64,000 bases of DNA from contig NZ_JADOBQ010000003.1 in NCBI RefSeq assembly GCF_015644665.1, forward strand, positions 372,001 through 436,000, written 5' to 3'. The first letter of the stretch is position 1. Each line of letters begins with the position of its first letter. The notes beneath the pieces are model-generated. The model was not told the origin of the DNA. It did no database searches and saw only the letters and a program-made list of their open reading frames with translations. Positions 1 through 64,000 of the stretch are shown here, in pieces. Both the position numbers and the translations under genes were made by a program. The DNA comes from Roseobacter sp. MH60115 (GTDB lineage Bacteria > Pseudomonadota > Alphaproteobacteria > Rhodobacterales > Rhodobacteraceae).

Positions 1-603
1 GCCACCCACGAAAATCGCGGCACGATGTTCGACGTGGTCAGCCGGACGGCCGAGCACTGCTATATCCCGCTGACGGTGGGCGGCGGTGTGCGTACCTCGG
101 CCGATGTGCGCGCCTTGCTGCTGGCGGGCGCCGACAAGGTATCGTTCAATTCCGCCGCCGTGGCCAACCCCGATGTGGTAGCGGATGCAGCGAACCAGTT
201 CGGCAGCCAATGCATCGTGGTGGCCATCGACGCCAAAACCGTCAGCCCCGGCAAATGGGAGATTTTCACCCACGGTGGCCGCAAGCCAACCGGCATCGAC
301 GCCGTCGCATTCGCCCGGACCGTGGCGGCAAAGGGCGCGGGGGAAATCCTGCTGACCTCGATGGACCGGGACGGCACGCGCGCCGGGTTCAACCTGCCGC
401 TGACCCGCGCCATTTCCAATGCAGTAGCGGTGCCGGTGATCGCCTCGGGCGGTGTGGGCACGTTGGATCACCTGGTGGACGGGGTCACCGAAGGCGGGGC
501 CTCTGCGGTGCTGGCCGCGTCGATCTTTCACTTTGGCGACTATACCATCGCCGAGGCCAAGGCGCATATGGCCGCTGCGGGCATTCCCATGAGGCTGACA
601 TGA
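1..603 (+). CDS. hisF: Imidazole glycerol phosphate synthase cyclase subunit HisF (5' partial)
   Basis: Cyclase subunit of imidazole glycerol phosphate synthase, which with HisH makes IGP and AICAR in histidine synthesis. The frame is open from base 1, so the N-terminus lies outside the window. The visible part starts with the loop [13 protein letters not shown] and continues through the TIM-barrel landmarks [24 protein letters not shown] and VIASGGVG, which carry the catalytic aspartate and the phosphate-binding glycines. The stop codon overlaps the start of hisE (ATGA), showing translational coupling inside a his operon. Confidence 0.96.
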
Positions 604-908
604 CCCTAGACGACCTGTTCCAAACCATCGAAGCCCGCAAATCGGCGGACCCGGACAGCAGCTGGACGGCACAACTCCTTGCGAAGGGCCCGGAGAAATG
701 CGCCGAGAAATTCGGCGAAGAGGCGATAGAGGCGATCATCGAGGCGGTGAAGGGCGACAAGGAGCGTCTGACCTCAGAGGCGGCAGACGTGCTCTACCAC
801 CTGCTTGTGATGCTGGCCGCCTCGGACGTGACGCTGGATGAGGTACTGCGCGAGCTTGACCGCCGTCAGGGCCAATCCGGTCTGGCGGAGAAAGCGGCAC
901 GCTCCTAG
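600..908 (+). CDS. hisE: Phosphoribosyl-ATP pyrophosphatase HisE
   Basis: Hydrolyses phosphoribosyl-ATP to phosphoribosyl-AMP, the second step of histidine synthesis. The 102-residue protein has the all-alpha MazG-like fold signature: [14 protein letters not shown] followed by [14 protein letters not shown], supplying the metal-binding Glu/Asp residues. The ATG at 600 overlaps the hisF stop by four bases. HisE is encoded separately from HisI, as in many alphaproteobacteria. It is the last gene of this operon; the next gene lies on the opposite strand and its end overlaps by a few bases. Confidence 0.96.
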
Positions 909-1372
909 AGCCGTGATGAGACGATCCCGGTGGCAAACCCACCCATGCGCAACTCTCCGAACAGGCGCTGATATTCGATCTTGGGGCAGCGGTTCTGGAT
1001 CACCGTGACGCCGCGCGCTTCTGCCCGTGCAGCGGCATCGGCGTGTTCCACCCCAATTTGCATCCAGATCGTCTGAAGCTTTGGAAAGTGCGCCAGAGCT
1101 TCATCGACAATTGGCGGCACGGCGTCCGACCGGCGAAAGATATCGACCATATCCACATCACCCTCGATGTCGGACAGCGCGCCCTGCACCCTTTGCCCCA
1201 AGAGCACCTCACCCGCGTGACGCGGATTGACGGGCACCACCTGAAACCCCTTCAGGGACAGATACCGCGCCACGTAATAGCTGGGCCGCACCGGGTTCAT
1301 CGACACGCCCACTACCGCAATACGGCGCGTGCGGGTCAGAATTTCCTTAAGCTGGGCGTCCGAATAGGTCAT
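905..1372 (-). CDS. CoA-binding domain protein (YccU-like)
   Basis: A 155-residue Rossmann-fold protein of the CoA-binding family. The N-terminal part has the nucleotide-binding glycine pattern (RRIAVVGVSMNPVRPSYY) and later VPVNPRHAGEVLLGQ and WMQIGVEHADAAARAEARG, all typical of the YccU family. The start at 1372 is chosen over a Met 19 codons upstream because AGGAAGAGGC lies directly before it. It converges on hisE. The molecular role is not established for this family; a ligand-binding regulator or housekeeping role is inferred. Confidence 0.85.
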   Translation of the reverse strand: MTYSDAQLKEILTRTRRIAVVGVSMNPVRPSYYVARYLSLKGFQVVPVNPRHAGEVLLGQRVQGALSDIEGDVDMVDIFRRSDAVPPIVDEALAHFPKLQTIWMQIGVEHADAAARAEARGVTVIQNRCPKIEYQRLFGELRMGGFATGIVSSRL

Positions 1373-1591
1373 GCCTCTTCCTACCTGTCCCGACGCCGGA
1401 AAAAAAGAGCGCCCGATGCTATAAAGCAAGGGGCGCGCAGAGGTACGGAACGAGGGACAGTCATGAAATCAAAAAGCGTTCCGAGCTCTTTGACATGACA
1501 CTTAGATATGCGTGCAAACCCGCATATCCAGACTGTCTCGCAAATCTGTGAACGAAACGTTAAATTTTCAGGCTGAAACCTGCCAAGATGC

Positions 1592-1906
1592 TCAATCGAA
1601 GATATCTTCGATCACATCAAAGGCCTCTTCCATCAGATGCTGCATGAAACCCTTGCGCCGCTTGTAACTCTTGCGTCGTGGTTTTTGCTTTTTCATTTTC
1701 GGGGTTTTGGCCGGTTTCGACGATTTACGCACGGCGGAGGGGCGCACAAGCTCGGTTTTCCCGGGATGCTCCTGCGGCAGGCGTTTCAACTCGTGCAGCG
1801 GTGCGCCACAGCTGGAGCACACCAGTTCGTGCCGGTCCCGCCCCAGCACGAGTGCCGCTCGCGCCCCGCAGTAGCAACATGTCGCAATCTTTGTGGAATA
1901 CCCCAT
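1592..1906 (-). CDS. Small zinc-ribbon protein with basic tail
   Basis: A 104-residue conserved-hypothetical type protein. Residues 10-33 hold two CxxC knuckles (CCYCGA and CSSCGA), a likely zinc ribbon. A very basic lysine-rich stretch follows at about residues 58-86, and the tail is acidic (EEAFDVIEDIFD). The basic region suggests nucleic-acid contact, but no function is known to me. It lies just downstream of rlmB on the same strand (24-bp gap), so co-transcription is possible. Confidence 0.7.
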   Translation of the reverse strand: MGYSTKIATCCYCGARAALVLGRDRHELVCSSCGAPLHELKRLPQEHPGKTELVRPSAVRKSSKPAKTPKMKKQKPRRKSYKRRKGFMQHLMEEAFDVIEDIFD

Positions 1907-1929
1907 TCAGCGCATCCTAACCTGGCGCG

Positions 1930-2724
1930 TCATCCAGACGCTCTGCTTGCATATAAGGCGAGCGCCGCCGCGTTCGAGACGTTGAGCGAGCCGAATTGAC
2001 CGGCTGCGTCGATCCGCACCAGCGCGTCCACCGTTTCCTTGGTTTTCTCGCGCAGCCCCGGCCCTTCGGCGCCCAGCACCAGCGCCACGGGCCGGTCGCG
2101 CTTGCCCTCGACCGCCGCCTCGATGGTTTGGGTCGCCTCACCATCCAGCCCCAGCACCAGATAGCCCATGTCCTGCAGGGCCTTGATCGCATCGGCCAGA
2201 TTGCGGACGCGGATATAAGGCTGGCGCTCAAGCGCACCGCTGGCGGTCTTGGCCAAGGCCCCGGTTTCAGGGGCGGAATGGTGCCGCGTGCCTACCACGG
2301 CGGATGCCCCCAGAACCTCGGCCGACCGCAGGATCGCGCCCACGTTATGCGGATCCGTGACCCGATCGAGCATCACCACGCGCGGCGATGCCGGGCCTAT
2401 GCAGACATCCTCCAGACGCCCCCAGTCCAGCGGTTTGACCTCCAGCGCGGCCCCCTGATGCACCGATCCAGGATCGAGCGGGGCTGCAAATTTGCGCGAA
2501 TCGACCACTTCCGGCGTTACGCCGGCGCTCTTGATGGCCTCCGCGAGCTTGTTCTGCGCATTCAGCGTCACCACCAGCCGCAGTTTTTCCCGCGCGGGAT
2601 TCATCAACGCATCACGCACGGCATGCAGGCCAAAAAGCCAGACTGTCTCGCGCCCCTGTGCCTTTTTGTCCTGCTCTTTCTGCACAACCCACTTGGGTTT
2701 TTTCATCGGATCGATCCTGTTCAT
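1930..2724 (-). CDS. rlmB: 23S rRNA 2'-O-methyltransferase, SpoU/TrmH family (RlmB)
   Basis: SPOUT-class methyltransferase that 2'-O-methylates a guanosine of 23S rRNA. The 264-residue protein has the N-terminal substrate-binding domain (VWLFGLHAVRDALMNP, residues 28-43) and the three SpoU motifs: VMLDRVTDPHNVGAILRSAE, ALVLGAEGPGLREKT and IDAAGQFGSLNVSNAAAL. The last two form the knotted SAM site. Start may be Met1 or Met7. It lies just upstream of tRNA-Tyr, which is on the other strand, and marks the left core flank of the island. Confidence 0.93.
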   Translation of the reverse strand: MNRIDPMKKPKWVVQKEQDKKAQGRETVWLFGLHAVRDALMNPAREKLRLVVTLNAQNKLAEAIKSAGVTPEVVDSRKFAAPLDPGSVHQGAALEVKPLDWGRLEDVCIGPASPRVVMLDRVTDPHNVGAILRSAEVLGASAVVGTRHHSAPETGALAKTASGALERQPYIRVRNLADAIKALQDMGYLVLGLDGEATQTIEAAVEGKRDRPVALVLGAEGPGLREKTKETVDALVRIDAAGQFGSLNVSNAAALALYASRASG

Positions 2725-2787
2725 TCCAGCGCCAAAAAGGTTCTGATTTCGCCTTGACGCCTCTGGGCACCGCTTGTAATCACGCCT

Positions 2788-4446
2788 TCACCGCAGGTGC
2801 AATGCATCAGCGGCGTGGGCGACAGGCCGCAAGGTGTGGCAGGGGACTGTAACTCCCTCGCGGAGACGCACGCCTGGTTCGATTCCAGGGTCGCCCACCA
2901 CCTCCAAATTCTTGGTAGAAAAATCGCCTAACACCTTGAAAGGTAAGGCCGTTTTTGCGGTTCGAAGACCCTCATTTCTGCAATAGACCAAAGGTTCCGA
3001 AAAGACCAGATTCAGGACGTTTCGCTTGAGATCAAAGCTACCTTTTTCCCATACTTTATAGGGGTTTGAGAGGAATCGCATGGCGTGTTCGAACGTCTTG
3101 CTGAAGGTATCCTGTTTGACAGCAAGGTTATTGATGCGCTCCATAAGTACCTTCTTGTCTTGCTGCATTTTCGCAATGCGCTGTTCATAAGCTTCGATCA
3201 CACTGTCACCAGTCGCATTCACCAAGCGATCAATCAACTTGTCGATCTGTTTTTGGAGTTGACTTGCTTCTCTGAGAAGGCTCTGAGTGGTTGCCTCTGA
3301 CTGGGCGGCGCGATTGTTCCATATGTCTTGGAACATCTCTCCTGCCAGCTTTGAGAGCTTCTGGGCTGGTACAAGTCTTTCAAGCACGCGAGCGACAGCT
3401 GTTTCTAAATCGTCTCTGCGGATCGACTTCCTCTTCGAGGGACACGCCTTCTGAGCGCACAGGTAGTAAGGGTGCTTCACACCGTTCCGGCTCTTCGACC
3501 AACAAGACGTCATCGGCGCTCCGCAGTCCGCGCAACACACAAATCCTCTCAAGGGGAAGTCTTCATTTATGTCCTTGCGTCGCGGGGCCATGGCCTTGCC
3601 ATCAAGCACGTCCTGAACACGCAGCCAGTCTGCGAGCGAGACAAGCGGCTCGTGGATACCTTCCTGATCTACAATCCCCCACTTCTTGACCGTGATCAGC
3701 CCTGTGTAGAGCTTCCGCCGAAGGATATCAGACACAACGGACCAATGCGCTCCGCCATTGGAGCACCGTGAGATATTCGAGTGCTCATCGAGATAGTGCT
3801 TCACGTCACCGATTGAGCGGAAGCGCCCGTGGGCCATTCCAGCGAACGCTTCCCTGACAATCGATGCAGCAGGCTCATCAGGCACAAGCATTCTGCCGCG
3901 ACCTGGCACCTTTTCGTATCTGTAGCCGTAGACAGGTGCAAAAAGATAATAGCCTGCCTGAACACGCGCCTTCATTTTCTGGATAACCTGCCGGCGGTTC
4001 TGCTTGCGCTCAAGTTCGCCCTGAGCAGCCATAATGGTTTCAATAAATTCGCCTTCGGGCGTATCTTCAAATTTGAAATTCAAGCACTCGACCTTGGCAC
4101 CGACTGTGTTCAGTTCCCGCCGCAGTTTGATATGAAATTCGGCGTCCCGCGCAAATCTTTTAAGATCATCAAATATGACTGCGAAGCGTCGATCCGGCTG
4201 TGCTTTGAGAAAGGAAAGTAGGGCAACCATGCCGGGTCGCCCCATAAAGTCCCCTCCCCCCGACACGTCATCAGGGAAGACTGCCAGTACGTCGTAACCG
4301 TGTTGCTCAGCATACTCGCGGCAGCGCACCTCCTGCGACTGAAGCCCGTGCCCCTCGATGGTTTGTTTAGTTGTTGAAACACGACAATAAATTACTGCCG
4401 CGTCAATCTGACCTGCTCTTGACTCAGGAAACTGCTCTGCGCTCAT
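2788..4446 (-). CDS. Large serine recombinase (site-specific integrase)
   Basis: Probable integrase/excisionase of the island. The 552-residue protein has the resolvase catalytic domain at residues about 17-150 (IYCRVSTTKQ with nucleophile Ser24, DDVSGGGDFMGRPGM, FDDLKRFARD), a recombinase domain at about 190-290, a zinc beta-ribbon (CCADCG...CAQKACPSK) and a coiled coil at about 390-460. The last ~35 codons are the complement of the tRNA-Tyr gene (about residues 516-543), so the C-terminus is supplied by the target site. It is translationally coupled to the small upstream gene (ATGA overlap at 4443-4446). A homologous pair begins at 63327. Confidence 0.93.
   Translation of the reverse strand: MSAEQFPESRAGQIDAAVIYCRVSTTKQTIEGHGLQSQEVRCREYAEQHGYDVLAVFPDDVSGGGDFMGRPGMVALLSFLKAQPDRRFAVIFDDLKRFARDAEFHIKLRRELNTVGAKVECLNFKFEDTPEGEFIETIMAAQGELERKQNRRQVIQKMKARVQAGYYLFAPVYGYRYEKVPGRGRMLVPDEPAASIVREAFAGMAHGRFRSIGDVKHYLDEHSNISRCSNGGAHWSVVSDILRRKLYTGLITVKKWGIVDQEGIHEPLVSLADWLRVQDVLDGKAMAPRRKDINEDFPLRGFVCCADCGAPMTSCWSKSRNGVKHPYYLCAQKACPSKRKSIRRDDLETAVARVLERLVPAQKLSKLAGEMFQDIWNNRAAQSEATTQSLLREASQLQKQIDKLIDRLVNATGDSVIEAYEQRIAKMQQDKKVLMERINNLAVKQDTFSKTFEHAMRFLSNPYKVWEKGSFDLKRNVLNLVFSEPLVYCRNEGLRTAKTALPFKVLGDFSTKNLEVVGDPGIEPGVRLREGVTVPCHTLRPVAHAADALHLR
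2817..2900 (+). tRNA. tRNA-Tyr (GTA)
   Basis: An 84-nt class II tRNA. The acceptor stem GGGCGAC (2817-2823) pairs with GTCGCCC (2890-2896), followed by A73 and an encoded CCA. The anticodon loop CTGTAAC carries GTA. The long variable arm (CGCGGAGACGCACG) fits tyrosine and the T arm is GGTTCGATTCC. The adjoining serine recombinase is encoded antisense through it, so this is the attachment site of the island. Confidence 0.95.
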
Positions 4447-4760
4447 TCCGGCTCCTCCTTGTTTGCGGTGTTGGGGGATGCCACTGTTTCAGGCGCTGTC
4501 TCTTCAGGGATGAGGTATCTTAGCACATCATCCATGCCGTGGTCACTTTCACTGGTGAACTTGTCCCCAGCTTTGAGGGAGAACCCGTAGTCCGCAAAGG
4601 CGGACATGATCTGCCAAAGCGCCAGCAGGCACTCTTTGCGCTGCGCCTCCGTCAGGTCTTCCCCTTCAAGATACCGACCATACCTTGCGAGCAATCGCTC
4701 TTCTAAGCTTGGTGGATCGCCGGAAAGGCTTGTCGTTAAATCCTTGAGATGTTCGGTCAT
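4443..4760 (-). CDS. Small conserved partner of the large serine recombinase
   Basis: A 105-residue protein of unknown function whose stop overlaps the recombinase start (ATGA). The central part (CLLALWQIMSAFADYGFSLKAGDKFTSESDHGMDDVLRYLIPEE) is recognisably homologous to the protein at 63327-63611, which also precedes a serine recombinase. The conserved pairing suggests a recombination directionality or accessory factor; this is inference. The start at 4760 is chosen because AGAAAGGA precedes it; a Met at 4802 has no good ribosome binding site. Confidence 0.75.
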   Translation of the reverse strand: MTEHLKDLTTSLSGDPPSLEERLLARYGRYLEGEDLTEAQRKECLLALWQIMSAFADYGFSLKAGDKFTSESDHGMDDVLRYLIPEETAPETVASPNTANKEEPE

Positions 4761-4864
4761 AGGGCAGTCCTTTCTTGAGTGTTGTTTGCGTTCCTCATTC
4801 ATTTGTTGCGTTCAAAAACGAACGACGCCCCCACAAGGCTGGGAGGCCGTTTTGATCTTTTGCG

Positions 4865-5170
4865 TTATCTGTGACGGCGCTCTGGGGCTGCTTTTGACGG
4901 TTGTGGCTCCGCTTTGCGTTCGACAGCATGTTCTCTGTTCAAACCCCGGATCACAGTATGCGCTTCGCGGGCGAGTTCTGAGACGCGCAACATTTCCCCG
5001 GCAGAGAACGAGTTCGTCTCTTTCAGCTTGCCATCACGATCCTCATACACCTTGGCGAGACTCACCGTGTAATAACGGCCCTTATCATTTTCGTTTTGCC
5101 AAACGGCAGCCTTCAGGCGTCCGTCGCGCAAGGTTTCAACTGGTTTATTGGGCATAACTTGTCTGTCCAT
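4865..5170 (-). CDS. Hypothetical protein of integrative elements
   Basis: A 101-residue hydrophilic protein with a compact domain at residues about 10-75 (VETLRDGRLKAAVWQNEND, YYTVSLAKVYEDRDGKLKET, FSAGEMLRVSELAREAH) and a charged tail. AAGGAG lies 6 bases before the ATG. I do not know a function; the alternating beta-strand pattern and the position in the recombinase cluster suggest an element-encoded accessory protein. Confidence 0.6.
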   Translation of the reverse strand: MDRQVMPNKPVETLRDGRLKAAVWQNENDKGRYYTVSLAKVYEDRDGKLKETNSFSAGEMLRVSELAREAHTVIRGLNREHAVERKAEPQPSKAAPERRHR

Positions 5171-5322
5171 GGAACAACTCCTTTCCTTGGTTGGTCGGTT
5201 AGAATGTAGAAAAATCTTTGCTCTTTTGCGGTCGCAAGATCAGCGCGCACGCATGAGAACATAAAGTGAACATATCATAAGTTGAGTTGGAACCTCAAGG
5301 TTTTTCTCCTTTTCATAAGGAC

Positions 5323-5769
5323 TTAGCGCCTGTGATGATGCTCCTGCTTGCGAAGTTCCTTGCTCACAGACACACGCAAGTCCGTCCATGAGCGTTCTAT
5401 CTGGTCAGTGTGGTCATCGCGCATTTGGATCGCTTCGGGCGTTTGCCTGAATGCGACTTGCAGTTTTTCGAGCTGCTTTTGGTACGTATCTTCATTGGTA
5501 TACCCTAGACCGGGTTCCAGCTTGGGATTGAGATTTAGGTGTCTGTCCACAAAGGCGTTTTGTGCCGCCTCAAACCGGGCATCTAACTTTTTCTCCAACT
5601 CGAAGTTGGACTGTAGCTCGTGCTGTTTCGCGGTTCTTGTTGTGGGGTTGCGCAGACGCTCGATGTCAAACCTCAGCCGCTCTACCTCCAAAATTTGTCG
5701 TGAGGCCTCGAACTCTGGTACAATCGGTTCTGGATTTTTAGAATTGTCATTAAAGGAGTTATTGGTCAT
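5323..5769 (-). CDS. Hypothetical coiled-coil protein
   Basis: A 148-residue charged, helical protein of unknown function (e.g. SRQILEVERLRFDIERLR and FELEKKLDARFEAAQNAFV) with a histidine-rich end. Heptad-like spacing suggests coiled coils. Its ATG lies inside the same CATG tetranucleotide as the start of the divergent gene at 5768, so the two start codons overlap by two bases. Gene reality is supported by the clean frame and a purine-rich stretch upstream; the function is unknown. Confidence 0.55.
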   Translation of the reverse strand: MTNNSFNDNSKNPEPIVPEFEASRQILEVERLRFDIERLRNPTTRTAKQHELQSNFELEKKLDARFEAAQNAFVDRHLNLNPKLEPGLGYTNEDTYQKQLEKLQVAFRQTPEAIQMRDDHTDQIERSWTDLRVSVSKELRKQEHHHRR

Positions 5770-6067
5770 GGAGTTATCCCCCGAACAGAAAATTGCGGTA
5801 CTGAAGCTGCGTAGCGACCTGCTATTGCTTGGAACGGATTTGGTAGAGAAAGGCGTGGACGCGCCATTTGTTGCGGCGCATATGCTGGATATCTGTCATG
5901 AAGTGGCCGCCCTTGGCGGCCCCCTCGGCGACTTCAACCATTCCCTTTGGGTCGCCAAACAAAGCGAGTTGCTGAGCAAGAAATTTCAAGACGACTACAG
6001 TGGCAAGATAGATATTGACGCGCTCTGTGAAGGACGCGTGGTGATGCTGGAAGACGCCGTCAATTGA
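5768..6067 (+). CDS. Hypothetical 99-residue protein
   Basis: Begins at an ATG at 5768 with AAAGGAG at 5751-5757, inside the opposite-strand gene. The protein (LSPEQKIAVLKLRSDLLLLG, GVDAPFVAAHMLDICHEVAALGGPLGDF) looks like a small alpha-helical domain. An overlapping opposite-strand frame exists but looks like a shadow. It ends 20 bp from the converging coupling-protein gene. I do not recognise a family. Confidence 0.5.
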   Translation: MELSPEQKIAVLKLRSDLLLLGTDLVEKGVDAPFVAAHMLDICHEVAALGGPLGDFNHSLWVAKQSELLSKKFQDDYSGKIDIDALCEGRVVMLEDAVN

Positions 6068-6087
6068 GCATTTTTCGCTATAAACCC

Positions 6088-7713
6088 TCATGGCTTATAC
6101 CCCTCAACATATGACCACTGCCCGTCCGCATATTGCGGCAGATGCGCGAAACGCGGATCAACCTCTTCGGTGATGACGGCGCGGCGGCGCTGTCCCCACC
6201 TGGTCTGTACCAAGACGCTATCCATAGGCGGGTGATACGGGTCCGGCAGATACTTCCCCGCCAGGGAACGCCGCTTCCAATAGGGCATCCGGTCCACCAG
6301 CAGCGGCCCCGGCAAGCCGTCTGCAAAGAGCAGCATTTTTGTCTGAAGCTGGATTCTGATTTCATCAGGCGTCATCAAAGACCGCCCGACCTTACGGCGA
6401 TGCGTGGCTTCATAGGACTTTTGCTGAAAGGCCAGGCCCACTTCAAACGGATCAGCCCCCATCAGGATCGCGCGCTTCATGGCGTCCCGCTCATGCCGCC
6501 CGCGACTTTGCGTCAGCGGATCATCGACCTCCAGTGTTTCGCGCCCGACCATGTCCGAGAGCATGCGGCAGGTTTCCAGATCGCGCGTGCCAAAGAACAT
6601 CTGTGTTTGGGCATTGGCAAAGATGGTCTGACGTGCGCGCGGACCAAGCGCATCTGCCTGCTTGAAATTCTGAAACACAAACCACGGCCTGATCCCGAAA
6701 CCGGGGCCGTAGGACGCCAGCGTTTCCACCATCGGATAAGACCCCAGCAAGGCCGTCTCATCGAGAATCCAGTCCTGACCCAGCGCGCCCGGCAGGCGCG
6801 CCTTGGTCAGAAACAGCATATTCAGCAGCGCCTTGATGATGGGCGCATGCGTCTCCAGCTTCTCCGCTTCGCAGATGATGTAGAAGTTCGCAAAGCGCTC
6901 CGCGCTGCACAGATCATTCTTGATAGAGACGCTGAAGGGCGGCGTCACGGCGCGCATGGCGTTCGGATCGCTGGCAAAGGACATCGCATTCCCCAGTTCG
7001 CCGATGATATCCTTCATGCCGCCGCCATGTGGATCGGCATGATAGAGATCAAGCTCTGCGCGCACGCGCTGACACAGAGGATTCTCCGTATCAGCCAGGT
7101 CCTCTGCGAGTCGTTTCCACGCTGCGCCGCCTGTACGCACAGCATTGGTCGCCCCATAGAGCGCCGGGAGCGTCACGACGCCGTCCCGTTTGGCGACTGC
7201 GTAGCACAGCGCCTCCATAATCGCGCGCCCGCCCGTGGTGAAGTACTTGTCTTTCCCGCTGGCACTATCGGGGATCAAGCCAAGGCAGACAGTCTTGGTA
7301 TCCGACTCCAGGGTGCGCGATTGCCACCTCATCCCTTCAAACGGATTGACCCGGTCTTCGGGGACGTCCGGTCGGCCATCCAGGTTCCAGCAATAGACGG
7401 CCTTGTCATCGGCCGCCTGGTTTTTGGTGATGTGATACAGATCGCCCTTGGTATTGAGCACAACCTGCGTGCGCCCCGATTGCACACCTGTCATCAGGTT
7501 CGGTGTGACTAGCTCCGATCCTTTGCCTGCGCGGCTGGGGGCGACAATTAACATCGCCCCCGGATGGTCCCCATAGAGCGGGCGACCACCCCGCAGCCCC
7601 AAAAAGCAGGACGTGGCGGTCTGCCTGTACATCTTCATTCGGATGGCATCCGCTTCCGTTGCAAAGCGTGCAGAGCCCTGCTCAAAGCGCGCGTTCCAAT
7701 CATCTTGGGACAT
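6088..7713 (-). CDS. VirD4/TraG-type coupling ATPase, module 1
   Basis: Type IV coupling protein-like ATPase that would bring a relaxosome to a secretion channel. The 541-residue protein has Walker A APSRAGKG (residues about 59-66), Walker B WILDETALLG and the conserved arginine-region ETLASYGPGFGIRPWFVFQNFKQ. It is smaller than typical VirD4 (about 600-650), and the N-terminal membrane segments appear to sit in the two small upstream proteins. Start 7713 is preceded by AGGAGGG; a TTG six codons upstream is less likely. It is paralogous to 18206-19615. Confidence 0.85.
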   Translation of the reverse strand: MSQDDWNARFEQGSARFATEADAIRMKMYRQTATSCFLGLRGGRPLYGDHPGAMLIVAPSRAGKGSELVTPNLMTGVQSGRTQVVLNTKGDLYHITKNQAADDKAVYCWNLDGRPDVPEDRVNPFEGMRWQSRTLESDTKTVCLGLIPDSASGKDKYFTTGGRAIMEALCYAVAKRDGVVTLPALYGATNAVRTGGAAWKRLAEDLADTENPLCQRVRAELDLYHADPHGGGMKDIIGELGNAMSFASDPNAMRAVTPPFSVSIKNDLCSAERFANFYIICEAEKLETHAPIIKALLNMLFLTKARLPGALGQDWILDETALLGSYPMVETLASYGPGFGIRPWFVFQNFKQADALGPRARQTIFANAQTQMFFGTRDLETCRMLSDMVGRETLEVDDPLTQSRGRHERDAMKRAILMGADPFEVGLAFQQKSYEATHRRKVGRSLMTPDEIRIQLQTKMLLFADGLPGPLLVDRMPYWKRRSLAGKYLPDPYHPPMDSVLVQTRWGQRRRAVITEEVDPRFAHLPQYADGQWSYVEGYKP

Positions 7714-7717
7714 CCGT

Positions 7718-7891
7718 TTACCCTCCTGCAAATACAGACAGGCAGGCGAAGGCCGCAGCGCCCAGCACCCCGCAGATCACGGGCCAGTTGAGAACGCGGA
7801 TGGTCTCTGCGGTCTCTTCAACAATGCGGTGTGTGATGACCCGTTCATCCTTGCAGAAAACAGTATCGAGACATTTATGAAATCGTTCCAT
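7718..7891 (-). CDS. Small single-pass membrane protein of VirD4 module 1
   Basis: A 57-residue protein: a soluble N-terminal part (MERFHKCLDTVFCKDERVI) and one hydrophobic segment near the C-terminus (WPVICGVLGAAAFACLSVF). It ends 4 bp before the coupling ATPase and starts just after the 98-residue membrane protein. The second VirD4 module has a 47-residue protein of the same design at 19671-19814. The placement suggests a membrane partner of the ATPase (inference). Confidence 0.65.
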   Translation of the reverse strand: MERFHKCLDTVFCKDERVITHRIVEETAETIRVLNWPVICGVLGAAAFACLSVFAGG

Positions 7892-7895
7892 GGGA

Positions 7896-8192
7896 TCAGT
7901 CCTTGTTGCTGAAGAAGCGCATAACCAGGGCGAGACCGCCTGCCGCAATCAAGGCGGACAGCAGCGCGCGGATCGTGCTGAAGATCAGGAAAGCCAGAAC
8001 AGCCATCCAGCAGAGCGAGACGAAGGCGAAAAACCCTTCATCGCGCGAATAGACGCTGGCAAAGCTGAGGATCCAGGTCTCCGTCGCCCTGAACAGCCAG
8101 GGAAAGTTGATGTAGGTGATGATCAGCGACACAAGCCACGTGATCGTGCCTGCCGATTCCATCAGCGGGCTTTTATTCGAGGGATGAGACAT
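7896..8192 (-). CDS. Membrane protein of VirD4 module 1
   Basis: A 98-residue protein with about three hydrophobic segments (ITWLVSLIITYINFPWLF, FFAFVSLCWMAVLAFLIFS, LLSALIAAGGLALVMRFF). AAAGGGA precedes the ATG. Its size, topology and position match the 99-residue protein at 19851-20150, indicating two copies of a membrane-protein/small-TM/VirD4 cassette. It probably supplies membrane anchoring for the coupling ATPase; this is inferred from context. Confidence 0.7.
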   Translation of the reverse strand: MSHPSNKSPLMESAGTITWLVSLIITYINFPWLFRATETWILSFASVYSRDEGFFAFVSLCWMAVLAFLIFSTIRALLSALIAAGGLALVMRFFSNKD

Positions 8193-8414
8193 ATCCAGTC
8201 CCTTTCATTGAGATGTGAACAGACAAGCCGGACCCATGCCCTGAACGCAAAAGCGCAGGACCGACTGACGGGCGAAAAGCCCTATGGTGTGAAAAGACGC
8301 GCTAGAGGTGCGTCAGGACGTGCCGCCCATCATCAGGCATCAGCCTGCAATAGAGGCAGCGCCGGTGCTGATCCGGCAGACACATCGGGCAAGGTTGGCA
8401 GTGGCGGGCCGCCA

Positions 8415-8549
8415 TTATTTCTTGCTGCCATGCGCAAAGCCCGCGCCAAAGGTCTGCTTTGCGGTGTTCGACCAGCCCGTCATCTTCGGCATCGCGCCAC
8501 CGCTCTGCGCCCAGTTCCGGCCCGCATTGAAGGTGCTTGTTTTAGACAT
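8415..8549 (-). CDS. Small 44-residue protein upstream of the VirD4 module
   Basis: A short frame starting at 8549 with GAGGAGAA closely upstream. It encodes a 44-residue Gly/Ala/Ser-rich protein (FNAGRNWAQSGGAMPKM, WSNTAKQTFGAGFAHGSKK). It is on the same strand as the VirD4 module and divergent from the unknown gene at 8599. The good ribosome binding site argues that it is real; the function is unknown. Confidence 0.5.
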   Translation of the reverse strand: MSKTSTFNAGRNWAQSGGAMPKMTGWSNTAKQTFGAGFAHGSKK

Positions 8550-8598
8550 TGTGGTTCTCCTCTTGGTTGATCGCCGCCGCATCTGTTAGAAACGGGAC

Positions 8599-9633
8599 AT
8601 GTCTGGAGAAAACGTCATTTCTTTCGAAGCATTTGCGGAAAATCACCGCAAATTGAAGAGCGCAACGACGCAGCAACCACGCCAACAGGCTTTTTCAAGC
8701 GAATGGAAGAGAGTCAGTTTAGAAATCTTAATTATCTATCAAGAGGTTGAGCGAAAAAAGCGAGGCCGCTCAAAGTTCAAATGGATGGCTACACGAGACG
8801 CCATAATGGCCGACTACGATGACGCCAGTGGCAACAAGATACTGGCCCGTGACAGCGGTCTATCCTATAGCCAATTATACGACTGGTACCGTCACGGTTC
8901 TATACCAGATACAGCATTCCGCTTTGTTGATCGCTTTGTTCGGTCTTTGGCGATGACCGAGGAATATGAGCATATCTACCCAATCGCTAAGCGCGCACGT
9001 GATGAAAAACACGCGAACGCTCTTTCTGAAATTTATCAGACAAGACAACTGAATGCGGAAGTGGCAGACTACATTTTTCAGGTTTCTGGGGAGTATTTAT
9101 TCACCGACGATATTCTAGACGCTTTTTATGATAGCATTATTTTCAGATTTGATTTTGTTATATCAGGCGTAATAAAGCTCACAATTGCATATTGCCGGTT
9201 TGATGTAAAAAGGGAGTCACCACAAACGTATGACGATACAATTTTCTACGAAGGATATATGTTTGTCATACCGTTTTCGACACTTTCAGATAGGAAACTG
9301 GAAGCCTACGAACTCGAAGGCTGGAACTGCTGGATAAAACTTATTCGGCCCCGAAATAGAGGGTCGTGGCAAAATGGATGCGCCGATGGGCTTATAAGTT
9401 ATAGCGTTCTGGATCGTAAAATGGATACATCTGTTCTAGACATTAGAATCGATTTTCCAAACAATATCTTAGCACCGAGAAGCCCTGCCGATTGCGTCGA
9501 TGAACGATTTATCAGTGGTATAAAAAATGGCAAAACGACTAGAGTTACCACTCCAAACCTCCAAAGAGGCAAGGAACTATCTGTTTCTTTTGACAAAATT
9601 TTTGATTTGGCCTATTTTGGATACTTGTTTTAA
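8599..9633 (+). CDS. Unknown 344-residue protein, AT-rich cargo
   Basis: I do not recognise this protein. Residues about 45-130 are helical and may include a helix-turn-helix (KWMATRDAIMADYDDASGNKILARDSGLSYSQLYDWYRHG). The C-terminal half is beta-rich with many aromatic residues (FYDSIIFRFDFVISGVIKL, YEGYMFVIPFSTLSD). Base use is much richer in A+T than the VirD4 module next to it, indicating separate acquisition. Its stop overlaps the start of an ankyrin gene (TAATG), so the two are coupled. A defence or toxin role is possible, but only the context suggests it. Confidence 0.7.
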   Translation: MSGENVISFEAFAENHRKLKSATTQQPRQQAFSSEWKRVSLEILIIYQEVERKKRGRSKFKWMATRDAIMADYDDASGNKILARDSGLSYSQLYDWYRHGSIPDTAFRFVDRFVRSLAMTEEYEHIYPIAKRARDEKHANALSEIYQTRQLNAEVADYIFQVSGEYLFTDDILDAFYDSIIFRFDFVISGVIKLTIAYCRFDVKRESPQTYDDTIFYEGYMFVIPFSTLSDRKLEAYELEGWNCWIKLIRPRNRGSWQNGCADGLISYSVLDRKMDTSVLDIRIDFPNNILAPRSPADCVDERFISGIKNGKTTRVTTPNLQRGKELSVSFDKIFDLAYFGYLF

Positions 9634-10022
9634 TGAGTAATCCAGAGGTATATCTGCAGCCAAGAAGACGAGATCCAAACTTATTTCGAGCCGCATTGAA
9701 CGACGATGTTGGAGAAATGCTGGATGCTCTAAGTCAAGGACAGTCTTTATCAACTCAAGATGACGAGCGGCTTAATTTTACGCCGGTTCACATTGCTGCC
9801 GAACGTTCGAGTAATAAATTTTTAGCTGCCGCTGCTCAGCATCCGTCTTTTGACCCATGGGTAAAGGACGCCAATGATCGAGTTCCATGGGACCATGCGC
9901 GCGCCTTCAATAACGTCAAAGGTATGAAATTACTGCACGATTCTATGTACAATGATCTGAAGCCGGACCCAAGCAGGTTGGACTATTCTGATAATGAGCC
10001 TAGCGATTTTTATCCGGGCTAA
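9633..10022 (+). CDS. Ankyrin-repeat protein 1
   Basis: A 129-residue protein with ankyrin-type repeats (LFRAALNDDVGEMLDALSQGQSL, then FTPVHIAAERSSNKFLAAA and DANDRVPWDHARAFNNVKGMKLL). Its ATG overlaps the stop of the upstream unknown gene. Ankyrin domains bind proteins, so it may be an immunity or adaptor partner of the upstream protein (inference). Its 3' end abuts the left copy of the 17-bp direct repeat. Confidence 0.75.
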   Translation: MSNPEVYLQPRRRDPNLFRAALNDDVGEMLDALSQGQSLSTQDDERLNFTPVHIAAERSSNKFLAAAAQHPSFDPWVKDANDRVPWDHARAFNNVKGMKLLHDSMYNDLKPDPSRLDYSDNEPSDFYPG

Positions 10023-10024
10023 AG

Positions 10025-10524
10025 CTCCACCTGCATAAACATCGCTATTACTACCTACCATTTCGGGGGGCCGCATTCACTATTACCATTAATTTTGAGT
10101 GCCACTGAAGAGCTATTCGTAAAAATGCTTGAAGGATCTTATCATTTTGACTAAATTGGCAATAATGAAAGAAGAAAAATCCGAAAAGGAGCCGCCGGAT
10201 ATTTTTCACGCTGCAAGAAATGGTGATATTGTAGAGTTAAATGCTGCAATAGAAAGCGGCCAATCACTTTCCGACGTAGATGAGCTTGAAAAAACTCCTT
10301 TACACTTGGCTGCAGAGTATGGCCATGAGGAATTTGTTATAAGCGTTTTGGCGCGTGATAAATCCCAAGTACACCAGTTGGATCATTACGGATGCCGTCC
10401 ATATGATTATTCTGAAGGACGTAGCGACGAAAGAGCCATGCAGGCGCTGACGCTGGCTATGTATCCTCCCGAAAGTACTATCGAGAGATAGGCAAGTACT
10501 CTCACAACTCCACCTGCATAAACA
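10025..10524. repeat. 17-bp direct repeats bounding a 483-bp ankyrin unit
   Basis: CTCCACCTGCATAAACA occurs at 10025-10041 and again at 10508-10524, a perfect 17-bp direct repeat 483 bp apart. The right copy encodes, on the minus strand, the last residues (FMQVE) of the tyrosine recombinase. The left copy preserves the same residues plus a leucine and a stop (CTTTAG instead of TTGTGA). The ankyrin ORF lies between the repeats. This is the pattern left when a unit inserts into the 3' end of a gene and restores it. Confidence 0.8.
10165..10491 (+). CDS. Ankyrin-repeat protein 2 (in direct-repeat unit)
   Basis: A 108-residue protein from the ATG at 10165, with an ankyrin repeat array (DIFHAARNGDIVELNAAIESGQSL, TPLHLAAEYGHEEFVISVL, QLDHYGCRPYDYSEGRS). 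A TTG at 10129 in the same frame is an alternative start; neither has a strong ribosome binding site. It resembles the preceding ankyrin protein in design (one N-terminal 'AA(R/L)NGD' repeat then 'TPLHLAAE'), so duplication followed by divergence is plausible. Confidence 0.7.
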   Translation: MKEEKSEKEPPDIFHAARNGDIVELNAAIESGQSLSDVDELEKTPLHLAAEYGHEEFVISVLARDKSQVHQLDHYGCRPYDYSEGRSDERAMQALTLAMYPPESTIER

Positions 10525-11131
10525 GGGAGGCGACTTCATCGGACTGGATGCAGAGGTATTCGAGGGTCTGCTGCTGCCTGGAATGGCCATATGCTTCCAT
10601 CAGAAGGGGCAACACCAGATGCGGCGGGGTCTGCGTATTGCCGCGCAGCTGGTGAAACCCCCATGTCTTGCGCAGGGTATGAGAGCCGTAATTGCCCTGA
10701 AGTCCCACTTCCCGGCACCACCCCTTCACCATGTTGATAAACGGCGACACCGTCAGCGCTCTGCGCGTGCGCTGCGACAGGAACAGGGGCGCGTCCGGGT
10801 CGCCCGCCTTGGGATGTTCCGCCAGCCAGCCCTGCACCGATTGCACCGCCGTGTGGTTCAGCGTCGTCATACGGTAACGCCCGTTCTTGGATTGCTTCAA
10901 TGCAAGGGCGTCTCCGGCGGATAGATGCGCCACTTGCCCGACCGAAATCGAAAGCAGCTCATTCGCCCGGTAGGCTGTGTTAATCCCCAGCGTGAACAAA
11001 CACAGATCACGCGGACGATGTGCCAACAGCGCTTTAATCGCACGAATGTCAGCCACATCGCGCAGCGGCTCCACCTTCGTCGTTGAGCCCGCTTTGGGAT
11101 GATTGGGATTCCTGAGTCCTGTCAAAGGCAT
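10502..11131 (-). CDS. Tyrosine recombinase, catalytic domain only
   Basis: A 209-residue phage-integrase-type catalytic domain with all key residues visible: Arg in TAYRANELL, Lys in QSKNGRYR, His-x-x-Arg in HTLRK, GHS and the nucleophile Tyr in QTLEYL. There is no N-terminal core-binding domain, so it is much shorter than typical integrases. The last codons coincide with a direct repeat that bounds an ankyrin unit, which suggests its attachment site lies in its own 3' end. A start upstream at 11152 is possible. Confidence 0.85.
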   Translation of the reverse strand: MPLTGLRNPNHPKAGSTTKVEPLRDVADIRAIKALLAHRPRDLCLFTLGINTAYRANELLSISVGQVAHLSAGDALALKQSKNGRYRMTTLNHTAVQSVQGWLAEHPKAGDPDAPLFLSQRTRRALTVSPFINMVKGWCREVGLQGNYGSHTLRKTWGFHQLRGNTQTPPHLVLPLLMEAYGHSRQQQTLEYLCIQSDEVASLFMQVEL

Positions 11132-11160
11132 AGCCCAGATCACCACGCCCAAATCATCAA

Positions 11161-11184
11161 GTCAACTTCTATCCATAAGTTGAC
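11161..11184. promoter_or_regulatory. Inverted repeat upstream of tyrosine recombinase
   Basis: GTCAACTT (11161-11168) and AAGTTGAC (11177-11184) form a perfect 8-bp inverted repeat with an 8-base spacer, 30 bp upstream of the recombinase start. It could be an operator or a recombinase arm site; the sequence alone does not decide. Confidence 0.5.
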
Positions 11185-11315
11185 ATAAGCCGATAAGTGC
11201 CACGTCGTCAATAATTTACAGCGCAGGACGGTAGAACTGTGAGGAGCCAATGCCGCTCTCAGCATGCCTTACACGAGATATCCCAACTTCTGGATAAGAG
11301 TTAAGGAGTTGTAAC

Positions 11316-11666
11316 ATGTTGGATATTCGCGCTTTGTTGGTCGGTGCCTCAGTGGCTGTTTGCTATGTCGTGTTGGTGCCAATGTGGATCGACTCCGCTG
11401 GACAAAGCGCTATGGACAACTTTGCAGCGATGATGGCAACTGCGCCAGAAGGGCTGGACGGCGACGATCTGACTAATTGGTTGGCGGTACAGGAACATGA
11501 TCACCGATGGTCGCCTCTTCTGACCATCCTTCTCTTTCCCGTTGTCCTCGTAACATCTTCTGCAACACAGGGAAACGTACCGTTCTTTGCCGTCCTTGCG
11601 CAGAGCATATTGTGGGGAGCACTGGGCTACTGGTTGATGCGCAAAATAAAACCCAAAGGCACGTAG
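11316..11666 (+). CDS. Small membrane protein
   Basis: A 116-residue protein with three hydrophobic segments (LLVGASVAVCYVVLVPMW at residues 7-24, LLTILLFPVVLVTS near 68-81, FFAVLAQSILWGALGYWLM near 90-108). TAAGGAG precedes the ATG. The family is not recognised. It stands alone between the recombinase and an oriT-like intergenic module. Confidence 0.7.
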   Translation: MLDIRALLVGASVAVCYVVLVPMWIDSAGQSAMDNFAAMMATAPEGLDGDDLTNWLAVQEHDHRWSPLLTILLFPVVLVTSSATQGNVPFFAVLAQSILWGALGYWLMRKIKPKGT

Positions 11667-11936
11667 CACCCAGGAACAGTTTCCCCGATTTAACGACGCC
11701 CGCAAGCGGAAGGCGACGTCATATTCGGTTTTGATCGGCAGCTCGATTCACGGCCTACTTCTCATGTGTGGCATAGGCCTGACCGCTTCTCTCATGATTC
11801 AATAGATCATCATTCCACGGCGGATGAAAAATCTTACAGGATCATCTCAAAACGAGCCTCAATCCAAGCAAAGCAGATCGATCCACTGACCCCGTTTGAA
11901 CCAGTATTGACGCACTAAACCAAATCCAATTTCCAC

Positions 11937-12234
11937 CAGATTTCCCACTTAGCGACGAACGCAAGATGTGTGCTGTAGTACAAAATCTACGATTTTTTAC
12001 TTTGCACATCTTGGCAAGGGGACCCGCTGCGCGCCCCCGTTGCATCCCCCCGGCCTTTGGCTGGTCTCCGGGCATCAAACCCATCATCCAGCCAGAGAGC
12101 GCAATCGCCGCTCAACCACGAGCAAGGAGACTTCGCTCTCCCTGCACCCATCGACTTGGCGGGCGTTCCTGCCCCCAAGACCCCAGACCAACCTTCCGTA
12201 GATTGGATACCGCCATATCATGGAGACGATTTCA
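11937..12234. repeat. Hairpin-rich intergenic module A (oriT-like)
   Basis: Non-coding stretch with ordered elements shared with module B (27675-28042): AAGATGTG/CACATCTT arms at 11963-11970 and 12005-12012, TTGGCAA at 12011, a hairpin around CCCGCTGCGCG, TTGCATCCC at 12040-12048, GGAGACTTCGCTCTCC at 12126-12141 and TCATGGAGACGATTTCA at 12218-12234. A hairpin followed by a conserved CATCC-type sequence resembles relaxase nick regions. It could instead be a structured RNA. It lies at the 3' end of the DUF2779-like gene. Confidence 0.5.
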
Positions 12235-12287
12235 TCGGGACCAACCTTTCGCCGGTTGGAGCGCGTGTGTTTTCTAGCGCTGTTTTA

Positions 12288-13781
12288 CTATTGGTGATGT
12301 GCCTGTGACATCGCCTGCAAAGCTCCGTGAATGGCCACCATCGCCCAAGTATCGCGCGTGCAATACTCGACCAGATCAGCATAGACTTTCTCACGTTCCG
12401 GGGCCTGCGGATTGGTCAACGTGACCTCTTTCCAAAGCCGGGCTGCGCTTGCGCCTTCACGGATATCGAGGTCATCGTATGAGAGCTCCGGCAGCAAGGC
12501 GGGCAGGACGGCCTTGATCGATGCGCTTCCCTTGAACGCGGGATCGGTAATGGTCTCATCATAAAACGGGTTCATGAGATCGATCACGCGGTCATTGAGC
12601 CCTTGCAGGAATGCGGCATGCTCCGGGAAAGCCTCAGCCATCTCGTTATTGCGGGTCTTTTCGAAAGCTTGATACCAAACAAGCACCGAACCCGTCTCTC
12701 CGACGTCTTCTCGTAGCCTTTCGAGAAGCGCTGGCATCGGGTTGCTGTCATTGCGATGAAGGTACTCCAGGTGCTCGACTTCGCCACTTGGTTCCCGACG
12801 GATATGCAGTGAATACTGAAAAGGTACTTGCTGATAGGGGCGCGTCCCATCCCATGGTGGAAGCAGGCTTTGAGAGGTCTCGTAATCGAAGTAGTAGACC
12901 GGATAGGTGATCTCGCTGAGAAAGCTATCCAATGCTTTCTGGTCCACGGTTCTCAATCCGTGGCTGCGCGCATTCAGATATCTTCTCGTTGACTTGCTCA
13001 GCACAGACGGATCGGCAATCGCATCGTTTGTGCTAATACCTGCCCCGATCAGTTCTGTGGCTTTTTCCGCGTTCATGAACGGAAGCCTGTGGATGCTGTC
13101 TTCGGCGAGAGGTGGATCGAGCTTCTCACGTATTTCCAGCCATTCGCTGTAGGACTTGAGGCGAGCACGTTCCGGAGCCGGATCGGGCATGTTAGGGCTC
13201 GCTGCTACATCCAGTGCCTGATCGATCCGTGCTCGTGTGCTCTCGATCTGGGCGGCGACCTCTTCAGTGATATCTGTGATTGCCACCAATTCTCGCGGAT
13301 CGATCTCGCCAGCTCTGACGTAGTCACGATTGACGCGTGCCACCTCACAGCGGGTAATCGGGAATTCGGCGGCCTCTAGGACAACGCGCTGGAAGGCAAG
13401 GTCGAAATAGTGCTCAGGCTTGACCGAGGTGCCACTCTTGATCTCAGTCAGGACGAAGGCGTCGCCATCGCGACTGACGATGTCTGAGATGCATGTGAGG
13501 GGGCCACCTTCGTAGCGCCCTTGCGCCACGCAGGTAGCGCCATTTTGCCAAGTGTTCGAAGTTAGCGCTGTTAGCGTCTGGTAGCTTGCAAAGTCAGAAA
13601 AGCCGAGCCGGACAAGCTCAGGGAACAGCGCCTCAGCATAGGGCTCGAAAGCGTGCCCCTCATCAAACCGAGCCTGCAGCCCCGCATCGACCGGCGGTAG
13701 AAGGTGTTTGGCATGCTTTTTCAGCCAGAGCCACGCAGGATGCCTTAGGAACAACATGTAGTCGGATTTTGATAAACTCAT
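12288..13781 (-). CDS. DUF2779-type protein, nuclease-like
   Basis: A 497-residue protein of the DUF2779 type. The N-terminal half has features of a PD-(D/E)xK nuclease (SDIVSRDG then LTEIKSGTSVK at about residues 98-120). The C-terminal half begins VYYFDYETSQSLLPPWDGTRPYQQVPFQYSLH, a DnaQ/RNase H-like D-x-E motif (DYET), and ends with YCTRDTWAMVAIH. The combination suggests a two-domain nuclease of the kind found in defence loci, but no activity is established. It is followed by module A and preceded by the RT operon on the other strand. Confidence 0.75.
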   Translation of the reverse strand: MSLSKSDYMLFLRHPAWLWLKKHAKHLLPPVDAGLQARFDEGHAFEPYAEALFPELVRLGFSDFASYQTLTALTSNTWQNGATCVAQGRYEGGPLTCISDIVSRDGDAFVLTEIKSGTSVKPEHYFDLAFQRVVLEAAEFPITRCEVARVNRDYVRAGEIDPRELVAITDITEEVAAQIESTRARIDQALDVAASPNMPDPAPERARLKSYSEWLEIREKLDPPLAEDSIHRLPFMNAEKATELIGAGISTNDAIADPSVLSKSTRRYLNARSHGLRTVDQKALDSFLSEITYPVYYFDYETSQSLLPPWDGTRPYQQVPFQYSLHIRREPSGEVEHLEYLHRNDSNPMPALLERLREDVGETGSVLVWYQAFEKTRNNEMAEAFPEHAAFLQGLNDRVIDLMNPFYDETITDPAFKGSASIKAVLPALLPELSYDDLDIREGASAARLWKEVTLTNPQAPEREKVYADLVEYCTRDTWAMVAIHGALQAMSQAHHQ

Positions 13782-14043
13782 ACAACATTTATCCTAAATT
13801 GCGCCTTGTAAGTAAATGTCGAAAGTTCCTTAGGTTCTGAACAGGCTGCCCAAAATCGATTTACCTAGGAACTAGTCGCGCTGAATAACGGCTTCCCCTA
13901 GCCCGCAACGCAATTCTCACATGCCATACAGCCTACACGATAGTTGTATGACTCCTGTGGAAAACTCCAAATCTTGTGCAACTCGGGATGCACAGCACAA
14001 CCCGAACTGCTAAACTCGCAATATAGAGTAGGAGTTCGAGTAC

Positions 14044-14268
14044 GTGAATGCGGCAACAATCAAAAAAGCCCTTTCGGCGCTCTACGCGAGTCCTTTGACA
14101 ATCAGGGCTAGCTTAGACATTACCTTAGGTCCGCGCGAATGGTTCCTAGTTCAATCAGCTATGGATGGTATCCAAGACGGCAGTATTTCTGAGTCTGCTT
14201 GCTACTTGAGAGAAGACTGTTTGACGTCTCGAAAAGAAAGAGCTCGGAGACATACCAGCCATGCTTGA
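14044..14268 (+). CDS. Small ORF leading the two-RT operon
   Basis: A 74-residue frame starting with GTG at 14044, with TAGGAG nine bases upstream. The stop overlaps the first RT gene by 8 bp, so coupling is likely. The sequence (IKKALSALYASPLTIRASLDITLGPREWFLV) is helical with a basic tail. I know of no family. It may be a genuine third component, a leader peptide, or a remnant. Confidence 0.5.
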   Translation: MNAATIKKALSALYASPLTIRASLDITLGPREWFLVQSAMDGIQDGSISESACYLREDCLTSRKERARRHTSHA

Positions 14269-15607
14269 TCAGTCATTTTCAGCAGAAAACTTCAGAAAAA
14301 TCTTCGATATCGAGAATCGAAAAGGCAACTACCTCGAAGGTGAATTCTTCCCAGAAATTGAAGGTAAGAGCCATGAAATTCAATCATGCATTGGTAAACT
14401 TCGTACGCTCAGAAGTGAAAAGGACAATCATACTCCTGAAGACTATGAGGCGCTACGCGTTGACCTTTCGGTGAAACTGGAAGCTCTACGAAAAGAACGC
14501 GAGGAGATGCTCCAAGCGAAGCTTGAAGAGGTAAGCACGAACGTATGCGCAAAGGACTTTTCATTTGGAATTCAGGAAATTGATATCGGCAAACCAAAGA
14601 AGGTGTTTGTGGCCGAACGAAGCGCTGAGACACAATTCGCGCTAAAGCAAATTCAGTACAACATAAGACGTCTTTATAAGGTTAAACAGTCCAATAGGCA
14701 TGAAATCATCTGCCAGCTGCGAGAATTGCTGGCGGATGCGATGCCAAAGTACATTGTTCGCACGGACATATCATCATTTTATGAGAGCATTCCGAGAAAC
14801 ATCCTTCTAAGAAAATTACGCAATGACCCACTGCTGACTCTACAATCAAAGAAGATCATTCGAAGAATTCTTTATGAATACAGCCAAATTACCGGACTTG
14901 ACGAAGGGCTGCCACGTGGCATCGGTATAAGCGCATATTTGGCAGAGCTGTATATGCGCGACATCGACACTAGTATCCGCAACCATCCCGGTGTCTTGTA
15001 TTACGCACGATATGTGGACGACATAGTCATCATTTTTTGCCCACCACCGAATGTGGGAACAAGACTTTTTAGACAACTAGTGGCGCGCTCGTTTCGAAGC
15101 ATGGGGCTAAAACGAAACCGAACAAAGACTCAAATTCTAAGTGTGGCATCCAAGGCGTCTTACCAACTGACATACCTGGGCTATAAATTCGAGGTTGGGC
15201 CAAAGACTGTTGACCTTAGAATGTCTCCTGAAAAACTTGCACGTTACAAGAAGCGGTTGGATTTAACCTTCAATGCTTACTACCAAAATGCAAAAAAATC
15301 TGAGCTAAATTCCCGCCGACTACTAGAGAAAAGATTACGGTTTCTGACTGGCAATACAAGGTTAGTGAATAACAAGAAGAATGTGGTATCAGGAATATTC
15401 TTTTCGAACCCTCTGTTGAGCGCAATGCGGGACCTGGATGCTCTAGATTCATATCTTAAATCTAAAATTGCAGCACTACCCTCTGGACGCCTAAAGAGCC
15501 GCTTGCAGCTAATGTCGTTCAAGTATGGATTTGAGACAAAGCAGTATCACAAGTTCTCGGCGCAAAACTTATTTGAAATCGTGGGGGTCTGGAAAAATGT
15601 CTCCTAG
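14261..15607 (+). CDS. drt3a: Reverse transcriptase, Drt3a-like (UG3-type)
   Basis: A 448-residue reverse transcriptase of the unknown-group/defence class. Motif A is RTDISSFYESIP (Asp169), the LPRGIGIS motif is at about 217-224, and the catalytic YVDD is at 251-254 in YYARYVDDIVIIF. There is no maturase or endonuclease domain, so it is not a group II intron RT. Residues 40-100 form a charged helical N-terminal extension. Adjacency to a second, longer RT with an 11-bp overlap matches the two-RT arrangement of DRT type 3. In that family the smaller enzyme is the one using the ncRNA template; assignment to UG3 is by arrangement and size, not by phylogeny. Confidence 0.8.
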   Translation: MLDQSFSAENFRKIFDIENRKGNYLEGEFFPEIEGKSHEIQSCIGKLRTLRSEKDNHTPEDYEALRVDLSVKLEALRKEREEMLQAKLEEVSTNVCAKDFSFGIQEIDIGKPKKVFVAERSAETQFALKQIQYNIRRLYKVKQSNRHEIICQLRELLADAMPKYIVRTDISSFYESIPRNILLRKLRNDPLLTLQSKKIIRRILYEYSQITGLDEGLPRGIGISAYLAELYMRDIDTSIRNHPGVLYYARYVDDIVIIFCPPPNVGTRLFRQLVARSFRSMGLKRNRTKTQILSVASKASYQLTYLGYKFEVGPKTVDLRMSPEKLARYKKRLDLTFNAYYQNAKKSELNSRRLLEKRLRFLTGNTRLVNNKKNVVSGIFFSNPLLSAMRDLDALDSYLKSKIAALPSGRLKSRLQLMSFKYGFETKQYHKFSAQNLFEIVGVWKNVS

Positions 15608-17729
15608 AAAGCTACGTCTCTCTTACAAGAAGGAGCGCAGCCTCTTATCGGATGTGCTCCCTTATGAGATTCCTGTCTCATTTTCCAATCGCCATTTCTA
15701 TTCATTTATACTCCGCCACCGAATTCAGAAAAATGGAGATACAGAAGTAATATGGCTTAAGAGCTCCGCAGCACTTGATCGAATCATTCATTTGCTATTC
15801 TGCCTTCCCGATAATCCACACCGGCTTTCTGACGTAAAACGATGGGTTGGCGAACAGGAGTTAGATTTCAGGAGATATCAGCTGGACGACAGAAAAATAC
15901 CCTCGACCAACCGACACCCTAAGCCGAAAGATTTCCTAACTCCATTTCGTTATAAGATCAATCATAAAGAAACAGAGTTCCGAGAGCTTTGCGTGCCACA
16001 CCCGCGCAGTCAACTGCATGTCTCGGAATTTTATGATCGATGCAAGGAGACGATTCTCTACTACACCTCGCTAAGTCCATTCTCGATACGCGCACCTTCA
16101 AAAGTGGCAAAATTCACTTTTCACAACGACAAGCTTCACAAGGAGAAGCTGTCCTTGGAGGCGACTCGGATTGAAACTTTAGGTAATGAATATGAAAGTC
16201 TTCGTTCTTTCTTTGTATACAGAGAATACAGCAATATCTACAAGTTTTACGAATCCTACCGATATCACCGATGTGAAAAGAAATACAATAATCTCACCAA
16301 GCTAGACGTCTCCAAGTGTTTCGATAGTATCTACACGCACTCGATTGGCTGGGCGACCATTGGGAAGGATGCCCAAAAGGAGGCCTTGGGCGAAAGCAAT
16401 GGATCTTTCCCAGATCGTTTCGATAGATTGATGCAGCGAATGAATATGGGTGAAACCAACGGGATCATCATCGGCCCGGAGTTCTCCCGAATCTTCGCTG
16501 AGATTATTCTTCAGGCCATCGACCGTGAGGTCGAACACACACTCCGGAACAGTGGCTCCCGGCTAGAGCATCAGGTGGACTATGAGGTGTTTCGGTATGT
16601 TGATGACTACTTTGTGTTCTATAACCGCGATGAGGATAGGGTACGCATTGTCGACGAGCTCCAGCACGCTTTGCGGCGGTACAAGCTATCTCTAAATGCA
16701 GCAAAAGCTGTAGTGTATGAAAAACCTATCATAACTGAAATCACGATGGCTAAGCAGCAGATTGCCCAACTGCTGGAAAAGAGAATAAACTTCAACCTTG
16801 ACGAGATCGTTGATGAAAATGGTGAAGTGCTGGAGACCAAGGGGAGTGTTTTCGTCAACTCGAATGCATTGATTACGTCATTCAAGACAATCATCAAAAC
16901 GTGTGAGGTAGAATACAAGGACATGCTTAATTACACCCTTTCGATTGTCGAGAGGAAGAGTCAAGGTCTTGTTGATGACTATATGAAAGTAAGTCCGGAC
17001 AATCGTTCACCTAGGCAGATGGTGAATGCCATCACGAGTGTTATTGAGTTTGTATTTTTTATATACGCAGTGTCGCCGAGAGTTAATACTACCATTCGGC
17101 TTTGTAGGATACTGGAAGTATTTAATGCATTCTTTCGCCGCAGAGAACTCGACCGCACACAAGAACAGATTGTTCACAAACTTGTCTATGACAATACTTG
17201 CTTCATCATCAAGAAGAACAAATCTTCGGAACATATACAAGTCGAGACTCTATACTTGCTTATCGCTTTATCCGCATTGGGCCGTGATTATTGGCTGGAG
17301 CAAGGGGTATTAGCGGACTATCTGGGCATCGAATTACCGTCTCATGGAAGTAAACAAAGTTTGAACAACTCACTGAGTTATTTTTCGATTACCGTATCGC
17401 TCTTTTATATGCGCGATAAGGTTCGGTACAATGTACTTCGCGAGCATGTTGTAGATACGGCGATCAAGCGTATTCGTGATCGTTCAGAGACATGTCACAA
17501 GGATGCAGAGCTCGTTTTGTTGTTGTTTGACCTGATTTCCTGCCCATACATACCCACTGTTAAGAAAGCAGAAGCGCTTAAGGTCTTTGGGGTGTCTGAT
17601 CCAGCACTTGCCTCAGATATCATCGGATACTCCGACGATGCTTCGAAGTCCCAGCGTTGGTTTACAAACTGGTTAGAGTTCGACTTCGCAAAGGAGCTGG
17701 ACGCCAAGAGGAGTCAAGAGGTATACTAG
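15597..17729 (+). CDS. drt3b: Reverse transcriptase, Drt3b-like (UG8-type)
   Basis: A 710-residue second RT. Motif A is LTKLDVSKCFDSIYTHSI (Asp237), motif B is NGIIIGPEFSRIFAEIIL, and the YVDD box is at 334-337 in FRYVDDYFVFY. Residues about 1-160 and 430-710 are long extensions, the latter strongly helical. The ATG at 15597 overlaps the end of the first RT by 11 bp, so the two are translationally coupled. The upstream frame extension to 15525 is ignored. Length and pairing fit Drt3b of DRT type 3, whose paired RTs give phage resistance in described systems. GC content is lower than core. Confidence 0.8.
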   Translation: MSPRKLRLSYKKERSLLSDVLPYEIPVSFSNRHFYSFILRHRIQKNGDTEVIWLKSSAALDRIIHLLFCLPDNPHRLSDVKRWVGEQELDFRRYQLDDRKIPSTNRHPKPKDFLTPFRYKINHKETEFRELCVPHPRSQLHVSEFYDRCKETILYYTSLSPFSIRAPSKVAKFTFHNDKLHKEKLSLEATRIETLGNEYESLRSFFVYREYSNIYKFYESYRYHRCEKKYNNLTKLDVSKCFDSIYTHSIGWATIGKDAQKEALGESNGSFPDRFDRLMQRMNMGETNGIIIGPEFSRIFAEIILQAIDREVEHTLRNSGSRLEHQVDYEVFRYVDDYFVFYNRDEDRVRIVDELQHALRRYKLSLNAAKAVVYEKPIITEITMAKQQIAQLLEKRINFNLDEIVDENGEVLETKGSVFVNSNALITSFKTIIKTCEVEYKDMLNYTLSIVERKSQGLVDDYMKVSPDNRSPRQMVNAITSVIEFVFFIYAVSPRVNTTIRLCRILEVFNAFFRRRELDRTQEQIVHKLVYDNTCFIIKKNKSSEHIQVETLYLLIALSALGRDYWLEQGVLADYLGIELPSHGSKQSLNNSLSYFSITVSLFYMRDKVRYNVLREHVVDTAIKRIRDRSETCHKDAELVLLLFDLISCPYIPTVKKAEALKVFGVSDPALASDIIGYSDDASKSQRWFTNWLEFDFAKELDAKRSQEVY

Positions 17730-17812
17730 TTACACGCGCTTCGTCAGACAGTTAATGGCTGTATGCAGCTACACACACATGCGCGGCGGAGAGGCTGAAT
17801 TCAAAACGGTCT
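17730..17812 (+). ncRNA. Candidate drt3 non-coding RNA region with ACACACACA tract
   Basis: The non-coding stretch directly after drt3b has ACACACACA at 17771-17779, 42 bases past the stop codon. In described DRT3 systems the partner ncRNA is reported, as I recall, to hold an AC-repeat template for poly(GT) synthesis. The tract and its placement are seen directly; that it is the template is inference. The 5' and 3' ends are not defined, and the RNA may extend into the structured module that follows. Confidence 0.4.
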
Positions 17813-17813
17813 T

Positions 17814-17891
17814 TTGGCAAAAAGGGTGGTCTTGGCGTGCCACCCCTATTCCATCCCTTGCGTTGACAAGGCTTAGGGCTTCGCCCTCAGC
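17814..17891. repeat. Hairpin-rich intergenic module C (oriT-like)
   Basis: TTGGCAA at 17814-17820, then hairpin GGGTGG (17824-17829)/CCACCC (17840-17845), then TTCCATCCC at 17849-17857, then a second hairpin at 17871-17879/17883-17891 with loop TTC. The order TTGGCAA, hairpin, TTxCATCCC, TTCG-loop hairpin matches modules A and B although the stem bases differ. It is followed by ardA, a typical leading-region gene, which favours an oriT reading. It could also be part of the drt3 ncRNA. Confidence 0.45.
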
Positions 17892-18021
17892 GCACTGCAG
17901 GCAAAACAGATCGAACAGATTATGATCGTTGTCGGCTCCCCCTGAAGGTTGCCTCCAACAACGACAGAATCTTTCGCCGATTTTCCCTTCCGCTTGCACA
18001 CCCACTGTTCGCCACGAGGCA

Positions 18022-18041
18022 GGGGTTGCAGGAGCAACCCC
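18022..18041 (+). promoter_or_regulatory. Hairpin in ardA leader
   Basis: GGGGTTGC (18022-18029) and GCAACCCC (18034-18041) form a perfect 8-bp stem with loop AGGA, 23 bp before the ardA start. Leading-region antirestriction genes of plasmids can be expressed from hairpin promoters on the transferred single strand. Whether this is one, or an attenuator, is not shown. Confidence 0.45.
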
Positions 18042-18064
18042 ATACCCTACGGAAGGAGAAGAAA

Positions 18065-18334
18065 ATGAAACAATCACAAGGAGATATCAGAATATACGTT
18101 GCCTGTCTGGCAGCATACAGTAATGGCATTCTGCATGGGCGCTGGATCGATGCGGAGCGAGACGCTTTCGACATCTATGCAGACATCCGCGAGATGCTTG
18201 CAGCCTCACCAGTAGAAAATGCGGAAGAGTGGGCAATCCATGACCATCAAGGGTTCGAAGGGGCGGACGTGTCGGAATACATGGGCATCGAAGAGGTCGC
18301 AGAGCTGGCGGCCTTCATCGCAGAACATGGTGAG
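18065..18334 (+). pseudogene. ardA: ArdA antirestriction protein, truncated
   Basis: Residues 1-89 read as the N-terminal half of an ArdA antirestriction protein (IRIYVACLAAYSNGILHGRW, EEWAIHDHQGFEGADVSEY, AELAAFIAEHG), a DNA mimic that protects incoming DNA from type I restriction. GGAAGGAG precedes the ATG. At about 18331 homology stops and the frame continues to 18757 only as antisense of the VirD4 gene, giving a chimeric 230-codon frame. The C-terminal half of ArdA (normally about 165 residues) is missing. Confidence 0.8.
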
Positions 18335-19615
18335 ATCTTGTCCGTTAAACAGCGTGCCGTGCATCACTTCGCGTTTCGCACGTGCCGCACGTTCCTGGGT
18401 CAGGCCATCGTCCAGCGCAATTGTTTGCTGACCAAGCTTGCGACTGAGGTGCTGGGCGGTCTCCAGATCGGAGATGCCGCCGCCGAGATAAATCTCGACA
18501 TCGGCGCTGGCCGAGAGTGTCATTGCGCCTGTCTCGCCCAAGTTGCGCTTGATCTGGCCAATATCCTGGTAGACGCAAAACGGGCTAAGACCAAAACCCC
18601 GGCCAATGGCGTAAAACTCCGCAATCTCGGGAAAGCGCCCAAGTTGTGCGGCTTCATCAATCACGAGGTTGATGGTCGGAGCATGGGGTTTGCGCTGCTT
18701 CAGCGTGCGCACGGTGGAAAAGCACTGCCTGATCAGCACGGCGTTCTGCGCGATTAACTCGGCAGGCATCATCAGGAAGACAAAAACCGGGCGGTCGCTG
18801 TCTTCGGTCAGCACATCCAGTGTGAAATCCGCACCCGCATTGCTGGTGAACGTGTTTTGCAGATTGGCGTCATTCATGAAAGCGAGCGCGTTCGCGATCT
18901 CGCTCAGCACGGAATCATAGGTCTTACGGCTGTCTTCGGCCATTTCGATCATTTCGGTGTAAGTCACGTGCAGATCAGGCTCGCCCATTCCGGCCATGGC
19001 GTCCGCCATCTGTTCCCACGCCTCAGGCGCAGCACGGATCATGCAGACCAGATCATAAAGGCTTTGCGGCGAGACGCTGCCATCGGCATGCACCAGCCCC
19101 CGCAGCAGCGGATCAACCCAGTTTTGCGCCTTCTGTTCAAAGAACCGCGCATCGCCGCCCCCGCTTTCTGGCAGGAAGGTGCGGGCCGTGCGCCGTGCAT
19201 CAGCCACCAGCGTGTTTGACGAGGATTTCAGATGGCTTAGTAGCGAGAGGGAATGGCTGGGCAGGTCGTGCAAGTCGTAGGGATTGATGTAATAGGCATG
19301 CGCGCGGCTATGAACGAGGCTCGGTCCCATCACCGCTGCCATCTCGCCCTTGGGATCAAGGATCAGGTAACGCGGCGGCTCACCCTTGCGGCCTGATTTG
19401 CGACCCGTAGCGCCCATGATGTGGGCAAGCTTGGTCGTGAACTTGCCGCAGCCCGCACCGCCGATCAGCAATGCCCCGGCTTGTGCGGAATGCGAAAGCA
19501 TCCGGCCTTGATGAAAGCCAATCGGCACGCCGCCTTTTTTGCGAAATGCGCGGCGCACTTCAAAGGGATCGGCAAACCGGGCCGAGCCATGCGGGTGTTC
19601 CTGGTAATGGGTCAT
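18206..19615 (-). pseudogene. VirD4/TraG-type coupling ATPase, module 2 (3' truncated)
   Basis: A 469-residue VirD4-type ATPase with Walker A GGAGCGKFTTKL, ILDPKGEM, Walker B LVIDEAAQLG and YAIGRGFGLSPFCVYQDIGQIKRNLGE. The last ~42 residues are antisense to the ardA remnant, so the natural C-terminus has been lost to a rearrangement. The core motifs are intact, so residual function cannot be excluded. Start 19615 is taken with CAGGAAC upstream. Upstream lie a small TM protein and a multi-pass membrane protein, the same order as in module 1. Confidence 0.8.
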
Positions 19616-19670
19616 TGCGGTTCCTGCAAAGTGGGAGGGGTGGATCGGCCCCACTTGGGGGCCGCCCCGG

Positions 19671-19814
19671 TCAGGTGAAAATCGCGATCAGAAAGATGAT
19701 CCCGAGCGCGATGACGGCAGCGCCTTGCAGGACTTCTTTCACGTGATCGAAGAAGGTCTTCTCGATACGCGTGCGGTGGATTTCACCGACTTTTTCACGG
19801 ACTTTTCTGGGCAT
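19671..19814 (-). CDS. Small single-pass membrane protein of VirD4 module 2
   Basis: A 47-residue protein: a basic N-terminal part (MPRKVREKVGEIHRTRIEK) and a hydrophobic C-terminal segment (GAAVIALGIIFLIAIF). AAAGGAG lies close before the ATG. It matches in design and position the 57-residue protein of module 1. A role as membrane partner of the coupling ATPase is inferred. Confidence 0.65.
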   Translation of the reverse strand: MPRKVREKVGEIHRTRIEKTFFDHVKEVLQGAAVIALGIIFLIAIFT

Positions 19815-19850
19815 GGTTCTCTCCTTTTTTTGCTCAGATTTGGATTGAAT

Positions 19851-20150
19851 TCAGGCGTAGCGCAGCGCAAGCGCCGTCACGCCACTGGTGAGCGCCACAA
19901 AGATCGTGACGCGGGCTGAGAAAAACACCGCCGGATACATGAGGATGAGCCACGCGATATCCAGCATTTCCAGCATGTCGCGGCCATAGGACCGCGAGGC
20001 GGCACTCAGGAATAAATCCCGCGTCCAGTCGTAAAGCAGCGGCGCGAGGATCATGGCCGCGATGAGGGCAAAGATATTGGCCATCGCATCCGTGGATGCC
20101 TGCATCATCGACTTGGACGGCCCCTGCCGGGGATCGTTTGGATAGTTCAT
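19851..20150 (-). CDS. Membrane protein of VirD4 module 2
   Basis: A 99-residue protein with about three hydrophobic segments (IFALIAAMILAPLLYDW, IAWLILMYPAVFFSARV, IFVALTSGVTALAL). GAAAGGAAGG precedes the ATG. It corresponds to the 98-residue protein at 7896-8192 in module 1. Confidence 0.7.
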   Translation of the reverse strand: MNYPNDPRQGPSKSMMQASTDAMANIFALIAAMILAPLLYDWTRDLFLSAASRSYGRDMLEMLDIAWLILMYPAVFFSARVTIFVALTSGVTALALRYA

Positions 20151-20190
20151 TGCCTTCCTTTCAACTATGCGCCGGGCGCACTTGTCCTGT

Positions 20191-20214
20191 CGCTGAAAAC
20201 GGCTGTTTTCAGCG
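20191..20214. promoter_or_regulatory. Perfect 10-bp inverted repeat
   Basis: CGCTGAAAAC (20191-20200) and GTTTTCAGCG (20205-20214) pair perfectly over 10 bp with loop GGCT, 41 bp upstream of the membrane-protein gene of VirD4 module 2. It is either an operator for that operon or a terminator-like hairpin; there is no long T run beside it, which favours an operator. Confidence 0.45.
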
Positions 20215-20390
20215 TGGCTTGATTTGGTCTTCGATCTTGGTTCGTTGTCGGCAGCAGAAGCTGTGGCCGATGTCAGATGATGTATTTCCCCGTACGCTCT
20301 TTAAAAGATGACCGAGATTGCCATCTCTAAAGCTAGAGAAGTTTGCTGTACCAAATTGAAGTAAGCCACTGTAAGTACGGATATATTTTT

Positions 20391-21161
20391 ATGGCCAGAA
20401 CCATCTATGTTTCGAAGAACCGCTTTGTTCGTAGATCAAAAATGAGCGAATCCCAGTTCGTCACGCTCTTGTTTTTGTTCCTCGAAGGGTTATCAGCAAA
20501 AGACGCACGGCACCGGTTTTCTTCCTATCTCAAATCTCATGATGCTTTAGTTCCAAGCGTAAAAACCATTGCACGCCTGTTCACCCGTGTCGGTCGCTAC
20601 ACCTTCCACAAAGTCGTCGAACCACAGCTCTGGATGACAGACGCCGCTATATGCCAATCCCATCTGGACGACGGTCAGGACGCCTACCAGAAGTTTCTGG
20701 ATCAAACCGCGCAGAACCTCATCCTAAACGCCAGAGAACAGATGTCGTTGGAAATGTTCCATACACTCGCAGACAGCAAGCATGTTGGTTCTCCTTCCGA
20801 TATGCTGAATATGGAAATTCGCGCCTTGCTTGTTGCGCGAAAGGGGGTCACCGACATTCGCGCTGATGTCGGACTGGCCTGTTACCGCGCGGAAGCGCCT
20901 GGAGGTCTACCTAGGAGACGGGTCGATAAGGAGCACATCGATAAAATGGCAACTGGACTGCTTCAGGACATGATTACAGACCCATTGGACAATGACGGTA
21001 ACGTGCATAGCTACATTCGCACCGAACCTTACCGGTTCCCATACGCGAACTTTGGATATCCTGATTGGGACCAAATGCACAAAAAGGGTTTTTCCATCAA
21101 GGCATGGAACAAACGCCATGCGCAAAAAGCACCTATGAAACAGAAAAAACCAGGAAAATAG
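20391..21161 (+). CDS. Hypothetical protein
   Basis: A 256-residue basic protein from the ATG at 20391 (a start 16 codons earlier is possible). The N-terminal part (ESQFVTLLFLFLEGLSAKDARHRFSSYL...VKTIARLFTRVG) looks like an HTH-containing helical region of the sort seen in transposase-related proteins. The C-terminus is lysine-rich. I cannot assign a family. It is expressed away from the VirD4 module 2 operon. Confidence 0.5.
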   Translation: MARTIYVSKNRFVRRSKMSESQFVTLLFLFLEGLSAKDARHRFSSYLKSHDALVPSVKTIARLFTRVGRYTFHKVVEPQLWMTDAAICQSHLDDGQDAYQKFLDQTAQNLILNAREQMSLEMFHTLADSKHVGSPSDMLNMEIRALLVARKGVTDIRADVGLACYRAEAPGGLPRRRVDKEHIDKMATGLLQDMITDPLDNDGNVHSYIRTEPYRFPYANFGYPDWDQMHKKGFSIKAWNKRHAQKAPMKQKKPGK

Positions 21162-21297
21162 TGGATGCTCTTGGCTATCAGACTGCTGCTCAGGCCTTGA
21201 GTGGGTAGGAATTGGCATCGGTCTCATATGGGTGCGTTCCAGCTTAAACCTTCACTGCGTGGGCACACCTGTTAACGACATTTTAACGGAAAATATA

Positions 21298-21303
21298 TAT
21301 AAT
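21298..21303 (+). promoter_or_regulatory. Candidate -10 box TATAAT
   Basis: A perfect TATAAT in an AT-rich tract 7 bp before the GTG at 21311. TTAACG occurs twice upstream (21272-21277 and 21283-21288). If used, the transcript would start at or next to the start codon, giving a leaderless mRNA. Spacing to the TTAACG boxes (20 or 9 bp) is not ideal, so this is tentative. Confidence 0.35.
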
Positions 21304-21310
21304 ATACAAT

Positions 21311-22069
21311 GTGATACGAGATATTGATCTAGAAACGTTTAGCCTGAAAGCGCAATTTGCCAAACACGCGCAGGATTTTGACGACCTCCAGAACGAGATG
21401 GCCGGACGTGATGTCGGGCGGATCGAACGGTTCCTGAACGCTGACATCCGCGAAGACAAGATCAACGGCAAACGCGGCACCCGCAAGGAAGCAGGACTGA
21501 CCAATCTGCAAATCCTGATGATGAACAACCCGGCCTATGCCGCGCTGTTCGAGGAAACCGTTCAGGTTCTAAGCGACGCTCAGCGCAGGTTGGATGACTT
21601 GCTCCGGCGCGTTCAAGCCGAGGTCAAGCACGCCAATGCTGCGCTTGATGACAAGCTGGATCGTGCGGCGAGGCTACCGGATGGAACCAAGGTGTTCAAA
21701 GATCAAAACGGCGATATCCGCACAGAGGACGGCACATTGGTGGCCCCGGAACTTGCAGCCACAATCCTCTGGCGCGGCGATGAACCAACACTTGAAGCGA
21801 TCAATGCGGACAAGGATCGGCTCAATCGCCTGAGTGATTTGGCCGATGATGTGCGAGCTGGCCAGGCCGAGATCGGTGGCATGCAATCCGGCATGGCGGA
21901 TGAAACCGAGCCGCCAAGCGCCGATGACTTGAACGGTTTCAAGAAACGCGCCGAGGAAATCACCCAAGGCACCGAACAACGATTTGAACAGGAAATGACG
22001 CGTTCAGCGCCAACGGTCGCTAAGACCAGCGTGGAAGCTACGTCTGACTTGGTCGTGCCAAAACTCTAA
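21311..22069 (+). CDS. Hypothetical coiled-coil protein
   Basis: A 252-residue acidic protein starting with GTG. Helical, coiled-coil-like segments flank a small beta element (LPDGTKVFKDQNGDIRTEDGTLV). Its GC content and style match the element backbone rather than the AT-rich cargo. It could be an element maintenance or mobilization accessory protein; no family is recognised. Confidence 0.6.
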   Translation: MIRDIDLETFSLKAQFAKHAQDFDDLQNEMAGRDVGRIERFLNADIREDKINGKRGTRKEAGLTNLQILMMNNPAYAALFEETVQVLSDAQRRLDDLLRRVQAEVKHANAALDDKLDRAARLPDGTKVFKDQNGDIRTEDGTLVAPELAATILWRGDEPTLEAINADKDRLNRLSDLADDVRAGQAEIGGMQSGMADETEPPSADDLNGFKKRAEEITQGTEQRFEQEMTRSAPTVAKTSVEATSDLVVPKL

Positions 22070-22074
22070 CCAGA

Positions 22075-22419
22075 TCAGAAATCCCCGCATTCCTTCTCAA
22101 TCACGGCCAGGATGACGGCTTGAGGGTGAAAGTCCGGCAATCCGCGCATCACTTCCAGAATTCTGGCGGATCGCTGCGGTTGGCTGGCATCGCCGCCGCC
22201 AAACCATGCATCAATGCATTCCGCAATATGGCCATGCTCACCCGTTTGCGTTGCGACAATCCCGATCATGGTGACAGAGGCCTGAAAGTGACCGTCCTGC
22301 TTGTCTGCGCTCCATTCCAGTACATCCGCACCGGTGAACCCATCGGCAAAAGATTGCTGTGGACAGATCAGGCAGACCGTCAGAAACGCTTTGCCGGATG
22401 CCTTTAATGCGTTGATCAT
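22075..22419 (-). CDS. Secreted small protein, Rap1a/Tai-like
   Basis: A 114-residue protein with a signal peptide (LKASGKAFLTVCLICPQQSFA) and a mature domain (GFTGADVLEWSADKQDGHFQASVTMIGIVATQ...CIDAWF...ILEVMRGLP...AVILAVIEKECGDF) that resembles Rap1a/Tai-type small exported proteins. A similar protein is at 62529-62843, also close to a serine recombinase. It is divergent from the recombinase at 22462, with 42 bp between start codons. Confidence 0.65.
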   Translation of the reverse strand: MINALKASGKAFLTVCLICPQQSFADGFTGADVLEWSADKQDGHFQASVTMIGIVATQTGEHGHIAECIDAWFGGGDASQPQRSARILEVMRGLPDFHPQAVILAVIEKECGDF

Positions 22420-22461
22420 AAACGAAGGTTTTTGATCACCCGCACTTTAACAGGAGGAAAT

Positions 22462-23205
22462 ATGGGCGTATACACGGAAAGCCGCGATTTGCGGCGCATC
22501 GCATCGGCAAAACGGGTCAAATCGGTGCCACAGCGGTCTTGCTCAGAAAGGTTCGTTTTTGAGCAGCGCAGGAGGCAACCACTCATGCATGTTTGGCCCA
22601 GTATCGATGCGCCGGGGCGGCGGATCGGCTACGCGCGCGTGTCCACCAAGGACCAGAAACTGCGCATGCAGCGCGACGGGCTGAATGACGTGGCTTGTGA
22701 AAAGATATTCGAAGATCACGGCGTCTCCGGCAGCAAGGCCAGCCGCCAAGGGCTTGATGCCATGCTCAAGGAACTGCGCGAAGGCGATACGGTCGTGGTG
22801 TTCAAGCTGGACCGTCTAGGGCGCTCAGTCCTGCACCTGTCCGACCTGCTGGTGCGGTTCCGCAACCAAGGCATCCACTTTTGCTCCTTAAGCGAGGGCA
22901 TCAACACGACCACCCCCGGCGGCAAACTGGTCTACCACCTGTTCAGCGCCTTCGCCGAATTCCAGCGCGACATCATCGCCGAGAACACCATCGCCGGATT
23001 GGAAGCGGCAAGGAAGCGTGGCACGCGACTGGGCAGACCGCCTGTGCTGGATATTGAGACGGTTTTGCTTGCGCATCAGCATATCAACCAAATGGGCCTG
23101 TCAGTTTCAGAGGCAGCGCGCAGGATCGGTGCAGATCGCTCAACCTTGGGCCGATGGCTTGGGATGTTAAGAGCTAAGCAAGGTGACTCGACACCCGGGA
23201 TGTGA
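22462..23205 (+). CDS. Small serine recombinase (resolvase/invertase type)
   Basis: A 247-residue recombinase. After a ~50-residue N-terminal extension comes the catalytic domain: RIGYARVSTKDQ with nucleophile Ser, HGVSGSKASRQGLDAML, DTVVVFKLDRLGRSVLHLSDL, GKLVYHLFSAFAEFQRDIIAENTIAGL. A C-terminal helix-turn-helix follows (LSVSEAARRIGADRSTLGRWL). AGGAGG precedes the ATG at 22462. A later Met at 22585 would give the usual length (about 206), so the N-terminal extension may be untranslated. Confidence 0.9.
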   Translation: MGVYTESRDLRRIASAKRVKSVPQRSCSERFVFEQRRRQPLMHVWPSIDAPGRRIGYARVSTKDQKLRMQRDGLNDVACEKIFEDHGVSGSKASRQGLDAMLKELREGDTVVVFKLDRLGRSVLHLSDLLVRFRNQGIHFCSLSEGINTTTPGGKLVYHLFSAFAEFQRDIIAENTIAGLEAARKRGTRLGRPPVLDIETVLLAHQHINQMGLSVSEAARRIGADRSTLGRWLGMLRAKQGDSTPGM

Positions 23206-23289
23206 TAACGGTTGACATGGAGTGCATTTGCTTCGTCAGGTTGACCATCATACCCAATTTCACGCCCTAGCGATTCTGGAGTATTATTT

Positions 23290-24129
23290 TTGAAGCATTT
23301 TCTGTCGTGCCTCTTAATTCTTTCGGCCAGTTTGTTTCTGCGTCCACACGTCGCCATGGCGTCACCGGAATTGCGAAAGGCAGCGAATGTTATGGTGATG
23401 GCGGAAGCCCTATTGGCCGAGACTTCATTGCTCAGTGAGCGGTTTGGCGAAAACATAGAGGAACTTGTATGGTCCGCATCATTCTCGGAGCGTCAGTGGG
23501 TGGTGAACATCAGTAGCGTTGTTAACGGGCAAGAAGCTAACATGACGATGACTGGTTATGCTTGGGGTGATGACGACGAAACCATAGCGATTAATTACTC
23601 CGGTTTGGGCAGGGTAGGCGCCGAACCCGTTCTGATGCACGGACAAGCTGTTTGGCTTTACGATCCCGAAGCGCAGGACTATCAATCCATGGATTTTCAT
23701 CATGTCACGCGAATTGGTGAAAACTCTATTTGGGGATGGGTGCTTGGAGCTGAAATCATAGTTGGCAGCCTTGGGGGAAGTGCGCTCGCGGTTGGAACTT
23801 CTGCAGCAGCAACGGGCGGTTTGGCATTGGGGGCCGCTCCATGGATAGCTGCGGGAGGCGCCGCAAAAGGTGCGGCAGGTCTTGTGACTTTCAGCGCTGC
23901 TGCGAGTGTATTGCTAGAAGCTGACGAGGCTCCAGAGCCACCTCCAACTCCGACGCGCCCATCTCTCCCAAGGAGCAACGAGGAACTTTTGCCAGAACGC
24001 GGAAACATCATTGTCGCACTGTCAGGCGACGGTCAGCTAACGGGTAGCGCAAGTGACGGAACTCATTTCTTGAATGGCTCATACAACTGGAACGAAGGCT
24101 CTGCTAACGGATCCATCTCATCACAGTAA
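23290..24129 (+). CDS. Exported protein with Gly/Ala-rich hydrophobic segment
   Basis: A 279-residue protein starting with TTG (GGAG upstream) and a signal peptide (FLSCLLILSASLFLRPHVAMA). A helical N-terminal domain and a beta segment are followed at about residues 150-205 by a long Gly/Ala-rich hydrophobic stretch, then a proline-rich linker (PEPPPTPTRPSLP) and a Gly/Ser-rich tail. The hydrophobic stretch could insert into membranes. No family is recognised. Confidence 0.6.
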   Translation: MKHFLSCLLILSASLFLRPHVAMASPELRKAANVMVMAEALLAETSLLSERFGENIEELVWSASFSERQWVVNISSVVNGQEANMTMTGYAWGDDDETIAINYSGLGRVGAEPVLMHGQAVWLYDPEAQDYQSMDFHHVTRIGENSIWGWVLGAEIIVGSLGGSALAVGTSAAATGGLALGAAPWIAAGGAAKGAAGLVTFSAAASVLLEADEAPEPPPTPTRPSLPRSNEELLPERGNIIVALSGDGQLTGSASDGTHFLNGSYNWNEGSANGSISSQ

Positions 24130-24169
24130 TGTGTTGCAATGTTACAGTATTTGCTTTAAGCATATGTTT

Positions 24170-24367
24170 ATGAAAGAAATTTTTAATAGTGAATCTTTTC
24201 GAAAGGTGAGTTGTATCGGCGCGCTGGCTCTTGGCGGGCTTGGAATACTAAGTGGCATCTTCCTTGCAGCGCATGGAAATCCCGCTGCTCTAGGGATACT
24301 TCCTAGTGCGTCAATGTTTGGATTGGGTTGTGCTGGTATGGCAGGGTTGAGCAAGCATAGCGTTTGA
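24170..24367 (+). CDS. Small hydrophobic protein
   Basis: A 65-residue protein (ATG at 24170, or 24164 two codons earlier) with two hydrophobic segments (SCIGALALGGLGILSGIFLAA and LGILPSASMFGLGCAGMAGL). The size and two-helix layout are holin-like or peptide-toxin-like, but nothing else supports a function. It follows the exported protein with a 40-bp gap. Confidence 0.45.
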   Translation: MKEIFNSESFRKVSCIGALALGGLGILSGIFLAAHGNPAALGILPSASMFGLGCAGMAGLSKHSV

Positions 24368-24450
24368 TGATCCTCTTGCTTCTATTGGATTGATATTATT
24401 GGCCCATAGCGCAAAATGCGAGAAGTGCCCTTTTGGAGCGATAATGCAGT

Positions 24451-24889
24451 AGGCAAGTTTTGGACGCCATGCTTAATCATCTGCGCGAAGGCGACACGGT
24501 AGTGGTATTCAAGCTCGACCGTTTGGGCCGCTCGGTTCTGCACCTCTCGGATTTACTAGTACGGTTCAGTAATGAAGGCATCCAATTTTAAGCTTGAGCG
24601 AGGGCACCACCACCCCAGCCAGCAAGCTGATCTATCACGTGTTCAGCGCCTTCGCCGAATTCCAACGCGACATCATCACCAAAAACACCATCGCGGAACT
24701 AGAGACAGTAAGAGGCTCGGCAGGCCGTCCGTGTTGGACTTTGTGACGGTGTTGGCTGCGCACCAGTGTATCGATCCGACGGGTATTCTTGTCTCCGAAG
24801 CAGCGCGCAAAATAGGTGCAGATCGTTCAACTTTGTATCGCAACCTGTTTAGGTTGATCGGGGGTGCTGATTTTTCAACCAAAGTATGA
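24451..24889 (+). pseudogene. Decayed copy of the small serine recombinase
   Basis: Translations in shifting frames match the recombinase at 22462: LDAMLNHLREGDTVVVFKLDRLGRSVLHLSDLL, then after a frameshift near 24590 SEGTTTPASKLIYHVFSAFAEFQRDIITKNTIAELE, then SRRLGRPSVLDFVTVLAA and an HTH (LVSEAARKIGADRSTLYRNL). The catalytic serine region is missing and frames are broken, so it is inactive. A ~40-bp sequence related to module B's left edge abuts its 5' end. Confidence 0.85.
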
Positions 24890-24925
24890 TATTCGATTGC
24901 TGTGAACGTCGTGGGGGCGAAGTTT

Positions 24926-25696
24926 ATGAAAGTCGGATATCCAAAACTGCGTCAATTTCGAACAGCATTCTCGTGCCTTGCCATCGCCACCATGTTTTGC
25001 ACCGCTCCGGTTGAAGCATCCCTATTGGGTTGGTTGGGGGTCAGGGAAGCTGGAAAGGACAGTGCTGACACTGTTGCGGCAGCAATTGACCGGGCAACGA
25101 AAGCCCTCGAACGACTGAGTCGGGAGTTCGGGACAGATGTCGAAGGCTATATTGCCGACATCGACAGAATTTCCGCTGCACGGCTTGGCGAATTTCAACA
25201 GGGCGTGGCCGAGAACATTGATTCAGTGGGCGAAATTGCAAGTCAGACAATTAGAGAGATAGCAAGAATCGAACAACAGGCATTCTATGATGCGCGTCAG
25301 TTGATCTGGGACGCTGAATGTTTAATTCCGGTCTTCGCAGAACAGGTGAAGGAAGTACTCGGAGACGCTTTAAACATTATCTCGGACTCACAAGCCGAAT
25401 TGAAGATTCCGATCATAGGGAGAGCCAAGGTAGTTGTTCAGAAAGTTAGCATCGCCTCGCCGGATATAGCTTACGAAGAAATCAAGAAAGGGTACATCGA
25501 CGCCCTTTCACAAATTGACGACAGCGAACCTGTCATCCGGCTGATAGCGGCCTATGGGAATATCGCGCGTATCGCGCGAAAAACATCATGTCACTATCGT
25601 GGGGGTGTCCTCGCAGAGTACTACTTGGCTGAAGTTGCTTATTTTGAGGACTTGTCGCACCCGTGGGCGCAAGTCACAGGCCTAAGATCATATTGA
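24926..25696 (+). CDS. Exported helical protein
   Basis: A 256-residue protein with a likely signal peptide (LRQFRTAFSCLAIATMFCTAPVEA) followed by long amphipathic helices (AAIDRATKALERLSREFG, RISAARLGEFQQGVAENIDSVGEIASQTIREIARIEQQAF). A GTG eight codons upstream is an alternative start. It forms an operon with the exported protein at 25707 (10-bp gap). No family is recognised. Confidence 0.6.
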   Translation: MKVGYPKLRQFRTAFSCLAIATMFCTAPVEASLLGWLGVREAGKDSADTVAAAIDRATKALERLSREFGTDVEGYIADIDRISAARLGEFQQGVAENIDSVGEIASQTIREIARIEQQAFYDARQLIWDAECLIPVFAEQVKEVLGDALNIISDSQAELKIPIIGRAKVVVQKVSIASPDIAYEEIKKGYIDALSQIDDSEPVIRLIAAYGNIARIARKTSCHYRGGVLAEYYLAEVAYFEDLSHPWAQVTGLRSY

Positions 25697-25706
25697 GGAG
25701 AAATCA

Positions 25707-26156
25707 ATGAAACGGCTCATTATTGTATTTGCCTTATTCCTGTGGCCGACGGTTTCCCAGTCGCAGGTTCTGGAATGCACCACAGTTGTTGATTGTGCGC
25801 AGGCTTCGGTTACCGCTGCGTCTGAAGCGAAATCTGCCGTTGCTGAATTGGCGGCGAAAGTTGATCAAGAACTAACGGCGCTTCGGCAAGAAAATGAAAA
25901 CCTCAGGGTGGCTTTGGAAACATCCATATCAACAAATGTTGGTGCCTTAAAGGCTATTCCCGCGCGTTCTTACGTCGGATACACGCCTCACCGAGGTGGC
26001 GGCAGCAATGCGATGTCAATGGCATCGCAATGCCCGAACGGACAAGTGATGGTGGGTATAGAAATGATTATTGGCGGGACGTGTCGAGGGCAATGCAACG
26101 CTGATGGTGGAGCATTTCACAAGTATCGTATTATATGCTCGCCGCGCTTTAATTGA
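25707..26156 (+). CDS. Exported protein with cysteine-rich C-terminal domain
   Basis: A 149-residue protein: signal peptide (RLIIVFALFLWPTVSQSQ), a short coiled coil (VAELAAKVDQELTALRQENENLRVALE) and a C-terminal domain with four cysteines (ASQCPNGQVMVGIEMIIGG, then TCRGQCNADGG and IICSPRF). The C-terminal pattern looks like a small disulfide-bonded beta domain. GAGGAGA precedes the ATG. It is likely co-expressed with the preceding exported protein. Confidence 0.65.
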   Translation: MKRLIIVFALFLWPTVSQSQVLECTTVVDCAQASVTAASEAKSAVAELAAKVDQELTALRQENENLRVALETSISTNVGALKAIPARSYVGYTPHRGGGSNAMSMASQCPNGQVMVGIEMIIGGTCRGQCNADGGAFHKYRIICSPRFN

Positions 26157-26772
26157 AAATTCCCAGCAGAAACCGAAGCGCTGCTCCTGAAGACACTACG
26201 ACAAGAGCCACCAAAATGATTGGCTGGATCATAGGAAACCATGTCACCGTATTTTCTAGCGATGCCGTGTTCGGAGTTATCGTCTCGCCAATGCGGTAGG
26301 CATCGTTCCAGTACGGCCCGAACATAAGTAGTTCCCAATCAACCATGTGCCAAGCCGAGACAACCGTTGATCTATCAGCAAGGTTAACTACATCCGCGCT
26401 CATGACTTTTCGAAGAAAGTGCATCAGTGAGACAATGGGGATTAGAATGAAAATTAGCAGAAAAAAGGCCTGATAGGACTTTCCTGCCTTTGAATCTGTG
26501 TCCAGTCCTTCGAGCCAGACAAGGGGCATTCTATTTTGCCACTTTCTTGAGTGCGACCCTTTGGCAAACTGAAGACCAACTCGCGCCAGTATGAAAAGAA
26601 GGACTGAGCATATTGGAATAGCAATCAAAGCTCCAATGACTGGGCGCTCGTCTAATATCTTCACATTGAGAATTGCATTCGCACCCTGACTCGATAACCA
26701 AGTATTCACGCTGTAAAAAACCAGAATTGTCCCAAACAGCGTCCACAGCTTTTGTAGGTGTTGTTGTGTCAT
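26149..26772 (-). CDS. Multi-pass membrane protein
   Basis: A 207-residue protein with four hydrophobic segments (WTLFGTILVFYSVNTWL, VIGALIAIPICSVLLFILA, AFFLLIFILIPIVSLMHFL, IQPIILVALVVVSSGAAL). Start 26772 has GAGAGGA upstream; a longer frame to 26829 is unlikely. It converges on the exported protein at 25707, with an 8-bp tail overlap. The function is unknown. Confidence 0.65.
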   Translation of the reverse strand: MTQQHLQKLWTLFGTILVFYSVNTWLSSQGANAILNVKILDERPVIGALIAIPICSVLLFILARVGLQFAKGSHSRKWQNRMPLVWLEGLDTDSKAGKSYQAFFLLIFILIPIVSLMHFLRKVMSADVVNLADRSTVVSAWHMVDWELLMFGPYWNDAYRIGETITPNTASLENTVTWFPMIQPIILVALVVVSSGAALRFLLGIFN

Positions 26773-26911
26773 GGAGGTCCTCTCGTTTATTCGCACGCAG
26801 GTAAGTCGACACTGGAAGGCTACTCGCAAAGGTCTTCCCGAAGCTGGCCAGAACTACCCAAGCAAAGGATTCTTAGTCTTCAAAATTCACTTCATCACGG
26901 CGTCTAGAATA

Positions 26912-27490
26912 TCAACTCGTTTCCAAGCGTTCTATGAGTTCGGGAACCGACAATTCGGATCTTAACTCCGATGACCACGGACACCAGTGATTTCCGGGTA
27001 AAAAAGCCCCGCCAACATCTGCAAGATTTTCTTCCACATAGTCGCTGGCAGAGTCACACACTTCGATTGCAAACTCAAAAAAATCTACTGAAGTCGGGTC
27101 AAGGTGGTAGCTCCAACCAGGATTATAGCTTGCCGTCGAAGGTACAATTGTACCCTGCACATGCACACTTTTCGTCTCTTCGCCAGATAAAATTCTCCGC
27201 GCGGTTCGGATTTGGCTTTCGCTGACGAGCTTGACTACAAAAGGCTTTTTTGCGACGTCTATCATTTCGAAGTACACAGGACCAACCAAGTTATACTGAT
27301 GAGGTCTTTCTGCGTGAATTCCAGCGTATAGATCGGTAGCGACTATGAAGCCACCCGCCTCGCCGTTGACGAAATCGAGCTTCCAACGTACGTAGTCTGT
27401 TGTCAGTGCTGACTTGGCCTTCGCAATAGCGTTGTTTAGTGCTTCCGTAAGGTCATTGCTGGCCGAATGGCCGATAAAATGGTCGGTCAT
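26912..27490 (-). CDS. BP74_N-like domain protein
   Basis: A 192-residue protein. Residues about 5-55 (DLTEALNNAIAKAKSALTTDYVRWKLDFVNGEAGGF) resemble the small dodecin-like or 'FVNGEAGGF' beta domain found in some secreted proteins. Residues about 70-185 (VYFEMIDVAKKPFVVKLVSESQIRTARRILSGEE, NPGWSYHLDPTSVDFFEFAIEVC, GGAFLPGNHWCPWSSEL) resemble the BP74 N-terminal domain known from Dictyostelium and scattered bacteria. No role in bacteria is known to me. Confidence 0.65.
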   Translation of the reverse strand: MTDHFIGHSASNDLTEALNNAIAKAKSALTTDYVRWKLDFVNGEAGGFIVATDLYAGIHAERPHQYNLVGPVYFEMIDVAKKPFVVKLVSESQIRTARRILSGEETKSVHVQGTIVPSTASYNPGWSYHLDPTSVDFFEFAIEVCDSASDYVEENLADVGGAFLPGNHWCPWSSELRSELSVPELIERLETS

Positions 27491-27674
27491 GAAGTTGCTC
27501 CCAAGATGTAAATGCAGTCAAATCATAACACATTGTTGAAACATTGAAGCGACCGGCTCCAGAAACAGCCCATCGGTGTCACTGCAGGAAAGCTCCCTGG
27601 CGCAGCTTACCCAGGTCGTTGGGTCAAAAGTCTGAAAAAGGATATGCGCTGGTTGGACAATAGCGTTGAACGCG

Positions 27675-28042
27675 AGATTTGCCCTTTTTGAGCGATAGCG
27701 CAGAAGGCAAGATGTTGGTGGTAGTACCACCAATCTTGGCAAGGGAACCCGCTGCGCGTTCCCGTTGCATCCCTCCGGCGCTGGTTCTTCCAAGGCATTG
27801 AGCCTAATCCAGAACCATATGGGAGACTTCGCTCTCCCAAACCCATCGATCCTTCCAGGAAGATCAAAGGGGCTACCGCACCCCCTTGAAACCCACTCGT
27901 CAGACTTGGAGAATTCCCTCTCCACCGACACCGAACCATGCATAAACGGCTGCCCGTTCAATCACCAATCAGGGGAGCGTTCCTGCTACCCCCAATACCT
28001 CCATGAGGACTTCATCCAGACCACTTCATGGAGACGATTTCA
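27675..28042. repeat. Hairpin-rich intergenic module B (oriT-like)
   Basis: Non-coding. Arms AAGATGTTGGTGG (27709-27721) and CCACCAATCTT (27727-27737) form a long stem; TTGGCAA follows at 27736; GGGAAC (27743-27748)/GTTCCC (27758-27763) form a second stem around CCGCTGCGC; TTGCATCCC is at 27765-27773, the hairpin GGGAGACTTCGCTCTCCC at 27821-27838 and TCATGGAGACGATTTCA at 28026-28042. Stem bases differ from module A while pairing is mostly kept (GGGAAC/GTTCCC against GGGGAC/GCCCCC). The rest of the 27491-28160 gap shows no gene. Confidence 0.55.
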
Positions 28043-28160
28043 GCGCGACCAGTAAGGGAGCGTTTGATAGCTGCCCTTGCCTTGGAACCACCCCACCTGA
28101 CCAACCCTGCGCGGATTGGATGAACGCCACCTTATCAAAGGTGAAACACGATCGAGGATT

Positions 28161-30563
28161 TTAAAATAGTTCTTGCTGCTCTTCCCCTGACTCCGACACT
28201 TTCGTGTCGAGCTTGGTTAGCTGTAGCTTCCCTTCCTTGATTGAAATTCGGTACCGCGCGAGGTCATCTTGAAACGAAAAAATTACCCCCGGACCTTTGG
28301 AAGTTGATACGAGCGTACTGGGCGGAATCTCAACGTAGTTTTTCCTACTTTCAACTCGACCGAGGTCCGAAATACGAACATGTTCAGCACGTTCAATAGG
28401 ACTATCGCGATGAGGTAAAGCTGTCTCAATCAAGACCCTGCCATCCCTAAAGCCGCCCCGCTTTTTAGCCTTTTCCTTTGCCAATCGCTCTATTTTGCTC
28501 CAGCTATGTCCAGAAGTGCTGGCAAGCCCTTTGACCACTTCCAAGAGATCTGCAAGTTCTGCAGCGCTATCTTCTTCCTTGTGTGCTCGCAAAAACTCGT
28601 CTAGTTCTTCCAACAGTTTACCAGCCAGTCCGACTTGCATGTCACCTTTGGCCAGCCTCGCTTCCTTAACGGTCTCTCCGCCTTCCGCAATGCTAGCAGG
28701 AATCTTATCTCGGACTAGTTTTCCAAAGACTTGTGCATTGCGCTTTCGGTAATATTTCGGAGCATTCGTCAGTACGACTGGTATGTTCTCCTGATTGAGC
28801 CGATAGTAAGCATGCCCAAGTATCGACCCCTCCAATTGAACAGGTAGGCTTCGCTGTTTTGCTAGAGAAATGACCGCTTCTAGAAAACTGTCATCCCTTA
28901 TCAAGTCCGCTTCGGGGGACAACTGGATTGTGACCTTCTCCGCGGGGACTTTTTGAAGGTCATTCGGGTTAGCAACACGGAAAGGCTTGTATTGCACCTC
29001 TTGCCGTGGGGATGGATCAAGAATTTCGCGCGATCTAAACCAAGGTAGATTGCGACCAACCTTGTACTCCATTGGGATATTGCAGAACCACATAATCTGA
29101 GCATCTTCGTTCAATTTGCTCGCGATCTTTGACGTTCTCGTTGCAATCTCCAACTTATCCGCCTCCGAAAGAACCTGCCAACGCCCTGCGTGCGTTTTAA
29201 TGCTGCGATAGTCCCATTTTCCGCCATCCACCTCCACCAAAAATAACGGTTTATAAGTAGTTTTTGTCTTTGCAACCTTCTTCTGCCCAACATTGATCTC
29301 GTAGGTATCAACAGGAAGAACCTGCATACCATCTGGAAGCCCCCATAAAGCATCGACTATAACTACAGGGTTGCCCGGTCTCGCATACGCCCAAGCAGCG
29401 GCTTTAGCAGGAAGAAAGGCGTGAAAAAGGAACATTACCTTATCTTTCCCGACCCCCTGTTTAGCAAACTGAGAAAGGGTATCGCCACACCATTTTATCG
29501 CGTTCTCAACATCAATCGTGTCGGTGCGAGGTAGGTTGAATTTGTTGGTACTCTCTTTGATGCAGTCGGTTCTGACAACCAGCCGATCACCTGTTAGCGC
29601 TTTCATTTCTACAACAAGTCGTTTGTACTCAGACTTATCAGATAAGGCGGAAATCACACGATTTGGATCGAGTGGATATATTCTCGGTGACGGAGCACTA
29701 TCTATCCCGAAATCAAAATCTGAAAGATTCTTCAGTTTAGGCCACTTCGTCCTCGATCCCACTTTGTAGGGTGCAATAGTTGTCTTGGCCTCTAGGTCCA
29801 ATTCTGCCGGTGCTTGTAGCTTGAGGTCTTTCTTTGGATCTAGACCGATATCGATTTGCGGCCATTCGAAGTCTATTTGCATTAAGTACAGCGTACTTTC
29901 GTGTACAAGCCATTCTAGATGGCATCTTTCCACGAATTCATCCACCAAATAATGCGCGACAGAGCGCAACGGTTGATGCGGAATTTGACTCCCACACTTC
30001 AGTGGCGCTGTTGGATCAGGAGAAGTCGTAAGTTTTGAGTTGATGCCCTTGGACGGTGCCCACTGGGGGAGTTCCAACTCGTATGACCATTGATTTATCG
30101 TGGGACTGACTCTGTGCTCATTGGACAAGTGCCCTGCAAAATCGGCCCGAACGTATCTCTGAACGACGACACCGAGGTCGGCATCAGCATCTACTTTTGC
30201 CGCATCCTGATAGAGTTTTCCAAGTTCGTCGATTAGCGATGCAAAGGTCCAGTTTGTCTTTAGGATTCTGGATTTGAACTTACCTCGATCTTGTAGGGTC
30301 TCAGAGCTGCCACTAGATCGAAGGATAATCTGCTCAAATGAACGATCCTGAAGCCAGGAACATAATGTCTTCAACTCCTTGTTCTTGCTTAGATTGGTGT
30401 TCTGACGCCAAGCGCTATGAACGTCAATTGACAGAGACGCAAACTCTAGTCGCCAACTTGAAGGGAGAAAAGCTAGTCCAGCCGCCTTCACACCATATTT
30501 CTTTGAAATCTTCTCGTGTGATTTGAAATCCTTCTTGGTCGGCGGCGTAACATCTGTCAGCAT
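28161..30563 (-). CDS. PEP-synthase-like ATP-grasp / MazG-like fusion protein
   Basis: An 800-residue protein of unusual build. Residues about 20-170 resemble the nucleotide-binding half of PEP synthase/PPDK (KKYGVKAAGLAFLP, IILRSSGSSETLQDRGKFKS, LGVVVQRYVRADFAGHL). Residues about 300-470 look like a second such half (LTGDRLVVRTD, VMFLFHAFLPAKAAAWAYARPGNP, VIVDALWGLPDGMQVLP). Residues about 613-712 are a MazG-like all-alpha pyrophosphohydrolase (KLVRDKIP, KLLEELDEF, AAELADLLEVV, with the acidic metal-binding pattern). A small beta domain closes the protein. There is no swivelling-histidine or PEP-binding domain, so it is not a PEP synthase. It is last in a tight operon with a membrane protein (2-bp gap) and a HIT-type protein. 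Confidence 0.75.
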   Translation of the reverse strand: MLTDVTPPTKKDFKSHEKISKKYGVKAAGLAFLPSSWRLEFASLSIDVHSAWRQNTNLSKNKELKTLCSWLQDRSFEQIILRSSGSSETLQDRGKFKSRILKTNWTFASLIDELGKLYQDAAKVDADADLGVVVQRYVRADFAGHLSNEHRVSPTINQWSYELELPQWAPSKGINSKLTTSPDPTAPLKCGSQIPHQPLRSVAHYLVDEFVERCHLEWLVHESTLYLMQIDFEWPQIDIGLDPKKDLKLQAPAELDLEAKTTIAPYKVGSRTKWPKLKNLSDFDFGIDSAPSPRIYPLDPNRVISALSDKSEYKRLVVEMKALTGDRLVVRTDCIKESTNKFNLPRTDTIDVENAIKWCGDTLSQFAKQGVGKDKVMFLFHAFLPAKAAAWAYARPGNPVVIVDALWGLPDGMQVLPVDTYEINVGQKKVAKTKTTYKPLFLVEVDGGKWDYRSIKTHAGRWQVLSEADKLEIATRTSKIASKLNEDAQIMWFCNIPMEYKVGRNLPWFRSREILDPSPRQEVQYKPFRVANPNDLQKVPAEKVTIQLSPEADLIRDDSFLEAVISLAKQRSLPVQLEGSILGHAYYRLNQENIPVVLTNAPKYYRKRNAQVFGKLVRDKIPASIAEGGETVKEARLAKGDMQVGLAGKLLEELDEFLRAHKEEDSAAELADLLEVVKGLASTSGHSWSKIERLAKEKAKKRGGFRDGRVLIETALPHRDSPIERAEHVRISDLGRVESRKNYVEIPPSTLVSTSKGPGVIFSFQDDLARYRISIKEGKLQLTKLDTKVSESGEEQQELF

Positions 30564-30565
30564 GG

Positions 30566-31126
30566 TTAACTGTCATCCAACGTACCGAAGGCCTTCTTCG
30601 CGAGATTCTGTAAGGCAGCAAGGATGTTGTCAGAGAAGTAACCAAAAACAAAGCCAAAACCTAACAACACGTATATGTTTTCAAAGCTTTCATTCTTCAA
30701 AAAAGGTATGACCCCGGAAGCAAACAAAAATCCAGTAAACAAGGATACCATTGCAGAGTTGAACGGAACTATTATGCGCCAGAGACATCTGTCAATGTTC
30801 CAAATACCCTTAGCCACAGAGTGGTACATCCACTTTAGGTCAAAAACTGCGCCTCCCACGAAACCCGCCAAGGCCAGTGCAATCCATTTGGCTTTCTCTT
30901 CGGCGATATAGACGCCAAACAGAGCGCTATAAATGAATCCTTCGCGTGTATTCTCTTCAGGCTTTTCGGTAATTGATTCAATCAGCAAGTAGTTTGCGGC
31001 AATGAGGTAGAAAAAGAGAAGTATGAACTCAAAGACAATTTGCACCCATGCACGTGTCTTGTATCGTGACGTCCAATCCCCAGTCTCTCTTCCATCATCA
31101 TAGTCAGGTACTTCTTCTTCAGCCAT
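30566..31126 (-). CDS. Multi-pass membrane protein of HIT/MazG operon
   Basis: A 186-residue protein: acidic N-terminus (MAEEEVPDYDDGRE), then about four hydrophobic segments (WVQIVFEFILLFFYLIAANYLL, WIALALAGFVGGAVFDL, SAMVSLFTGFLFASGVIPF, IYVLLGFGFVFGYFSDNILAAL). The ATG overlaps the stop of the HIT gene (ATGGCTGA) and the stop is 2 bp from the ATP-grasp/MazG gene, so all three are coupled. It is a candidate membrane effector or anchor of the system (inference). Confidence 0.7.
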   Translation of the reverse strand: MAEEEVPDYDDGRETGDWTSRYKTRAWVQIVFEFILLFFYLIAANYLLIESITEKPEENTREGFIYSALFGVYIAEEKAKWIALALAGFVGGAVFDLKWMYHSVAKGIWNIDRCLWRIIVPFNSAMVSLFTGFLFASGVIPFLKNESFENIYVLLGFGFVFGYFSDNILAALQNLAKKAFGTLDDS

Positions 31127-31766
31127 TTGCACCCATGGCTTTTATGGTCGAGGTGACATTTTCCATGAAGTCTTCAGAACGATAATCCCATAGCCCTGAG
31201 TGGCCAGCTTTACGAGCAATGATTCTTCTAAAGAACTGCGAACACGGCTTATCGACGGTTTTGAATTTTGCCGTATCGCCAGCTGATACAAACCAGTATT
31301 CACCTTCAGCAAGTTCGGCGCTCGGAAAAATCGCAGAGCTGGCATCTATCCAACTTCCTGCTGTCTCGGACATTGCTGCTTGAACGAGGTCAAAGTCCAG
31401 CGCAGCGATGTGCAGATGAGCTTGATCTACGCCACACGAAATTTTTGAGCCCTTCAAACCACCATGTTCAAATGTGTAAGTATTGCCAAACGCAGATTCC
31501 AACTTTCCAGACACACGCTGTACCAACGCGCCGAGTTCAGCGTGCAGCTCTTCCGGCACATCAGCTATCCGCGGCGTCGGGAACTTCGGAACAACGAGCA
31601 CCCATCCGGGCACTATCGATCCCTTTGTGGGAAGAACCGCAAAATTTTGCGTCTCTTCTACAACCGTGTCGTAGATGGCAGTTGTTGAACTCTGTCCCTG
31701 CAGGAAGAGCCAATGAAACTTGTTGCCTGAGTCAGGTTGTGTGTCCTTGAGATCCATTGCTGCCAT
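31119..31766 (-). CDS. HIT-family-like nucleotide hydrolase/transferase
   Basis: A 215-residue protein with features of the HIT superfamily: FAVLPTKGSIVPGWVLVVPKFPTPRIADVPEELHAEL resembles the substrate-binding half, and GVDQAHLHIAAL holds the H-x-H of the active-site triad, although the third histidine is replaced by alanine. HIT enzymes cleave or transfer nucleoside phosphates through the middle histidine, which is present. Start 31766 is chosen for the AGGAAA upstream; starts at 31799 or 31757 are possible. It is first gene of the three-gene operon. Confidence 0.7.
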   Translation of the reverse strand: MAAMDLKDTQPDSGNKFHWLFLQGQSSTTAIYDTVVEETQNFAVLPTKGSIVPGWVLVVPKFPTPRIADVPEELHAELGALVQRVSGKLESAFGNTYTFEHGGLKGSKISCGVDQAHLHIAALDFDLVQAAMSETAGSWIDASSAIFPSAELAEGEYWFVSAGDTAKFKTVDKPCSQFFRRIIARKAGHSGLWDYRSEDFMENVTSTIKAMGANG

Positions 31767-31890
31767 ATCTTGAGGTTTCCTCACAACAATATACCACATA
31801 TCGCCGCGATGGGAAGGCTTGTTCGTCGCCCGCTATTATTGAAAACATAACCTCAAGTTCTCTCTAAATCAATCTGATACGTGCGCAAGT

Positions 31891-32313
31891 TCAGTTTTTC
31901 CACCACGTCGTTTGACGAACAGGGGTAAAGCGAGTCGCACTTTTGTGGCAATATCGAAGCTGTACTGCCATCTTGAATATTCGCATGCCTTGCCTGCGGC
32001 CCTCCTTTTCATGGAAGACGATGGCGCGGGGTTGGTTCTCCAGACCAAGCTGGATTTCGATCTGACCGATGGCCGTTTCAAATGCCTCAATCGGCACATC
32101 TTCATTTTCTGGCGGATTGAGGCTTAAGGAAAAGAAAGGCTTTGTGGAGCGCGTCCCGCGCGCCACAGCTTCACCTTCCTGCATCGCGCCGTGCAGGTCA
32201 TCCGACACAAACCCGCGCAGATCATGCAATTCGACATGCTCGTTATCGCGGGCATTCATCAAATGCCGGGCGAGCTCGGTGCCGGAGCCGCGTATGTTGC
32301 CTTTCAGGATCAT
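31891..32313 (-). pseudogene. Relaxase (MobA-like), N-terminal fragment
   Basis: Residues 1-about 108 read like a roseobacter plasmid-type relaxase (MILKGNIRGSGTELARHLMNARDNEHVELHDLRGF, KPFFSLSLNPPENEDVPIEAFE, RAIVFHEKEGRR). In intact relatives this is followed at once by the HxH metal-binding motif, but here the sequence changes to unrelated residues and a stop. The catalytic centre is therefore lost. It is translationally coupled to mobC (ATGA overlap at 32310-32313). Confidence 0.8.
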
Positions 32314-32720
32314 GGACCACCATCCGATCCAAGCGCACGCAGCAACTCATTTCGCATTTCAGCAATGTCCGCGCAGGCATTCAGCAATTCGGCTTCGATT
32401 TCAGGATGAACAGGCAGTGTTCCCGTGTTTACAGCCCGTGCAAGCTGGTTGAGGTTGTTAGACAGGCGCGAGTTGCCCAGAGACGCCAAAACGCGCCCCA
32501 GAGCCGCGTGATCGGCTACAGGATTGGTGTTGCGCCGCCGGACCTTGGACAGATCGCCATCGAACAGAACAGCCTTGATATACGCGCCCAAAGGCACGCC
32601 ATTGGCGGCAGCCTCAAGCTTGGCGCGCTCTTCGAAGGTCAAACGCAGAGAAAACGGCGCTTCCCGCTTCTTTTTACCGACTTTGGCTAAATCATTGAAA
32701 TCATGGCGCGTTATTGTCAT
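32310..32720 (-). CDS. mobC: Mobilization relaxosome protein MobC
   Basis: A 136-residue protein typical of MobC: a basic N-terminal part (FNDLAKVGKKKREAPFSLRLTFEERAKLEAAANGVPLGAYIK, ribbon-helix-helix-like) and the conserved SNNLNQLARAVNTGTLPVHPEIEAEL region. MobC helps open oriT for the relaxase. It appears intact although its relaxase is not. TCGCAC (32723-32728) and GTGCGA (32749-32754) lie just upstream, a possible autoregulatory or oriT repeat. Confidence 0.88.
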   Translation of the reverse strand: MTITRHDFNDLAKVGKKKREAPFSLRLTFEERAKLEAAANGVPLGAYIKAVLFDGDLSKVRRRNTNPVADHAALGRVLASLGNSRLSNNLNQLARAVNTGTLPVHPEIEAELLNACADIAEMRNELLRALGSDGGP

Positions 32721-32794
32721 TGTCGCACCTCGGATCGTCTAGATCAAAGTGCGAAAGCTGACTTTCCCAATCTTGTAGTATCTCGAACAAGCGG

Positions 32795-32823
32795 TTCGAT
32801 TCCTCTACAGTCAGGCCCACCAT
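32795..32823. repeat. Partial tRNA-Tyr 3' end, candidate right attachment site
   Basis: GGTTCGATTCC at 32795-32805 is identical over 11 bp to the T-arm of tRNA-Tyr (2876-2886). It is followed after a divergent stretch by GCCCACCA (32817-32824), matching the tRNA end plus CCA. The position, between mobC and the first core gene, is where the island's right end is expected. The match is interrupted, so it may be a decayed attachment site or chance. Confidence 0.4.
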
Positions 32824-32921
32824 TCACGACATCTCATGCAACCTCCTATGTGCAAAGCGCTTTAGTCGCGCCTGACTTGGCCCTATAATTGCGGCCAAAC
32901 ACCTTCAACGAACAGGCGCAT

Positions 32922-33929
32922 ATGGCCGCAACGGCTGAGAATTTCACACCAGATTTCAACGTCGTGGTCGTCGCGCAGGAGGGTCGTCTGACCTATGAGG
33001 CCCTGCTGTTTGCGGCCTCGCTGCGCCATGCCAGCCCGGGTTTCACGGGTCGTCTGTTGATCGCGGAACCGCAACCCGGCCCTTTGTGGCCGAAAGACCC
33101 CCGCATTTCAGACCGAGGCGTGCGGGAGATGCTGGACCGTCTTGAGGCAGAGATCATCCCCTTCGAGACGCGTCACTTCGGCGCCGATTACCCCTACGGC
33201 AATAAGATCGAGATGCTCAGAGCGCTGCCCGAGGGCCAACCATTTGTCTTTTTTGACACCGATACGCTGATCACCGGGGATCTGACGTCGGTGCCGTTCG
33301 ACTTTGACCGCCCCTCCGCCTCGCTCCGGCGGGAAGGCACATGGCCAAAACCGGAACTCTACGGGCCGGGATACAGCGATTTATGGCGATCACTCTACGA
33401 CAAGTTCGGGCTGGACTTCGAAAGCACGCTCGATCCGGACCAGCCGGATGAATATTGGCGGCGCTATCTCTACTTCAATGCAGGTTACTTCTTCTACAGC
33501 TGCCCGCGCCGCTTTGGCGCGCTTTTTGAAGACTACGCGTTGGCCATCCGGGATGATCCGCCAAAGGAGCTCTGCGCGCAGGAAATGACGCCCTGGCTGG
33601 ACCAGATCGCGCTGCCGCTGGTGATCCATGCCTTGGGGGGCGGGCGTGACACGCTGCCGGAGGGGCTGCTCGACGGCTCCGTCAGCTGCCATTACCGCAT
33701 GTTCCCGCTGCTCTATGCCCGCGAAAGCGACAGGGTGATCGAGGTGCTCGAAGAGGTCGCGGCCCCCAACAAGATCAAGAAACTGCTCAAGGCGCACGCA
33801 CCGATCAAGCGGAATGTCTACCAGGGGCGTGGGGCGAAGGTGCGTGCGCTTTTCGATCAGGACAACCTGCCGCGCCGCGAGGCCGCCATCCGCAACCGGA
33901 TCAAATCGGCGGGCTTCTGGATGCGCTGA
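32922..33929 (+). CDS. Glycosyltransferase-like core protein
   Basis: A 335-residue protein with GT-A style features: an N-terminal Rossmann-like region (FNVVVVAQEGRLTYEALLFAASLRHASPGF) and a D-x-D motif (FFDTDTLITGDL) that would bind metal and nucleotide sugar. YFNAGYFFYSCPRRFG and a histidine-containing C-terminal region fit this class. The ATG at 32922 is used; the frame extends upstream to 32889. It is the first core gene right of the island. Specificity is unknown. Confidence 0.7.
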   Translation: MAATAENFTPDFNVVVVAQEGRLTYEALLFAASLRHASPGFTGRLLIAEPQPGPLWPKDPRISDRGVREMLDRLEAEIIPFETRHFGADYPYGNKIEMLRALPEGQPFVFFDTDTLITGDLTSVPFDFDRPSASLRREGTWPKPELYGPGYSDLWRSLYDKFGLDFESTLDPDQPDEYWRRYLYFNAGYFFYSCPRRFGALFEDYALAIRDDPPKELCAQEMTPWLDQIALPLVIHALGGGRDTLPEGLLDGSVSCHYRMFPLLYARESDRVIEVLEEVAAPNKIKKLLKAHAPIKRNVYQGRGAKVRALFDQDNLPRREAAIRNRIKSAGFWMR

Positions 33930-34015
33930 GGCACATGCCTTGCGGGCTGGCACTCTTGTATGCCTGCCCCCCATCGCCTAACGATACCGTTAACGAAGTC
34001 CTCAGGAGGAACCCC

Positions 34016-35308
34016 ATGACAGACGGCCCCGACTACGGTTTTGACACCCTGCAGATCCACGCAGGCGCCCGTCCCGACCCCGCGACCGGTGCGCGCCAGA
34101 CCCCGATTTACCAGACAACGGCCTATGTGTTCCGGGATGCCGACCACGCCGCGGCCCTCTTCAACCTGCAGGAAGTGGGCTTTATCTACTCCCGCCTGAC
34201 CAACCCGACCATCGCTGTGCTGCAGGAGCGGATTGCGACGCTGGAGGGCGGTGTTGGCGCGGCCTGCTGTTCATCGGGGCATGCGGCCCAGATCATGGCG
34301 CTCTTTCCGCTGATGGGGCCGGGCAAGAACATCGTGGCCTCCACGCGCCTTTACGGCGGCACGGTCACGCAGTTTAGCCACACCATCAAACGGTTTGGGT
34401 GGGAGTGCACCTTCGTCGATTTCGACGACCTTGATGCGGTGAAGGCGGCCATCAACGACGACACCCGCGCAGTCTTCTGCGAGGCGATTGCCAACCCCGG
34501 TGGCTACATCACCGACCTTGATACGATCTCGAAGATCTCCGATGCGGCAGGCATTCCGCTGATCGTGGACAACACCTCGGCCACGCCCTACCTCTGCCGC
34601 CCGATCGAGCACGGCGCGACGCTGGTGGTGCATTCCACAACCAAATACCTGACCGGCAACGGCACGGTCACCGGCGGCTGCGTGGTGGATTCAGGCAAAT
34701 TCGACTGGTCGGCCAATGACAAGTTCCCCTCGCTCAGCCAGCCCGAACCAGCCTATCACGGGCTGAAATTCCACGAGACCTTCGGGCCGCTGGCCTTCAC
34801 CTTCCACTCCATCGCCATCGGGCTGCGCGATCTGGGCATGACCATGAACCCGCAGGCTGCGCATTACACGCTGATGGGCACTGAAACCCTCTCGCTGCGG
34901 ATGGAGCGACATGTGGAGAATGCCGAGACCGTGGCGGGTTGGCTCGAGAAAGATCCGCGCGTCGATTATGTCACCTATGCCGGGCTCAAATCCTCGCCCT
35001 ATTTCGACCGGATCAAGAAAATCTGCCCCAAGGGCGCTGGTGGGTTGTTCACCTTTGCCATCAAGGGCGGCTATGAGGCCTGCGTGAAATTCGTCAATGC
35101 GTTAGAGATTTTCAGCCATGTGGCCAACCTTGGCGACACCCGCAGCCTGGTGATCCACTCCGCCTCCACCACCCACCGGCAGTTGACGGCGGAACAGCAG
35201 GAAGCGGCGGGCGCGGGTCCGGGGGTTGTGCGGATTTCCATCGGCACGGAGAACGCTGAAGACCTCATTGCCGATCTGGATCAGGCCCTGGCCAAAGCCA
35301 CGAGCTGA
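34016..35308 (+). CDS. metY: O-acetylhomoserine aminocarboxypropyltransferase
   Basis: A PLP enzyme of the Cys/Met metabolism family that makes homocysteine from O-acetylhomoserine and sulfide. The 430-residue protein shows YSRLTNPTIAVLQERIATLEGG, SSGHAAQIMAL, the PLP aspartate region PLIVDNTSATPYL, and the Schiff-base lysine in HSTTKYLTGNG. The long form with ETFGPLAFTF and the C-terminal LGDTRSLVIHSASTTHRQL marks the O-acetylhomoserine sulfhydrylase subgroup. AGGAGG precedes the start. Confidence 0.93.
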   Translation: MTDGPDYGFDTLQIHAGARPDPATGARQTPIYQTTAYVFRDADHAAALFNLQEVGFIYSRLTNPTIAVLQERIATLEGGVGAACCSSGHAAQIMALFPLMGPGKNIVASTRLYGGTVTQFSHTIKRFGWECTFVDFDDLDAVKAAINDDTRAVFCEAIANPGGYITDLDTISKISDAAGIPLIVDNTSATPYLCRPIEHGATLVVHSTTKYLTGNGTVTGGCVVDSGKFDWSANDKFPSLSQPEPAYHGLKFHETFGPLAFTFHSIAIGLRDLGMTMNPQAAHYTLMGTETLSLRMERHVENAETVAGWLEKDPRVDYVTYAGLKSSPYFDRIKKICPKGAGGLFTFAIKGGYEACVKFVNALEIFSHVANLGDTRSLVIHSASTTHRQLTAEQQEAAGAGPGVVRISIGTENAEDLIADLDQALAKATS

Positions 35309-35315
35309 TACAAGA

Positions 35316-35340
35316 AAGGGGCGCTTCGAGAGCGCCCCTT
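35316..35340. terminator. Bidirectional terminator hairpin
   Basis: AAGGGGCGCT (35316-35325) and AGCGCCCCTT (35331-35340) form a perfect 10-bp stem with loop TCGAG, between the converging metY and SIMPL-domain genes. There is no long T run, as is common in GC-rich alphaproteobacteria. Confidence 0.8.
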
Positions 35341-35361
35341 CCACTTACGGCCAGCGCGGGA

Positions 35362-36054
35362 TCAATCCGCGATGGCAAAGACGATATTGACCTGCGCCGA
35401 GACGGTCAGCTCTCCCGCGGCAATCGGCACATCCGCGGCAGAGCGCGCTGCGGCCATTTCCATCATCTGCGGCCGTGCAAAGCCGCCCTGTTCGCTGATC
35501 GACTGGATAGGCCCCAGCGTCACGCCAGCGGCCTCGGCCAGCTGCTGTGCCCGGTCAACAGCATCCTTGACCGCATCGGCCCGCGCAGCATCCTGAGACG
35601 GCTTTGGCTCCTGCAGCCCAAACGACAACCCATTGAAGGAATTGGCTCCATCCGCGATCACCAGGTCCAGCACGCTGCCCAGCGTGTCCAGATCACGCAC
35701 CCGGACCGTCAACATATTGGTGGCCAGAAAGCCGGTGATCTTGCGTGCGTCTCTGCTGTTGGAATTGTAGTCGGACCAGATGGGCTGCAGCGACAGCTGG
35801 TCGGTCTGCATGTCACGCGGCGCAATCCCGGCGGCTTCCAGACGGGCCAGAACGGCTGTGACCCCTTCGGAGGTCGCCGCCATGGCCGCCGCAGCTTCCT
35901 TGTTCTCATGCGTGACACCCAGCCGAAGCGTTGCCATATCGGGCGTGGTTTCCACCGTGCCGATGCCGGTGGTCGTGATCACCCGCGCGTCGTCCGCCAA
36001 CGCCATCCCGGCACTCAGAACGACAGCCACAAGGCCCCTCAAAACATATCTCAT
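35362..36054 (-). CDS. SIMPL-domain (DUF541) periplasmic protein
   Basis: A 230-residue exported protein with signal peptide (LRGLVAVVLSAGMALA) and the SIMPL/DUF541 domain (VITTTGIGTVETTPDMATLRLGVTHENKEAAAAMAATSEGVTAVL, IAPRDMQTDQLSLQPIWSDYN, ITGFLATNMLTVRVRDLDTLGSVLDL). These proteins form oligomeric rings and are linked to stress and outer-membrane functions; the exact role here is unknown. Confidence 0.85.
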   Translation of the reverse strand: MRYVLRGLVAVVLSAGMALADDARVITTTGIGTVETTPDMATLRLGVTHENKEAAAAMAATSEGVTAVLARLEAAGIAPRDMQTDQLSLQPIWSDYNSNSRDARKITGFLATNMLTVRVRDLDTLGSVLDLVIADGANSFNGLSFGLQEPKPSQDAARADAVKDAVDRAQQLAEAAGVTLGPIQSISEQGGFARPQMMEMAAARSAADVPIAAGELTVSAQVNIVFAIAD

Positions 36055-36211
36055 CGTTATTCTCCTGATTGCTGCGGCATGTGATACCGCATGACCTGCC
36101 TGAGCAAGTCGTTTGCCATCGGTTTGCTTTTCCTCGGCAAAGACCTGCTATATGCTCTGTCTATATATGAACGATCTGTGCAAGAGCCATGATGACTGGT
36201 AAACCCACGCC

Positions 36212-38530
36212 ATGAAACCAAACTTCGCGCTTTCCCTCTCCTTCGACGGCATCCGCCTGCTGCATCGCTCCGGGCAGGAATGGCGCCTGATCGGCGAGGT
36301 TTCGCCGGAGGCAGAAGACCTGGGCGCAAAGCTGGCCGTGCTGCGCAAGACCGCCACCGCGATGGCGCCGGACGGTCTGCGCTGCAAACTGGTCATCCCC
36401 AACGAACAGATACGCTATCTCCGGGTGTCGACCCCGGGGCTCGATCTGGCGGACCGGCGCGATGCGGCGCGCGATGCGCTGGCCGGGGCCACGCCCTACG
36501 CCCTGGATGATCTGGCCTTTGACGTCATCGCAGAGAACGATGTCACGGACGTGGCAGCCGTGGCGTTGGAGACCCTGCAGGAAGCGGAAGAGTTTGCAGT
36601 CGAGCACCGGTTTCACCCCGTAAGTTTCGTTGCAATACCCGAGCCGCAGACCTATGCGGGGGAGCCCTATTTCGGCCCGACCCGCACCGCGCGGGAGCTA
36701 CTGACCCCGGGCCAGACGGTCGAGCCGGACACCACGGCCATCACCATCGCCGGGGATACGGAGACGCCGACAGGTCCGGTGGCCGAAGAGCTGCCCGGCA
36801 TGCCGCCGGTGGCTGAGCCTGCAGCCGATCCCCGACCTGAGACGCCCACATTCAAATCGGCCCGACAGGCGGAGGCGGAGCGCGAAACCAGCCTGCAGGA
36901 TGCCCTGCAAAGCCTGAAGGCCACGGAGCCCAAGGTCGCCGATGTCACGGCCCCTGATCTGCCGCCACGGGAGGTGACGACCGAGGTTGCCGCGTTTTCC
37001 AGCCGCCGTAGTGCGCCGGACCCCGCACCGCTCACCTACGAGACAGGCTCTGCACCCGTGGTTCTGGGCTTCGCGGAACCGGCTGAGCCCTTTGTACCGA
37101 AACAAAGCGCCGCGCCCAAGGCCAGGTCCGTCCGCGCGCCCCTGCCCGCCACGGCCCCGGTGACGACGAAACCGGCAAATGAAGCTGACCGGTTGACGGT
37201 TTTTGGTGCGCGTGACGCTCAGGAATCGACACCGCAAAAGCGCGGCATTCCTTTGGGCCTCGCTGCCGTTCTTGTTCTGGCCATTGCAGGCATCGGCACC
37301 TGGTCGTTCGGCAGCCTGCGGGACCGTATTGCCGGGGGTCCCGGGGGCGAAGCGTCGGAGATCACCGCGATCGAAGTCTCCCCGCCCATCCAGCCCTCCG
37401 CCTCCCTGCTGGACCCCGAGACAAGCGATGCGCGGGAACTGGCCTTGCTGGATCCCGGCCTTACGGATGAAGATGCTGCGGTGCTGGACGCTCTGCGCGC
37501 CCCCCTTGCCGCAGACCCCGCGCCCGAACAATCGCCTGAGGATTTACGGGCAAGCTACGCCGTGACCGGCATCTGGCCCCAGGCCCCCGACGTGCCCGCG
37601 CCGCCCCCTCTGGTCGATATCGAAGACCTCTACGTCACCAGCATTGACCCGATTGAACCCGCCTTTGATGCCGTGGCTTTGCCGCCCGTGACTGCATTTG
37701 CCCGCGATGTGGCACCCGATGCGCCAATCTCGCCTGCTGCGGCAGGGACGACCTTTGCGCTCGATGACCGTGGCCTTGTGGTCCCAACGGCCCAGGGCAC
37801 GCTCAGCCCCGATGGGGTGAAAATCTTCGCCGGTGCGCCGCCGGTGCGGCCTGGGTCATTTCCGTCGCGCGCGGCCACCGCGACCGAGCTTGATCCGGTG
37901 CAAACAGCCCTGGCCGCCTTCCGGCCACAGACGCGCCCCGCCGATCTGATCGAAACTGCCGAACGGGCAACCCTTGACGGGCTTACCCGTTCCGAGCTGG
38001 CCGAACTACGCCCCCCTGCCCGACCGGCGCCCCCTCTTGCGCCGTCCAGCGCCGCCACCGCAAGCCTCGTCCCGCTTGAGGACGGTGCCGCGCCGCTGTC
38101 AGAACAGGGATCGGAGCGGATCGTGGCCAGCAACAAGGATCTGGCGCTTGCCGCCTCATTGCGCCCCGACGCCCGCCCCAGCAACTTCGGACAGATCGTG
38201 GAGAGAGCGCAGCGCACCGCCGCCTCGGCTGCTGCCGTTGGCGCGGCAAGCATCGCCCCACGGGCGGTCGCTCCGAGCATCCCCTCAAGCGCCTCCGTGA
38301 CACGTGAGGCCACCGTCCGCAACGCGATCAACCTGCGTAAAGTGAATCTGATCGGGGTCTATGGCACGCCGTCGAACCGCCGTGCGCTGGTCCGGCTTTC
38401 GAATGGCCGGTACAAGAAAGTCCAGGTCGGCGACCGTATCGACGGCGGCCGCATTTCCGCCATCGGCGAAGGCGAGTTGCGCTACCAAAAACGGGGGCGC
38501 AATCTCGTCCTGAAGATGCCCAAAGGATAG
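36212..38530 (+). CDS. Large Pro/Ala-rich membrane protein with PilP/GspC-like tail
   Basis: A 772-residue protein. Residues 1-140 form an actin-like/PilM-type folded region (FALSLSFDGIRLLHRSGQEWRLIGEV, LVIPNEQIRYLRVSTPGLD). A long Pro/Ala-rich segment follows, with one transmembrane helix near residue 350 (LGLAAVLVLAIAGIGTWSFG), more low-complexity linker, and a C-terminal domain (RKVNLIGVYGTPSNRRALVRLSNGRYKKVQVGDRIDGGRISAIGEGELRY) like the PilP/GspC type of secretion and pilus proteins. It may link an inner-membrane machine to the envelope (inference). Confidence 0.7.
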   Translation: MKPNFALSLSFDGIRLLHRSGQEWRLIGEVSPEAEDLGAKLAVLRKTATAMAPDGLRCKLVIPNEQIRYLRVSTPGLDLADRRDAARDALAGATPYALDDLAFDVIAENDVTDVAAVALETLQEAEEFAVEHRFHPVSFVAIPEPQTYAGEPYFGPTRTARELLTPGQTVEPDTTAITIAGDTETPTGPVAEELPGMPPVAEPAADPRPETPTFKSARQAEAERETSLQDALQSLKATEPKVADVTAPDLPPREVTTEVAAFSSRRSAPDPAPLTYETGSAPVVLGFAEPAEPFVPKQSAAPKARSVRAPLPATAPVTTKPANEADRLTVFGARDAQESTPQKRGIPLGLAAVLVLAIAGIGTWSFGSLRDRIAGGPGGEASEITAIEVSPPIQPSASLLDPETSDARELALLDPGLTDEDAAVLDALRAPLAADPAPEQSPEDLRASYAVTGIWPQAPDVPAPPPLVDIEDLYVTSIDPIEPAFDAVALPPVTAFARDVAPDAPISPAAAGTTFALDDRGLVVPTAQGTLSPDGVKIFAGAPPVRPGSFPSRAATATELDPVQTALAAFRPQTRPADLIETAERATLDGLTRSELAELRPPARPAPPLAPSSAATASLVPLEDGAAPLSEQGSERIVASNKDLALAASLRPDARPSNFGQIVERAQRTAASAAAVGAASIAPRAVAPSIPSSASVTREATVRNAINLRKVNLIGVYGTPSNRRALVRLSNGRYKKVQVGDRIDGGRISAIGEGELRYQKRGRNLVLKMPKG

Positions 38531-38593
38531 CGCTGCCGCCGGTTTTACGTAGGCACCTAGGCGCCAGCAGGTAGGGTGGGCTTCAGGCCACCC

Positions 38594-39688
38594 CTACTCC
38601 GCCGCCAGTTCTCCGCTATCGATCTGCTCCTGCTCGATGCTCTCGAACAGCGCCTTGAAATTCCCCTCGCCAAACCCATCATCGCCCTTGCGCTGAATGA
38701 ACTCGAAGAAAATCGGCCCGATCACGGTTTTCGAAAAAATCTGCAGCAGGATCTTCGTCTCCCCGCCGTCCACGACCCCTTCGCCATCGATCAGGATGCC
38801 GTGCTTCTTCATTCTGTCCACGGGTTCGTCATGGCCAACCACGCGGTCGTGGCTGAGCGTGTAATATGTTTCCGGCGGACCGGGCATGAACTTCAACCCA
38901 CGCGACGCGATCTCATCTGTGCTGTCATAGATGTCGCTTGAGCCCACGGCGATGTGCTGAATACCCTCGCCCTTGTACTTCTTCAGATAGGAAACGATCT
39001 GCCCTGTTTCCCCCCGATCCTCGTTGATCGGAATGCGGATGCGTCCACACGGCGAGGTCAGCGCCCGGCTGAGCAGCCCGGTAAACTTGCCCTCAATGTC
39101 GAAAAACCGGATTTCGCGAAAGTTGAACAGGTCCTCATAGAACTTGAACCATTTGTCCATGTTCCCCTTGTGCACGTTATGCGTCAGATGATCGAGATAG
39201 TAGAACCCAACCCCTGCCGGTTTCGATTGCGCAATCCAGTCATACTCTTCGTTGTAAGGGCTCGTGTCATAGTATTGATCCACGAAATAGAGCAGCGACC
39301 CGCCGATCCCGACAATGGCGGGCACGTCCAGCACTTTGCCCGCCCCCTCATAGGGCTCCGCGCCTTTCGATACGGCATGGTCAAATGCGGCGCGGGCGTC
39401 CGCGACACGCCAGCCCATGGACGGCGCGCAGGGGCCATGCGCCTCGACGAAACGCGCCCCGAAACTGTCTGCTTCTGCGTTCAGCACATAGGTGATATCG
39501 CCCTGCTGCCATAACTCGACATTCTTGCTTTTGTGATTGGCGACATGGGCATAGCCCATACGCGCAAAAAGATCGCGCAACTCTTGCGGATCGGGATGGG
39601 CAAACTCAACGAACTCGAACCCATCCGTCCCGGCGGGATTCTCCTCGGTGATCGTGGATTTCGGTGCGTCATGCGGGAAAGGGCCCAT
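38594..39688 (-). CDS. hppD: 4-hydroxyphenylpyruvate dioxygenase
   Basis: Fe(II) dioxygenase turning 4-hydroxyphenylpyruvate into homogentisate in tyrosine degradation. The 364-residue protein has two VOC domains; the C-terminal one carries the iron ligands in DHLTHNV, QHIAVGS and FFEFIQRKG. FNFREIRFFDIEGKFTGLLSRALTSPCGRIRIPINE is characteristic. An Lrp-type regulator is encoded divergently with a 158-bp gap, which likely responds to aromatic or branched amino acids and controls this gene. Confidence 0.95.
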   Translation of the reverse strand: MGPFPHDAPKSTITEENPAGTDGFEFVEFAHPDPQELRDLFARMGYAHVANHKSKNVELWQQGDITYVLNAEADSFGARFVEAHGPCAPSMGWRVADARAAFDHAVSKGAEPYEGAGKVLDVPAIVGIGGSLLYFVDQYYDTSPYNEEYDWIAQSKPAGVGFYYLDHLTHNVHKGNMDKWFKFYEDLFNFREIRFFDIEGKFTGLLSRALTSPCGRIRIPINEDRGETGQIVSYLKKYKGEGIQHIAVGSSDIYDSTDEIASRGLKFMPGPPETYYTLSHDRVVGHDEPVDRMKKHGILIDGEGVVDGGETKILLQIFSKTVIGPIFFEFIQRKGDDGFGEGNFKALFESIEQEQIDSGELAAE

Positions 39689-39846
39689 GGTGATCTCCAG
39701 TCAGCAAAGCGAGTCGCGCCCGATGCGCGAATTTCGAGCAGAATACAGCCTTTCAGGCGCATTTTCCGCGCAATCTCCAGGGCAAGCATGGACGCAGACG
39801 CGGAAATCCCGCATGATAGCCAAGCCAAATGCGAAAGACCCGCATC

Positions 39847-40302
39847 ATGCTCGACGATACCGACACCCGCCTCCTGCAAGCCCTGCAGCGGAACGCCCAC
39901 CTGACGGCGCAGCAGTTGGGCGAGATGCTGAACCTCTCCTCCAGCCAGGCGGGCCGCCGCCGCCAGCGGCTGGAAGCCGACGGCTACATCCGCGCCTATG
40001 TCGCGCGGCTCGATCCTGCCCATCTGGGGCTGCAGGTTCAGGGCTTTGTGCAGGTGCACCTGGGCACGCACGGGCCGGATCACTCCAAGAGCTTCGCCCG
40101 CCTCGTCAACACCCGCCCGGAGATCACGAGCGCATGGACAATGACCGGCGATGCGGATTATCTTTTGCGGGTTTACTGCGCTGATTTACCGGCCCTGAAC
40201 GCGCTGATCCACGACGTTTTGCTGCCGCATCCGGCTGTGGCACGGGTGCATAGTCAGATCGTGATGGACCAGCTGAAATCCGATGGGCCCCTGCCCACCT
40301 GA
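39847..40302 (+). CDS. Lrp/AsnC-family transcriptional regulator
   Basis: A 151-residue regulator with N-terminal HTH (LDDTDTRLLQALQRNAHLTAQQLGEMLNLSSSQAGRRRQRLEADGYI) and C-terminal RAM domain (VQGFVQVHLGTHG, SAWTMTGDADYLLRVYC). The start at 39847 gives the canonical MLDDTD beginning; 39829 is possible. Divergent from hppD, so hppD is the likely target. It ends 25 bp before the antiporter gene. Confidence 0.92.
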   Translation: MLDDTDTRLLQALQRNAHLTAQQLGEMLNLSSSQAGRRRQRLEADGYIRAYVARLDPAHLGLQVQGFVQVHLGTHGPDHSKSFARLVNTRPEITSAWTMTGDADYLLRVYCADLPALNALIHDVLLPHPAVARVHSQIVMDQLKSDGPLPT

Positions 40303-40327
40303 CCCCCGATGAGGAGACGTCACCCAC

Positions 40328-42202
40328 ATGGATAGCTTCCTGTTCCAGGCCTCGATCTACCTGGCCGCCGCAGTCATTGCGGTGCCCTTCGCCTCGCGTT
40401 TGGGGCTGGGGTCGGTGCTGGGCTACCTGGCCGCCGGGATCATCATTGGTCCGGTCCTGGGCCTGGTCGGATCCGAGACCGAAGATCTGCAGCATTTCGC
40501 CGAATTTGGGGTGGTGATGATGCTTTTCCTGATCGGGCTGGAACTGGAACCCCGCGCCCTCTGGGACATGCGGCACAGGCTCATCGGCCTGGGCGGGCTG
40601 CAGATCGTGATTAGCGCGCTGGCCCTGATGGCCATTGCCATGGCCTACAACCAGCCATGGGGCGTCGCCTTGGCGATCGGTCTGGCGCTCTCGCTCAGCT
40701 CCACCGCCATCGTGCTGCAAACCCTGTCGGAAAAGGGGCTGATGCAGACCAGTGGTGGCCGATCCGTGTTCTCAGTCTTGCTGACACAGGATATTGCGGT
40801 GATCCCGATCCTCGCCTTCCTGCCGCTGCTGGCCGCCACTGTACCGGCGCAGATTGCCACCGATGGCTCGATCCAGCGCGGTGGCGAGGACGCGCACGAC
40901 AAGGCCCACCACAGCCTCTCTCTGGTCGAAGGCCTGCCCGGTTGGGGCGTGACGCTGGTCACCATTGCCGCCATCGCCGCCGTCATCTTTGCAGGCGTCT
41001 TCCTGACCCGTCCGCTGTTTCGCTACATCCATTCCGCGCGGCTGCGCGAGATGTATACCGCGCTGGCGCTGCTGATCGTCGTCGGCATCTCCTTTCTGAT
41101 GACACTGGTGGGTCTCTCGCCCGCGCTTGGCGCTTTTCTGGCGGGCGTCGTCCTGGCCAGTTCCGAATTCCGCCATGAGCTGGAAACCGACCTTGAGCCC
41201 TTCAAGGGCCTGCTGCTCGGGCTTTTCTTCATCACCGTGGGCGCCGGTATCAATTTCACACTGCTCTTCAACAATGTGGCGGGCATCGTCGCCATGGCGC
41301 TGCTGGTCATTGTCGTAAAGGGCGTCATTCTTTTCTTCCTCGGCCGCGCCTTCAAGCTCAAGGGCAAGGACCACTGGCTCTTCACGCTCGCCCTGGCGCA
41401 AGCTGGCGAATTCGGTTTTGTCCTGGTGTCCTTTTCCGTGGTTCAGGGGGTTATTCCACGTGGGGTGGCGGAAACCCTGCTGCTCGTCATCTCGATTTCG
41501 ATGCTGATCACGCCCCTGCTCTTCATCATCTACGATCTGCTGTCGAAACGCGCGCCCGACACCAGCGAACAGCATCCAGACGACGAGATCGACATCGAAG
41601 GGCCGGTCATCATCGCGGGCATTGGTCGGTTCGGTCAGATCGTGAACCGGCTGGTGCAGGCAAACGGTTTCAACACCGTCGTGCTCGATCATGACATGGA
41701 AACCATCGCCGTCATGCGCCGGTTCGGGTTCAAGGGGTTTCTGGGCGATCCGACCCGACCGGATATCCTGCGCGCGGCGGGGCTGGAATCGGCACGGGTT
41801 CTGGTCGTCGCGCTGGACGATCCGGAGGCCGCCATCAAGCTGGTGCAATACGCCCGCAAGCTACGGCCCGGGTTGCACATCGTCGCCCGCGCCCGCGACC
41901 GCACCCATGTCTACCGGCTCTACCAGGCCGGTGCGGATGACATCGTGCGCGAGCTTTTCGACAGTTCCCTGCGCGCCGGACGCTATGTGCTGGAGAACAT
42001 GGGGCTCAGCGAATATGAGGCCTCGGAAGCGGAGCGGATTTTCTACCATCACGACCGCCACTCCGTGCAGGAGTTGGCACAGCTTTGGGATCCGGCGGTT
42101 CCGGCCAGCCAGAACCCCGCCTACCTCGCTCGTGCCAAGGAGTTGCAGAAAGAGCTGGAGACCGCCTTCCTCAGCCGGGATGCGGAGAAAAAGCAGGCCT
42201 GA
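40328..42202 (+). CDS. CPA2-family K+/H+ antiporter (KefB/KefC type)
   Basis: A 624-residue antiporter: about 12 transmembrane helices in residues 1-400 (LGLGSVLGYLAAGIIIGPVLG, LFLIGLELEP, LSLSSTAIVLQTLSEKGL), then a cytoplasmic TrkA-N Rossmann domain (GPVIIAGIGRFGQIVNRLVQ, VLDHDMETIAVMRRFGFKGFLGDPTRPDILRAAG) that binds NAD(H). It exports K+ in exchange for protons, often in response to electrophile stress or pH. Confidence 0.92.
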   Translation: MDSFLFQASIYLAAAVIAVPFASRLGLGSVLGYLAAGIIIGPVLGLVGSETEDLQHFAEFGVVMMLFLIGLELEPRALWDMRHRLIGLGGLQIVISALALMAIAMAYNQPWGVALAIGLALSLSSTAIVLQTLSEKGLMQTSGGRSVFSVLLTQDIAVIPILAFLPLLAATVPAQIATDGSIQRGGEDAHDKAHHSLSLVEGLPGWGVTLVTIAAIAAVIFAGVFLTRPLFRYIHSARLREMYTALALLIVVGISFLMTLVGLSPALGAFLAGVVLASSEFRHELETDLEPFKGLLLGLFFITVGAGINFTLLFNNVAGIVAMALLVIVVKGVILFFLGRAFKLKGKDHWLFTLALAQAGEFGFVLVSFSVVQGVIPRGVAETLLLVISISMLITPLLFIIYDLLSKRAPDTSEQHPDDEIDIEGPVIIAGIGRFGQIVNRLVQANGFNTVVLDHDMETIAVMRRFGFKGFLGDPTRPDILRAAGLESARVLVVALDDPEAAIKLVQYARKLRPGLHIVARARDRTHVYRLYQAGADDIVRELFDSSLRAGRYVLENMGLSEYEASEAERIFYHHDRHSVQELAQLWDPAVPASQNPAYLARAKELQKELETAFLSRDAEKKQA

Positions 42203-42231
42203 ACTCGTGTTGGTTCTATCAGCCCAAGCGG

Positions 42232-43245
42232 TCAGGCGTCGGTGACACCGGCCTCTGCGAAAGTGGCCATGCCGCTCAGGCAGGCAACGGCGCCTTTCAA
42301 CACACCGATGGAGAGCGCCGCGCCCGAGGCTTCGCCCAAGCGCAGGCCAAGCGACAACAGGGGCTCTTTACCCAGGGCGTCCAGCATCCTTTGATGCGCG
42401 CCTTCGGCACTGAGATGGCTGGCAACGCAATGATCCAGTGATCCGGCCACGGTCTTTTCCAGACAGGCGGCGGCGGCACAACAAATGAAACCGTCCAGCA
42501 GGACCGGGATACGCAGGCTCCGCGCCCGCGCAATGGCCCCCGCCATGGCCGCCACCTCGCGCCCGCCCAAACGGCGCAGGGTCTCCAGACCATCGCCCTG
42601 TCCCCCGTGCAGCGCAACGCCATCAGCCACCACACGGGTCTTGATCTCCAACCCCGCATCATCCACGCCTGTGCCGCGCCCGGTCCAGTCCAAGGCGGTG
42701 CCGCCAAAAAGAGCCGCCGCCAGCGCCGCCGCAGAGGTGGTATTGCCGATGCCCATCTCGCCGGTGACCAGCACGTCTGCGCCTTCATCCACCGCTGTCC
42801 AGCCTGTCTGCAGGGCCTCGACCAGGTCCGCCGCGCTCATCGCGGCGGTTTGGGTGAAATCCGCGGTCGGCCTGTCGAGCGCGAGCGCATGCACGTCAAG
42901 CTGCGCGCTAAAGGTGCGCGCCAACTGGTTGATCGCGGCCCCGCCGTGCTGGAAGTTCAGCACCATCTGCGCGGTCACTTCCGACGGGAAGGCCGACACC
43001 CCCTGCGCCGCAACCCCGTGATTTCCGGCAAAGACAATGATCTGCGGTTTCTCGACCACCGGGCGCGCGGTGCCGCACCAGCCCGCATACCAGATGGCGA
43101 GTTCTTCCAAACGCCCCAACGCGGCGGGCGGTTTGGTCAGCTGGCCATTGCGCGCGGTGGCAGCGGCCATGGCTTCTGCGTCGTTGCCCGGCTGTGCGGC
43201 CAGAAGGGACCGGAAACCGGCCATGTCCGAAAAAGCTGCTGTCAT
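42232..43245 (-). CDS. cobT: Nicotinate-nucleotide-dimethylbenzimidazole phosphoribosyltransferase
   Basis: Makes alpha-ribazole phosphate for the lower loop of cobalamin. The 337-residue protein has [48 protein letters not shown] and the C-terminal [13 protein letters not shown] containing the catalytic glutamate. Start 43245 has GAGGGA upstream; the frame's upstream extension is not used. Divergent from cobS with an 81-bp gap, so both late B12 genes likely share a control region. No cobalamin riboswitch is evident in that short gap. Confidence 0.95.
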
Positions 43246-43326
43246 GGGGTCCCTCGGTTGCAACATCCTGCGCACCTGATTACCCAATGAACACGTCCCC
43301 ACAAGCCTCGAACGACACGGCACCGT

Positions 43327-44088
43327 ATGAAAACCGACAAAATCCCTTTCTGGCTGACCGATCTACTGCTGGCGGGCACCTTGCTGAGCCGCTTGCCCCT
43401 GCCGCATGTGCCGGACACCGCATTCGAGCGCGCGGCACATGCCTGCTGGGCCTATCCGGTGGTGGGGGTGGTGATCGGCGGGCTTGCCGGGATCGCAGCC
43501 AGCATTTTCCTGGCGATGGGGTTGCCAGCCGTTTTTGCGGCAGGCGGCCTGCTGACCGTTCTGATGCTGCTGACCGGTGCCATGCATGAGGATGGGCTTG
43601 GCGACACGGCGGACGGTTTCTGGGGCGGTTTCGACCGGGCGCGGCGGCTTGAGATCATGAAAGACAGCCAGACCGGTACCTACGGCATCCTGGCCCTGCT
43701 GATCGTAACCGGGCTCAGGTGGTCTGCCTATACGGCTCTCCTGCCCCTGGGTCTCTGGTCGGCGGTTGCAGCAGCGGCCCTCTCGCGCGCGATGATGCCC
43801 TGTATGATGGCCGCCCTGCCGCATGCACGGGAGGCTGGCCTGTCGCAGAGCGTGGGGCGCCCCGATGCGCCGACGGCGGTTCTGGGATTGGGCATAGCAC
43901 TCTTGCTGGCCGGGCTATGCGTCGGAGGTGCTGCCATTGGCGGCCTGCTGATCGCGCTGGCCGTCACCGGCGCGTTGGGCTGGCTCGCACACCGGAAGAT
44001 CGGCGGACAGACCGGCGATGTCCTCGGCGCGACGCAGCAACTGGCCGAGGTTGGCATTCTGGCAGTTTTCGTGCTGCTGCTGACATAG
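43327..44088 (+). CDS. cobS: Adenosylcobinamide-GDP ribazoletransferase (cobalamin synthase)
   Basis: Integral membrane enzyme that joins adenosylcobinamide-GDP and alpha-ribazole to give adenosylcobalamin. The 253-residue protein shows the conserved [17 protein letters not shown] with the metal-binding Asp residues, [17 protein letters not shown], and several transmembrane helices. It ends at a clear terminator. Confidence 0.95.
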
Positions 44089-44121
44089 AAAAACCGCGCG
44101 CCCGGCGGACACGCGGTTTTT
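44089..44121. terminator. Rho-independent terminator between cobS and carD
   Basis: AAAAACCGCG (44089-44098) pairs with CGCGGTTTTT (44112-44121), giving a stem with A/T tracts on both sides. It can terminate both converging genes, cobS and carD. Confidence 0.85.
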
Positions 44122-44139
44122 TCAAGAGCAATAGGGGGA

Positions 44140-44652
44140 TCAGGCCGCGACGCGGCTTTCCAATACGTCGCCCACCTGTTTGGCAGCGGCCAACTCGTCG
44201 CCCCCGCTCACAGCGGCCACTTCGCGGGTCAGACGCTCCAGCGCGGCCTCATAAAGCTGACGCTCCGAATAGCTCTGCTCGCGCTGATCATCGGTGCGGT
44301 GCAGGTCGCGCACCACTTCGGCAATCGCAATCAGGTCACCGGAATTGATCTTCTGCTCGTATTCCTGCGCCCGGCGCGACCACATGGCCCGCTTGACCTT
44401 GGCTTTCCCTTTGAGCGTCTTCATCGCATGGGTGATCACATCCGGCGAGCTCAGCGCCCGCATCCCGATTTCCGTGGCCTTATGCGTCGGCACCCGCAGC
44501 GTCATCTTGTCCTTCTCGAAGGAGATCACAAAAAGCTCCAGCGAAATTCCGGCCACTTCCTGTTCCTCGATCGACAGGATCTGACCCACGCCATGCGCGG
44601 GGTAGACGACAAATTCGTTCGGGCGGAAATCAAGTTTCTTCGATTTGGTCAT
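44140..44652 (-). CDS. carD: CarD-family transcription regulator
   Basis: A 170-residue RNA polymerase-binding protein that stabilises open promoter complexes. The N-terminal Tudor-like RNAP-interaction domain (FVVYPAHGVGQILSIEEQEVAGISLELFVISF, KMTLRVPTHKATEIGMRAL) is followed by the helical DNA-binding domain (KVKRAMWSRRAQEYEQKINSGDLIAIAEVVRDLHR). It stands as a single gene. Confidence 0.94.
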   Translation of the reverse strand: MTKSKKLDFRPNEFVVYPAHGVGQILSIEEQEVAGISLELFVISFEKDKMTLRVPTHKATEIGMRALSSPDVITHAMKTLKGKAKVKRAMWSRRAQEYEQKINSGDLIAIAEVVRDLHRTDDQREQSYSERQLYEAALERLTREVAAVSGGDELAAAKQVGDVLESRVAA

Positions 44653-44946
44653 TCAGTGTTCCTTAGAAAACGGCAGCGGCCCGCAGGATTTTGACAGTCA
44701 AAAACACACTGAGCGTTGACCGTGAGGCCGCGCGTCCGAGTGTGTGCCTATCGATTTTCCAGTGCCAGCCACCGATCAGGTCGCAAGGCGATGAGCATAT
44801 CCGTTATTGCTTTGTGACGACAATATAACACAAAAACGGACCGCAAAAAAGCGGACCCTACGTCAATTCACGGAAAACACCGCGAAACGAAGCGATTAAA
44901 GAGGAAATACCGGCGCGAATTACTTCGAATCAGCGCGAAATTTGCC

Positions 44947-45285
44947 TCATCCGCCCTCGCCGGGCTTCTCGGAGAAGTATTTTTCGAGCTTCCCGGTCTC
45001 ACCATCGCGCTCTTCAGCATCGGGGAGCGGGTCTTTCTTGGTGATGATGACCGGCCACATCTCGGAATACTTGCGGTTGAACTCAACCCATTTCTCCGTG
45101 TCCGGCTCGGTATCGGGGCGGATCGCATCCGCGGGGCACTCAGGCTCGCATACGCCACAATCAATGCATTCATCGGGGTGAATGACCAGCATGTTCTCAC
45201 CCTCGTAAAAGCAATCCACCGGACACACTTCGACGCAGTCGGTGTATTTGCAGGCAATGCAGCTGTCGTTCACGATATAGGTCAT
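44947..45285 (-). CDS. fdxA: 7Fe-type ferredoxin FdxA
   Basis: A 112-residue ferredoxin with 3Fe-4S and 4Fe-4S binding cysteines: [18 protein letters not shown] then [16 protein letters not shown]. The C-terminal extension ([17 protein letters not shown]) is typical of the FdxA type. Electron carrier in the cytoplasm; the partner is not shown. The 295-bp gap to carD has no gene, only AT-rich promoter-like sequence and a short inverted repeat. Confidence 0.95.
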
Positions 45286-45336
45286 CGGACCCTCTTTTCC
45301 CCGGTCTCTGAAGGGTAGCTAAATGAGCCAACCCGA

Positions 45337-45714
45337 TCATTCAAGGGAGCGCGCCTTAGAAAGATCAAGGATGCGGCGATCCCGCTTTGTCGGGCGACCT
45401 TTTCCCTCAAACCCGGGGTTTTCCGGGGCAGTGTCCTTCGATCTGGGCTCCGGCGGGGACAAATCGGTATAAAGCGTCTGCGCTTCGGGGGCCGGACCGC
45501 GCCGCACGCCGATGGCCTGGATGCGGATCACCCGAACGTGATCGCCCTGAGCGAAGGTCAGGACGTCCTCGGGGCCCACCATCTGGCTGCGTTTCTCCGT
45601 ACGCACGCCGTTGACGCGCACATCCCCTGCCGCCACCCGCGTGGCCGCCAGCGAGCGGGTTTTGAAGAACCGCGCATGCCAGAGCCATTTGTCGAGGCGG
45701 AGTTTTTCAGCCAA
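45337..45714 (-). CDS. S4-domain RNA-binding protein (Hsp15-like)
   Basis: A 125-residue protein with an N-terminal S4 domain (LRLDKWLWHARFFKTRSLAATRVAAGDVRVNGVRTEKRSQMV). Hsp15-type proteins bind stalled 50S subunits with peptidyl-tRNA. The start is TTG at 45714, overlapping the stop region of the upstream helicase (TGATTG), so the two are coupled. The tail is basic and low-complexity. Confidence 0.88.
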   Translation of the reverse strand: MAEKLRLDKWLWHARFFKTRSLAATRVAAGDVRVNGVRTEKRSQMVGPEDVLTFAQGDHVRVIRIQAIGVRRGPAPEAQTLYTDLSPPEPRSKDTAPENPGFEGKGRPTKRDRRILDLSKARSLE

Positions 45715-48546
45715 TCACTTGGTGTCCTTCAGCCCCATGAGCGCGGCGGCAAAGGGGTTGTCCGGGTCGATCTTCTTCTCCGGCTTGGGCGGCCGGGCGG
45801 AGAATTTCTGCGCCCCCTTGTCCTTGTCTCCACGGGGACCGCCACGTTTGCCTTTGCCTCCCGGTTTGCCCTTACCCTTGCCTTGCGGGCGATCCCCGCC
45901 CTGACGGCGGTTGGACGCCCCGGCGTTGCGCGGCGGGCGACCCCAGGTGAACGTATAGAAAGTTTCAAGCTCCGGGCCCGCTTCTTCCGCATCGGGGGCT
46001 TCCCCAAGGGGCGTCTCTTCGGCAGGTGTCACCGGAACGGGCGTTTCGCTGTCAGGTGTCTCCGGCGTTGGGACGGCAGGAGCCTCGGCTGCCTCCGCCT
46101 GATCCATGACCGGCGTGTCGCCTTCCACTGGTGTGGGCTCGCTTGGCGTCACCACGGCATCGACCGGTTTCACCTTGGTCCGCTCGCCCTTGTCGGCCTT
46201 GTATCCAAGGCCCTGCATGAGATCGGCAAATTGCTCGAGCGTCATCCCGGTGATGGAGAGCATGTCAGCGTTGGCTTCGAACCCGGCGCGCGAATTCTCG
46301 CCGCGCAGCATATCCGCGAGCCGCTCCAGCATGTCGATGCGGATCGCGCGTTCCCCCGCAATGCGGTAGCCGGACATCGTGTCGGCACCGGCCGGGGCCG
46401 TCTTGTCCGCAGGAATGGTCACCAGACCGGGCGGCGGGGCTTCAGGGAAATCCTGCACGCCCTGCATCAAGGACCACAACACCAGCCGCAAGCGCGTCGG
46501 CGCGGGTTTCAGCAGAAGCGGCATAAAGATCGTGAACTGACCAAAACGGATACCATGCTTGCGCAACGCGCCGCGCGCATCCTGATCCAGTGCCTTTACA
46601 TCATCGGCCACGGCGGCCCGCGGCAGCACACCCAGCGCCTCCACCATCTGGAAGGCGAACCCGCGCGCCAGACCGGTGAGTTCCTCGTCCCGGCTGAGGT
46701 TCAAAAGCGGCTCGAACAGGGCTGCGATCTTGCGGTCGATGAAATGCTGCAACCGGCGCTGCACCTTTTGCGCAACCTCCGGGCCTGCCACATCATCCAC
46801 GAACACCTCGACCTGCGGCTTCAGCGCATCGGCACCGGCCACCAGTTTGCCAACGGCGTCCTTGCCCCAGACAAGGCCCCCTTGCTCGGTGAAATCGATC
46901 TCCGTATCGGGCGCATTGTAGAACCGATCCGCGCGCAGATGGAATTGCGGCCCAAGCGCCTGCAGCGCCGCCGATTTGATCGTCTTCGCCTCGGCGCCAC
47001 CGGCACCCTTGTCCTGTGAAAAGCGGAAACCTTCCAACCGCCCCACAAACTCACCTTCGACGGTTACTTCGCCGGTATTCGATACTTCTGCCACCATGGC
47101 TTCCTTCTGGCCGAGCCGGCGCAAGAGCACGGATGTGCGCCGGTCTACAAATCTTTGCGTCAGACGCTCGTGCAGCGCATCCGACAATCGGTCTTCTACA
47201 GAACGCGTCTGCTCCCGCCAATGACTTTCATCAATCGTCCAGCCTTTGCGCTGCGCGACATATGTCCACGTGCGGATAAACGCCAATCTCTTGGATAACG
47301 CATCAATGTCGCCATCGGTTCGATCAATTCTGTTGATGCGCTGCGCCAGCCAGTCGTCGGGCAAGCTGCCACGCTCATGCAAATGGTTGAAAATCGCCTC
47401 CAGAAGGCCCGTGTGCTCGGCGTGGCTGATGCCGCGAAAATCGGGAATGCGGCACACGTCCCAGAGCAGCCTGACGGAGGGCCCGTCGGTGCACCGCGCC
47501 GCCACTTCGGCGTCCTGTGCCAGCACCTTGAGCGCGCCCAAATCGTCCGCTTCACGGGCCTTGACCAGCACCTCGTCACTCGGTGGGGCTTCAAGGCTGG
47601 CAATCAGACCGTCGATGGAGCCGAATCGCAGCGCGTGATTGCGCCAGTTGAGCTTTTTCAGCGGTGTGAACCGATGCGATGTGATCGCCTCAGCCACCCC
47701 TTCGTCCAGCGGGGAAGCATCGCCCGTGACCCCGAAGGTGCCGTTTTTCATACCCCGCCCGGCGCGCCCGGCGATCTGGGCCAGCTCGTTCGGGGCCAGG
47801 GGCCGCATCCGCCGCCCGTCGAATTTGGAAAGCGCCGAAAAGGCCACGTGATCCACGTCGAGGTTCAGCCCCATGCCGATGGCGTCCGTGGCCACCAGAT
47901 AGTCCACTTCACCGTTCTGGTACATGTCGACCTGCGCGTTGCGGGTGCGCGGGCTGAGTGCCCCCATAACCACCGCCGCACCGCCCTTCTGACGCCGAAT
48001 GAGTTCGGCGATGGCATATACATTCTCAACCGAAAACCCGACGATGGCGCTGCGCGGCTTCATCCGGCTTATCTTTTTCGGACCAACATAGGTCAATTCG
48101 GACATGCGCTCGCGCTGGACGAATTGCGCCTGCGGCACCAACGCGCGGATCGGGCCGCGCATGGTGTCGGCGCCCAGAAACAGCGTCTCATGCAGCCCGC
48201 GGGCACGCAGCAACCGGTCGGTAAACACATGGCCACGCTCCGGATCGGCGCAGAGCTGGATTTCATCCACCGCGAGAAAATCACAGCCGATCCCGTCCGG
48301 CATCGCCTCGACCGTGCAGATCCAGTATTGCGTGCGCGGCGGCACGATCCGCTCTTCGCCCGTCACCAGGGCCACCACGGAAGGGCCCCGCGCCGCCACC
48401 ACACGGTCGTAGACTTCGCGCGCCAAAAGCCGCAGCGGCAGGCCGATCACCCCTGTGCGGTGGCCCAGCATCCGTTCGATGGCATAGGTGGTCTTGCCTG
48501 TGTTGGTCGGGCCCAGAACGGCCACAACCCGCGTGTCACCTGTCAC
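45715..48546 (-). CDS. Suv3-like SF2 helicase
   Basis: A 943-residue helicase typical of alphaproteobacteria. Motif I is AVLGPTNTGKTTYAIERM, motif II LAVDEIQL (DEIQ box), and the helicase C half has VVMGALSPRTRNAQVDMYQNGEVDYLVATDAIGMGLN and QIAGRAGRG. The last ~200 residues are Pro/Glu-rich and then very basic (RGGPRGDKDKG), suggesting RNA binding. Start is GTG at 48546 with GAAGGA upstream; a longer frame to 48684 would overlap the TPR gene. It is coupled to the S4 protein, which points to RNA metabolism. Confidence 0.9.
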   Translation of the reverse strand: MTGDTRVVAVLGPTNTGKTTYAIERMLGHRTGVIGLPLRLLAREVYDRVVAARGPSVVALVTGEERIVPPRTQYWICTVEAMPDGIGCDFLAVDEIQLCADPERGHVFTDRLLRARGLHETLFLGADTMRGPIRALVPQAQFVQRERMSELTYVGPKKISRMKPRSAIVGFSVENVYAIAELIRRQKGGAAVVMGALSPRTRNAQVDMYQNGEVDYLVATDAIGMGLNLDVDHVAFSALSKFDGRRMRPLAPNELAQIAGRAGRGMKNGTFGVTGDASPLDEGVAEAITSHRFTPLKKLNWRNHALRFGSIDGLIASLEAPPSDEVLVKAREADDLGALKVLAQDAEVAARCTDGPSVRLLWDVCRIPDFRGISHAEHTGLLEAIFNHLHERGSLPDDWLAQRINRIDRTDGDIDALSKRLAFIRTWTYVAQRKGWTIDESHWREQTRSVEDRLSDALHERLTQRFVDRRTSVLLRRLGQKEAMVAEVSNTGEVTVEGEFVGRLEGFRFSQDKGAGGAEAKTIKSAALQALGPQFHLRADRFYNAPDTEIDFTEQGGLVWGKDAVGKLVAGADALKPQVEVFVDDVAGPEVAQKVQRRLQHFIDRKIAALFEPLLNLSRDEELTGLARGFAFQMVEALGVLPRAAVADDVKALDQDARGALRKHGIRFGQFTIFMPLLLKPAPTRLRLVLWSLMQGVQDFPEAPPPGLVTIPADKTAPAGADTMSGYRIAGERAIRIDMLERLADMLRGENSRAGFEANADMLSITGMTLEQFADLMQGLGYKADKGERTKVKPVDAVVTPSEPTPVEGDTPVMDQAEAAEAPAVPTPETPDSETPVPVTPAEETPLGEAPDAEEAGPELETFYTFTWGRPPRNAGASNRRQGGDRPQGKGKGKPGGKGKRGGPRGDKDKGAQKFSARPPKPEKKIDPDNPFAAALMGLKDTK

Positions 48547-48571
48547 GGCGCTGTCCTTCGTTCGTTGCTGC

Positions 48572-49129
48572 TCAGAGGGTCCGACCGATGCCGCGCCGCT
48601 TGAGCTGCTCCATCGCCGTTTTCGCGTTCTCATGGTTGGGATGCAAGGCCAGAACACGTTCGAAGGCCGCGGCGGCCCGGTCATGATCGCCGAACTCCTG
48701 CAACATCACGCCAAGCCCGAAGATCGCATTGTAATTGTTGGGATTTAACGCCAGCGCGCGTTCCAGATCATCCAGCGCGGGACCATAGAGCCCGGCCTGA
48801 TAGAAGGCGGTCGCGCGCGCATGCCAGCCTTCGGCAAAATCCGGCGCATGGTCGGTCAGCGCCGTCAGGTGATCGATGGCCTTGCCCGTCTCCTCCTGCT
48901 CAAGCGCGTCGCGGCCGCGCTTGAGCAAAAGATCCATCGACGCCGACCCCGAACTGCCCCAGATCAGGGCCAATTCGCGGTCCAACCGCTGCGCATCCGA
49001 TTCGGGCGCCTCGCGCAACTGTTGCAATAAAGCCTCTTCGCTTTGCTGAGCTTGCGCTGGCGCGACAAAAACGAGCGCGATGACAAATGCCGTAACGACA
49101 CGTTTGAGGAAATAGAGTTTCATGGCCAT
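48572..49129 (-). CDS. Exported TPR protein
   Basis: A 185-residue protein with signal peptide (LKRVVTAFVIALVFVAPAQA) and tetratricopeptide repeats (AIDHLTALTDHAPDFAEGWHARATAFYQAGLYGPALDDLERALALNPNNYNAIFGLGVMLQEFGDHDRAAAAFERVLALHPNHENA). The start may be 49129 or 49123. It lies upstream of the helicase on the same strand with a 25-bp gap. A periplasmic scaffold role is inferred from the repeats. Confidence 0.85.
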   Translation of the reverse strand: MAMKLYFLKRVVTAFVIALVFVAPAQAQQSEEALLQQLREAPESDAQRLDRELALIWGSSGSASMDLLLKRGRDALEQEETGKAIDHLTALTDHAPDFAEGWHARATAFYQAGLYGPALDDLERALALNPNNYNAIFGLGVMLQEFGDHDRAAAAFERVLALHPNHENAKTAMEQLKRRGIGRTL

Positions 49130-49204
49130 AACACATTTGAATGTAACAGGCATGCAGGGCAATTCCAGTGCCCAAAGATGCCGCTAACCCAAAAGGGCGT
49201 GAAG

Positions 49205-49495
49205 ATGAGCGATATTGTGACCGAAGCCGTGGCGGCGCTGAACGAAAAACTGGCAGGATCGGACTTTGGCGGCACGGCCAAATTCGACATCGCGGGCGAA
49301 GGCTGCGTGATGATGGACAGCTCTGGCGCGCGCGCGGGCGATGAGGCCGCAGACGTGACGCTGAGCGCGGATGCCGAAACGTTCAAATCCATTCTGGACG
49401 GGGACACGAACCCCACAAGCGCCTTCATGACCGGCAAGCTCAGCGTGGACGGCGACATGGGCATGGCCATGCAACTCGCCTCTGCGCTGGCCTGA
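49205..49495 (+). CDS. SCP2-type sterol/lipid-binding domain protein
   Basis: A 96-residue single SCP2 domain (AALNEKLAGSDFGGTAKFDIAGEGCVMMDSSG, DVTLSADAETFKSILDGDTNPTSAFMTGKLSVDGDMGMAMQLAS). It would bind a hydrophobic ligand. Its stop overlaps the ATG of the hydrolase (ATGA), suggesting a shared lipid-related task (inference). Confidence 0.9.
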   Translation: MSDIVTEAVAALNEKLAGSDFGGTAKFDIAGEGCVMMDSSGARAGDEAADVTLSADAETFKSILDGDTNPTSAFMTGKLSVDGDMGMAMQLASALA

Positions 49496-50442
49496 TGAGC
49501 CTCAGCCCCGCCCCTTTTCTCAGCGACATCGCTTTTGGAGAGAAAGGCGGGGCTGCGCATTGGGCGCAGACCTCTGACGATCTGCGCGTCCGGATCGGCC
49601 AATGGTCGAAATCGGAGGCAAAAGGTACGGTGCTGATCTTTCCCGGACGCACCGAATTCATTGAAAAATATGACGGCTGTGCGGCTGCCTTGGGTCAGCG
49701 TGGTTTTGCAAGCATGGCCATCGACTGGCGCGGTCAGGGTCTGGCGGATCGCATGCTCGACAATGCGCTGGTGGGTCATGTGGGGCATTTCACCGACTAC
49801 CAGAAAGACGTGAATGCGCTGGTCCGCGCCGCCCGGACACTGGAGATGCCGCGGCCGTTTTTCCTGCTTGCGCATTCCATGGGCGGCGCCATTGGCCTGC
49901 GCGCCGCGATGGAGGGATTGTCGGTGCAGGCCACGGCCTTCACTGGCCCGATGTGGGGCATTCGCATTGCGCCGCATTTGCGACCGGTAGCCTGGACGCT
50001 CAGCCATGTGATGCCGCGCGTCGGACAGGGTCATCGCCTGCCCCCCGGTACCACGATCGAACACCATGTCCTGACCGACGGGTTTCAGGACAATCTGCTC
50101 ACGCGCGACCCGGAGCAGTTCGAAATGATGCGAAAGCAACTCGAAGCGCACCCCGAACTGGCTCTGGGCGGCCCCAGTTTCGTCTGGCTGCGCGAGGCCT
50201 TGCTGGAAACACGGCATCTGGCCAGCCGCCCGTCGCCCAACCTGCCTTGTGTCACCTTTCTGGGCACCAACGAACGCATTGTCGATATCAGCGCCGTACA
50301 CCGCCGTATGGACGCATGGAAACGCGGCACCCTCGAACTGGTGCCGGACGGCGAACACGAGGTTCTGATGGAAAGCGCGGCCACCGCCGATCCCCTCTTC
50401 GACCGCATGACCGAGCTCTTTCTCAGCGGCGGACACGGCTAG
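49495..50442 (+). CDS. Alpha/beta hydrolase, lysophospholipase-like
   Basis: A 315-residue alpha/beta hydrolase. FPGRTEFIEKYDGCAAALGQRGFASMAIDWRGQG matches the PldB/monoglyceride-lipase type; the nucleophile elbow is LLAHSMGGAIG (Ser), acid region NERIVDISAVHRR and the histidine in PDGEHEVLMES. It is coupled to the SCP2 protein upstream and followed by the exonuclease gene. Confidence 0.9.
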   Translation: MSLSPAPFLSDIAFGEKGGAAHWAQTSDDLRVRIGQWSKSEAKGTVLIFPGRTEFIEKYDGCAAALGQRGFASMAIDWRGQGLADRMLDNALVGHVGHFTDYQKDVNALVRAARTLEMPRPFFLLAHSMGGAIGLRAAMEGLSVQATAFTGPMWGIRIAPHLRPVAWTLSHVMPRVGQGHRLPPGTTIEHHVLTDGFQDNLLTRDPEQFEMMRKQLEAHPELALGGPSFVWLREALLETRHLASRPSPNLPCVTFLGTNERIVDISAVHRRMDAWKRGTLELVPDGEHEVLMESAATADPLFDRMTELFLSGGHG

Positions 50443-50481
50443 GGTCTGGGCAAACGGTGCCAGCCGCCTAGATTGGCTGAC

Positions 50482-51495
50482 ATGAGCCCTGCCCCCGTCC
50501 TCACGTTCACAGATCGCGGCATCTATTGCGCTGCCGGTGATTTCTACATTGACCCATGGCGTCCGGTGGACCGCGCCCTGATCACCCATGGTCACGCGGA
50601 CCACGCCCGCAGTGGCCACCAAAGGTACCTTGCGACCAACACGGCCTTGCCCGTGATGCAGCACCGTCTGGGGGAGATCACCGCGCAGGGCGTGCCCTAT
50701 GGCGAAATGGTTACCATCGGCGATGCGCAGGTCTCGTTCCACCCCGCAGGCCATGTGCCCGGCTCTGCGCAAATCCGGGTCGAGGTGGCCGGGGAAATCT
50801 GGGTGGTCTCGGGGGATTACAAGACCGAAGACGACGGGCTGTCAGAGCCGTTCGAGCCGCAGAGCTGCCACCACTTCATCACGGAGTCGACCTTCGGGCT
50901 GCCGGTCTTTCGCTGGCAGCCTCAGGCCCAGATCGCGCGCGAGATCAACGACTGGTGGGCGGCCTGCGCAGCGGCGGGCAAGACCGCGTTTCTGGGGGCC
51001 TACGCCTTGGGCAAGGCACAGCGATTGCTGACCATGCTGAATGCGGATATCGGCCCGATCCTGACCCATGGCGCCGTGGAAGCCACCAACAAGGTGCTGC
51101 GCGCGCAGGGGATTGACCTGCCGGACACCGTACATGCGACGGCTGAGATCGACCCCAAGGCCTATCCGGGGGCCTTGGTTCTGGCGCCGCCCTCCGCACT
51201 GGGCAGCGCCTGGGCCCGGAAATTCGGGACCCAGGAAAACGCCTTTGCCAGCGGCTGGATGCAGTTGCGCGGGGTCCGGCGCAGGCGCGCGGGGGATCGG
51301 GGTTTTGTCATCTCCGATCACGCAGACTGGCAGGGACTGCTCAACACGATCAAGGAGACCGGCGCAGAAAACATCTATGTGACGCATGGGTATACGGATA
51401 TCTTCACCCGTTACCTGACGGAAAACGGCTGGAATGCCCGCGTTGTCCCCACCGAGTTCGAAGGCGAGATGCTGGACACGGAGGGCAAGGAATGA
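50482..51495 (+). CDS. Ligase-associated DNA exonuclease (metallo-beta-lactamase fold)
   Basis: A 337-residue nuclease of the metallo-beta-lactamase/beta-CASP type, usually paired with an ATP-dependent ligase in a DNA-repair cluster. Motifs: LITHGHADHARSGHQRYLAT (HxHxDH), FHPAGHVPGSAQIRVE, VVSGDYKTEDDGLSEPFEP, FVISDHADW. Its stop overlaps the start of the ligase (ATGA), so they are co-translated. It would process 3' ends before sealing. Confidence 0.93.
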   Translation: MSPAPVLTFTDRGIYCAAGDFYIDPWRPVDRALITHGHADHARSGHQRYLATNTALPVMQHRLGEITAQGVPYGEMVTIGDAQVSFHPAGHVPGSAQIRVEVAGEIWVVSGDYKTEDDGLSEPFEPQSCHHFITESTFGLPVFRWQPQAQIAREINDWWAACAAAGKTAFLGAYALGKAQRLLTMLNADIGPILTHGAVEATNKVLRAQGIDLPDTVHATAEIDPKAYPGALVLAPPSALGSAWARKFGTQENAFASGWMQLRGVRRRRAGDRGFVISDHADWQGLLNTIKETGAENIYVTHGYTDIFTRYLTENGWNARVVPTEFEGEMLDTEGKE

Positions 51496-53090
51496 GGCGG
51501 TTCGCAGCCCTTTTCAACGCCATCGACCAGAGCACCAAGACAACGGTGAAGGTCTCCGCTCTGGCAGATTACTTTGCCGAGGCGCCCGATATGGACCGGA
51601 TGTGGACCATGGCGCTGTTCTCCGGGCGCAGACCGAAACGGGCGGTGACCACCACCAAGCTGCGCGAGTGGGCGGCGGAAGAGGCGCGCATTCCGCTCTG
51701 GCTCTTCGAGGAGAGCTACCCGATTGTCGGCGATCTGGCCGAAACCATCGCGCTGGTGCTGCCCCCGAATGAAACGTCTTCTGATGAAAGCCTGTCGCAT
51801 TGGATCAACGCCTTGCGCGCGCTGGCCAGTGTCGAGGAAGAGGACCAGAAGGCCGCGGTTCTTCAGGTTTGGGCGCAGCTTGGCGGAACGGAACGCTTTG
51901 TCTTCAACAAACTGATCACCGGCGGGTTTCGCATGGGGGTCAGCCAAAAGTTGATGACGCGCGCGCTGGCCAAATCCACCGGCAAATCGGAGGCGGAGCT
52001 GGCGCACCGCCTGATGGGCAACTGGCACCCCGACGACACCACATGGGAGGCGCTGATCGAGGCCGAGGATGCCTCTGCCGATGCCTCGCGTCCCTACCCT
52101 TTCTATCTCGCTTATGCGCTGGAGGACGGACCGGAGGCGCTCGGCGCGCCGAACGACTGGCGGGCCGAGTGGAAATGGGACGGCATCCGCGGCCAGCTGA
52201 TCCTGCGGGACGGGCAGCATTTTGTCTGGTCGCGAGGCGAGGAGTTGATGACCGACCGGTTTCCGGAACTGGCCCGTGCGGTGGATTTCCTGCCCCCGGG
52301 CACGGTGCTGGATGGGGAACTGCTCGTCTGGCATCCGCAGACCGAAAGCCCTGCAAGCTTCAACGCACTTCAGCGCAGGATCGGGCGCAAGACGGTGCCG
52401 AATAAGCTGCTGACCGAGGCGCCGGTGGTCCTGCACGCCTATGACCTGCTGGAATGGGACGGCGCGGATATGCGGGACAAGCCCTTCGCCGAGCGTCGCG
52501 CCCTGCTTGAGCGCGCTTGCGCAGACCTGCCAGCCGAAGCGCCGGTGCGCCTCTCGCCCCAACTGGACTTCAAGACCTGGGACGATCTGGCCGAAATCCG
52601 CGCTATCGCGCGGGATAAAAACGCCGAAGGGCTCATGCTCAAACGCGCCGACAGCCCCTATCTGGTTGGCCGCAAAAAGGGCGACTGGTGGAAATGGAAG
52701 CTCGACCCGCTGACCATCGACGCGGTGATGATCTATGCGCAGGCGGGCCACGGGCGGCGCGCCAATCTCTTCACAGATTTCACCTTTGCGGTCTGGAACG
52801 GCAATGATCTGGTGCCCTTCACCAAGGCCTATTCCGGCCTCACCGATGCCGAATTCCGAGAGATCACCAAATGGGTGCGCAAGAACACGCTGCAGCGCTT
52901 TGGCCCGGTGCGGCAGGTGACGCCGCATCATGTTTTCGAGATCGCCTTTGAGGGCATTCAGGCCAGCCCGCGCCACAAGTCTGGCGTTGCCCTACGGTTT
53001 CCGCGTATGTCGCGCTGGCGGCAGGACAAACCCCTGCAGGAAGCCAACACGCTGGCCGATTTGAACGACATGCTGAGGATTTATGGATAA
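51492..53090 (+). CDS. ATP-dependent DNA ligase
   Basis: A 532-residue ligase. The helical N-terminal domain is followed by the nucleotidyltransferase domain with the AMP-binding lysine in AEWKWDGIRGQL, VLDGELLVWHP, GLMLKRADSPYLVGRKKGDWWKWK, and an OB fold at the C-terminus (PHHVFEIAFEGIQASPRHKSGVALRFPR). It is coupled to the exonuclease upstream and overlaps the amidohydrolase by 8 bp. It is likely an accessory repair ligase beside the NAD-dependent LigA. Confidence 0.95.
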   Translation: MRRFAALFNAIDQSTKTTVKVSALADYFAEAPDMDRMWTMALFSGRRPKRAVTTTKLREWAAEEARIPLWLFEESYPIVGDLAETIALVLPPNETSSDESLSHWINALRALASVEEEDQKAAVLQVWAQLGGTERFVFNKLITGGFRMGVSQKLMTRALAKSTGKSEAELAHRLMGNWHPDDTTWEALIEAEDASADASRPYPFYLAYALEDGPEALGAPNDWRAEWKWDGIRGQLILRDGQHFVWSRGEELMTDRFPELARAVDFLPPGTVLDGELLVWHPQTESPASFNALQRRIGRKTVPNKLLTEAPVVLHAYDLLEWDGADMRDKPFAERRALLERACADLPAEAPVRLSPQLDFKTWDDLAEIRAIARDKNAEGLMLKRADSPYLVGRKKGDWWKWKLDPLTIDAVMIYAQAGHGRRANLFTDFTFAVWNGNDLVPFTKAYSGLTDAEFREITKWVRKNTLQRFGPVRQVTPHHVFEIAFEGIQASPRHKSGVALRFPRMSRWRQDKPLQEANTLADLNDMLRIYG

Positions 53091-53967
53091 ACCGGACGCC
53101 CTTCTTCCACCGCCCCCACAGGCGCCCCTGAAACGCGCGCCCGATGGGGCCTGCGACGCGCATGTGCATCTGGTCGCGGGTGCAGGGGAGTTTCCCTTAT
53201 GGAATGGCCGGGTCGAAAACCCCGCGCCGGGGCCTGATCTGGACAACTGGCTTGAGATGTTCCGCACCCAACTGGAAACATTAGGCTTTTCGCGCGGGGT
53301 GATTGTGCATTCCATCCTCTACGGCACGGACAACAGCGTCACGGTCGAAACCGTGAAACGCATGGGGTCCGGTTTCAAAGGCGTCGGGCTGCTTGCCGAT
53401 GACGCGTCAGACCGGCAGATGGATGATTTTGTGAAATGGAACATGGCGGCCGTGCGGCTCAACTACGTGCACGGCGGTGTTCTCAGCTGGGAAGGCGCCA
53501 AAGCCATGGCCCCGGCCTTGGCCGAACGCGGCCTGCACCTTCAAATGCTCTGCCACGCAGATCAGCATATGACAGAGTTGATGGCCGACGTCCGGCGCTT
53601 GGCGGTCGATGTGGTTTTCGATCACATCGGCTGGCCCAGAGATGCCTTGAGCCCCGACAGCGACGGGTTCAGGGCACTCTGCACGCTCTTGGCGGAGGGG
53701 CGCGCCTGGGTGAAACTCTCGGCTCTCTATCGCATGTGCACGGCCCCCTACACACAGGCCGATGCCCTGGTGGCCGCGCTGATCGCGGCCAACCCGGAGC
53801 GTTGCCTCTGGGGCTCCGACTGGCCGCATCTGATGCTGGCGGATGCGCAGATGCCGCAGGTGGCGGATCTTCTGAACGCCTTCGACCGCGTTGTGCCCGA
53901 TGAACAGACCCGGCAGCGCATCCTCGTGGACAACCCGGCACGCCTTTTCGGGTTCAACACTGCATGA
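53083..53967 (+). CDS. Amidohydrolase-family TIM-barrel protein
   Basis: A 294-residue metal-dependent hydrolase of the amidohydrolase_2/lactonase type. The start GACDAHVHLVAG holds the HxH, later FDHIGWPRD and GSDWPHL supply His and Asp ligands. The substrate is unknown. The gene overlaps the ligase end by 8 bp, but nothing links its chemistry to DNA repair. Confidence 0.85.
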   Translation: MDKPDALLPPPPQAPLKRAPDGACDAHVHLVAGAGEFPLWNGRVENPAPGPDLDNWLEMFRTQLETLGFSRGVIVHSILYGTDNSVTVETVKRMGSGFKGVGLLADDASDRQMDDFVKWNMAAVRLNYVHGGVLSWEGAKAMAPALAERGLHLQMLCHADQHMTELMADVRRLAVDVVFDHIGWPRDALSPDSDGFRALCTLLAEGRAWVKLSALYRMCTAPYTQADALVAALIAANPERCLWGSDWPHLMLADAQMPQVADLLNAFDRVVPDEQTRQRILVDNPARLFGFNTA

Positions 53968-54036
53968 AGGCACAAGCCCCGCTTGTCCCGCCGCCCTGCC
54001 CGACATAGGTATAGCCAAACACTGATGAGGTCCTTG

Positions 54037-55857
54037 ATGTTTCAACTCCCCTTTCCCCTGCGCGATGCAAATGCTGCCGGTAGCGGCGCCCCTCTGGGCG
54101 ATTTGCCCGAGTGGAATCTCGATGACCTCTACACCGGGGAAGACGCCACCGAACTCAAGCGTGATCTGGACTGGCTGGAACAGGCCTGCGCGAGCTTTGC
54201 CACCGACTACGAAGGCAAGCTGGGCGAGCTGGATGCCCCGGGATTTCTGGACTGTGTGTTGCGGAACGAAAAGATCAACCAGATCGCCGGGCGCATCATG
54301 TCCTTTGCCGGTCTGCGCTATTACCAGCTGACCACCGATGCGGGCCGGGCCAAGTTCATGTCCGACCTGCAGGAAAAGATCACCAATTTCACCACGCCGC
54401 TGGTGTTTTTCACGCTGGAGATCAACCGCCTGCCGGATGATCATCTGGAGGGTCTTTACGCCCAGAACGCCGATCTGGCGCGCTATAAGCCGGTCTTTGA
54501 CCGCATCCGGGCGATGAAACCCTATCAGCTGAGCGACGAGTTGGAGAAGTTCCTGCACGATCTCGGTGTCGTGGGCGATGCCTGGGAGCGGCTTTTTGAT
54601 GAGACCATTGCGGGGCTGGAATTCGAGGTGGAGGGCGAGACGCTCAACATCGAAGGCACGCTGAACCTGCTCACAGACCCGGAGCGTGGCAAACGCGAGG
54701 CGGCGGCGCGGGTGCTGGCCGAGGTGTTTTCAGAAAACATCAAGACCTTCGCGCGGGTGCACAATACGCAAGCCAAGGAAAAGGAAATCGTCGATCGCTG
54801 GCGCGGGATGGAGACGGCGCAACTGGGTCGCCACCTCAGCAATCAGGTGGAGCCGGAGGTGGTCGAGGCGCTGCGCAATGCCGTTGTCGACGCTTATCCC
54901 AAGCTCAGCCACCGCTACTATGAGCTCAAACGCAAGTGGCTGGGCCTCGACAAGATGCAGGTCTGGGACCGGAATGCGCCGCTGCCGATGGAAGATACCC
55001 GGATCGTGAACTGGGCCGAAGCCGAGAACACGGTCATGGACGCCTACAACGCCTTTGATCCGCGCATGGGCGAGATTGCGGCGCCCTTTTTCAGCAAGGG
55101 CTGGATCGACGCGGGCGTGAAGCCGGGTAAGGCCCCGGGCGCCTTTGCGCATCCCACTGTCACCAACGTGCACCCCTACGTGATGCTGAACTATCTAGGC
55201 AAACCCCGTGATGTGATGACGCTCGCGCATGAGCTGGGCCACGGCGTGCATCAGGTGCTCGCGGCGGAACAGGGTGAAATGCTCTCCTCCACCCCGCTGA
55301 CCTTGGCCGAAACCGCCAGTGTCTTTGGCGAAATGCTGACCTTCCGCAAGATGCTGGACGGGGCCGAGACGCAGGCCCAGCGCAAGGTGCTGCTGGCCGG
55401 CAAGGTTGAGGACATGATCAACACGGTCGTGCGCCAGATCGCCTTCTATGATTTCGAATGCAAACTGCACGCCGCGCGCCGGGGTGGCGAGTTGACACCG
55501 GATGACATCAACGCGCTGTGGATGAGCGTCCAGGCCGAAAGCCTTGGGCCTGCCTTTGAATTCATGGACGGCTACGAGACCTTCTGGGCCTATATCCCGC
55601 ATTTCGTGCATTCGCCCTTCTATGTCTACGCCTATGCCTTTGGCGACGGGCTGGTGAACGCACTTTATGCGGTTTACGCCGAAGGCGACGCGGGTTTTGA
55701 GGACAAGTATTTCGACATGTTGAAAGCGGGCGGGTCCAAACACCACAAGGAATTGCTTGCGCCCTTCGGCCTCGACGCCTCGGACCCTGCGTTCTGGGAC
55801 AAGGGGCTCAGCATGATCTCGGGCTTCATCGACGAATTGGAGGCGATGGAGGACTGA
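54037..55857 (+). CDS. pepF: Oligoendopeptidase F (M3 family)
   Basis: A 606-residue zinc metallopeptidase that cleaves oligopeptides. The catalytic HEXXH is in TLAHELGHGVHQVLAAEQG with the downstream glutamate in LAETASVFGEML. DLPEWNLDDLYTGED and VHPYVMLNYLGKPRDVMTL are typical. The ATG at 54037 has GAGG upstream; 54025 is possible. Confidence 0.94.
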   Translation: MFQLPFPLRDANAAGSGAPLGDLPEWNLDDLYTGEDATELKRDLDWLEQACASFATDYEGKLGELDAPGFLDCVLRNEKINQIAGRIMSFAGLRYYQLTTDAGRAKFMSDLQEKITNFTTPLVFFTLEINRLPDDHLEGLYAQNADLARYKPVFDRIRAMKPYQLSDELEKFLHDLGVVGDAWERLFDETIAGLEFEVEGETLNIEGTLNLLTDPERGKREAAARVLAEVFSENIKTFARVHNTQAKEKEIVDRWRGMETAQLGRHLSNQVEPEVVEALRNAVVDAYPKLSHRYYELKRKWLGLDKMQVWDRNAPLPMEDTRIVNWAEAENTVMDAYNAFDPRMGEIAAPFFSKGWIDAGVKPGKAPGAFAHPTVTNVHPYVMLNYLGKPRDVMTLAHELGHGVHQVLAAEQGEMLSSTPLTLAETASVFGEMLTFRKMLDGAETQAQRKVLLAGKVEDMINTVVRQIAFYDFECKLHAARRGGELTPDDINALWMSVQAESLGPAFEFMDGYETFWAYIPHFVHSPFYVYAYAFGDGLVNALYAVYAEGDAGFEDKYFDMLKAGGSKHHKELLAPFGLDASDPAFWDKGLSMISGFIDELEAMED

Positions 55858-55859
55858 GC

Positions 55860-56837
55860 TCAGCCCTCCGGCCTGCAACCCGCCTCGAAAACCATGTTCA
55901 TCATGGCCTGCGTGCCCTTGCTGAATTCCAGCGGGCACGCATAGGGCACGCCCTCGCGGACCGATGCGCCGAAGGCTTCCACCTGCAGGACGTAGTGGTT
56001 TACACCGGGAAACCTCTCAATCACGCGGGTGTGGACTTTGGATTCCAGACATAATTCCGCCTGATCGAAGACGCCTGCATTGAATGGGCAAGTCACGCGC
56101 AAAACGCCCTGATCGCCGTGAAACACGATCTCCTGCCGGTTGAAGAGACGCATGGAGACCACCGCAGAATAGGTGAAATCGGGGAATTTTGCGGCCATCT
56201 GCACGAAGGTATCGACCCCGTTTTCGTAGTCGATATGCGCATAGGGCACCGAAAGCGGTTCCTGCCCGGTCACATAGCGCACCGACCCGAAGGTATAGAC
56301 GCCAATGTCCGGCAACCCGCCGCCCCCCGCCGCAGCCTGATTGCGGATGTTGGCCTGATCCGCGTTGAAATAGGAAAACACCGCGTCCACATGGCGGAGG
56401 TGCCCGATTGCTCCCTCCGCGATCAATTCTTTGGCCCGCACGAATTGCGGATGATGCACGATCATGAACGCCTCGGCGGCCAGCAACCCGGAGGCATCGC
56501 GCGCCGCAATCAGCTCATCGAACTGATCTGCCTGCAGGGTCATCGGCTTTTCACAAAGCACATGTTTGCCGGCCGCCAGCGCTTTCAGGCTCCAGTCGAC
56601 ATGCAGGTGGTTGGGCAGCGGGATATAGACGGCATCCACCTGTTCATCCGCCAGCAACGCGTCATAGCTTTCGTGCACCCGAAGCCCCGGTGCAAAGGCG
56701 TCGAAGGGGGCCGCTTTGGCAGTGTCTGAGGTTGCTAGCGCCATCAGTTGCGCCCCTCTGGCGGCATGGATGGCGGGGCCCATGACGTTTGCTGCAAAAT
56801 TGGATGCGCCCAAAATGCCCCAGCGTAGTGATGTCAT
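55860..56837 (-). CDS. Gfo/Idh/MocA-family oxidoreductase
   Basis: A 325-residue NAD(P)-dependent oxidoreductase. The Rossmann start is LRWGILGASNFAANVMGPAIHAA, the dinucleotide/active site lysine region is GKHVLCEKPMTLQADQFDEL, and the C-terminal domain contains GGGLPDIGVYTFG. The substrate, probably a sugar or polyol, is unknown. GGGAG lies 8 bases before the chosen ATG. It converges on pepF. Confidence 0.88.
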   Translation of the reverse strand: MTSLRWGILGASNFAANVMGPAIHAARGAQLMALATSDTAKAAPFDAFAPGLRVHESYDALLADEQVDAVYIPLPNHLHVDWSLKALAAGKHVLCEKPMTLQADQFDELIAARDASGLLAAEAFMIVHHPQFVRAKELIAEGAIGHLRHVDAVFSYFNADQANIRNQAAAGGGGLPDIGVYTFGSVRYVTGQEPLSVPYAHIDYENGVDTFVQMAAKFPDFTYSAVVSMRLFNRQEIVFHGDQGVLRVTCPFNAGVFDQAELCLESKVHTRVIERFPGVNHYVLQVEAFGASVREGVPYACPLEFSKGTQAMMNMVFEAGCRPEG

Positions 56838-56912
56838 GCCCATATCTCCCTGTTTCAACGCAGGTTAGCGCAAACAGGCGGACAGAGGGTAGGCGTCTTT
56901 TCGAAAAAGAAT

Positions 56913-56938
56913 CCCCCGCAACCGTCAGGCTGCGGGGG
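56913..56938 (-). terminator. Terminator of rpoH
   Basis: CCCCCGCA (56913-56920) pairs with TGCGGGGG (56931-56938). Read on the minus strand the stem is followed by ATTCTTTTTCG, a T-rich tract, so it ends rpoH transcription. Confidence 0.85.
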
Positions 56939-56965
56939 TTCGAGAAAGTGCTATGTGACGTCGGA

Positions 56966-57862
56966 TCAAGCGCTGGCCATCATGCCCTTTTCCTTGGCAA
57001 GATCGCGCATCTTCTTCTGAAGTTTCTCAAAAGCGCGCACTTCGATCTGCCGGATCCGTTCCCGGCTGACGTCATACTCCGCGCTGAGATCCTCCAAAGT
57101 CACCGTCTTGTCGGACAGGCGACGCTGCGTGAGGATGTCTTTCTCGCGGTCATTGAGCACGCTCATCGCCTCGCCCAGCAGCTCGCGCCGTGCTTCGAGC
57201 TCATTACGCGCCTCATAATCGCCAGCCTGATCGGCATCTTCATCTTCCAGCCAATCCTGCCACTGCATCGCCCCTTCGGTCTCGGAGCCGACGGTGGCAT
57301 TCAACGAGGCATCCCCGCCCGACATGCGCCGGTTCATGGAGATCACCTCATCCTCGGTCACCCCCAGATCGGTGGCGATACGGGTCACGTTTTCAGGACG
57401 CAGATCGCCCTCTTCCAGCGCGCCAATGCGGTTTTTCGCCTTGCGCAGGTTGAAAAAGAGCTTCTTCTGGCCGGAGGTCGTCCCCAGCTTCACAAGGCTC
57501 CAGCTGCGCAGGATGTACTCCTGAATAGAGGCACGAATCCACCACATGGCGTAGGTCGCAAGGCGGAACCCTTTTTCCGGATCAAACCGCTTCACGGCCT
57601 GCATCAGACCCACGTTGGCCTCCGAAATCACCTCAGCCTGCGGCAGACCGTAGCCGCGATAGCCCATGGCGATCTTGGCCGCGAGACGCAGGTGAGATGT
57701 CACCATCTTATGCGCCGCAGCGGTGTCTTCCTTCTCAACCCATGCCTTGGCGAGCATGTATTCCTCTTCAGGTTCCAAAAGCGGAAACTTGCGGATTTCC
57801 TGCATATAGCGGTTCAACCCGCCTTCCGGCGTTGGCGCCGGTAGATTTGCATAATTTGCCAT
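56966..57862 (-). CDS. rpoH: RNA polymerase heat-shock sigma factor RpoH
   Basis: A 298-residue sigma-32-type factor. Region 2: LRLAAKIAMGYRGYGLPQAEVISEANVGLMQAVKRFDPEKGFRLATYAMWWIRASIQEYIL; the RpoH box WSLVKLGTTSGQKKLFFNLRKAKNRI; region 4: LSAEYDVSRERIRQIEVRAFEKLQ. It directs transcription of chaperone and protease genes. Roseobacters often have more than one RpoH; which this is cannot be told here. Confidence 0.96.
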   Translation of the reverse strand: MANYANLPAPTPEGGLNRYMQEIRKFPLLEPEEEYMLAKAWVEKEDTAAAHKMVTSHLRLAAKIAMGYRGYGLPQAEVISEANVGLMQAVKRFDPEKGFRLATYAMWWIRASIQEYILRSWSLVKLGTTSGQKKLFFNLRKAKNRIGALEEGDLRPENVTRIATDLGVTEDEVISMNRRMSGGDASLNATVGSETEGAMQWQDWLEDEDADQAGDYEARNELEARRELLGEAMSVLNDREKDILTQRRLSDKTVTLEDLSAEYDVSRERIRQIEVRAFEKLQKKMRDLAKEKGMMASA

Positions 57863-57901
57863 AGAAGCCTCCCAATGTTTACGGGCTTAACATGCTAGAT
57901 A

Positions 57902-57935
57902 GGGTCTGAACTGATCAGTTCAAGTTGTCAGACCC
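57902..57935. promoter_or_regulatory. Nested palindromes upstream of rpoH
   Basis: GAACTGATCAGTTC (57908-57921) is a perfect 14-bp palindrome. It lies inside an 8-bp inverted repeat GGGTCTGA (57902-57909)/TCAGACCC (57928-57935). The site is 40 bp upstream of the rpoH start, placed for a repressor or an RNA structure in the 5' leader. The binding protein is unknown. Confidence 0.6.
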
Positions 57936-58022
57936 GAAAATGTTAACGGAAACGATACAACCGTCGGATTAACGAAAGACTGACATAAAGCGCCAGCGTT
58001 AACACTTCACGTATCAGTGCGC

Positions 58023-59072
58023 TCACGCAGGCTTGCTGTTTGTGTCAGAACCGCGCGCAGCATCGAGCAAATCGCTCATGTCCTGCGGCAAAGGTGCCTC
58101 GAACCGCACGTTTTCGCTGGAAACAGGGTGTGTGAACCCCAAAACAGCCGCATGCAGCGCTTGGCGCGGGAAATTTTTGATCGCTTCGGCCGCTGGCTCG
58201 CTCATCGCCTTCGCGGCGAGTTTGCGTTTTCCGCCATAGGTGGGATCGCCCACCAAACCGTGCCCGGCATGGGCCAGATGCACCCGGATCTGATGCGTGC
58301 GGCCCGTTTCCAACCAGCATTCCATCAGGGCCAGAACCGGGGGTTGGCCAAACCGCTCCACCGTGCGTGCCCGCGTCACCGCGTGACGCCCCCCGTGAAA
58401 CAACACCGCCTGACGCTGCCGGTCTGTGCGATGGCGCGCCAGCTGGGTGGTCAGCTTCAAGATATTGCCAGGCTCAAAACTGGCCCCTTTCACGCCGCGC
58501 AATCGTGGGTCATTCGCATCGGGCACGCCATAAACAAGTGCCTGATAGTAGCGCTCCACCGAATGCGCCTCGAACTGCGCGGCCAAGCCGTGATGGGCCG
58601 CATCCGATTTCGCCACCACCAGCAGGCCCGATGTATCCTTGTCGATCCGGTGCACGATACCAGGGCGTTTCAACCCGCCGACGCCGGACAGATCGGCCCC
58701 ACAATGCGCCAGCAGCGCATTGACCAGCGTGCCCGACGGCGTGCCCGGCGCAGGGTGTACCACCATGCCTGCCGGTTTGTTGATCACGACCAGATCGTCA
58801 TCTTCGAACACCACGTCCAGCGGGATATCTTCGGGCAGAATGTGGCTGTCCTGCGCCTCCTCCACGTCAATGATCACCTCTGCGCCCGCGTCGACCCGTG
58901 CCTTGGGGTCCTGCGCCACGGTGCCGTCTACCCGCACCGCCCCTTCTGCGATCAGGCGCCCGATGCGGGTGCGCGACAAGGCCGCCTCCACTGGCACATC
59001 GCGCGCAAGCGCCTTATCAAGGCGCGACGGCGGTGTTTCGTCGATGGAAAAGCGGATTTGGCGGAGCGGCAT
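58023..59072 (-). CDS. rluD: RluD-type 23S rRNA pseudouridine synthase
   Basis: A 349-residue RluA-family enzyme: N-terminal S4 domain (RLDKALARDVPVEAALSRTRIGRLIAEGAVRVDG), VVINKPAGMVVHPAPG, the catalytic aspartate in VHRIDKDTSGLLVVAK, and ETGRTHQIRVHLAHAGHGLVGDPTYGG. It pseudouridylates helix 69 region of 23S rRNA in characterised relatives. Its ATG shares a CATG with the divergent gene at 59071. Confidence 0.9.
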   Translation of the reverse strand: MPLRQIRFSIDETPPSRLDKALARDVPVEAALSRTRIGRLIAEGAVRVDGTVAQDPKARVDAGAEVIIDVEEAQDSHILPEDIPLDVVFEDDDLVVINKPAGMVVHPAPGTPSGTLVNALLAHCGADLSGVGGLKRPGIVHRIDKDTSGLLVVAKSDAAHHGLAAQFEAHSVERYYQALVYGVPDANDPRLRGVKGASFEPGNILKLTTQLARHRTDRQRQAVLFHGGRHAVTRARTVERFGQPPVLALMECWLETGRTHQIRVHLAHAGHGLVGDPTYGGKRKLAAKAMSEPAAEAIKNFPRQALHAAVLGFTHPVSSENVRFEAPLPQDMSDLLDAARGSDTNSKPA

Positions 59073-59379
59073 GGATAGTCCTGAATTGAGGCCGGAAGAC
59101 GAGGGTCAAGAACCCGCCAACCTGAGGTTTCTGCGGCGGTTGGTGACAGTGCTGACCGCGACGATGATTGGCGGTGTTCTACTGATCATCTTCCTGATTG
59201 TCATGCGTTTCAACGACCCCGCACCCAATCTGCCGACAGAGATCACCCTGCCCGGCGACGCGCGGGCCATTTCCTTTACCCAGGGACCCGATTGGTACGC
59301 CGTGGTGACGGATAACGACGAGATCCTGATATTTGACCGTGTCACGGGTCAGCTCGAAAAAACGATTTCCGTTCAATAG
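59071..59379 (+). CDS. Small membrane protein (DUF6476-like)
   Basis: A 102-residue protein with one transmembrane helix (LVTVLTATMIGGVLLIIFLIVM) and a C-terminal beta domain (ARAISFTQGPDWYAVVTDNDEILIFDRVTGQLEKTI). This is a conserved roseobacter-type small protein found next to the pseudouridine synthase. Its ATG (59071-59073) overlaps the divergent rluD start by two bases. The function is unknown. Confidence 0.8.
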   Translation: MDSPELRPEDEGQEPANLRFLRRLVTVLTATMIGGVLLIIFLIVMRFNDPAPNLPTEITLPGDARAISFTQGPDWYAVVTDNDEILIFDRVTGQLEKTISVQ

Positions 59380-59412
59380 CTTGACTGCAGTTTCAAGTGG
59401 TCGGAGGAAGGG

Positions 59413-59495
59413 TGGTACCACCTCCCCGGCTTGAACGGGGGACCTCCTGATCCACAATCAGGTTTTGCCACTTATGGGCTTGCAAAGGAGGCGGT
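59413..59495 (-). tRNA. tRNA-His (GTG)-like sequence, possibly a 3' attachment remnant
   Basis: Read on the minus strand, the 3' half is a good tRNA: anticodon stem-loop CCTGA-TTGTGGA-TCAGG (GTG, His), T arm CCCCG-TTCAAGC-CGGGG, acceptor AGGTGGT, A73 and CCA. A73 without G-1 fits alphaproteobacterial tRNA-His. The 5' acceptor ACCGCCT pairs over 7 bp with one G-T wobble, but the D-arm region is 26 nt, about 6 too long and without the usual GG loop. It may be a variant gene or a 3' remnant left by integration. Confidence 0.55.
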
Positions 59496-59549
59496 AAACC
59501 CCTTATTTTCAAAGGGAAAGACCGCTTCACTTCGAAATACACCGGTCAG

Positions 59550-59577
59550 AAAGTGTTGGAAAAGTGTTGGAAAGAAC
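59550..59577. repeat. Tandem copies of AGTGTTGGAAA before the integrase
   Basis: AGTGTTGGAAA occurs twice in close succession between the tRNA-like sequence and the integrase start, 12 bp apart. Such short direct repeats near an attachment site may be integrase arm-binding sites. This is a positional inference only. Confidence 0.4.
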
Positions 59578-59632
59578 TCTGACGACACGGGGCACTGCGC
59601 CCACGGCGGCACACCAAAACGAGGACTCGAAA

Positions 59633-60886
59633 ATGCCCAATCAGAAGCTCAAGCTGACCGTCCGCGCCATCGAAAACGCGGAGCCCGAGGCGAAGGCCCA
59701 CATCCTTCGTGACACGCAGGTGACCAGCCTCTACGTGCGCGTCGCCCCGACCGGCAAGAAGGCGTACTATACGAACTACCGACTACGCACCGCCGACGGT
59801 CTGAAGCAGAAGGAGGTGCGGCTGGCCGCGACGGGTGAGATGACGCTGGAGGTAGCCCGGCAGGAGGCCACAGAGCGCAAGCTGGAAGGCCAGCGCGGTT
59901 TTGACCGTGACGCCGCTATGCGGGCTGAGCTGGAGGCTCAGGCAGCCGTTGAGGCCGAGGAGCAAAAGATCGCGACCAACACCCTGCTCAACCTCGCCGA
60001 TACCTACCTGTTCGAGAAGCGGCACAAGAAGTCCATCGGCGAGGACCGCCGCCAGATCGAGAACGGCCTTATCCCGCACTTCGGTGCTGACAAGCCACTG
60101 GGCGACATCACCAAGGCCGCCCTCATGAAGCGCAAGAAGATGCGGGCCGACGATCCTACGGCGTTCAACCGCGAGCGTGCCGTCCTTTGCACCATGTTCA
60201 ACCTCGCGGTCGATCTCGACATGGCCGACCGCAACCCGGTGCTGGGTGTGAAGGCCTTCCCGAAGAATGCCCCCAAGACCCGCGTCCTGAGCGACGAGGA
60301 GATCGCGAAGCTGTGGAAAGTCACAGAGGGCCTGGACAGCCCGTACGGGGCTGCTCTGCGCTTCGGTCTGCTGACGGGCCAGCGCCCCGGCACCAAGGCC
60401 AACAACCCCGGCGAGATCGCCGCCATGCGCTGGGGTGAGGTGGACATGGATGCTGCCGTCTGGACGATCCCGGCGACCCGCACCAAGAACAGGCGCGAGC
60501 ATACCGTGCCGCTGTCTCCCATGGCGCTGGAGGTGCTGGAGGGTATTGAACGACGTGGCGACTACGTCTTCACTACCGACGGCCAGACGCCGTATCAGGG
60601 TCTCGTGAAGGCGCTGCGGGTGCGCGTGCGCCCGGCCATGGAATGCGAGAACTGGGGTGCCCACGATCTGCGCCGTACGCTGTACACCGGTATGCAGCGC
60701 CTGCGCATCCCCAGCGACATCATCAAGCGGGTGGTCAACCACACCGACGACGATGTGCTGGTGCAAACCTACGGACACTATGACTTCGAGGAGGAGAAGC
60801 GCGCTGCGCTGGAGGCGTGGGCTGACAAGGTCCGCGAGATCGTCACCGGCGCGGCGGCTGACAACGTCCTGCGGCTGGAGGCCTGA
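59633..60886 (+). CDS. Tyrosine integrase (P4-type)
   Basis: A 417-residue integrase. N-terminal arm-binding region (LTVRAIENAEPEAKAHILRDTQVTSLYVRVAPTGKKAYY), core-binding domain at about 115-205, and catalytic domain with Arg in LLTGQRPG, Lys in TRTKNRREH, HDLRRT, VNHTDD and the nucleophile Tyr in QTYGHYDF. The chosen ATG at 59633 has GAGG upstream. Its position beside a tRNA-like sequence is as expected for this family. Confidence 0.93.
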   Translation: MPNQKLKLTVRAIENAEPEAKAHILRDTQVTSLYVRVAPTGKKAYYTNYRLRTADGLKQKEVRLAATGEMTLEVARQEATERKLEGQRGFDRDAAMRAELEAQAAVEAEEQKIATNTLLNLADTYLFEKRHKKSIGEDRRQIENGLIPHFGADKPLGDITKAALMKRKKMRADDPTAFNRERAVLCTMFNLAVDLDMADRNPVLGVKAFPKNAPKTRVLSDEEIAKLWKVTEGLDSPYGAALRFGLLTGQRPGTKANNPGEIAAMRWGEVDMDAAVWTIPATRTKNRREHTVPLSPMALEVLEGIERRGDYVFTTDGQTPYQGLVKALRVRVRPAMECENWGAHDLRRTLYTGMQRLRIPSDIIKRVVNHTDDDVLVQTYGHYDFEEEKRAALEAWADKVREIVTGAAADNVLRLEA

Positions 60887-60889
60887 GCG

Positions 60890-61054
60890 ATGGTGACCCT
60901 TACAGAGGCGCAGAGGGCCGCGCTGGCAGCCATAGACTGGGACCAAATCGATGGGCAGGAAGACGAGGACGACCGCCAACCGGTGCAAATGAGGGACGCC
61001 TCGTGGCGACCACCGACACCGTACAGAGCAACGGCGGTGCCACCGCAGCAGTAA
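60890..61054 (+). CDS. Small ORF after integrase
   Basis: A 54-residue frame (ATG 3 bases after the integrase stop) with an acidic middle (WDQIDGQEDEDDRQPVQM). Its proximity to the integrase could mean co-translation. There is no recognisable family and it may be chance. Confidence 0.3.
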   Translation: MVTLTEAQRAALAAIDWDQIDGQEDEDDRQPVQMRDASWRPPTPYRATAVPPQQ

Positions 61055-61508
61055 ATCTTGAAGGCTCCTCGGTTTTGATACCTGCTCTTTGCAACGGTGG
61101 ACCGTAGTCGGAGCCGCCTGCTGAACTGAGGCTGCGAGGCATCATCGGTTAAAAGGAGCCGTAGGTAAATCGCTCATGAGATACCACGCAAGGGCGGAGT
61201 CGCCGTTCGCCTTGTGCTTCTTGATGGTCGCAAAGCCCCGGAAGCCGACATTGGATTTGAGCGACGAAGGTCGGAAGCGCGGACGACGCGCTCTTTCGCT
61301 GCGGCTGCACAAACGGCGGCTTCTGTGCCGCACGATACGGCTCGCGCCATCGATATGAATTTTCGGATAGCAGCCGTCGTTTCATCGCACAGTATAGATC
61401 AATGAGGGCTCGCAGCGGACATCCGATCCTGATTACTGGGTCGCTTCAGCGCGGACAAAGAACGCTTTCGTTCTGCCTTGGTAGTTGGCTGCTTTTTCGA
61501 CATTCTGA
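61055..61508. other. Intergenic region, no gene recognised
   Basis: About 450 bp with only short overlapping frames on both strands and no convincing protein or RNA signature. It separates the integrase from the regulator fragment and probably consists of remnant sequence. Confidence 0.5.
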
Positions 61509-61916
61509 TCATTGATGGAAAAAGCTAATTTCTCCCGCGATGACCTTACTAATAGTTCCACCAGCATTTACGGCGCTATAGATTGACCTTGGCGGTCGAG
61601 CGGTGTCGTCGACGCTGCGATGCACCCAATCTTTCGCTTCCATAGCCTTCAGTGACTGTGACAAAGCGCGATCGGTGATCGTTTGCAAATTTCGCTTGAT
61701 ATCGTTGAAGCGGCTTGGTGTCTGAAGTGAACTCAGCACCGGCAAGGTCCATGATTTACGCAGCAAGCTCTGATCGCCCTCAGGAGATACACATTGAATT
61801 TTGCGCGCGATTGCCGCCGCCTTTTCTCCAGGCTGCGTGAGACGAAACTCGGGTCGTAGCGGATGGCCATAACCGGGATTTCTTTCTAACAGTCCAATCT
61901 CGATAAGATGATCCAT
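61509..61916 (-). CDS. HxlR-type winged-helix protein (N-terminally shortened)
   Basis: A 135-residue protein. Residues about 50-115 form an HxlR-type wHTH (RKSWTLPVLSSLQTPSRFNDIKRNLQTITDRALSQSLKAMEAKDWVHRSV). The first 40 residues (LIEIGLLERNPGYGHPLRPEFRLTQPGEKAAAIA) look like the end of another such domain, so a tandem-domain regulator has probably lost its N-terminus. It starts 3 bp after the resolvase fragment. Confidence 0.65.
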   Translation of the reverse strand: MDHLIEIGLLERNPGYGHPLRPEFRLTQPGEKAAAIARKIQCVSPEGDQSLLRKSWTLPVLSSLQTPSRFNDIKRNLQTITDRALSQSLKAMEAKDWVHRSVDDTARPPRSIYSAVNAGGTISKVIAGEISFFHQ

Positions 61917-61919
61917 GCT

Positions 61920-62312
61920 CTAAGCGAATGTAGTTCTGCTTGCGCCCGTGGATGCCAATAGTGGCGCTTGTCGCCCTGCAACACCTGCATGCGAGTTCGC
62001 TAGCAACCGCCCTGCCGACGTGCGGGTATCGAGCTGCAGATTGACGATATTAAGGGCGATCCCTCGCTGTTGAAGCGTATCTACCGTCTGGATGGCATCA
62101 AGAGTCGAGCGGAATGCGCAGTCAAGATCCCAAACGTACAGGGTGTCGCCTTCTTCCAAGGCGGTCAGAACCTTCTCGAAGATGGGTCGTTTCATCGTCG
62201 CACCCGAGGCGTACTCGATGAACAGCTCGTCACATAAGCCTTTCATTCCGTCGATCTGGCGATCAGGACGCAGCTCTTGTGTGGAAATTCTTAGATATGC
62301 CAGTTTCTTCAT
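61920..62312 (-). pseudogene. Serine resolvase, N-terminal fragment
   Basis: Residues 1-about 105 match a resolvase catalytic domain (KLAYLRISTQELRPDRQIDGM with nucleophile Ser, TLYVWDLDCAFRSTLDAIQTVDTLQQRGIALNIVNLQLDT, SAGRLLAN). The sequence then diverges (HAGVAGRQAPLLAS) and ends without the helix E or HTH. The 'DLDCAFRS' segment also departs from the usual DLDRLGRS. It is likely inactive. Confidence 0.75.
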
Positions 62313-62528
62313 TGCTGCGTGCTTAGCGTTTTGCAAACCGCCTCATGCGACTGCAACCGTAAGGACCCTTTCTGTGTCTTTGCCTGGCTCTTGGAATTCG
62401 CCGAACAGGTTTGGCGAAAATCTCAAGTTTTCAGGCGTTATCTTCAGTATACGTTAATTCAATTCTTGATACAAATTATTCATCAAAAACAGTATTTTAT
62501 TTGGATCTGAGATAACAACGAAAATGCG

Positions 62529-62843
62529 GTGAAAGCAGCGGCGCTGGCCCTGTACGGGCTGCTGCCAACAGCAGGCTCTGCAAGTGACTTCACAGCTGGC
62601 AAGGTCATTTCCGACATGAACGCGGCGGAGCAGTATTCCTATCTGGCAGGCTTGACGGAAGGTCTGGCCTACGCCCGCTACCGCGCCGATGGCAGTATGA
62701 CCAACGGCATGACCTGCATCTATCAATGGTTCTATGACGAGGACGGCACTTTCGATGTGATATTGGCCGCCTTCGCCAAGTTTCAGGAGCGCACGCCCGG
62801 CGCAATCATGGCAGCACTCATTCAAAGGCGGTGCGATGCATGA
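62529..62843 (+). CDS. Secreted small protein, Rap1a/Tai-like
   Basis: A 104-residue protein starting with GTG: short signal peptide (ALALYGLLPTAGSASD) and a domain (FTAGKVISDMNAAEQYSYLAGLTEGLAYARYRADGS...CIYQWFYDED...AAFAKFQERTPGAIMAALIQRRC) resembling Rap1a/Tai exported proteins and the protein at 22075-22419. The stop overlaps the next ATG (ATGATGA), so they are coupled. Confidence 0.6.
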   Translation: MKAAALALYGLLPTAGSASDFTAGKVISDMNAAEQYSYLAGLTEGLAYARYRADGSMTNGMTCIYQWFYDEDGTFDVILAAFAKFQERTPGAIMAALIQRRCDA

Positions 62844-63094
62844 TGACAGATTTTGAAACAGCACTAGACCTAGCACGGGAGATACAGTTTGACGACGCGA
62901 CACGCCTGCGAGAAGAAGGGTTTCGCCTGCAGGACGAGCGGATCGAAAAGCGCGCTGCCCAGATCGTCGAAGAGCAGGCAGAGAAATCAGACCTGATGAC
63001 GGCAATCCTGGTGGATGGTGGCGCTGCATATGCCGCGCGGCTCAACGAACTGACGAGCAGGATCGATCTGCATCAACCGACAGCAGAACCATAA
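62840..63094 (+). CDS. Hypothetical small protein
   Basis: An 84-residue acidic helical protein (FETALDLAREIQFDDATRLREEGFRLQDERIEKRAAQIVEEQAEKSDL). It overlaps the Rap1a-like gene by 4 bp. The function is unknown. Confidence 0.5.
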   Translation: MMTDFETALDLAREIQFDDATRLREEGFRLQDERIEKRAAQIVEEQAEKSDLMTAILVDGGAAYAARLNELTSRIDLHQPTAEP

Positions 63095-63326
63095 TCAGGG
63101 TCCGGCCCGCGATGCTGTTGATCGGGGGGGCGATACGCCCGCGCGATTTCAGGACCGTGATGGGCAAAACCACTCTCAGCCGCGTATGGAACGCTGAAGC
63201 GGTGATCTAACCGGAGCCAAAGGGGCGCTGCGCCGAGATGGCCAGCGCCCTCTTTTGTATCCACCCAAACAGAAAGGATCACGCCATGGCTGACACCCAG
63301 AGACCGAGAACACCCCAACTTCACCG

Positions 63327-63611
63327 ATGTCCTTGGACGACCGCCTTCTCGAAGAGTACCGAGACGACCTGCACGGCGTCGATATCTCCAATGAAGCCGC
63401 AAAGGTCTTCCTGATGTCCCTCTTTCGCATCATGAGCGCCTTTGTCGACCTAGGCGTAAAGATCGGCCCTACCGATGTGGAAGACATTATAATCAAACAA
63501 GAAAAGCATTCCGATCTTCGCGTTGATGTGCTACGATTACTGCACCCTGAAGACATGCCGCATGAAACAGTTGCACCCCGTTCACCCGATAACGAGAAGG
63601 AGCAACCGTGA
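63327..63611 (+). CDS. Small conserved partner of serine recombinase, second copy
   Basis: A 94-residue protein (DRLLEEYRDDLHGVDISNEAAKVFLMSLFRIMSAFVDLGVKIGPTDVEDIIIKQEKHSDLRVDVLRLLHPED) homologous to the protein at 4443-4760. An ATG at 63286 with GAAAGGA upstream is out of frame by one base, near a CCCC run, so the native start may be lost to a frameshift. The stop overlaps the recombinase GTG (GTGA). Confidence 0.7.
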   Translation: MSLDDRLLEEYRDDLHGVDISNEAAKVFLMSLFRIMSAFVDLGVKIGPTDVEDIIIKQEKHSDLRVDVLRLLHPEDMPHETVAPRSPDNEKEQP

Positions 63612-64000
63612 GCACATACCGCACAGATATTAGGTCCCAACAACCCGCTGTCATTTACAGCCGCGTCTCAGGCGTCAAGCAGGCCACCACTGGTCACGGT
63701 CTCGATAGCCAAGAGACCCGCTGTCGGGATCACGCCGAGCGCCAAGGCTATGTCGTAGAGGCCGTCTTCCCCGATGATGTCTCTGGCGGTGGCGACTTCA
63801 TGAAGCGCCCCGGCATGGTAGCCCTGCTCAGCTACCTCGACGCGCAGAAGGACAAATCCTACGTCGTCATCTTCGATGATCTCAAACGCTTTGCCCGCGA
63901 TACTGAATTCCACATCCAACTGCGCCGGGCCTTCAAGCAGCGCGGTGCGCAGGTCGAATGCCTGAACTTCCGGTTTGAAGATACGCCGGAAGGCAAATTC
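63608..64000 (+). CDS. Large serine recombinase (3' partial, second copy)
   Basis: The first 131 residues of a recombinase close to the one at 2788-4446: AVIYSRVSGVKQATTGHGLDSQETRCRDHAE (nucleophile Ser in YSRVS), FPDDVSGGGDFMKRPGMVALLSY, VVIFDDLKRFARDTEFHIQLRRAF, ECLNFRFEDTPEGKF. It starts with GTG overlapping the partner gene's stop. The rest lies outside the window. Confidence 0.9.
   Translation, partial: MSTYRTDIRSQQPAVIYSRVSGVKQATTGHGLDSQETRCRDHAERQGYVVEAVFPDDVSGGGDFMKRPGMVALLSYLDAQKDKSYVVIFDDLKRFARDTEFHIQLRRAFKQRGAQVECLNFRFEDTPEGKF

Follow-up and report, generated by a model that had tools for sequence, protein, structure and literature searches.

Two adjacent reverse transcriptase (RT) genes in a 64,000-nt stretch of Roseobacter sp. 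MH60115 DNA (hereafter the window, to which all coordinates refer) raise the question of whether they belong to an intact DRT type 3 (DRT3) anti-phage system, and of how that system is built. Both genes lie on the + strand as full-length frames: drt3a (14261..15607, 448 codons) for the RNA-templated RT Drt3a (UG3), assigned with NCBIfam and PADLOC, and drt3b (15597..17729, 710 codons) for the protein-templated, protein-primed RT Drt3b (UG8), assigned with NCBIfam, PADLOC and alignments. As a previous sequence-only reading had stated, the RTs of 448 and 710 residues (equal to the frame lengths in codons) are encoded by adjacent genes that share 11 bp (15597-15607), both have an intact YVDD centre (Drt3a Y251-D254, 15011-15022, + strand; Drt3b Y334-V-D-D337, 16596..16607, + strand), and neither has a maturase or endonuclease domain, RVT_1 being the only Pfam model matched above the cut-off. 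Its identification of the pair as Drt3a/Drt3b agrees with NCBIfam, PADLOC, the downstream template RNA, and the Drt3b residues for gating and priming.

The NCBIfam equivalog models NF041747 and NF041748 were matched by Drt3a and Drt3b at 404.5 bits (cut-off, 200) and 734.6 bits (cut-off, 350), respectively, about twice the curated cut-offs, and the best PADLOC matches were Drt3a and Drt3b by a wide margin over other models. It is scarcely conceivable that the RTs belong elsewhere, with the RTs of retrons, DGRs, group II introns or single-gene Abi/DRT systems, and were paired by accident; the RT fold common to both and weak matches to such families speak for it, but the group II maturase model TIGR04416 scored 72.4 and 38.4 bits on the RTs (cut-off, 300), the retron St85 RT model 41.8 bits (cut-off, 235), and other DRT and Abi models of PADLOC and NCBIfam far less than the Drt3a/Drt3b models. 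A DGR RT came up solely in the PDB comparison of Drt3a, where it scored a weak 26.6 bits. RT pairs of this type, accompanied by an RNA of this type, occur in different phyla. AlphaFold2 models of Drt3a (pLDDT 92.7) and Drt3b (pLDDT 86.8) were compared with the PDB (entries to April 2026) using Foldseek; among the 50 matches listed, the nearest neighbours were G2L4 RT and DRT9 for Drt3a and DRT6, UG15/DRT4 and AbiK for Drt3b, and no DRT3 entry was present for either model. The sequence tests made support assignment of the locus to DRT3; the trees described below were built within DRT3. Comparison of 13 other window proteins with PADLOC gave weak Cas4-like matches of a DUF2779 protein and otherwise nothing, and megablast of 18001-24000 against plasmids gave no match.

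A third, small ORF had been read as leading the operon. A 74-codon frame with a GTG start is present at 14044-14268 (+ strand) and runs 8 bp into drt3a, but by tblastn and DNA identity it is not an operon gene but the degenerate 3′ remnant of a neighbouring T5orf172/MUG113 gene; relatives still carry that gene intact in front of drt3a. The frame had no match in PADLOC, NCBIfam or Pfam, and its DNA was 78% identical over 143 bp to that of the related locus L018. A true third protein component of DRT3 is very improbable here: the 8-bp overlap resembles that of the full T5orf172 genes of L016, L017, L018 and L021, but the ORF region matched solely residues 321-406 of the intact 406-aa T5orf172 protein of L018 (31% identity, E 5e-7), so that roughly the first half of the region matched by T5orf172 (265-375) is missing from it. 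Among the 82 listed loci whose upstream sequence is long enough for this comparison, the window being one of them, 8 have a T5orf172 gene no more than about 25 nt from drt3a and 4 have one farther away on the upstream side. A conserved leader peptide was also considered and was ruled out by the upstream comparison and tblastn.

The third part of DRT3 is, by sequence analysis, an RNA encoded directly 3′ of drt3b, which the earlier reading missed. The interval of that reading ended at 17779, 50 bp past drt3b and at the end of a ACACACACA run that belongs to the DRT3 system. Covariance model R1, trained on 37 seed relatives among which neither the window nor any of the six loci closest to it was included, matched 17731..17855 (+ strand) at 75.1 bits (E 4.3e-18), and this match defines the extent of a predicted DRT3 template RNA of compact type; the second-best match in the window scored 11.2 bits. 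According to the centroid fold and covariation, closing helix P1 (17735..17785, + strand; 17735-17739 with 17781-17785) encloses hairpin P2 (17756-17771) and the predicted template for poly(dTdG), ACACACACA (17771..17779, + strand), and a 3′ hairpin, P4, is formed at 17824..17845 (+ strand; 17824-17830 with 17839-17845). Three helices covary among the 37 seed relatives, in whose alignment 97.9% of cells were paired, both-side changes occurred in 13 of 18 pairs, and covariation was 0.442, compared with 0.209 for shuffled and 0.037-0.186 for slid alignments. ACACAC was invariant (37/37 seed relatives), and (AC)3 or (CA)3 was found within 150 nt downstream of drt3b in all 86 listed rows of clade II, the branch defined below, compared with 190 of 4250 stretches of 150 nt drawn at random from these loci. 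Folded singly, the window RNA had a slight advantage over its shuffles (z -1.95), 7 of 200 of which were as good; the L018 RNA gave z -1.30, and the minimum-energy fold of the L045 RNA was unlike the consensus (z -0.37). It is covariation and model R1 that carry the case for the RNA. An Rfam search of 13700-18200 with E up to 1 gave no matching family, the one hit being a snoRNA family at 16.5 bits (gathering score, 39). The downstream ncRNA of DRT3, with an ACACAC template in its loop, is found here by sequence and covariation.

For Drt3b, alignments to PDB 26cz and 9z6y pick out E24, R129, D237, F242, R298, D336 and Y710. Here 26cz is assumed to represent the EcoDRT3b protein of Wang et al.; 9z6y/9z6z is presumably the system of Deng et al. 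Science 2026. In these alignments E24 (15666..15668) corresponds to E22 of EcoDRT3b, the dA gate, R129 (15981..15983) to R71, R298 (16488..16490) to R241, the dC switch, and the C-terminal residue Y710 (17724..17726) to the priming Y666 (codons all on the + strand). The priming tail (707-710) had a pLDDT below 50 in the model. Among 104 listed Drt3b rows, from which the short frames L002, L010, L109 and L110, the duplicate L001, and matches below 100 bits had been left out, the R241, D278, D279 and Y666 positions (EcoDRT3b numbering) were invariant, and the E22 position was E in 100, D in 3 and a gap in 1. Gate departures (E22 to D in L008, L106 and L107; R71 to N in L007 and L011) were all in clade I, the E. 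coli type. Changed gates paired with a changed template were looked for and none was seen; AC repeats also follow drt3b in the gate-variant loci.

The locus is very probably an apparently intact DRT3 anti-phage system of the compact-RNA branch, with a working carried over from the E. coli systems described in PMC13174585. By this analogy, Drt3a would bind the RNA encoded directly 3′ of drt3b and copy its template repeatedly into poly(dTdG), and Drt3b, primed on its own C-terminal Y710, would synthesize poly(dCdA), with E24 and R298 standing in for the template strand. The two products would anneal to double-stranded repeat DNA, which in the roseobacter host would be degraded by AddAB, not RecBCD; the repeat DNA would accumulate and growth would stop when a phage interferes with AddAB or when some other trigger acts. 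We infer the DNA products, the defence, the trigger and the role of AddAB from this comparison. Descent from DRT3 with loss of working, as a decaying island passenger like the truncated gene before drt3a, is improbable: the neighbouring T5orf172 gene has decayed and related loci are broken (for example, L017 drt3a is split by an insertion, and L002 drt3b is annotated in two frames), but here neither frame is truncated, and those catalytic, gate and primer residues that were examined are all in place, as are the three RNA helices and the template.

In the host genome, addA and addB are adjacent and both full length, and no match to RecC was found. According to PMC13174585, wild-type DRT3 is not maintainable in E. 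coli without RecBCD, an observation that counts against the working proposed above in a host with no RecC found. RecC was found in 14 of the 51 DRT3 genomes listed, so that RecBCD restraint, published for E. coli, can hardly be a general rule; the restraint by RecBCD of E. coli-type regulation, for which this host has no RecC match and AddAB instead, is a trait of the host and not of membership in DRT3. One pair of Drt3b proteins 87.7% identical to each other occurs in one genome with RecC and another with AddB. With this pair and the AddAB result, the RecBCD guard model becomes a directly askable question.

By sequence comparison, DRT3 splits into two architectures, and the window belongs to the compact-RNA branch, here named clade II. 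The pairing of the two RTs is already known; the compact architecture, and a host with AddAB but no RecC match, go beyond the textbook case. In clade I (E. coli) the template lies about 100-170 nt past drt3b (124-129 nt in the two solved systems) and both extra segments described here are lacking, whereas in clade II the median distance is 41 nt, and a helical hairpin in Drt3a and a small module in Drt3b are added and kept through most of the clade. With its template at +42 and both segments present, the window falls outside clade I. From alignments, length comparison and models, the segments were placed at about codons 28-98 of Drt3a (14342..14554, + strand), modelled by AlphaFold2 as helices H31-52 and H59-96, and about codons 44-110 of Drt3b (15726..15926, + strand), modelled as a small alpha/beta module; some Drt3a lengths compared are wrong, the contig or locus ending inside the gene or the start being misplaced. 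The compact RNA model, in a scan of relatives with 44 rows (43 distinct loci), had no match in 18 clade I loci, nor in the 5 clade I loci of a second scan; clade I RNAs were folded as single sequences only.

Clade II hosts include Alpha-, Beta- and Gammaproteobacteria and Bacteroidota, with one locus each in four more phyla, some of them metagenome bins. The alphaproteobacterial setting, earlier thought to deserve a look, is not rare (33 of 80 named clade II loci listed), and matters because the host gave no RecC match. The sizes of the clades should not be read as population frequencies, because the relatives among genome contigs were the best 80 of 205, the search patterns were taken from clade II, and viral relatives, counted from the matches listed, are at least that many; L009 and L090 are the same contig, and L113-L120, L122, L126 and L129 duplicate viral contigs already in the set, each of which was counted once.

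In trees the change of architecture maps to one DRT3 branch, so that repeated joint change of the three characters cannot be tested; L036 was left out of the first tree, and L111, L017, L105 and the short-Drt3a rows also of the branch-mapping trees. Both sets came from quick tree searches that gave warnings of long branches. With medians of 0.02 and 0.018 charge per residue, the extra segments are close to neutral, and their function as basic RNA-binding arms was unsupported. The two-architecture pattern may equally well be real and of no functional meaning, a set of unrelated lineage differences with the same complex in both types. The single branch and the near-neutral, not obviously RNA-binding segments are consistent with this, but the window models give the segments a fold of good confidence, most of clade II keeps them, and the RNA is a scaffold in the E. 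coli complex according to a review (PMC13314766). Rather tentatively, clade II may represent a second RNP design, in which the stems lying 5′ of the template in the RNA of the E. coli systems would be missing, hairpin and module would take over their scaffolding and the complex would differ in make-up, AddAB (or, interchangeably, RecBCD) would keep repeat DNA low in the hosts, and phage anti-AddAB proteins would be a trigger. The mechanistic DRT3 work examined was done on E. coli systems from a single branch; clade II, a broad branch whose RNA and both enzymes are built differently, is a natural comparison for the role of the RNA scaffold in protein-templated DNA synthesis.

Among known systems, L018, L016 and L017, MAGs named Rhodovulum, Henriciella and Sneathiella, have Drt3b proteins 85-87% identical to that of the window, very similar RNA and the same template position, and differ in an intact T5orf172 gene before drt3a, a remnant in the window; in L017 drt3a is interrupted, whereas that of the window is intact. 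The DRT3 of 9z6y/9z6z (stand-in L100) shares the two RT families and a downstream AC template, but its Drt3b is about 29% identical to the window protein and 650 aa long, its template lies at +124, and extra segments are lacking. EcoDRT3 (stand-in L123), the system of Wang et al. (PMC13174585), has the same Drt3a-Drt3b order, YVDD sites, equivalents of E22/R71/R241/Y666, and likewise an RNA encoded 3′ of drt3b that carries an ACACAC template. It differs in its Drt3a of 398 aa and Drt3b of 667 aa without the two extra segments (448 and 710 aa with both in the window), its template at +129 (+42 in the window), and its study in a RecBCD host (AddAB without a RecC match here). DRT9 (class 2, RNA-templated), near the Drt3a model, and AbiK/DRT4/DRT6 (class 1, protein-primed), near the Drt3b model, are single-RT systems, whereas DRT3 unites the RNA-templated and protein-primed kinds of RT in one operon.

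Two reverse transcriptase (RT) genes, drt3a (14261-15607, + strand, 448 aa) and drt3b (15597-17729, + strand, 710 aa), overlap by 11 bp, in agreement with the adjacent pair described in the sequence-only reading, and lie in a stretch where G+C dips to 44-46% (vs about 58-66% over 32 to 61 kb). That reading's naming of the system as DRT3 proved correct: with NCBIfam, the first RT matched Drt3a at 404.5 bits (cut-off, 200) and the second matched Drt3b at 734.6 bits (cut-off, 350), and the same assignments were obtained with PADLOC. The maturase, retron, Drt2, Drt4, Drt5 and AbiA models of NCBIfam were all far below their cut-offs for both RTs, and RVT_1 was the sole Pfam match above cut-off in each protein, bearing out the description of RTs free of maturase or endonuclease domains. 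One further RVT_1 match over cut-off was present in the host genome (G000:C12:612512-612904).

In the available text of Wang et al. (bioRxiv preprint, PMC13174585), Drt3a is described as synthesising poly(dTdG) on a 5′-ACACAC-3′ template carried by an RNA whose gene lies downstream of drt3b, and Drt3b as producing poly(dCdA) with no nucleic-acid template, priming on Y666; the nucleotide is chosen by Drt3b E22 and R241 with R71 assisting, and the two strands anneal. PDB 26cz was taken to be EcoDRT3b, as its length after the SUMO tag is 667 residues, the length given for EcoDRT3b. E24, R129, D237, F242, R298 and D336 of the window Drt3b corresponded to E22, R71, D182, F187, R241 and D278 of 26cz (alignment numbering), and its final residue, Y710, aligned with the tyrosine that is invariant across the family as well as with the C-terminal residue of 9z6y. 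Across 104 Drt3b rows, the R241, D182, F187, D278, D279 and Y666 positions were invariant; at the E22 position, 100 rows had E, 3 had D and 1 was gapped, and at the R71 position, 101 had R, 2 had N and 1 was gapped. By this alignment, the window Drt3b keeps the gate, catalytic and priming positions. AlphaFold2 models were on the whole confident for both Drt3a (pLDDT 92.7) and Drt3b (pLDDT 86.8; residues 178-202, 583-589 and 707-710 under 50). Among E. coli-type (clade I) Drt3b proteins, those of a Phaeobacter inhibens plasmid (L007) and a genome of the window's genus (L011) carry N at R71 and a Y-F-S-S or Y-F-S-G tail, and their product may differ; in that of locus L130, the second active-site aspartate appears as N in the alignment.

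The missing third part of DRT3 is, as predicted by comparison of homologous loci, an RNA after drt3b. The template ACACACACA (17771-17779) starts at the 42nd nucleotide past drt3b. An alignment of the 122 nt past drt3b was made from 37 relatives, with the window and L016-L021 left out. RNAalifold gave 19 pairs, of which 13 showed compensatory changes; in an 18-pair version, 97.9% of cells were paired. The covariation score was 0.442, vs 0.209 when shuffled (reached in 0/500) and 0.037-0.186 with partners slid, and ACACAC was invariant (37/37). The resulting covariance model matched the window at 17731-17855 (75.1 bits, E 4.3e-18), the runner-up within the 64 kb scoring 11.2 bits. Applied to 73 other loci, it matched 36 at E ≤0.01 and 43 at E ≤1, many of these being close kin of the seeds, with L009 and L090 representing a single contig and the L004 match and a second L020 match misplaced; the 18 E. 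coli-type loci in this set all went unmatched, as did L121, L123, L124, L125 and L130. (AC)3 or (CA)3 occurred within 150 nt past drt3b in 86/86 rows of the window's branch (clade II), with strict ACACAC in 84, vs 190/4250 random 150-nt stretches from the same loci. Counting against an RNA, the minimum-energy fold of the window sequence alone was only mildly unusual (z -1.95). Single-sequence folding gave z -1.30 for L018 (a MAG named Rhodovulum) and z -0.37, with a different fold, for L045. No Rfam family matched the downstream RNA.

The small ORF ahead of drt3a, which had been regarded as an extra operon member, was overrated and was rejected as a part of DRT3. A gene 406-440 codons long in L016, L017, L018 and L021 terminates at the end point of the small ORF, 8 bp inside drt3a; the gene encodes a T5orf172/MUG113 protein (Pfam; L016, L018, L021, L027 and L096), a domain of the GIY-YIG type. 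Against the L018 protein, the window ORF matched just residues 321-406 (E 5e-7, 31% identity); at the DNA level, it shared 78% identity with L018 across 143 bp. The ORF is most simply read as a remnant, the end of a T5orf172 gene that, with a helicase gene, forms a neighbouring pair. Upstream sequence sufficed for 82 loci, the window included; the T5orf172 gene lay at most about 25 nt from drt3a in 8 of them (L016, L017, L018, L021, L027, L049, L051 and L096) and farther upstream in 4 (L062, L067, L076 and L080). In L018, L021, L051 and L096, it is preceded by a gene with DEAD/ResIII helicase matches (weak in L018, with DEAD below cut-off). The two genes form a module directly upstream of drt3a in several lineages (L018:408-3672, L021:372-3648, L051:347-3638 and L096:1-3086). 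PADLOC returned only weak matches for this module, possibly an unnamed helicase-nuclease defence pair.

DRT3 is surrounded by two type IV coupling-protein (TraG/VirD4) genes, one on each side (6088-7731 and 18206-19654, both - strand), resolvase-type recombinases and an integrase-type ORF. A large serine recombinase frame (2788-4446, - strand) overlaps tRNA-Tyr (2817-2900, + strand), a possible integration site. Divergent from the DRT3 operon is the gene for a DUF2779 protein (12288-13781, - strand), whose Cas4-like and RNase H-like matches are weak. Two tandem short ORFs have ankyrin-repeat matches (9633-10022 and 10129-10491, + strand), the first below the Pfam cut-off, and a low-GC cluster (26912-31799, - strand) encodes a BP74_N protein, an 800-aa protein with no Pfam match at E 0.001 and a HIT-domain protein. 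A DRT3 contig was also present in G003, a genome of the same genus; in 18 other species of that genus, neither flank was present in full, and short pieces matched in 8 and 5 of them. An evenly sampled set of 385 genomes from the class, searched with a clade I protein, gave 5 Drt3b matches at E <1e-50, the window's included.

According to the available text of Wang et al. (PMC13174585), RecBCD holds the DRT3 product low, recBCD mutants could not keep DRT3, and lambda Gam triggers abortive infection by DRT3. The host genome had no match to RecC and carried addA (1221 bits) and addB (952 bits) side by side, both of full length; by analogy, we infer that AddAB would take the part of RecBCD in this host. 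In 51 DRT3 genomes (the host and 50 from the best 80 of 205 relatives), RecC was found in 14, alphaproteobacterial AddB over cut-off in 23 and weaker AddB-like matches in 12 more; both occurred together in 0/51 and neither in 2/51, where single absences may reflect assembly gaps because several of the genomes are metagenome bins. Drt3b proteins sharing 87.7% identity were found in one genome with RecC (L063) and one with AddB (L051). No paper joining DRT3 and AddAB was found in the literature searched, and this setting is worth attention.

In a Drt3b tree of 103 rows (a quick search, with long-branch warnings), a branch with SH-aLRT 96 separated the E. coli-type systems from 85 rows that include the window. 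In Drt3a and Drt3b trees of 92 rows (78 + 14) with the extra-segment columns removed, the groups were split by one branch (SH-aLRT 99 and 100). The median position of the first AC repeat past drt3b was 124 in clade I (14 rows, 102-164) vs 41 in clade II (85 rows, 25-131), the ranges overlapping at a few points (L076, 131; L092, 82; L035 and L037, 78). The median number of Drt3b residues from the E22 position to the window's P116 position was 42 (17 rows, 36-60) vs 78 (85 rows, 49-97), again with a few overlaps (L081 and L086, 49; L107, 60). Ahead of the window's R146, Drt3a had a median of 91 residues (16 rows) vs 145 (84 rows), several counts being falsely low or high from cut genes or misplaced starts. 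Four additional clade I loci including L123 (repeats at 129-170 in the 3 where found) and two additional clade II loci (L127 and L128) fitted the pattern, none of them with an intermediate architecture. In the window, the extra segments were modelled as a helical hairpin in Drt3a (residues 31-52 and 59-96) and a small alpha/beta module in Drt3b (about 44-108). The charge of the extra segments is nearly neutral. An E. coli plasmid (CP083496.1, L002) carries a window-type DRT3 at 1659-5169, by 42% identity and an RNA score of 47.5 bits, with drt3b annotated as two frames. In L017 (a MAG named Sneathiella; 3646-4858), an insertion interrupts drt3a after about codon 402 and carries two ORFs, which by eye look like an IS3-type transposase pair.

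Among the Foldseek matches listed, the G2L4 RT and DRT9 were nearest to the Drt3a model, and DRT6, UG15/DRT4 and AbiK to the Drt3b model, in keeping with the pairing of class 2 and class 1 RTs stated for DRT3 (available text of PMC13174585). Parallel work by Deng et al., as a review recounts it in its available text (PMC13314766), describes a 6:6:6 complex in which the RNA serves as the scaffold. Both solved systems fall in clade I (L100 vs 9z6y, 1337.8 bits; L123 vs 26cz, 1488.3 bits). The RNA model of Wang et al. was seeded from EcoDRT3 and the closest systems and extended via homologue searches, and the word "compact" is absent from the available text (PMC13174585). The compact RNA type with extra protein segments is worth attention. 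In the predicted RNA folds of the clade I loci L100 and L123, a long closing helix surrounds several stems before the template, whereas the clade II closing helix (P1) encloses one hairpin and the template only, with more hairpins on the 3′ side. The change maps to a single branch, and as a guess, the extra protein elements would replace RNA stems.
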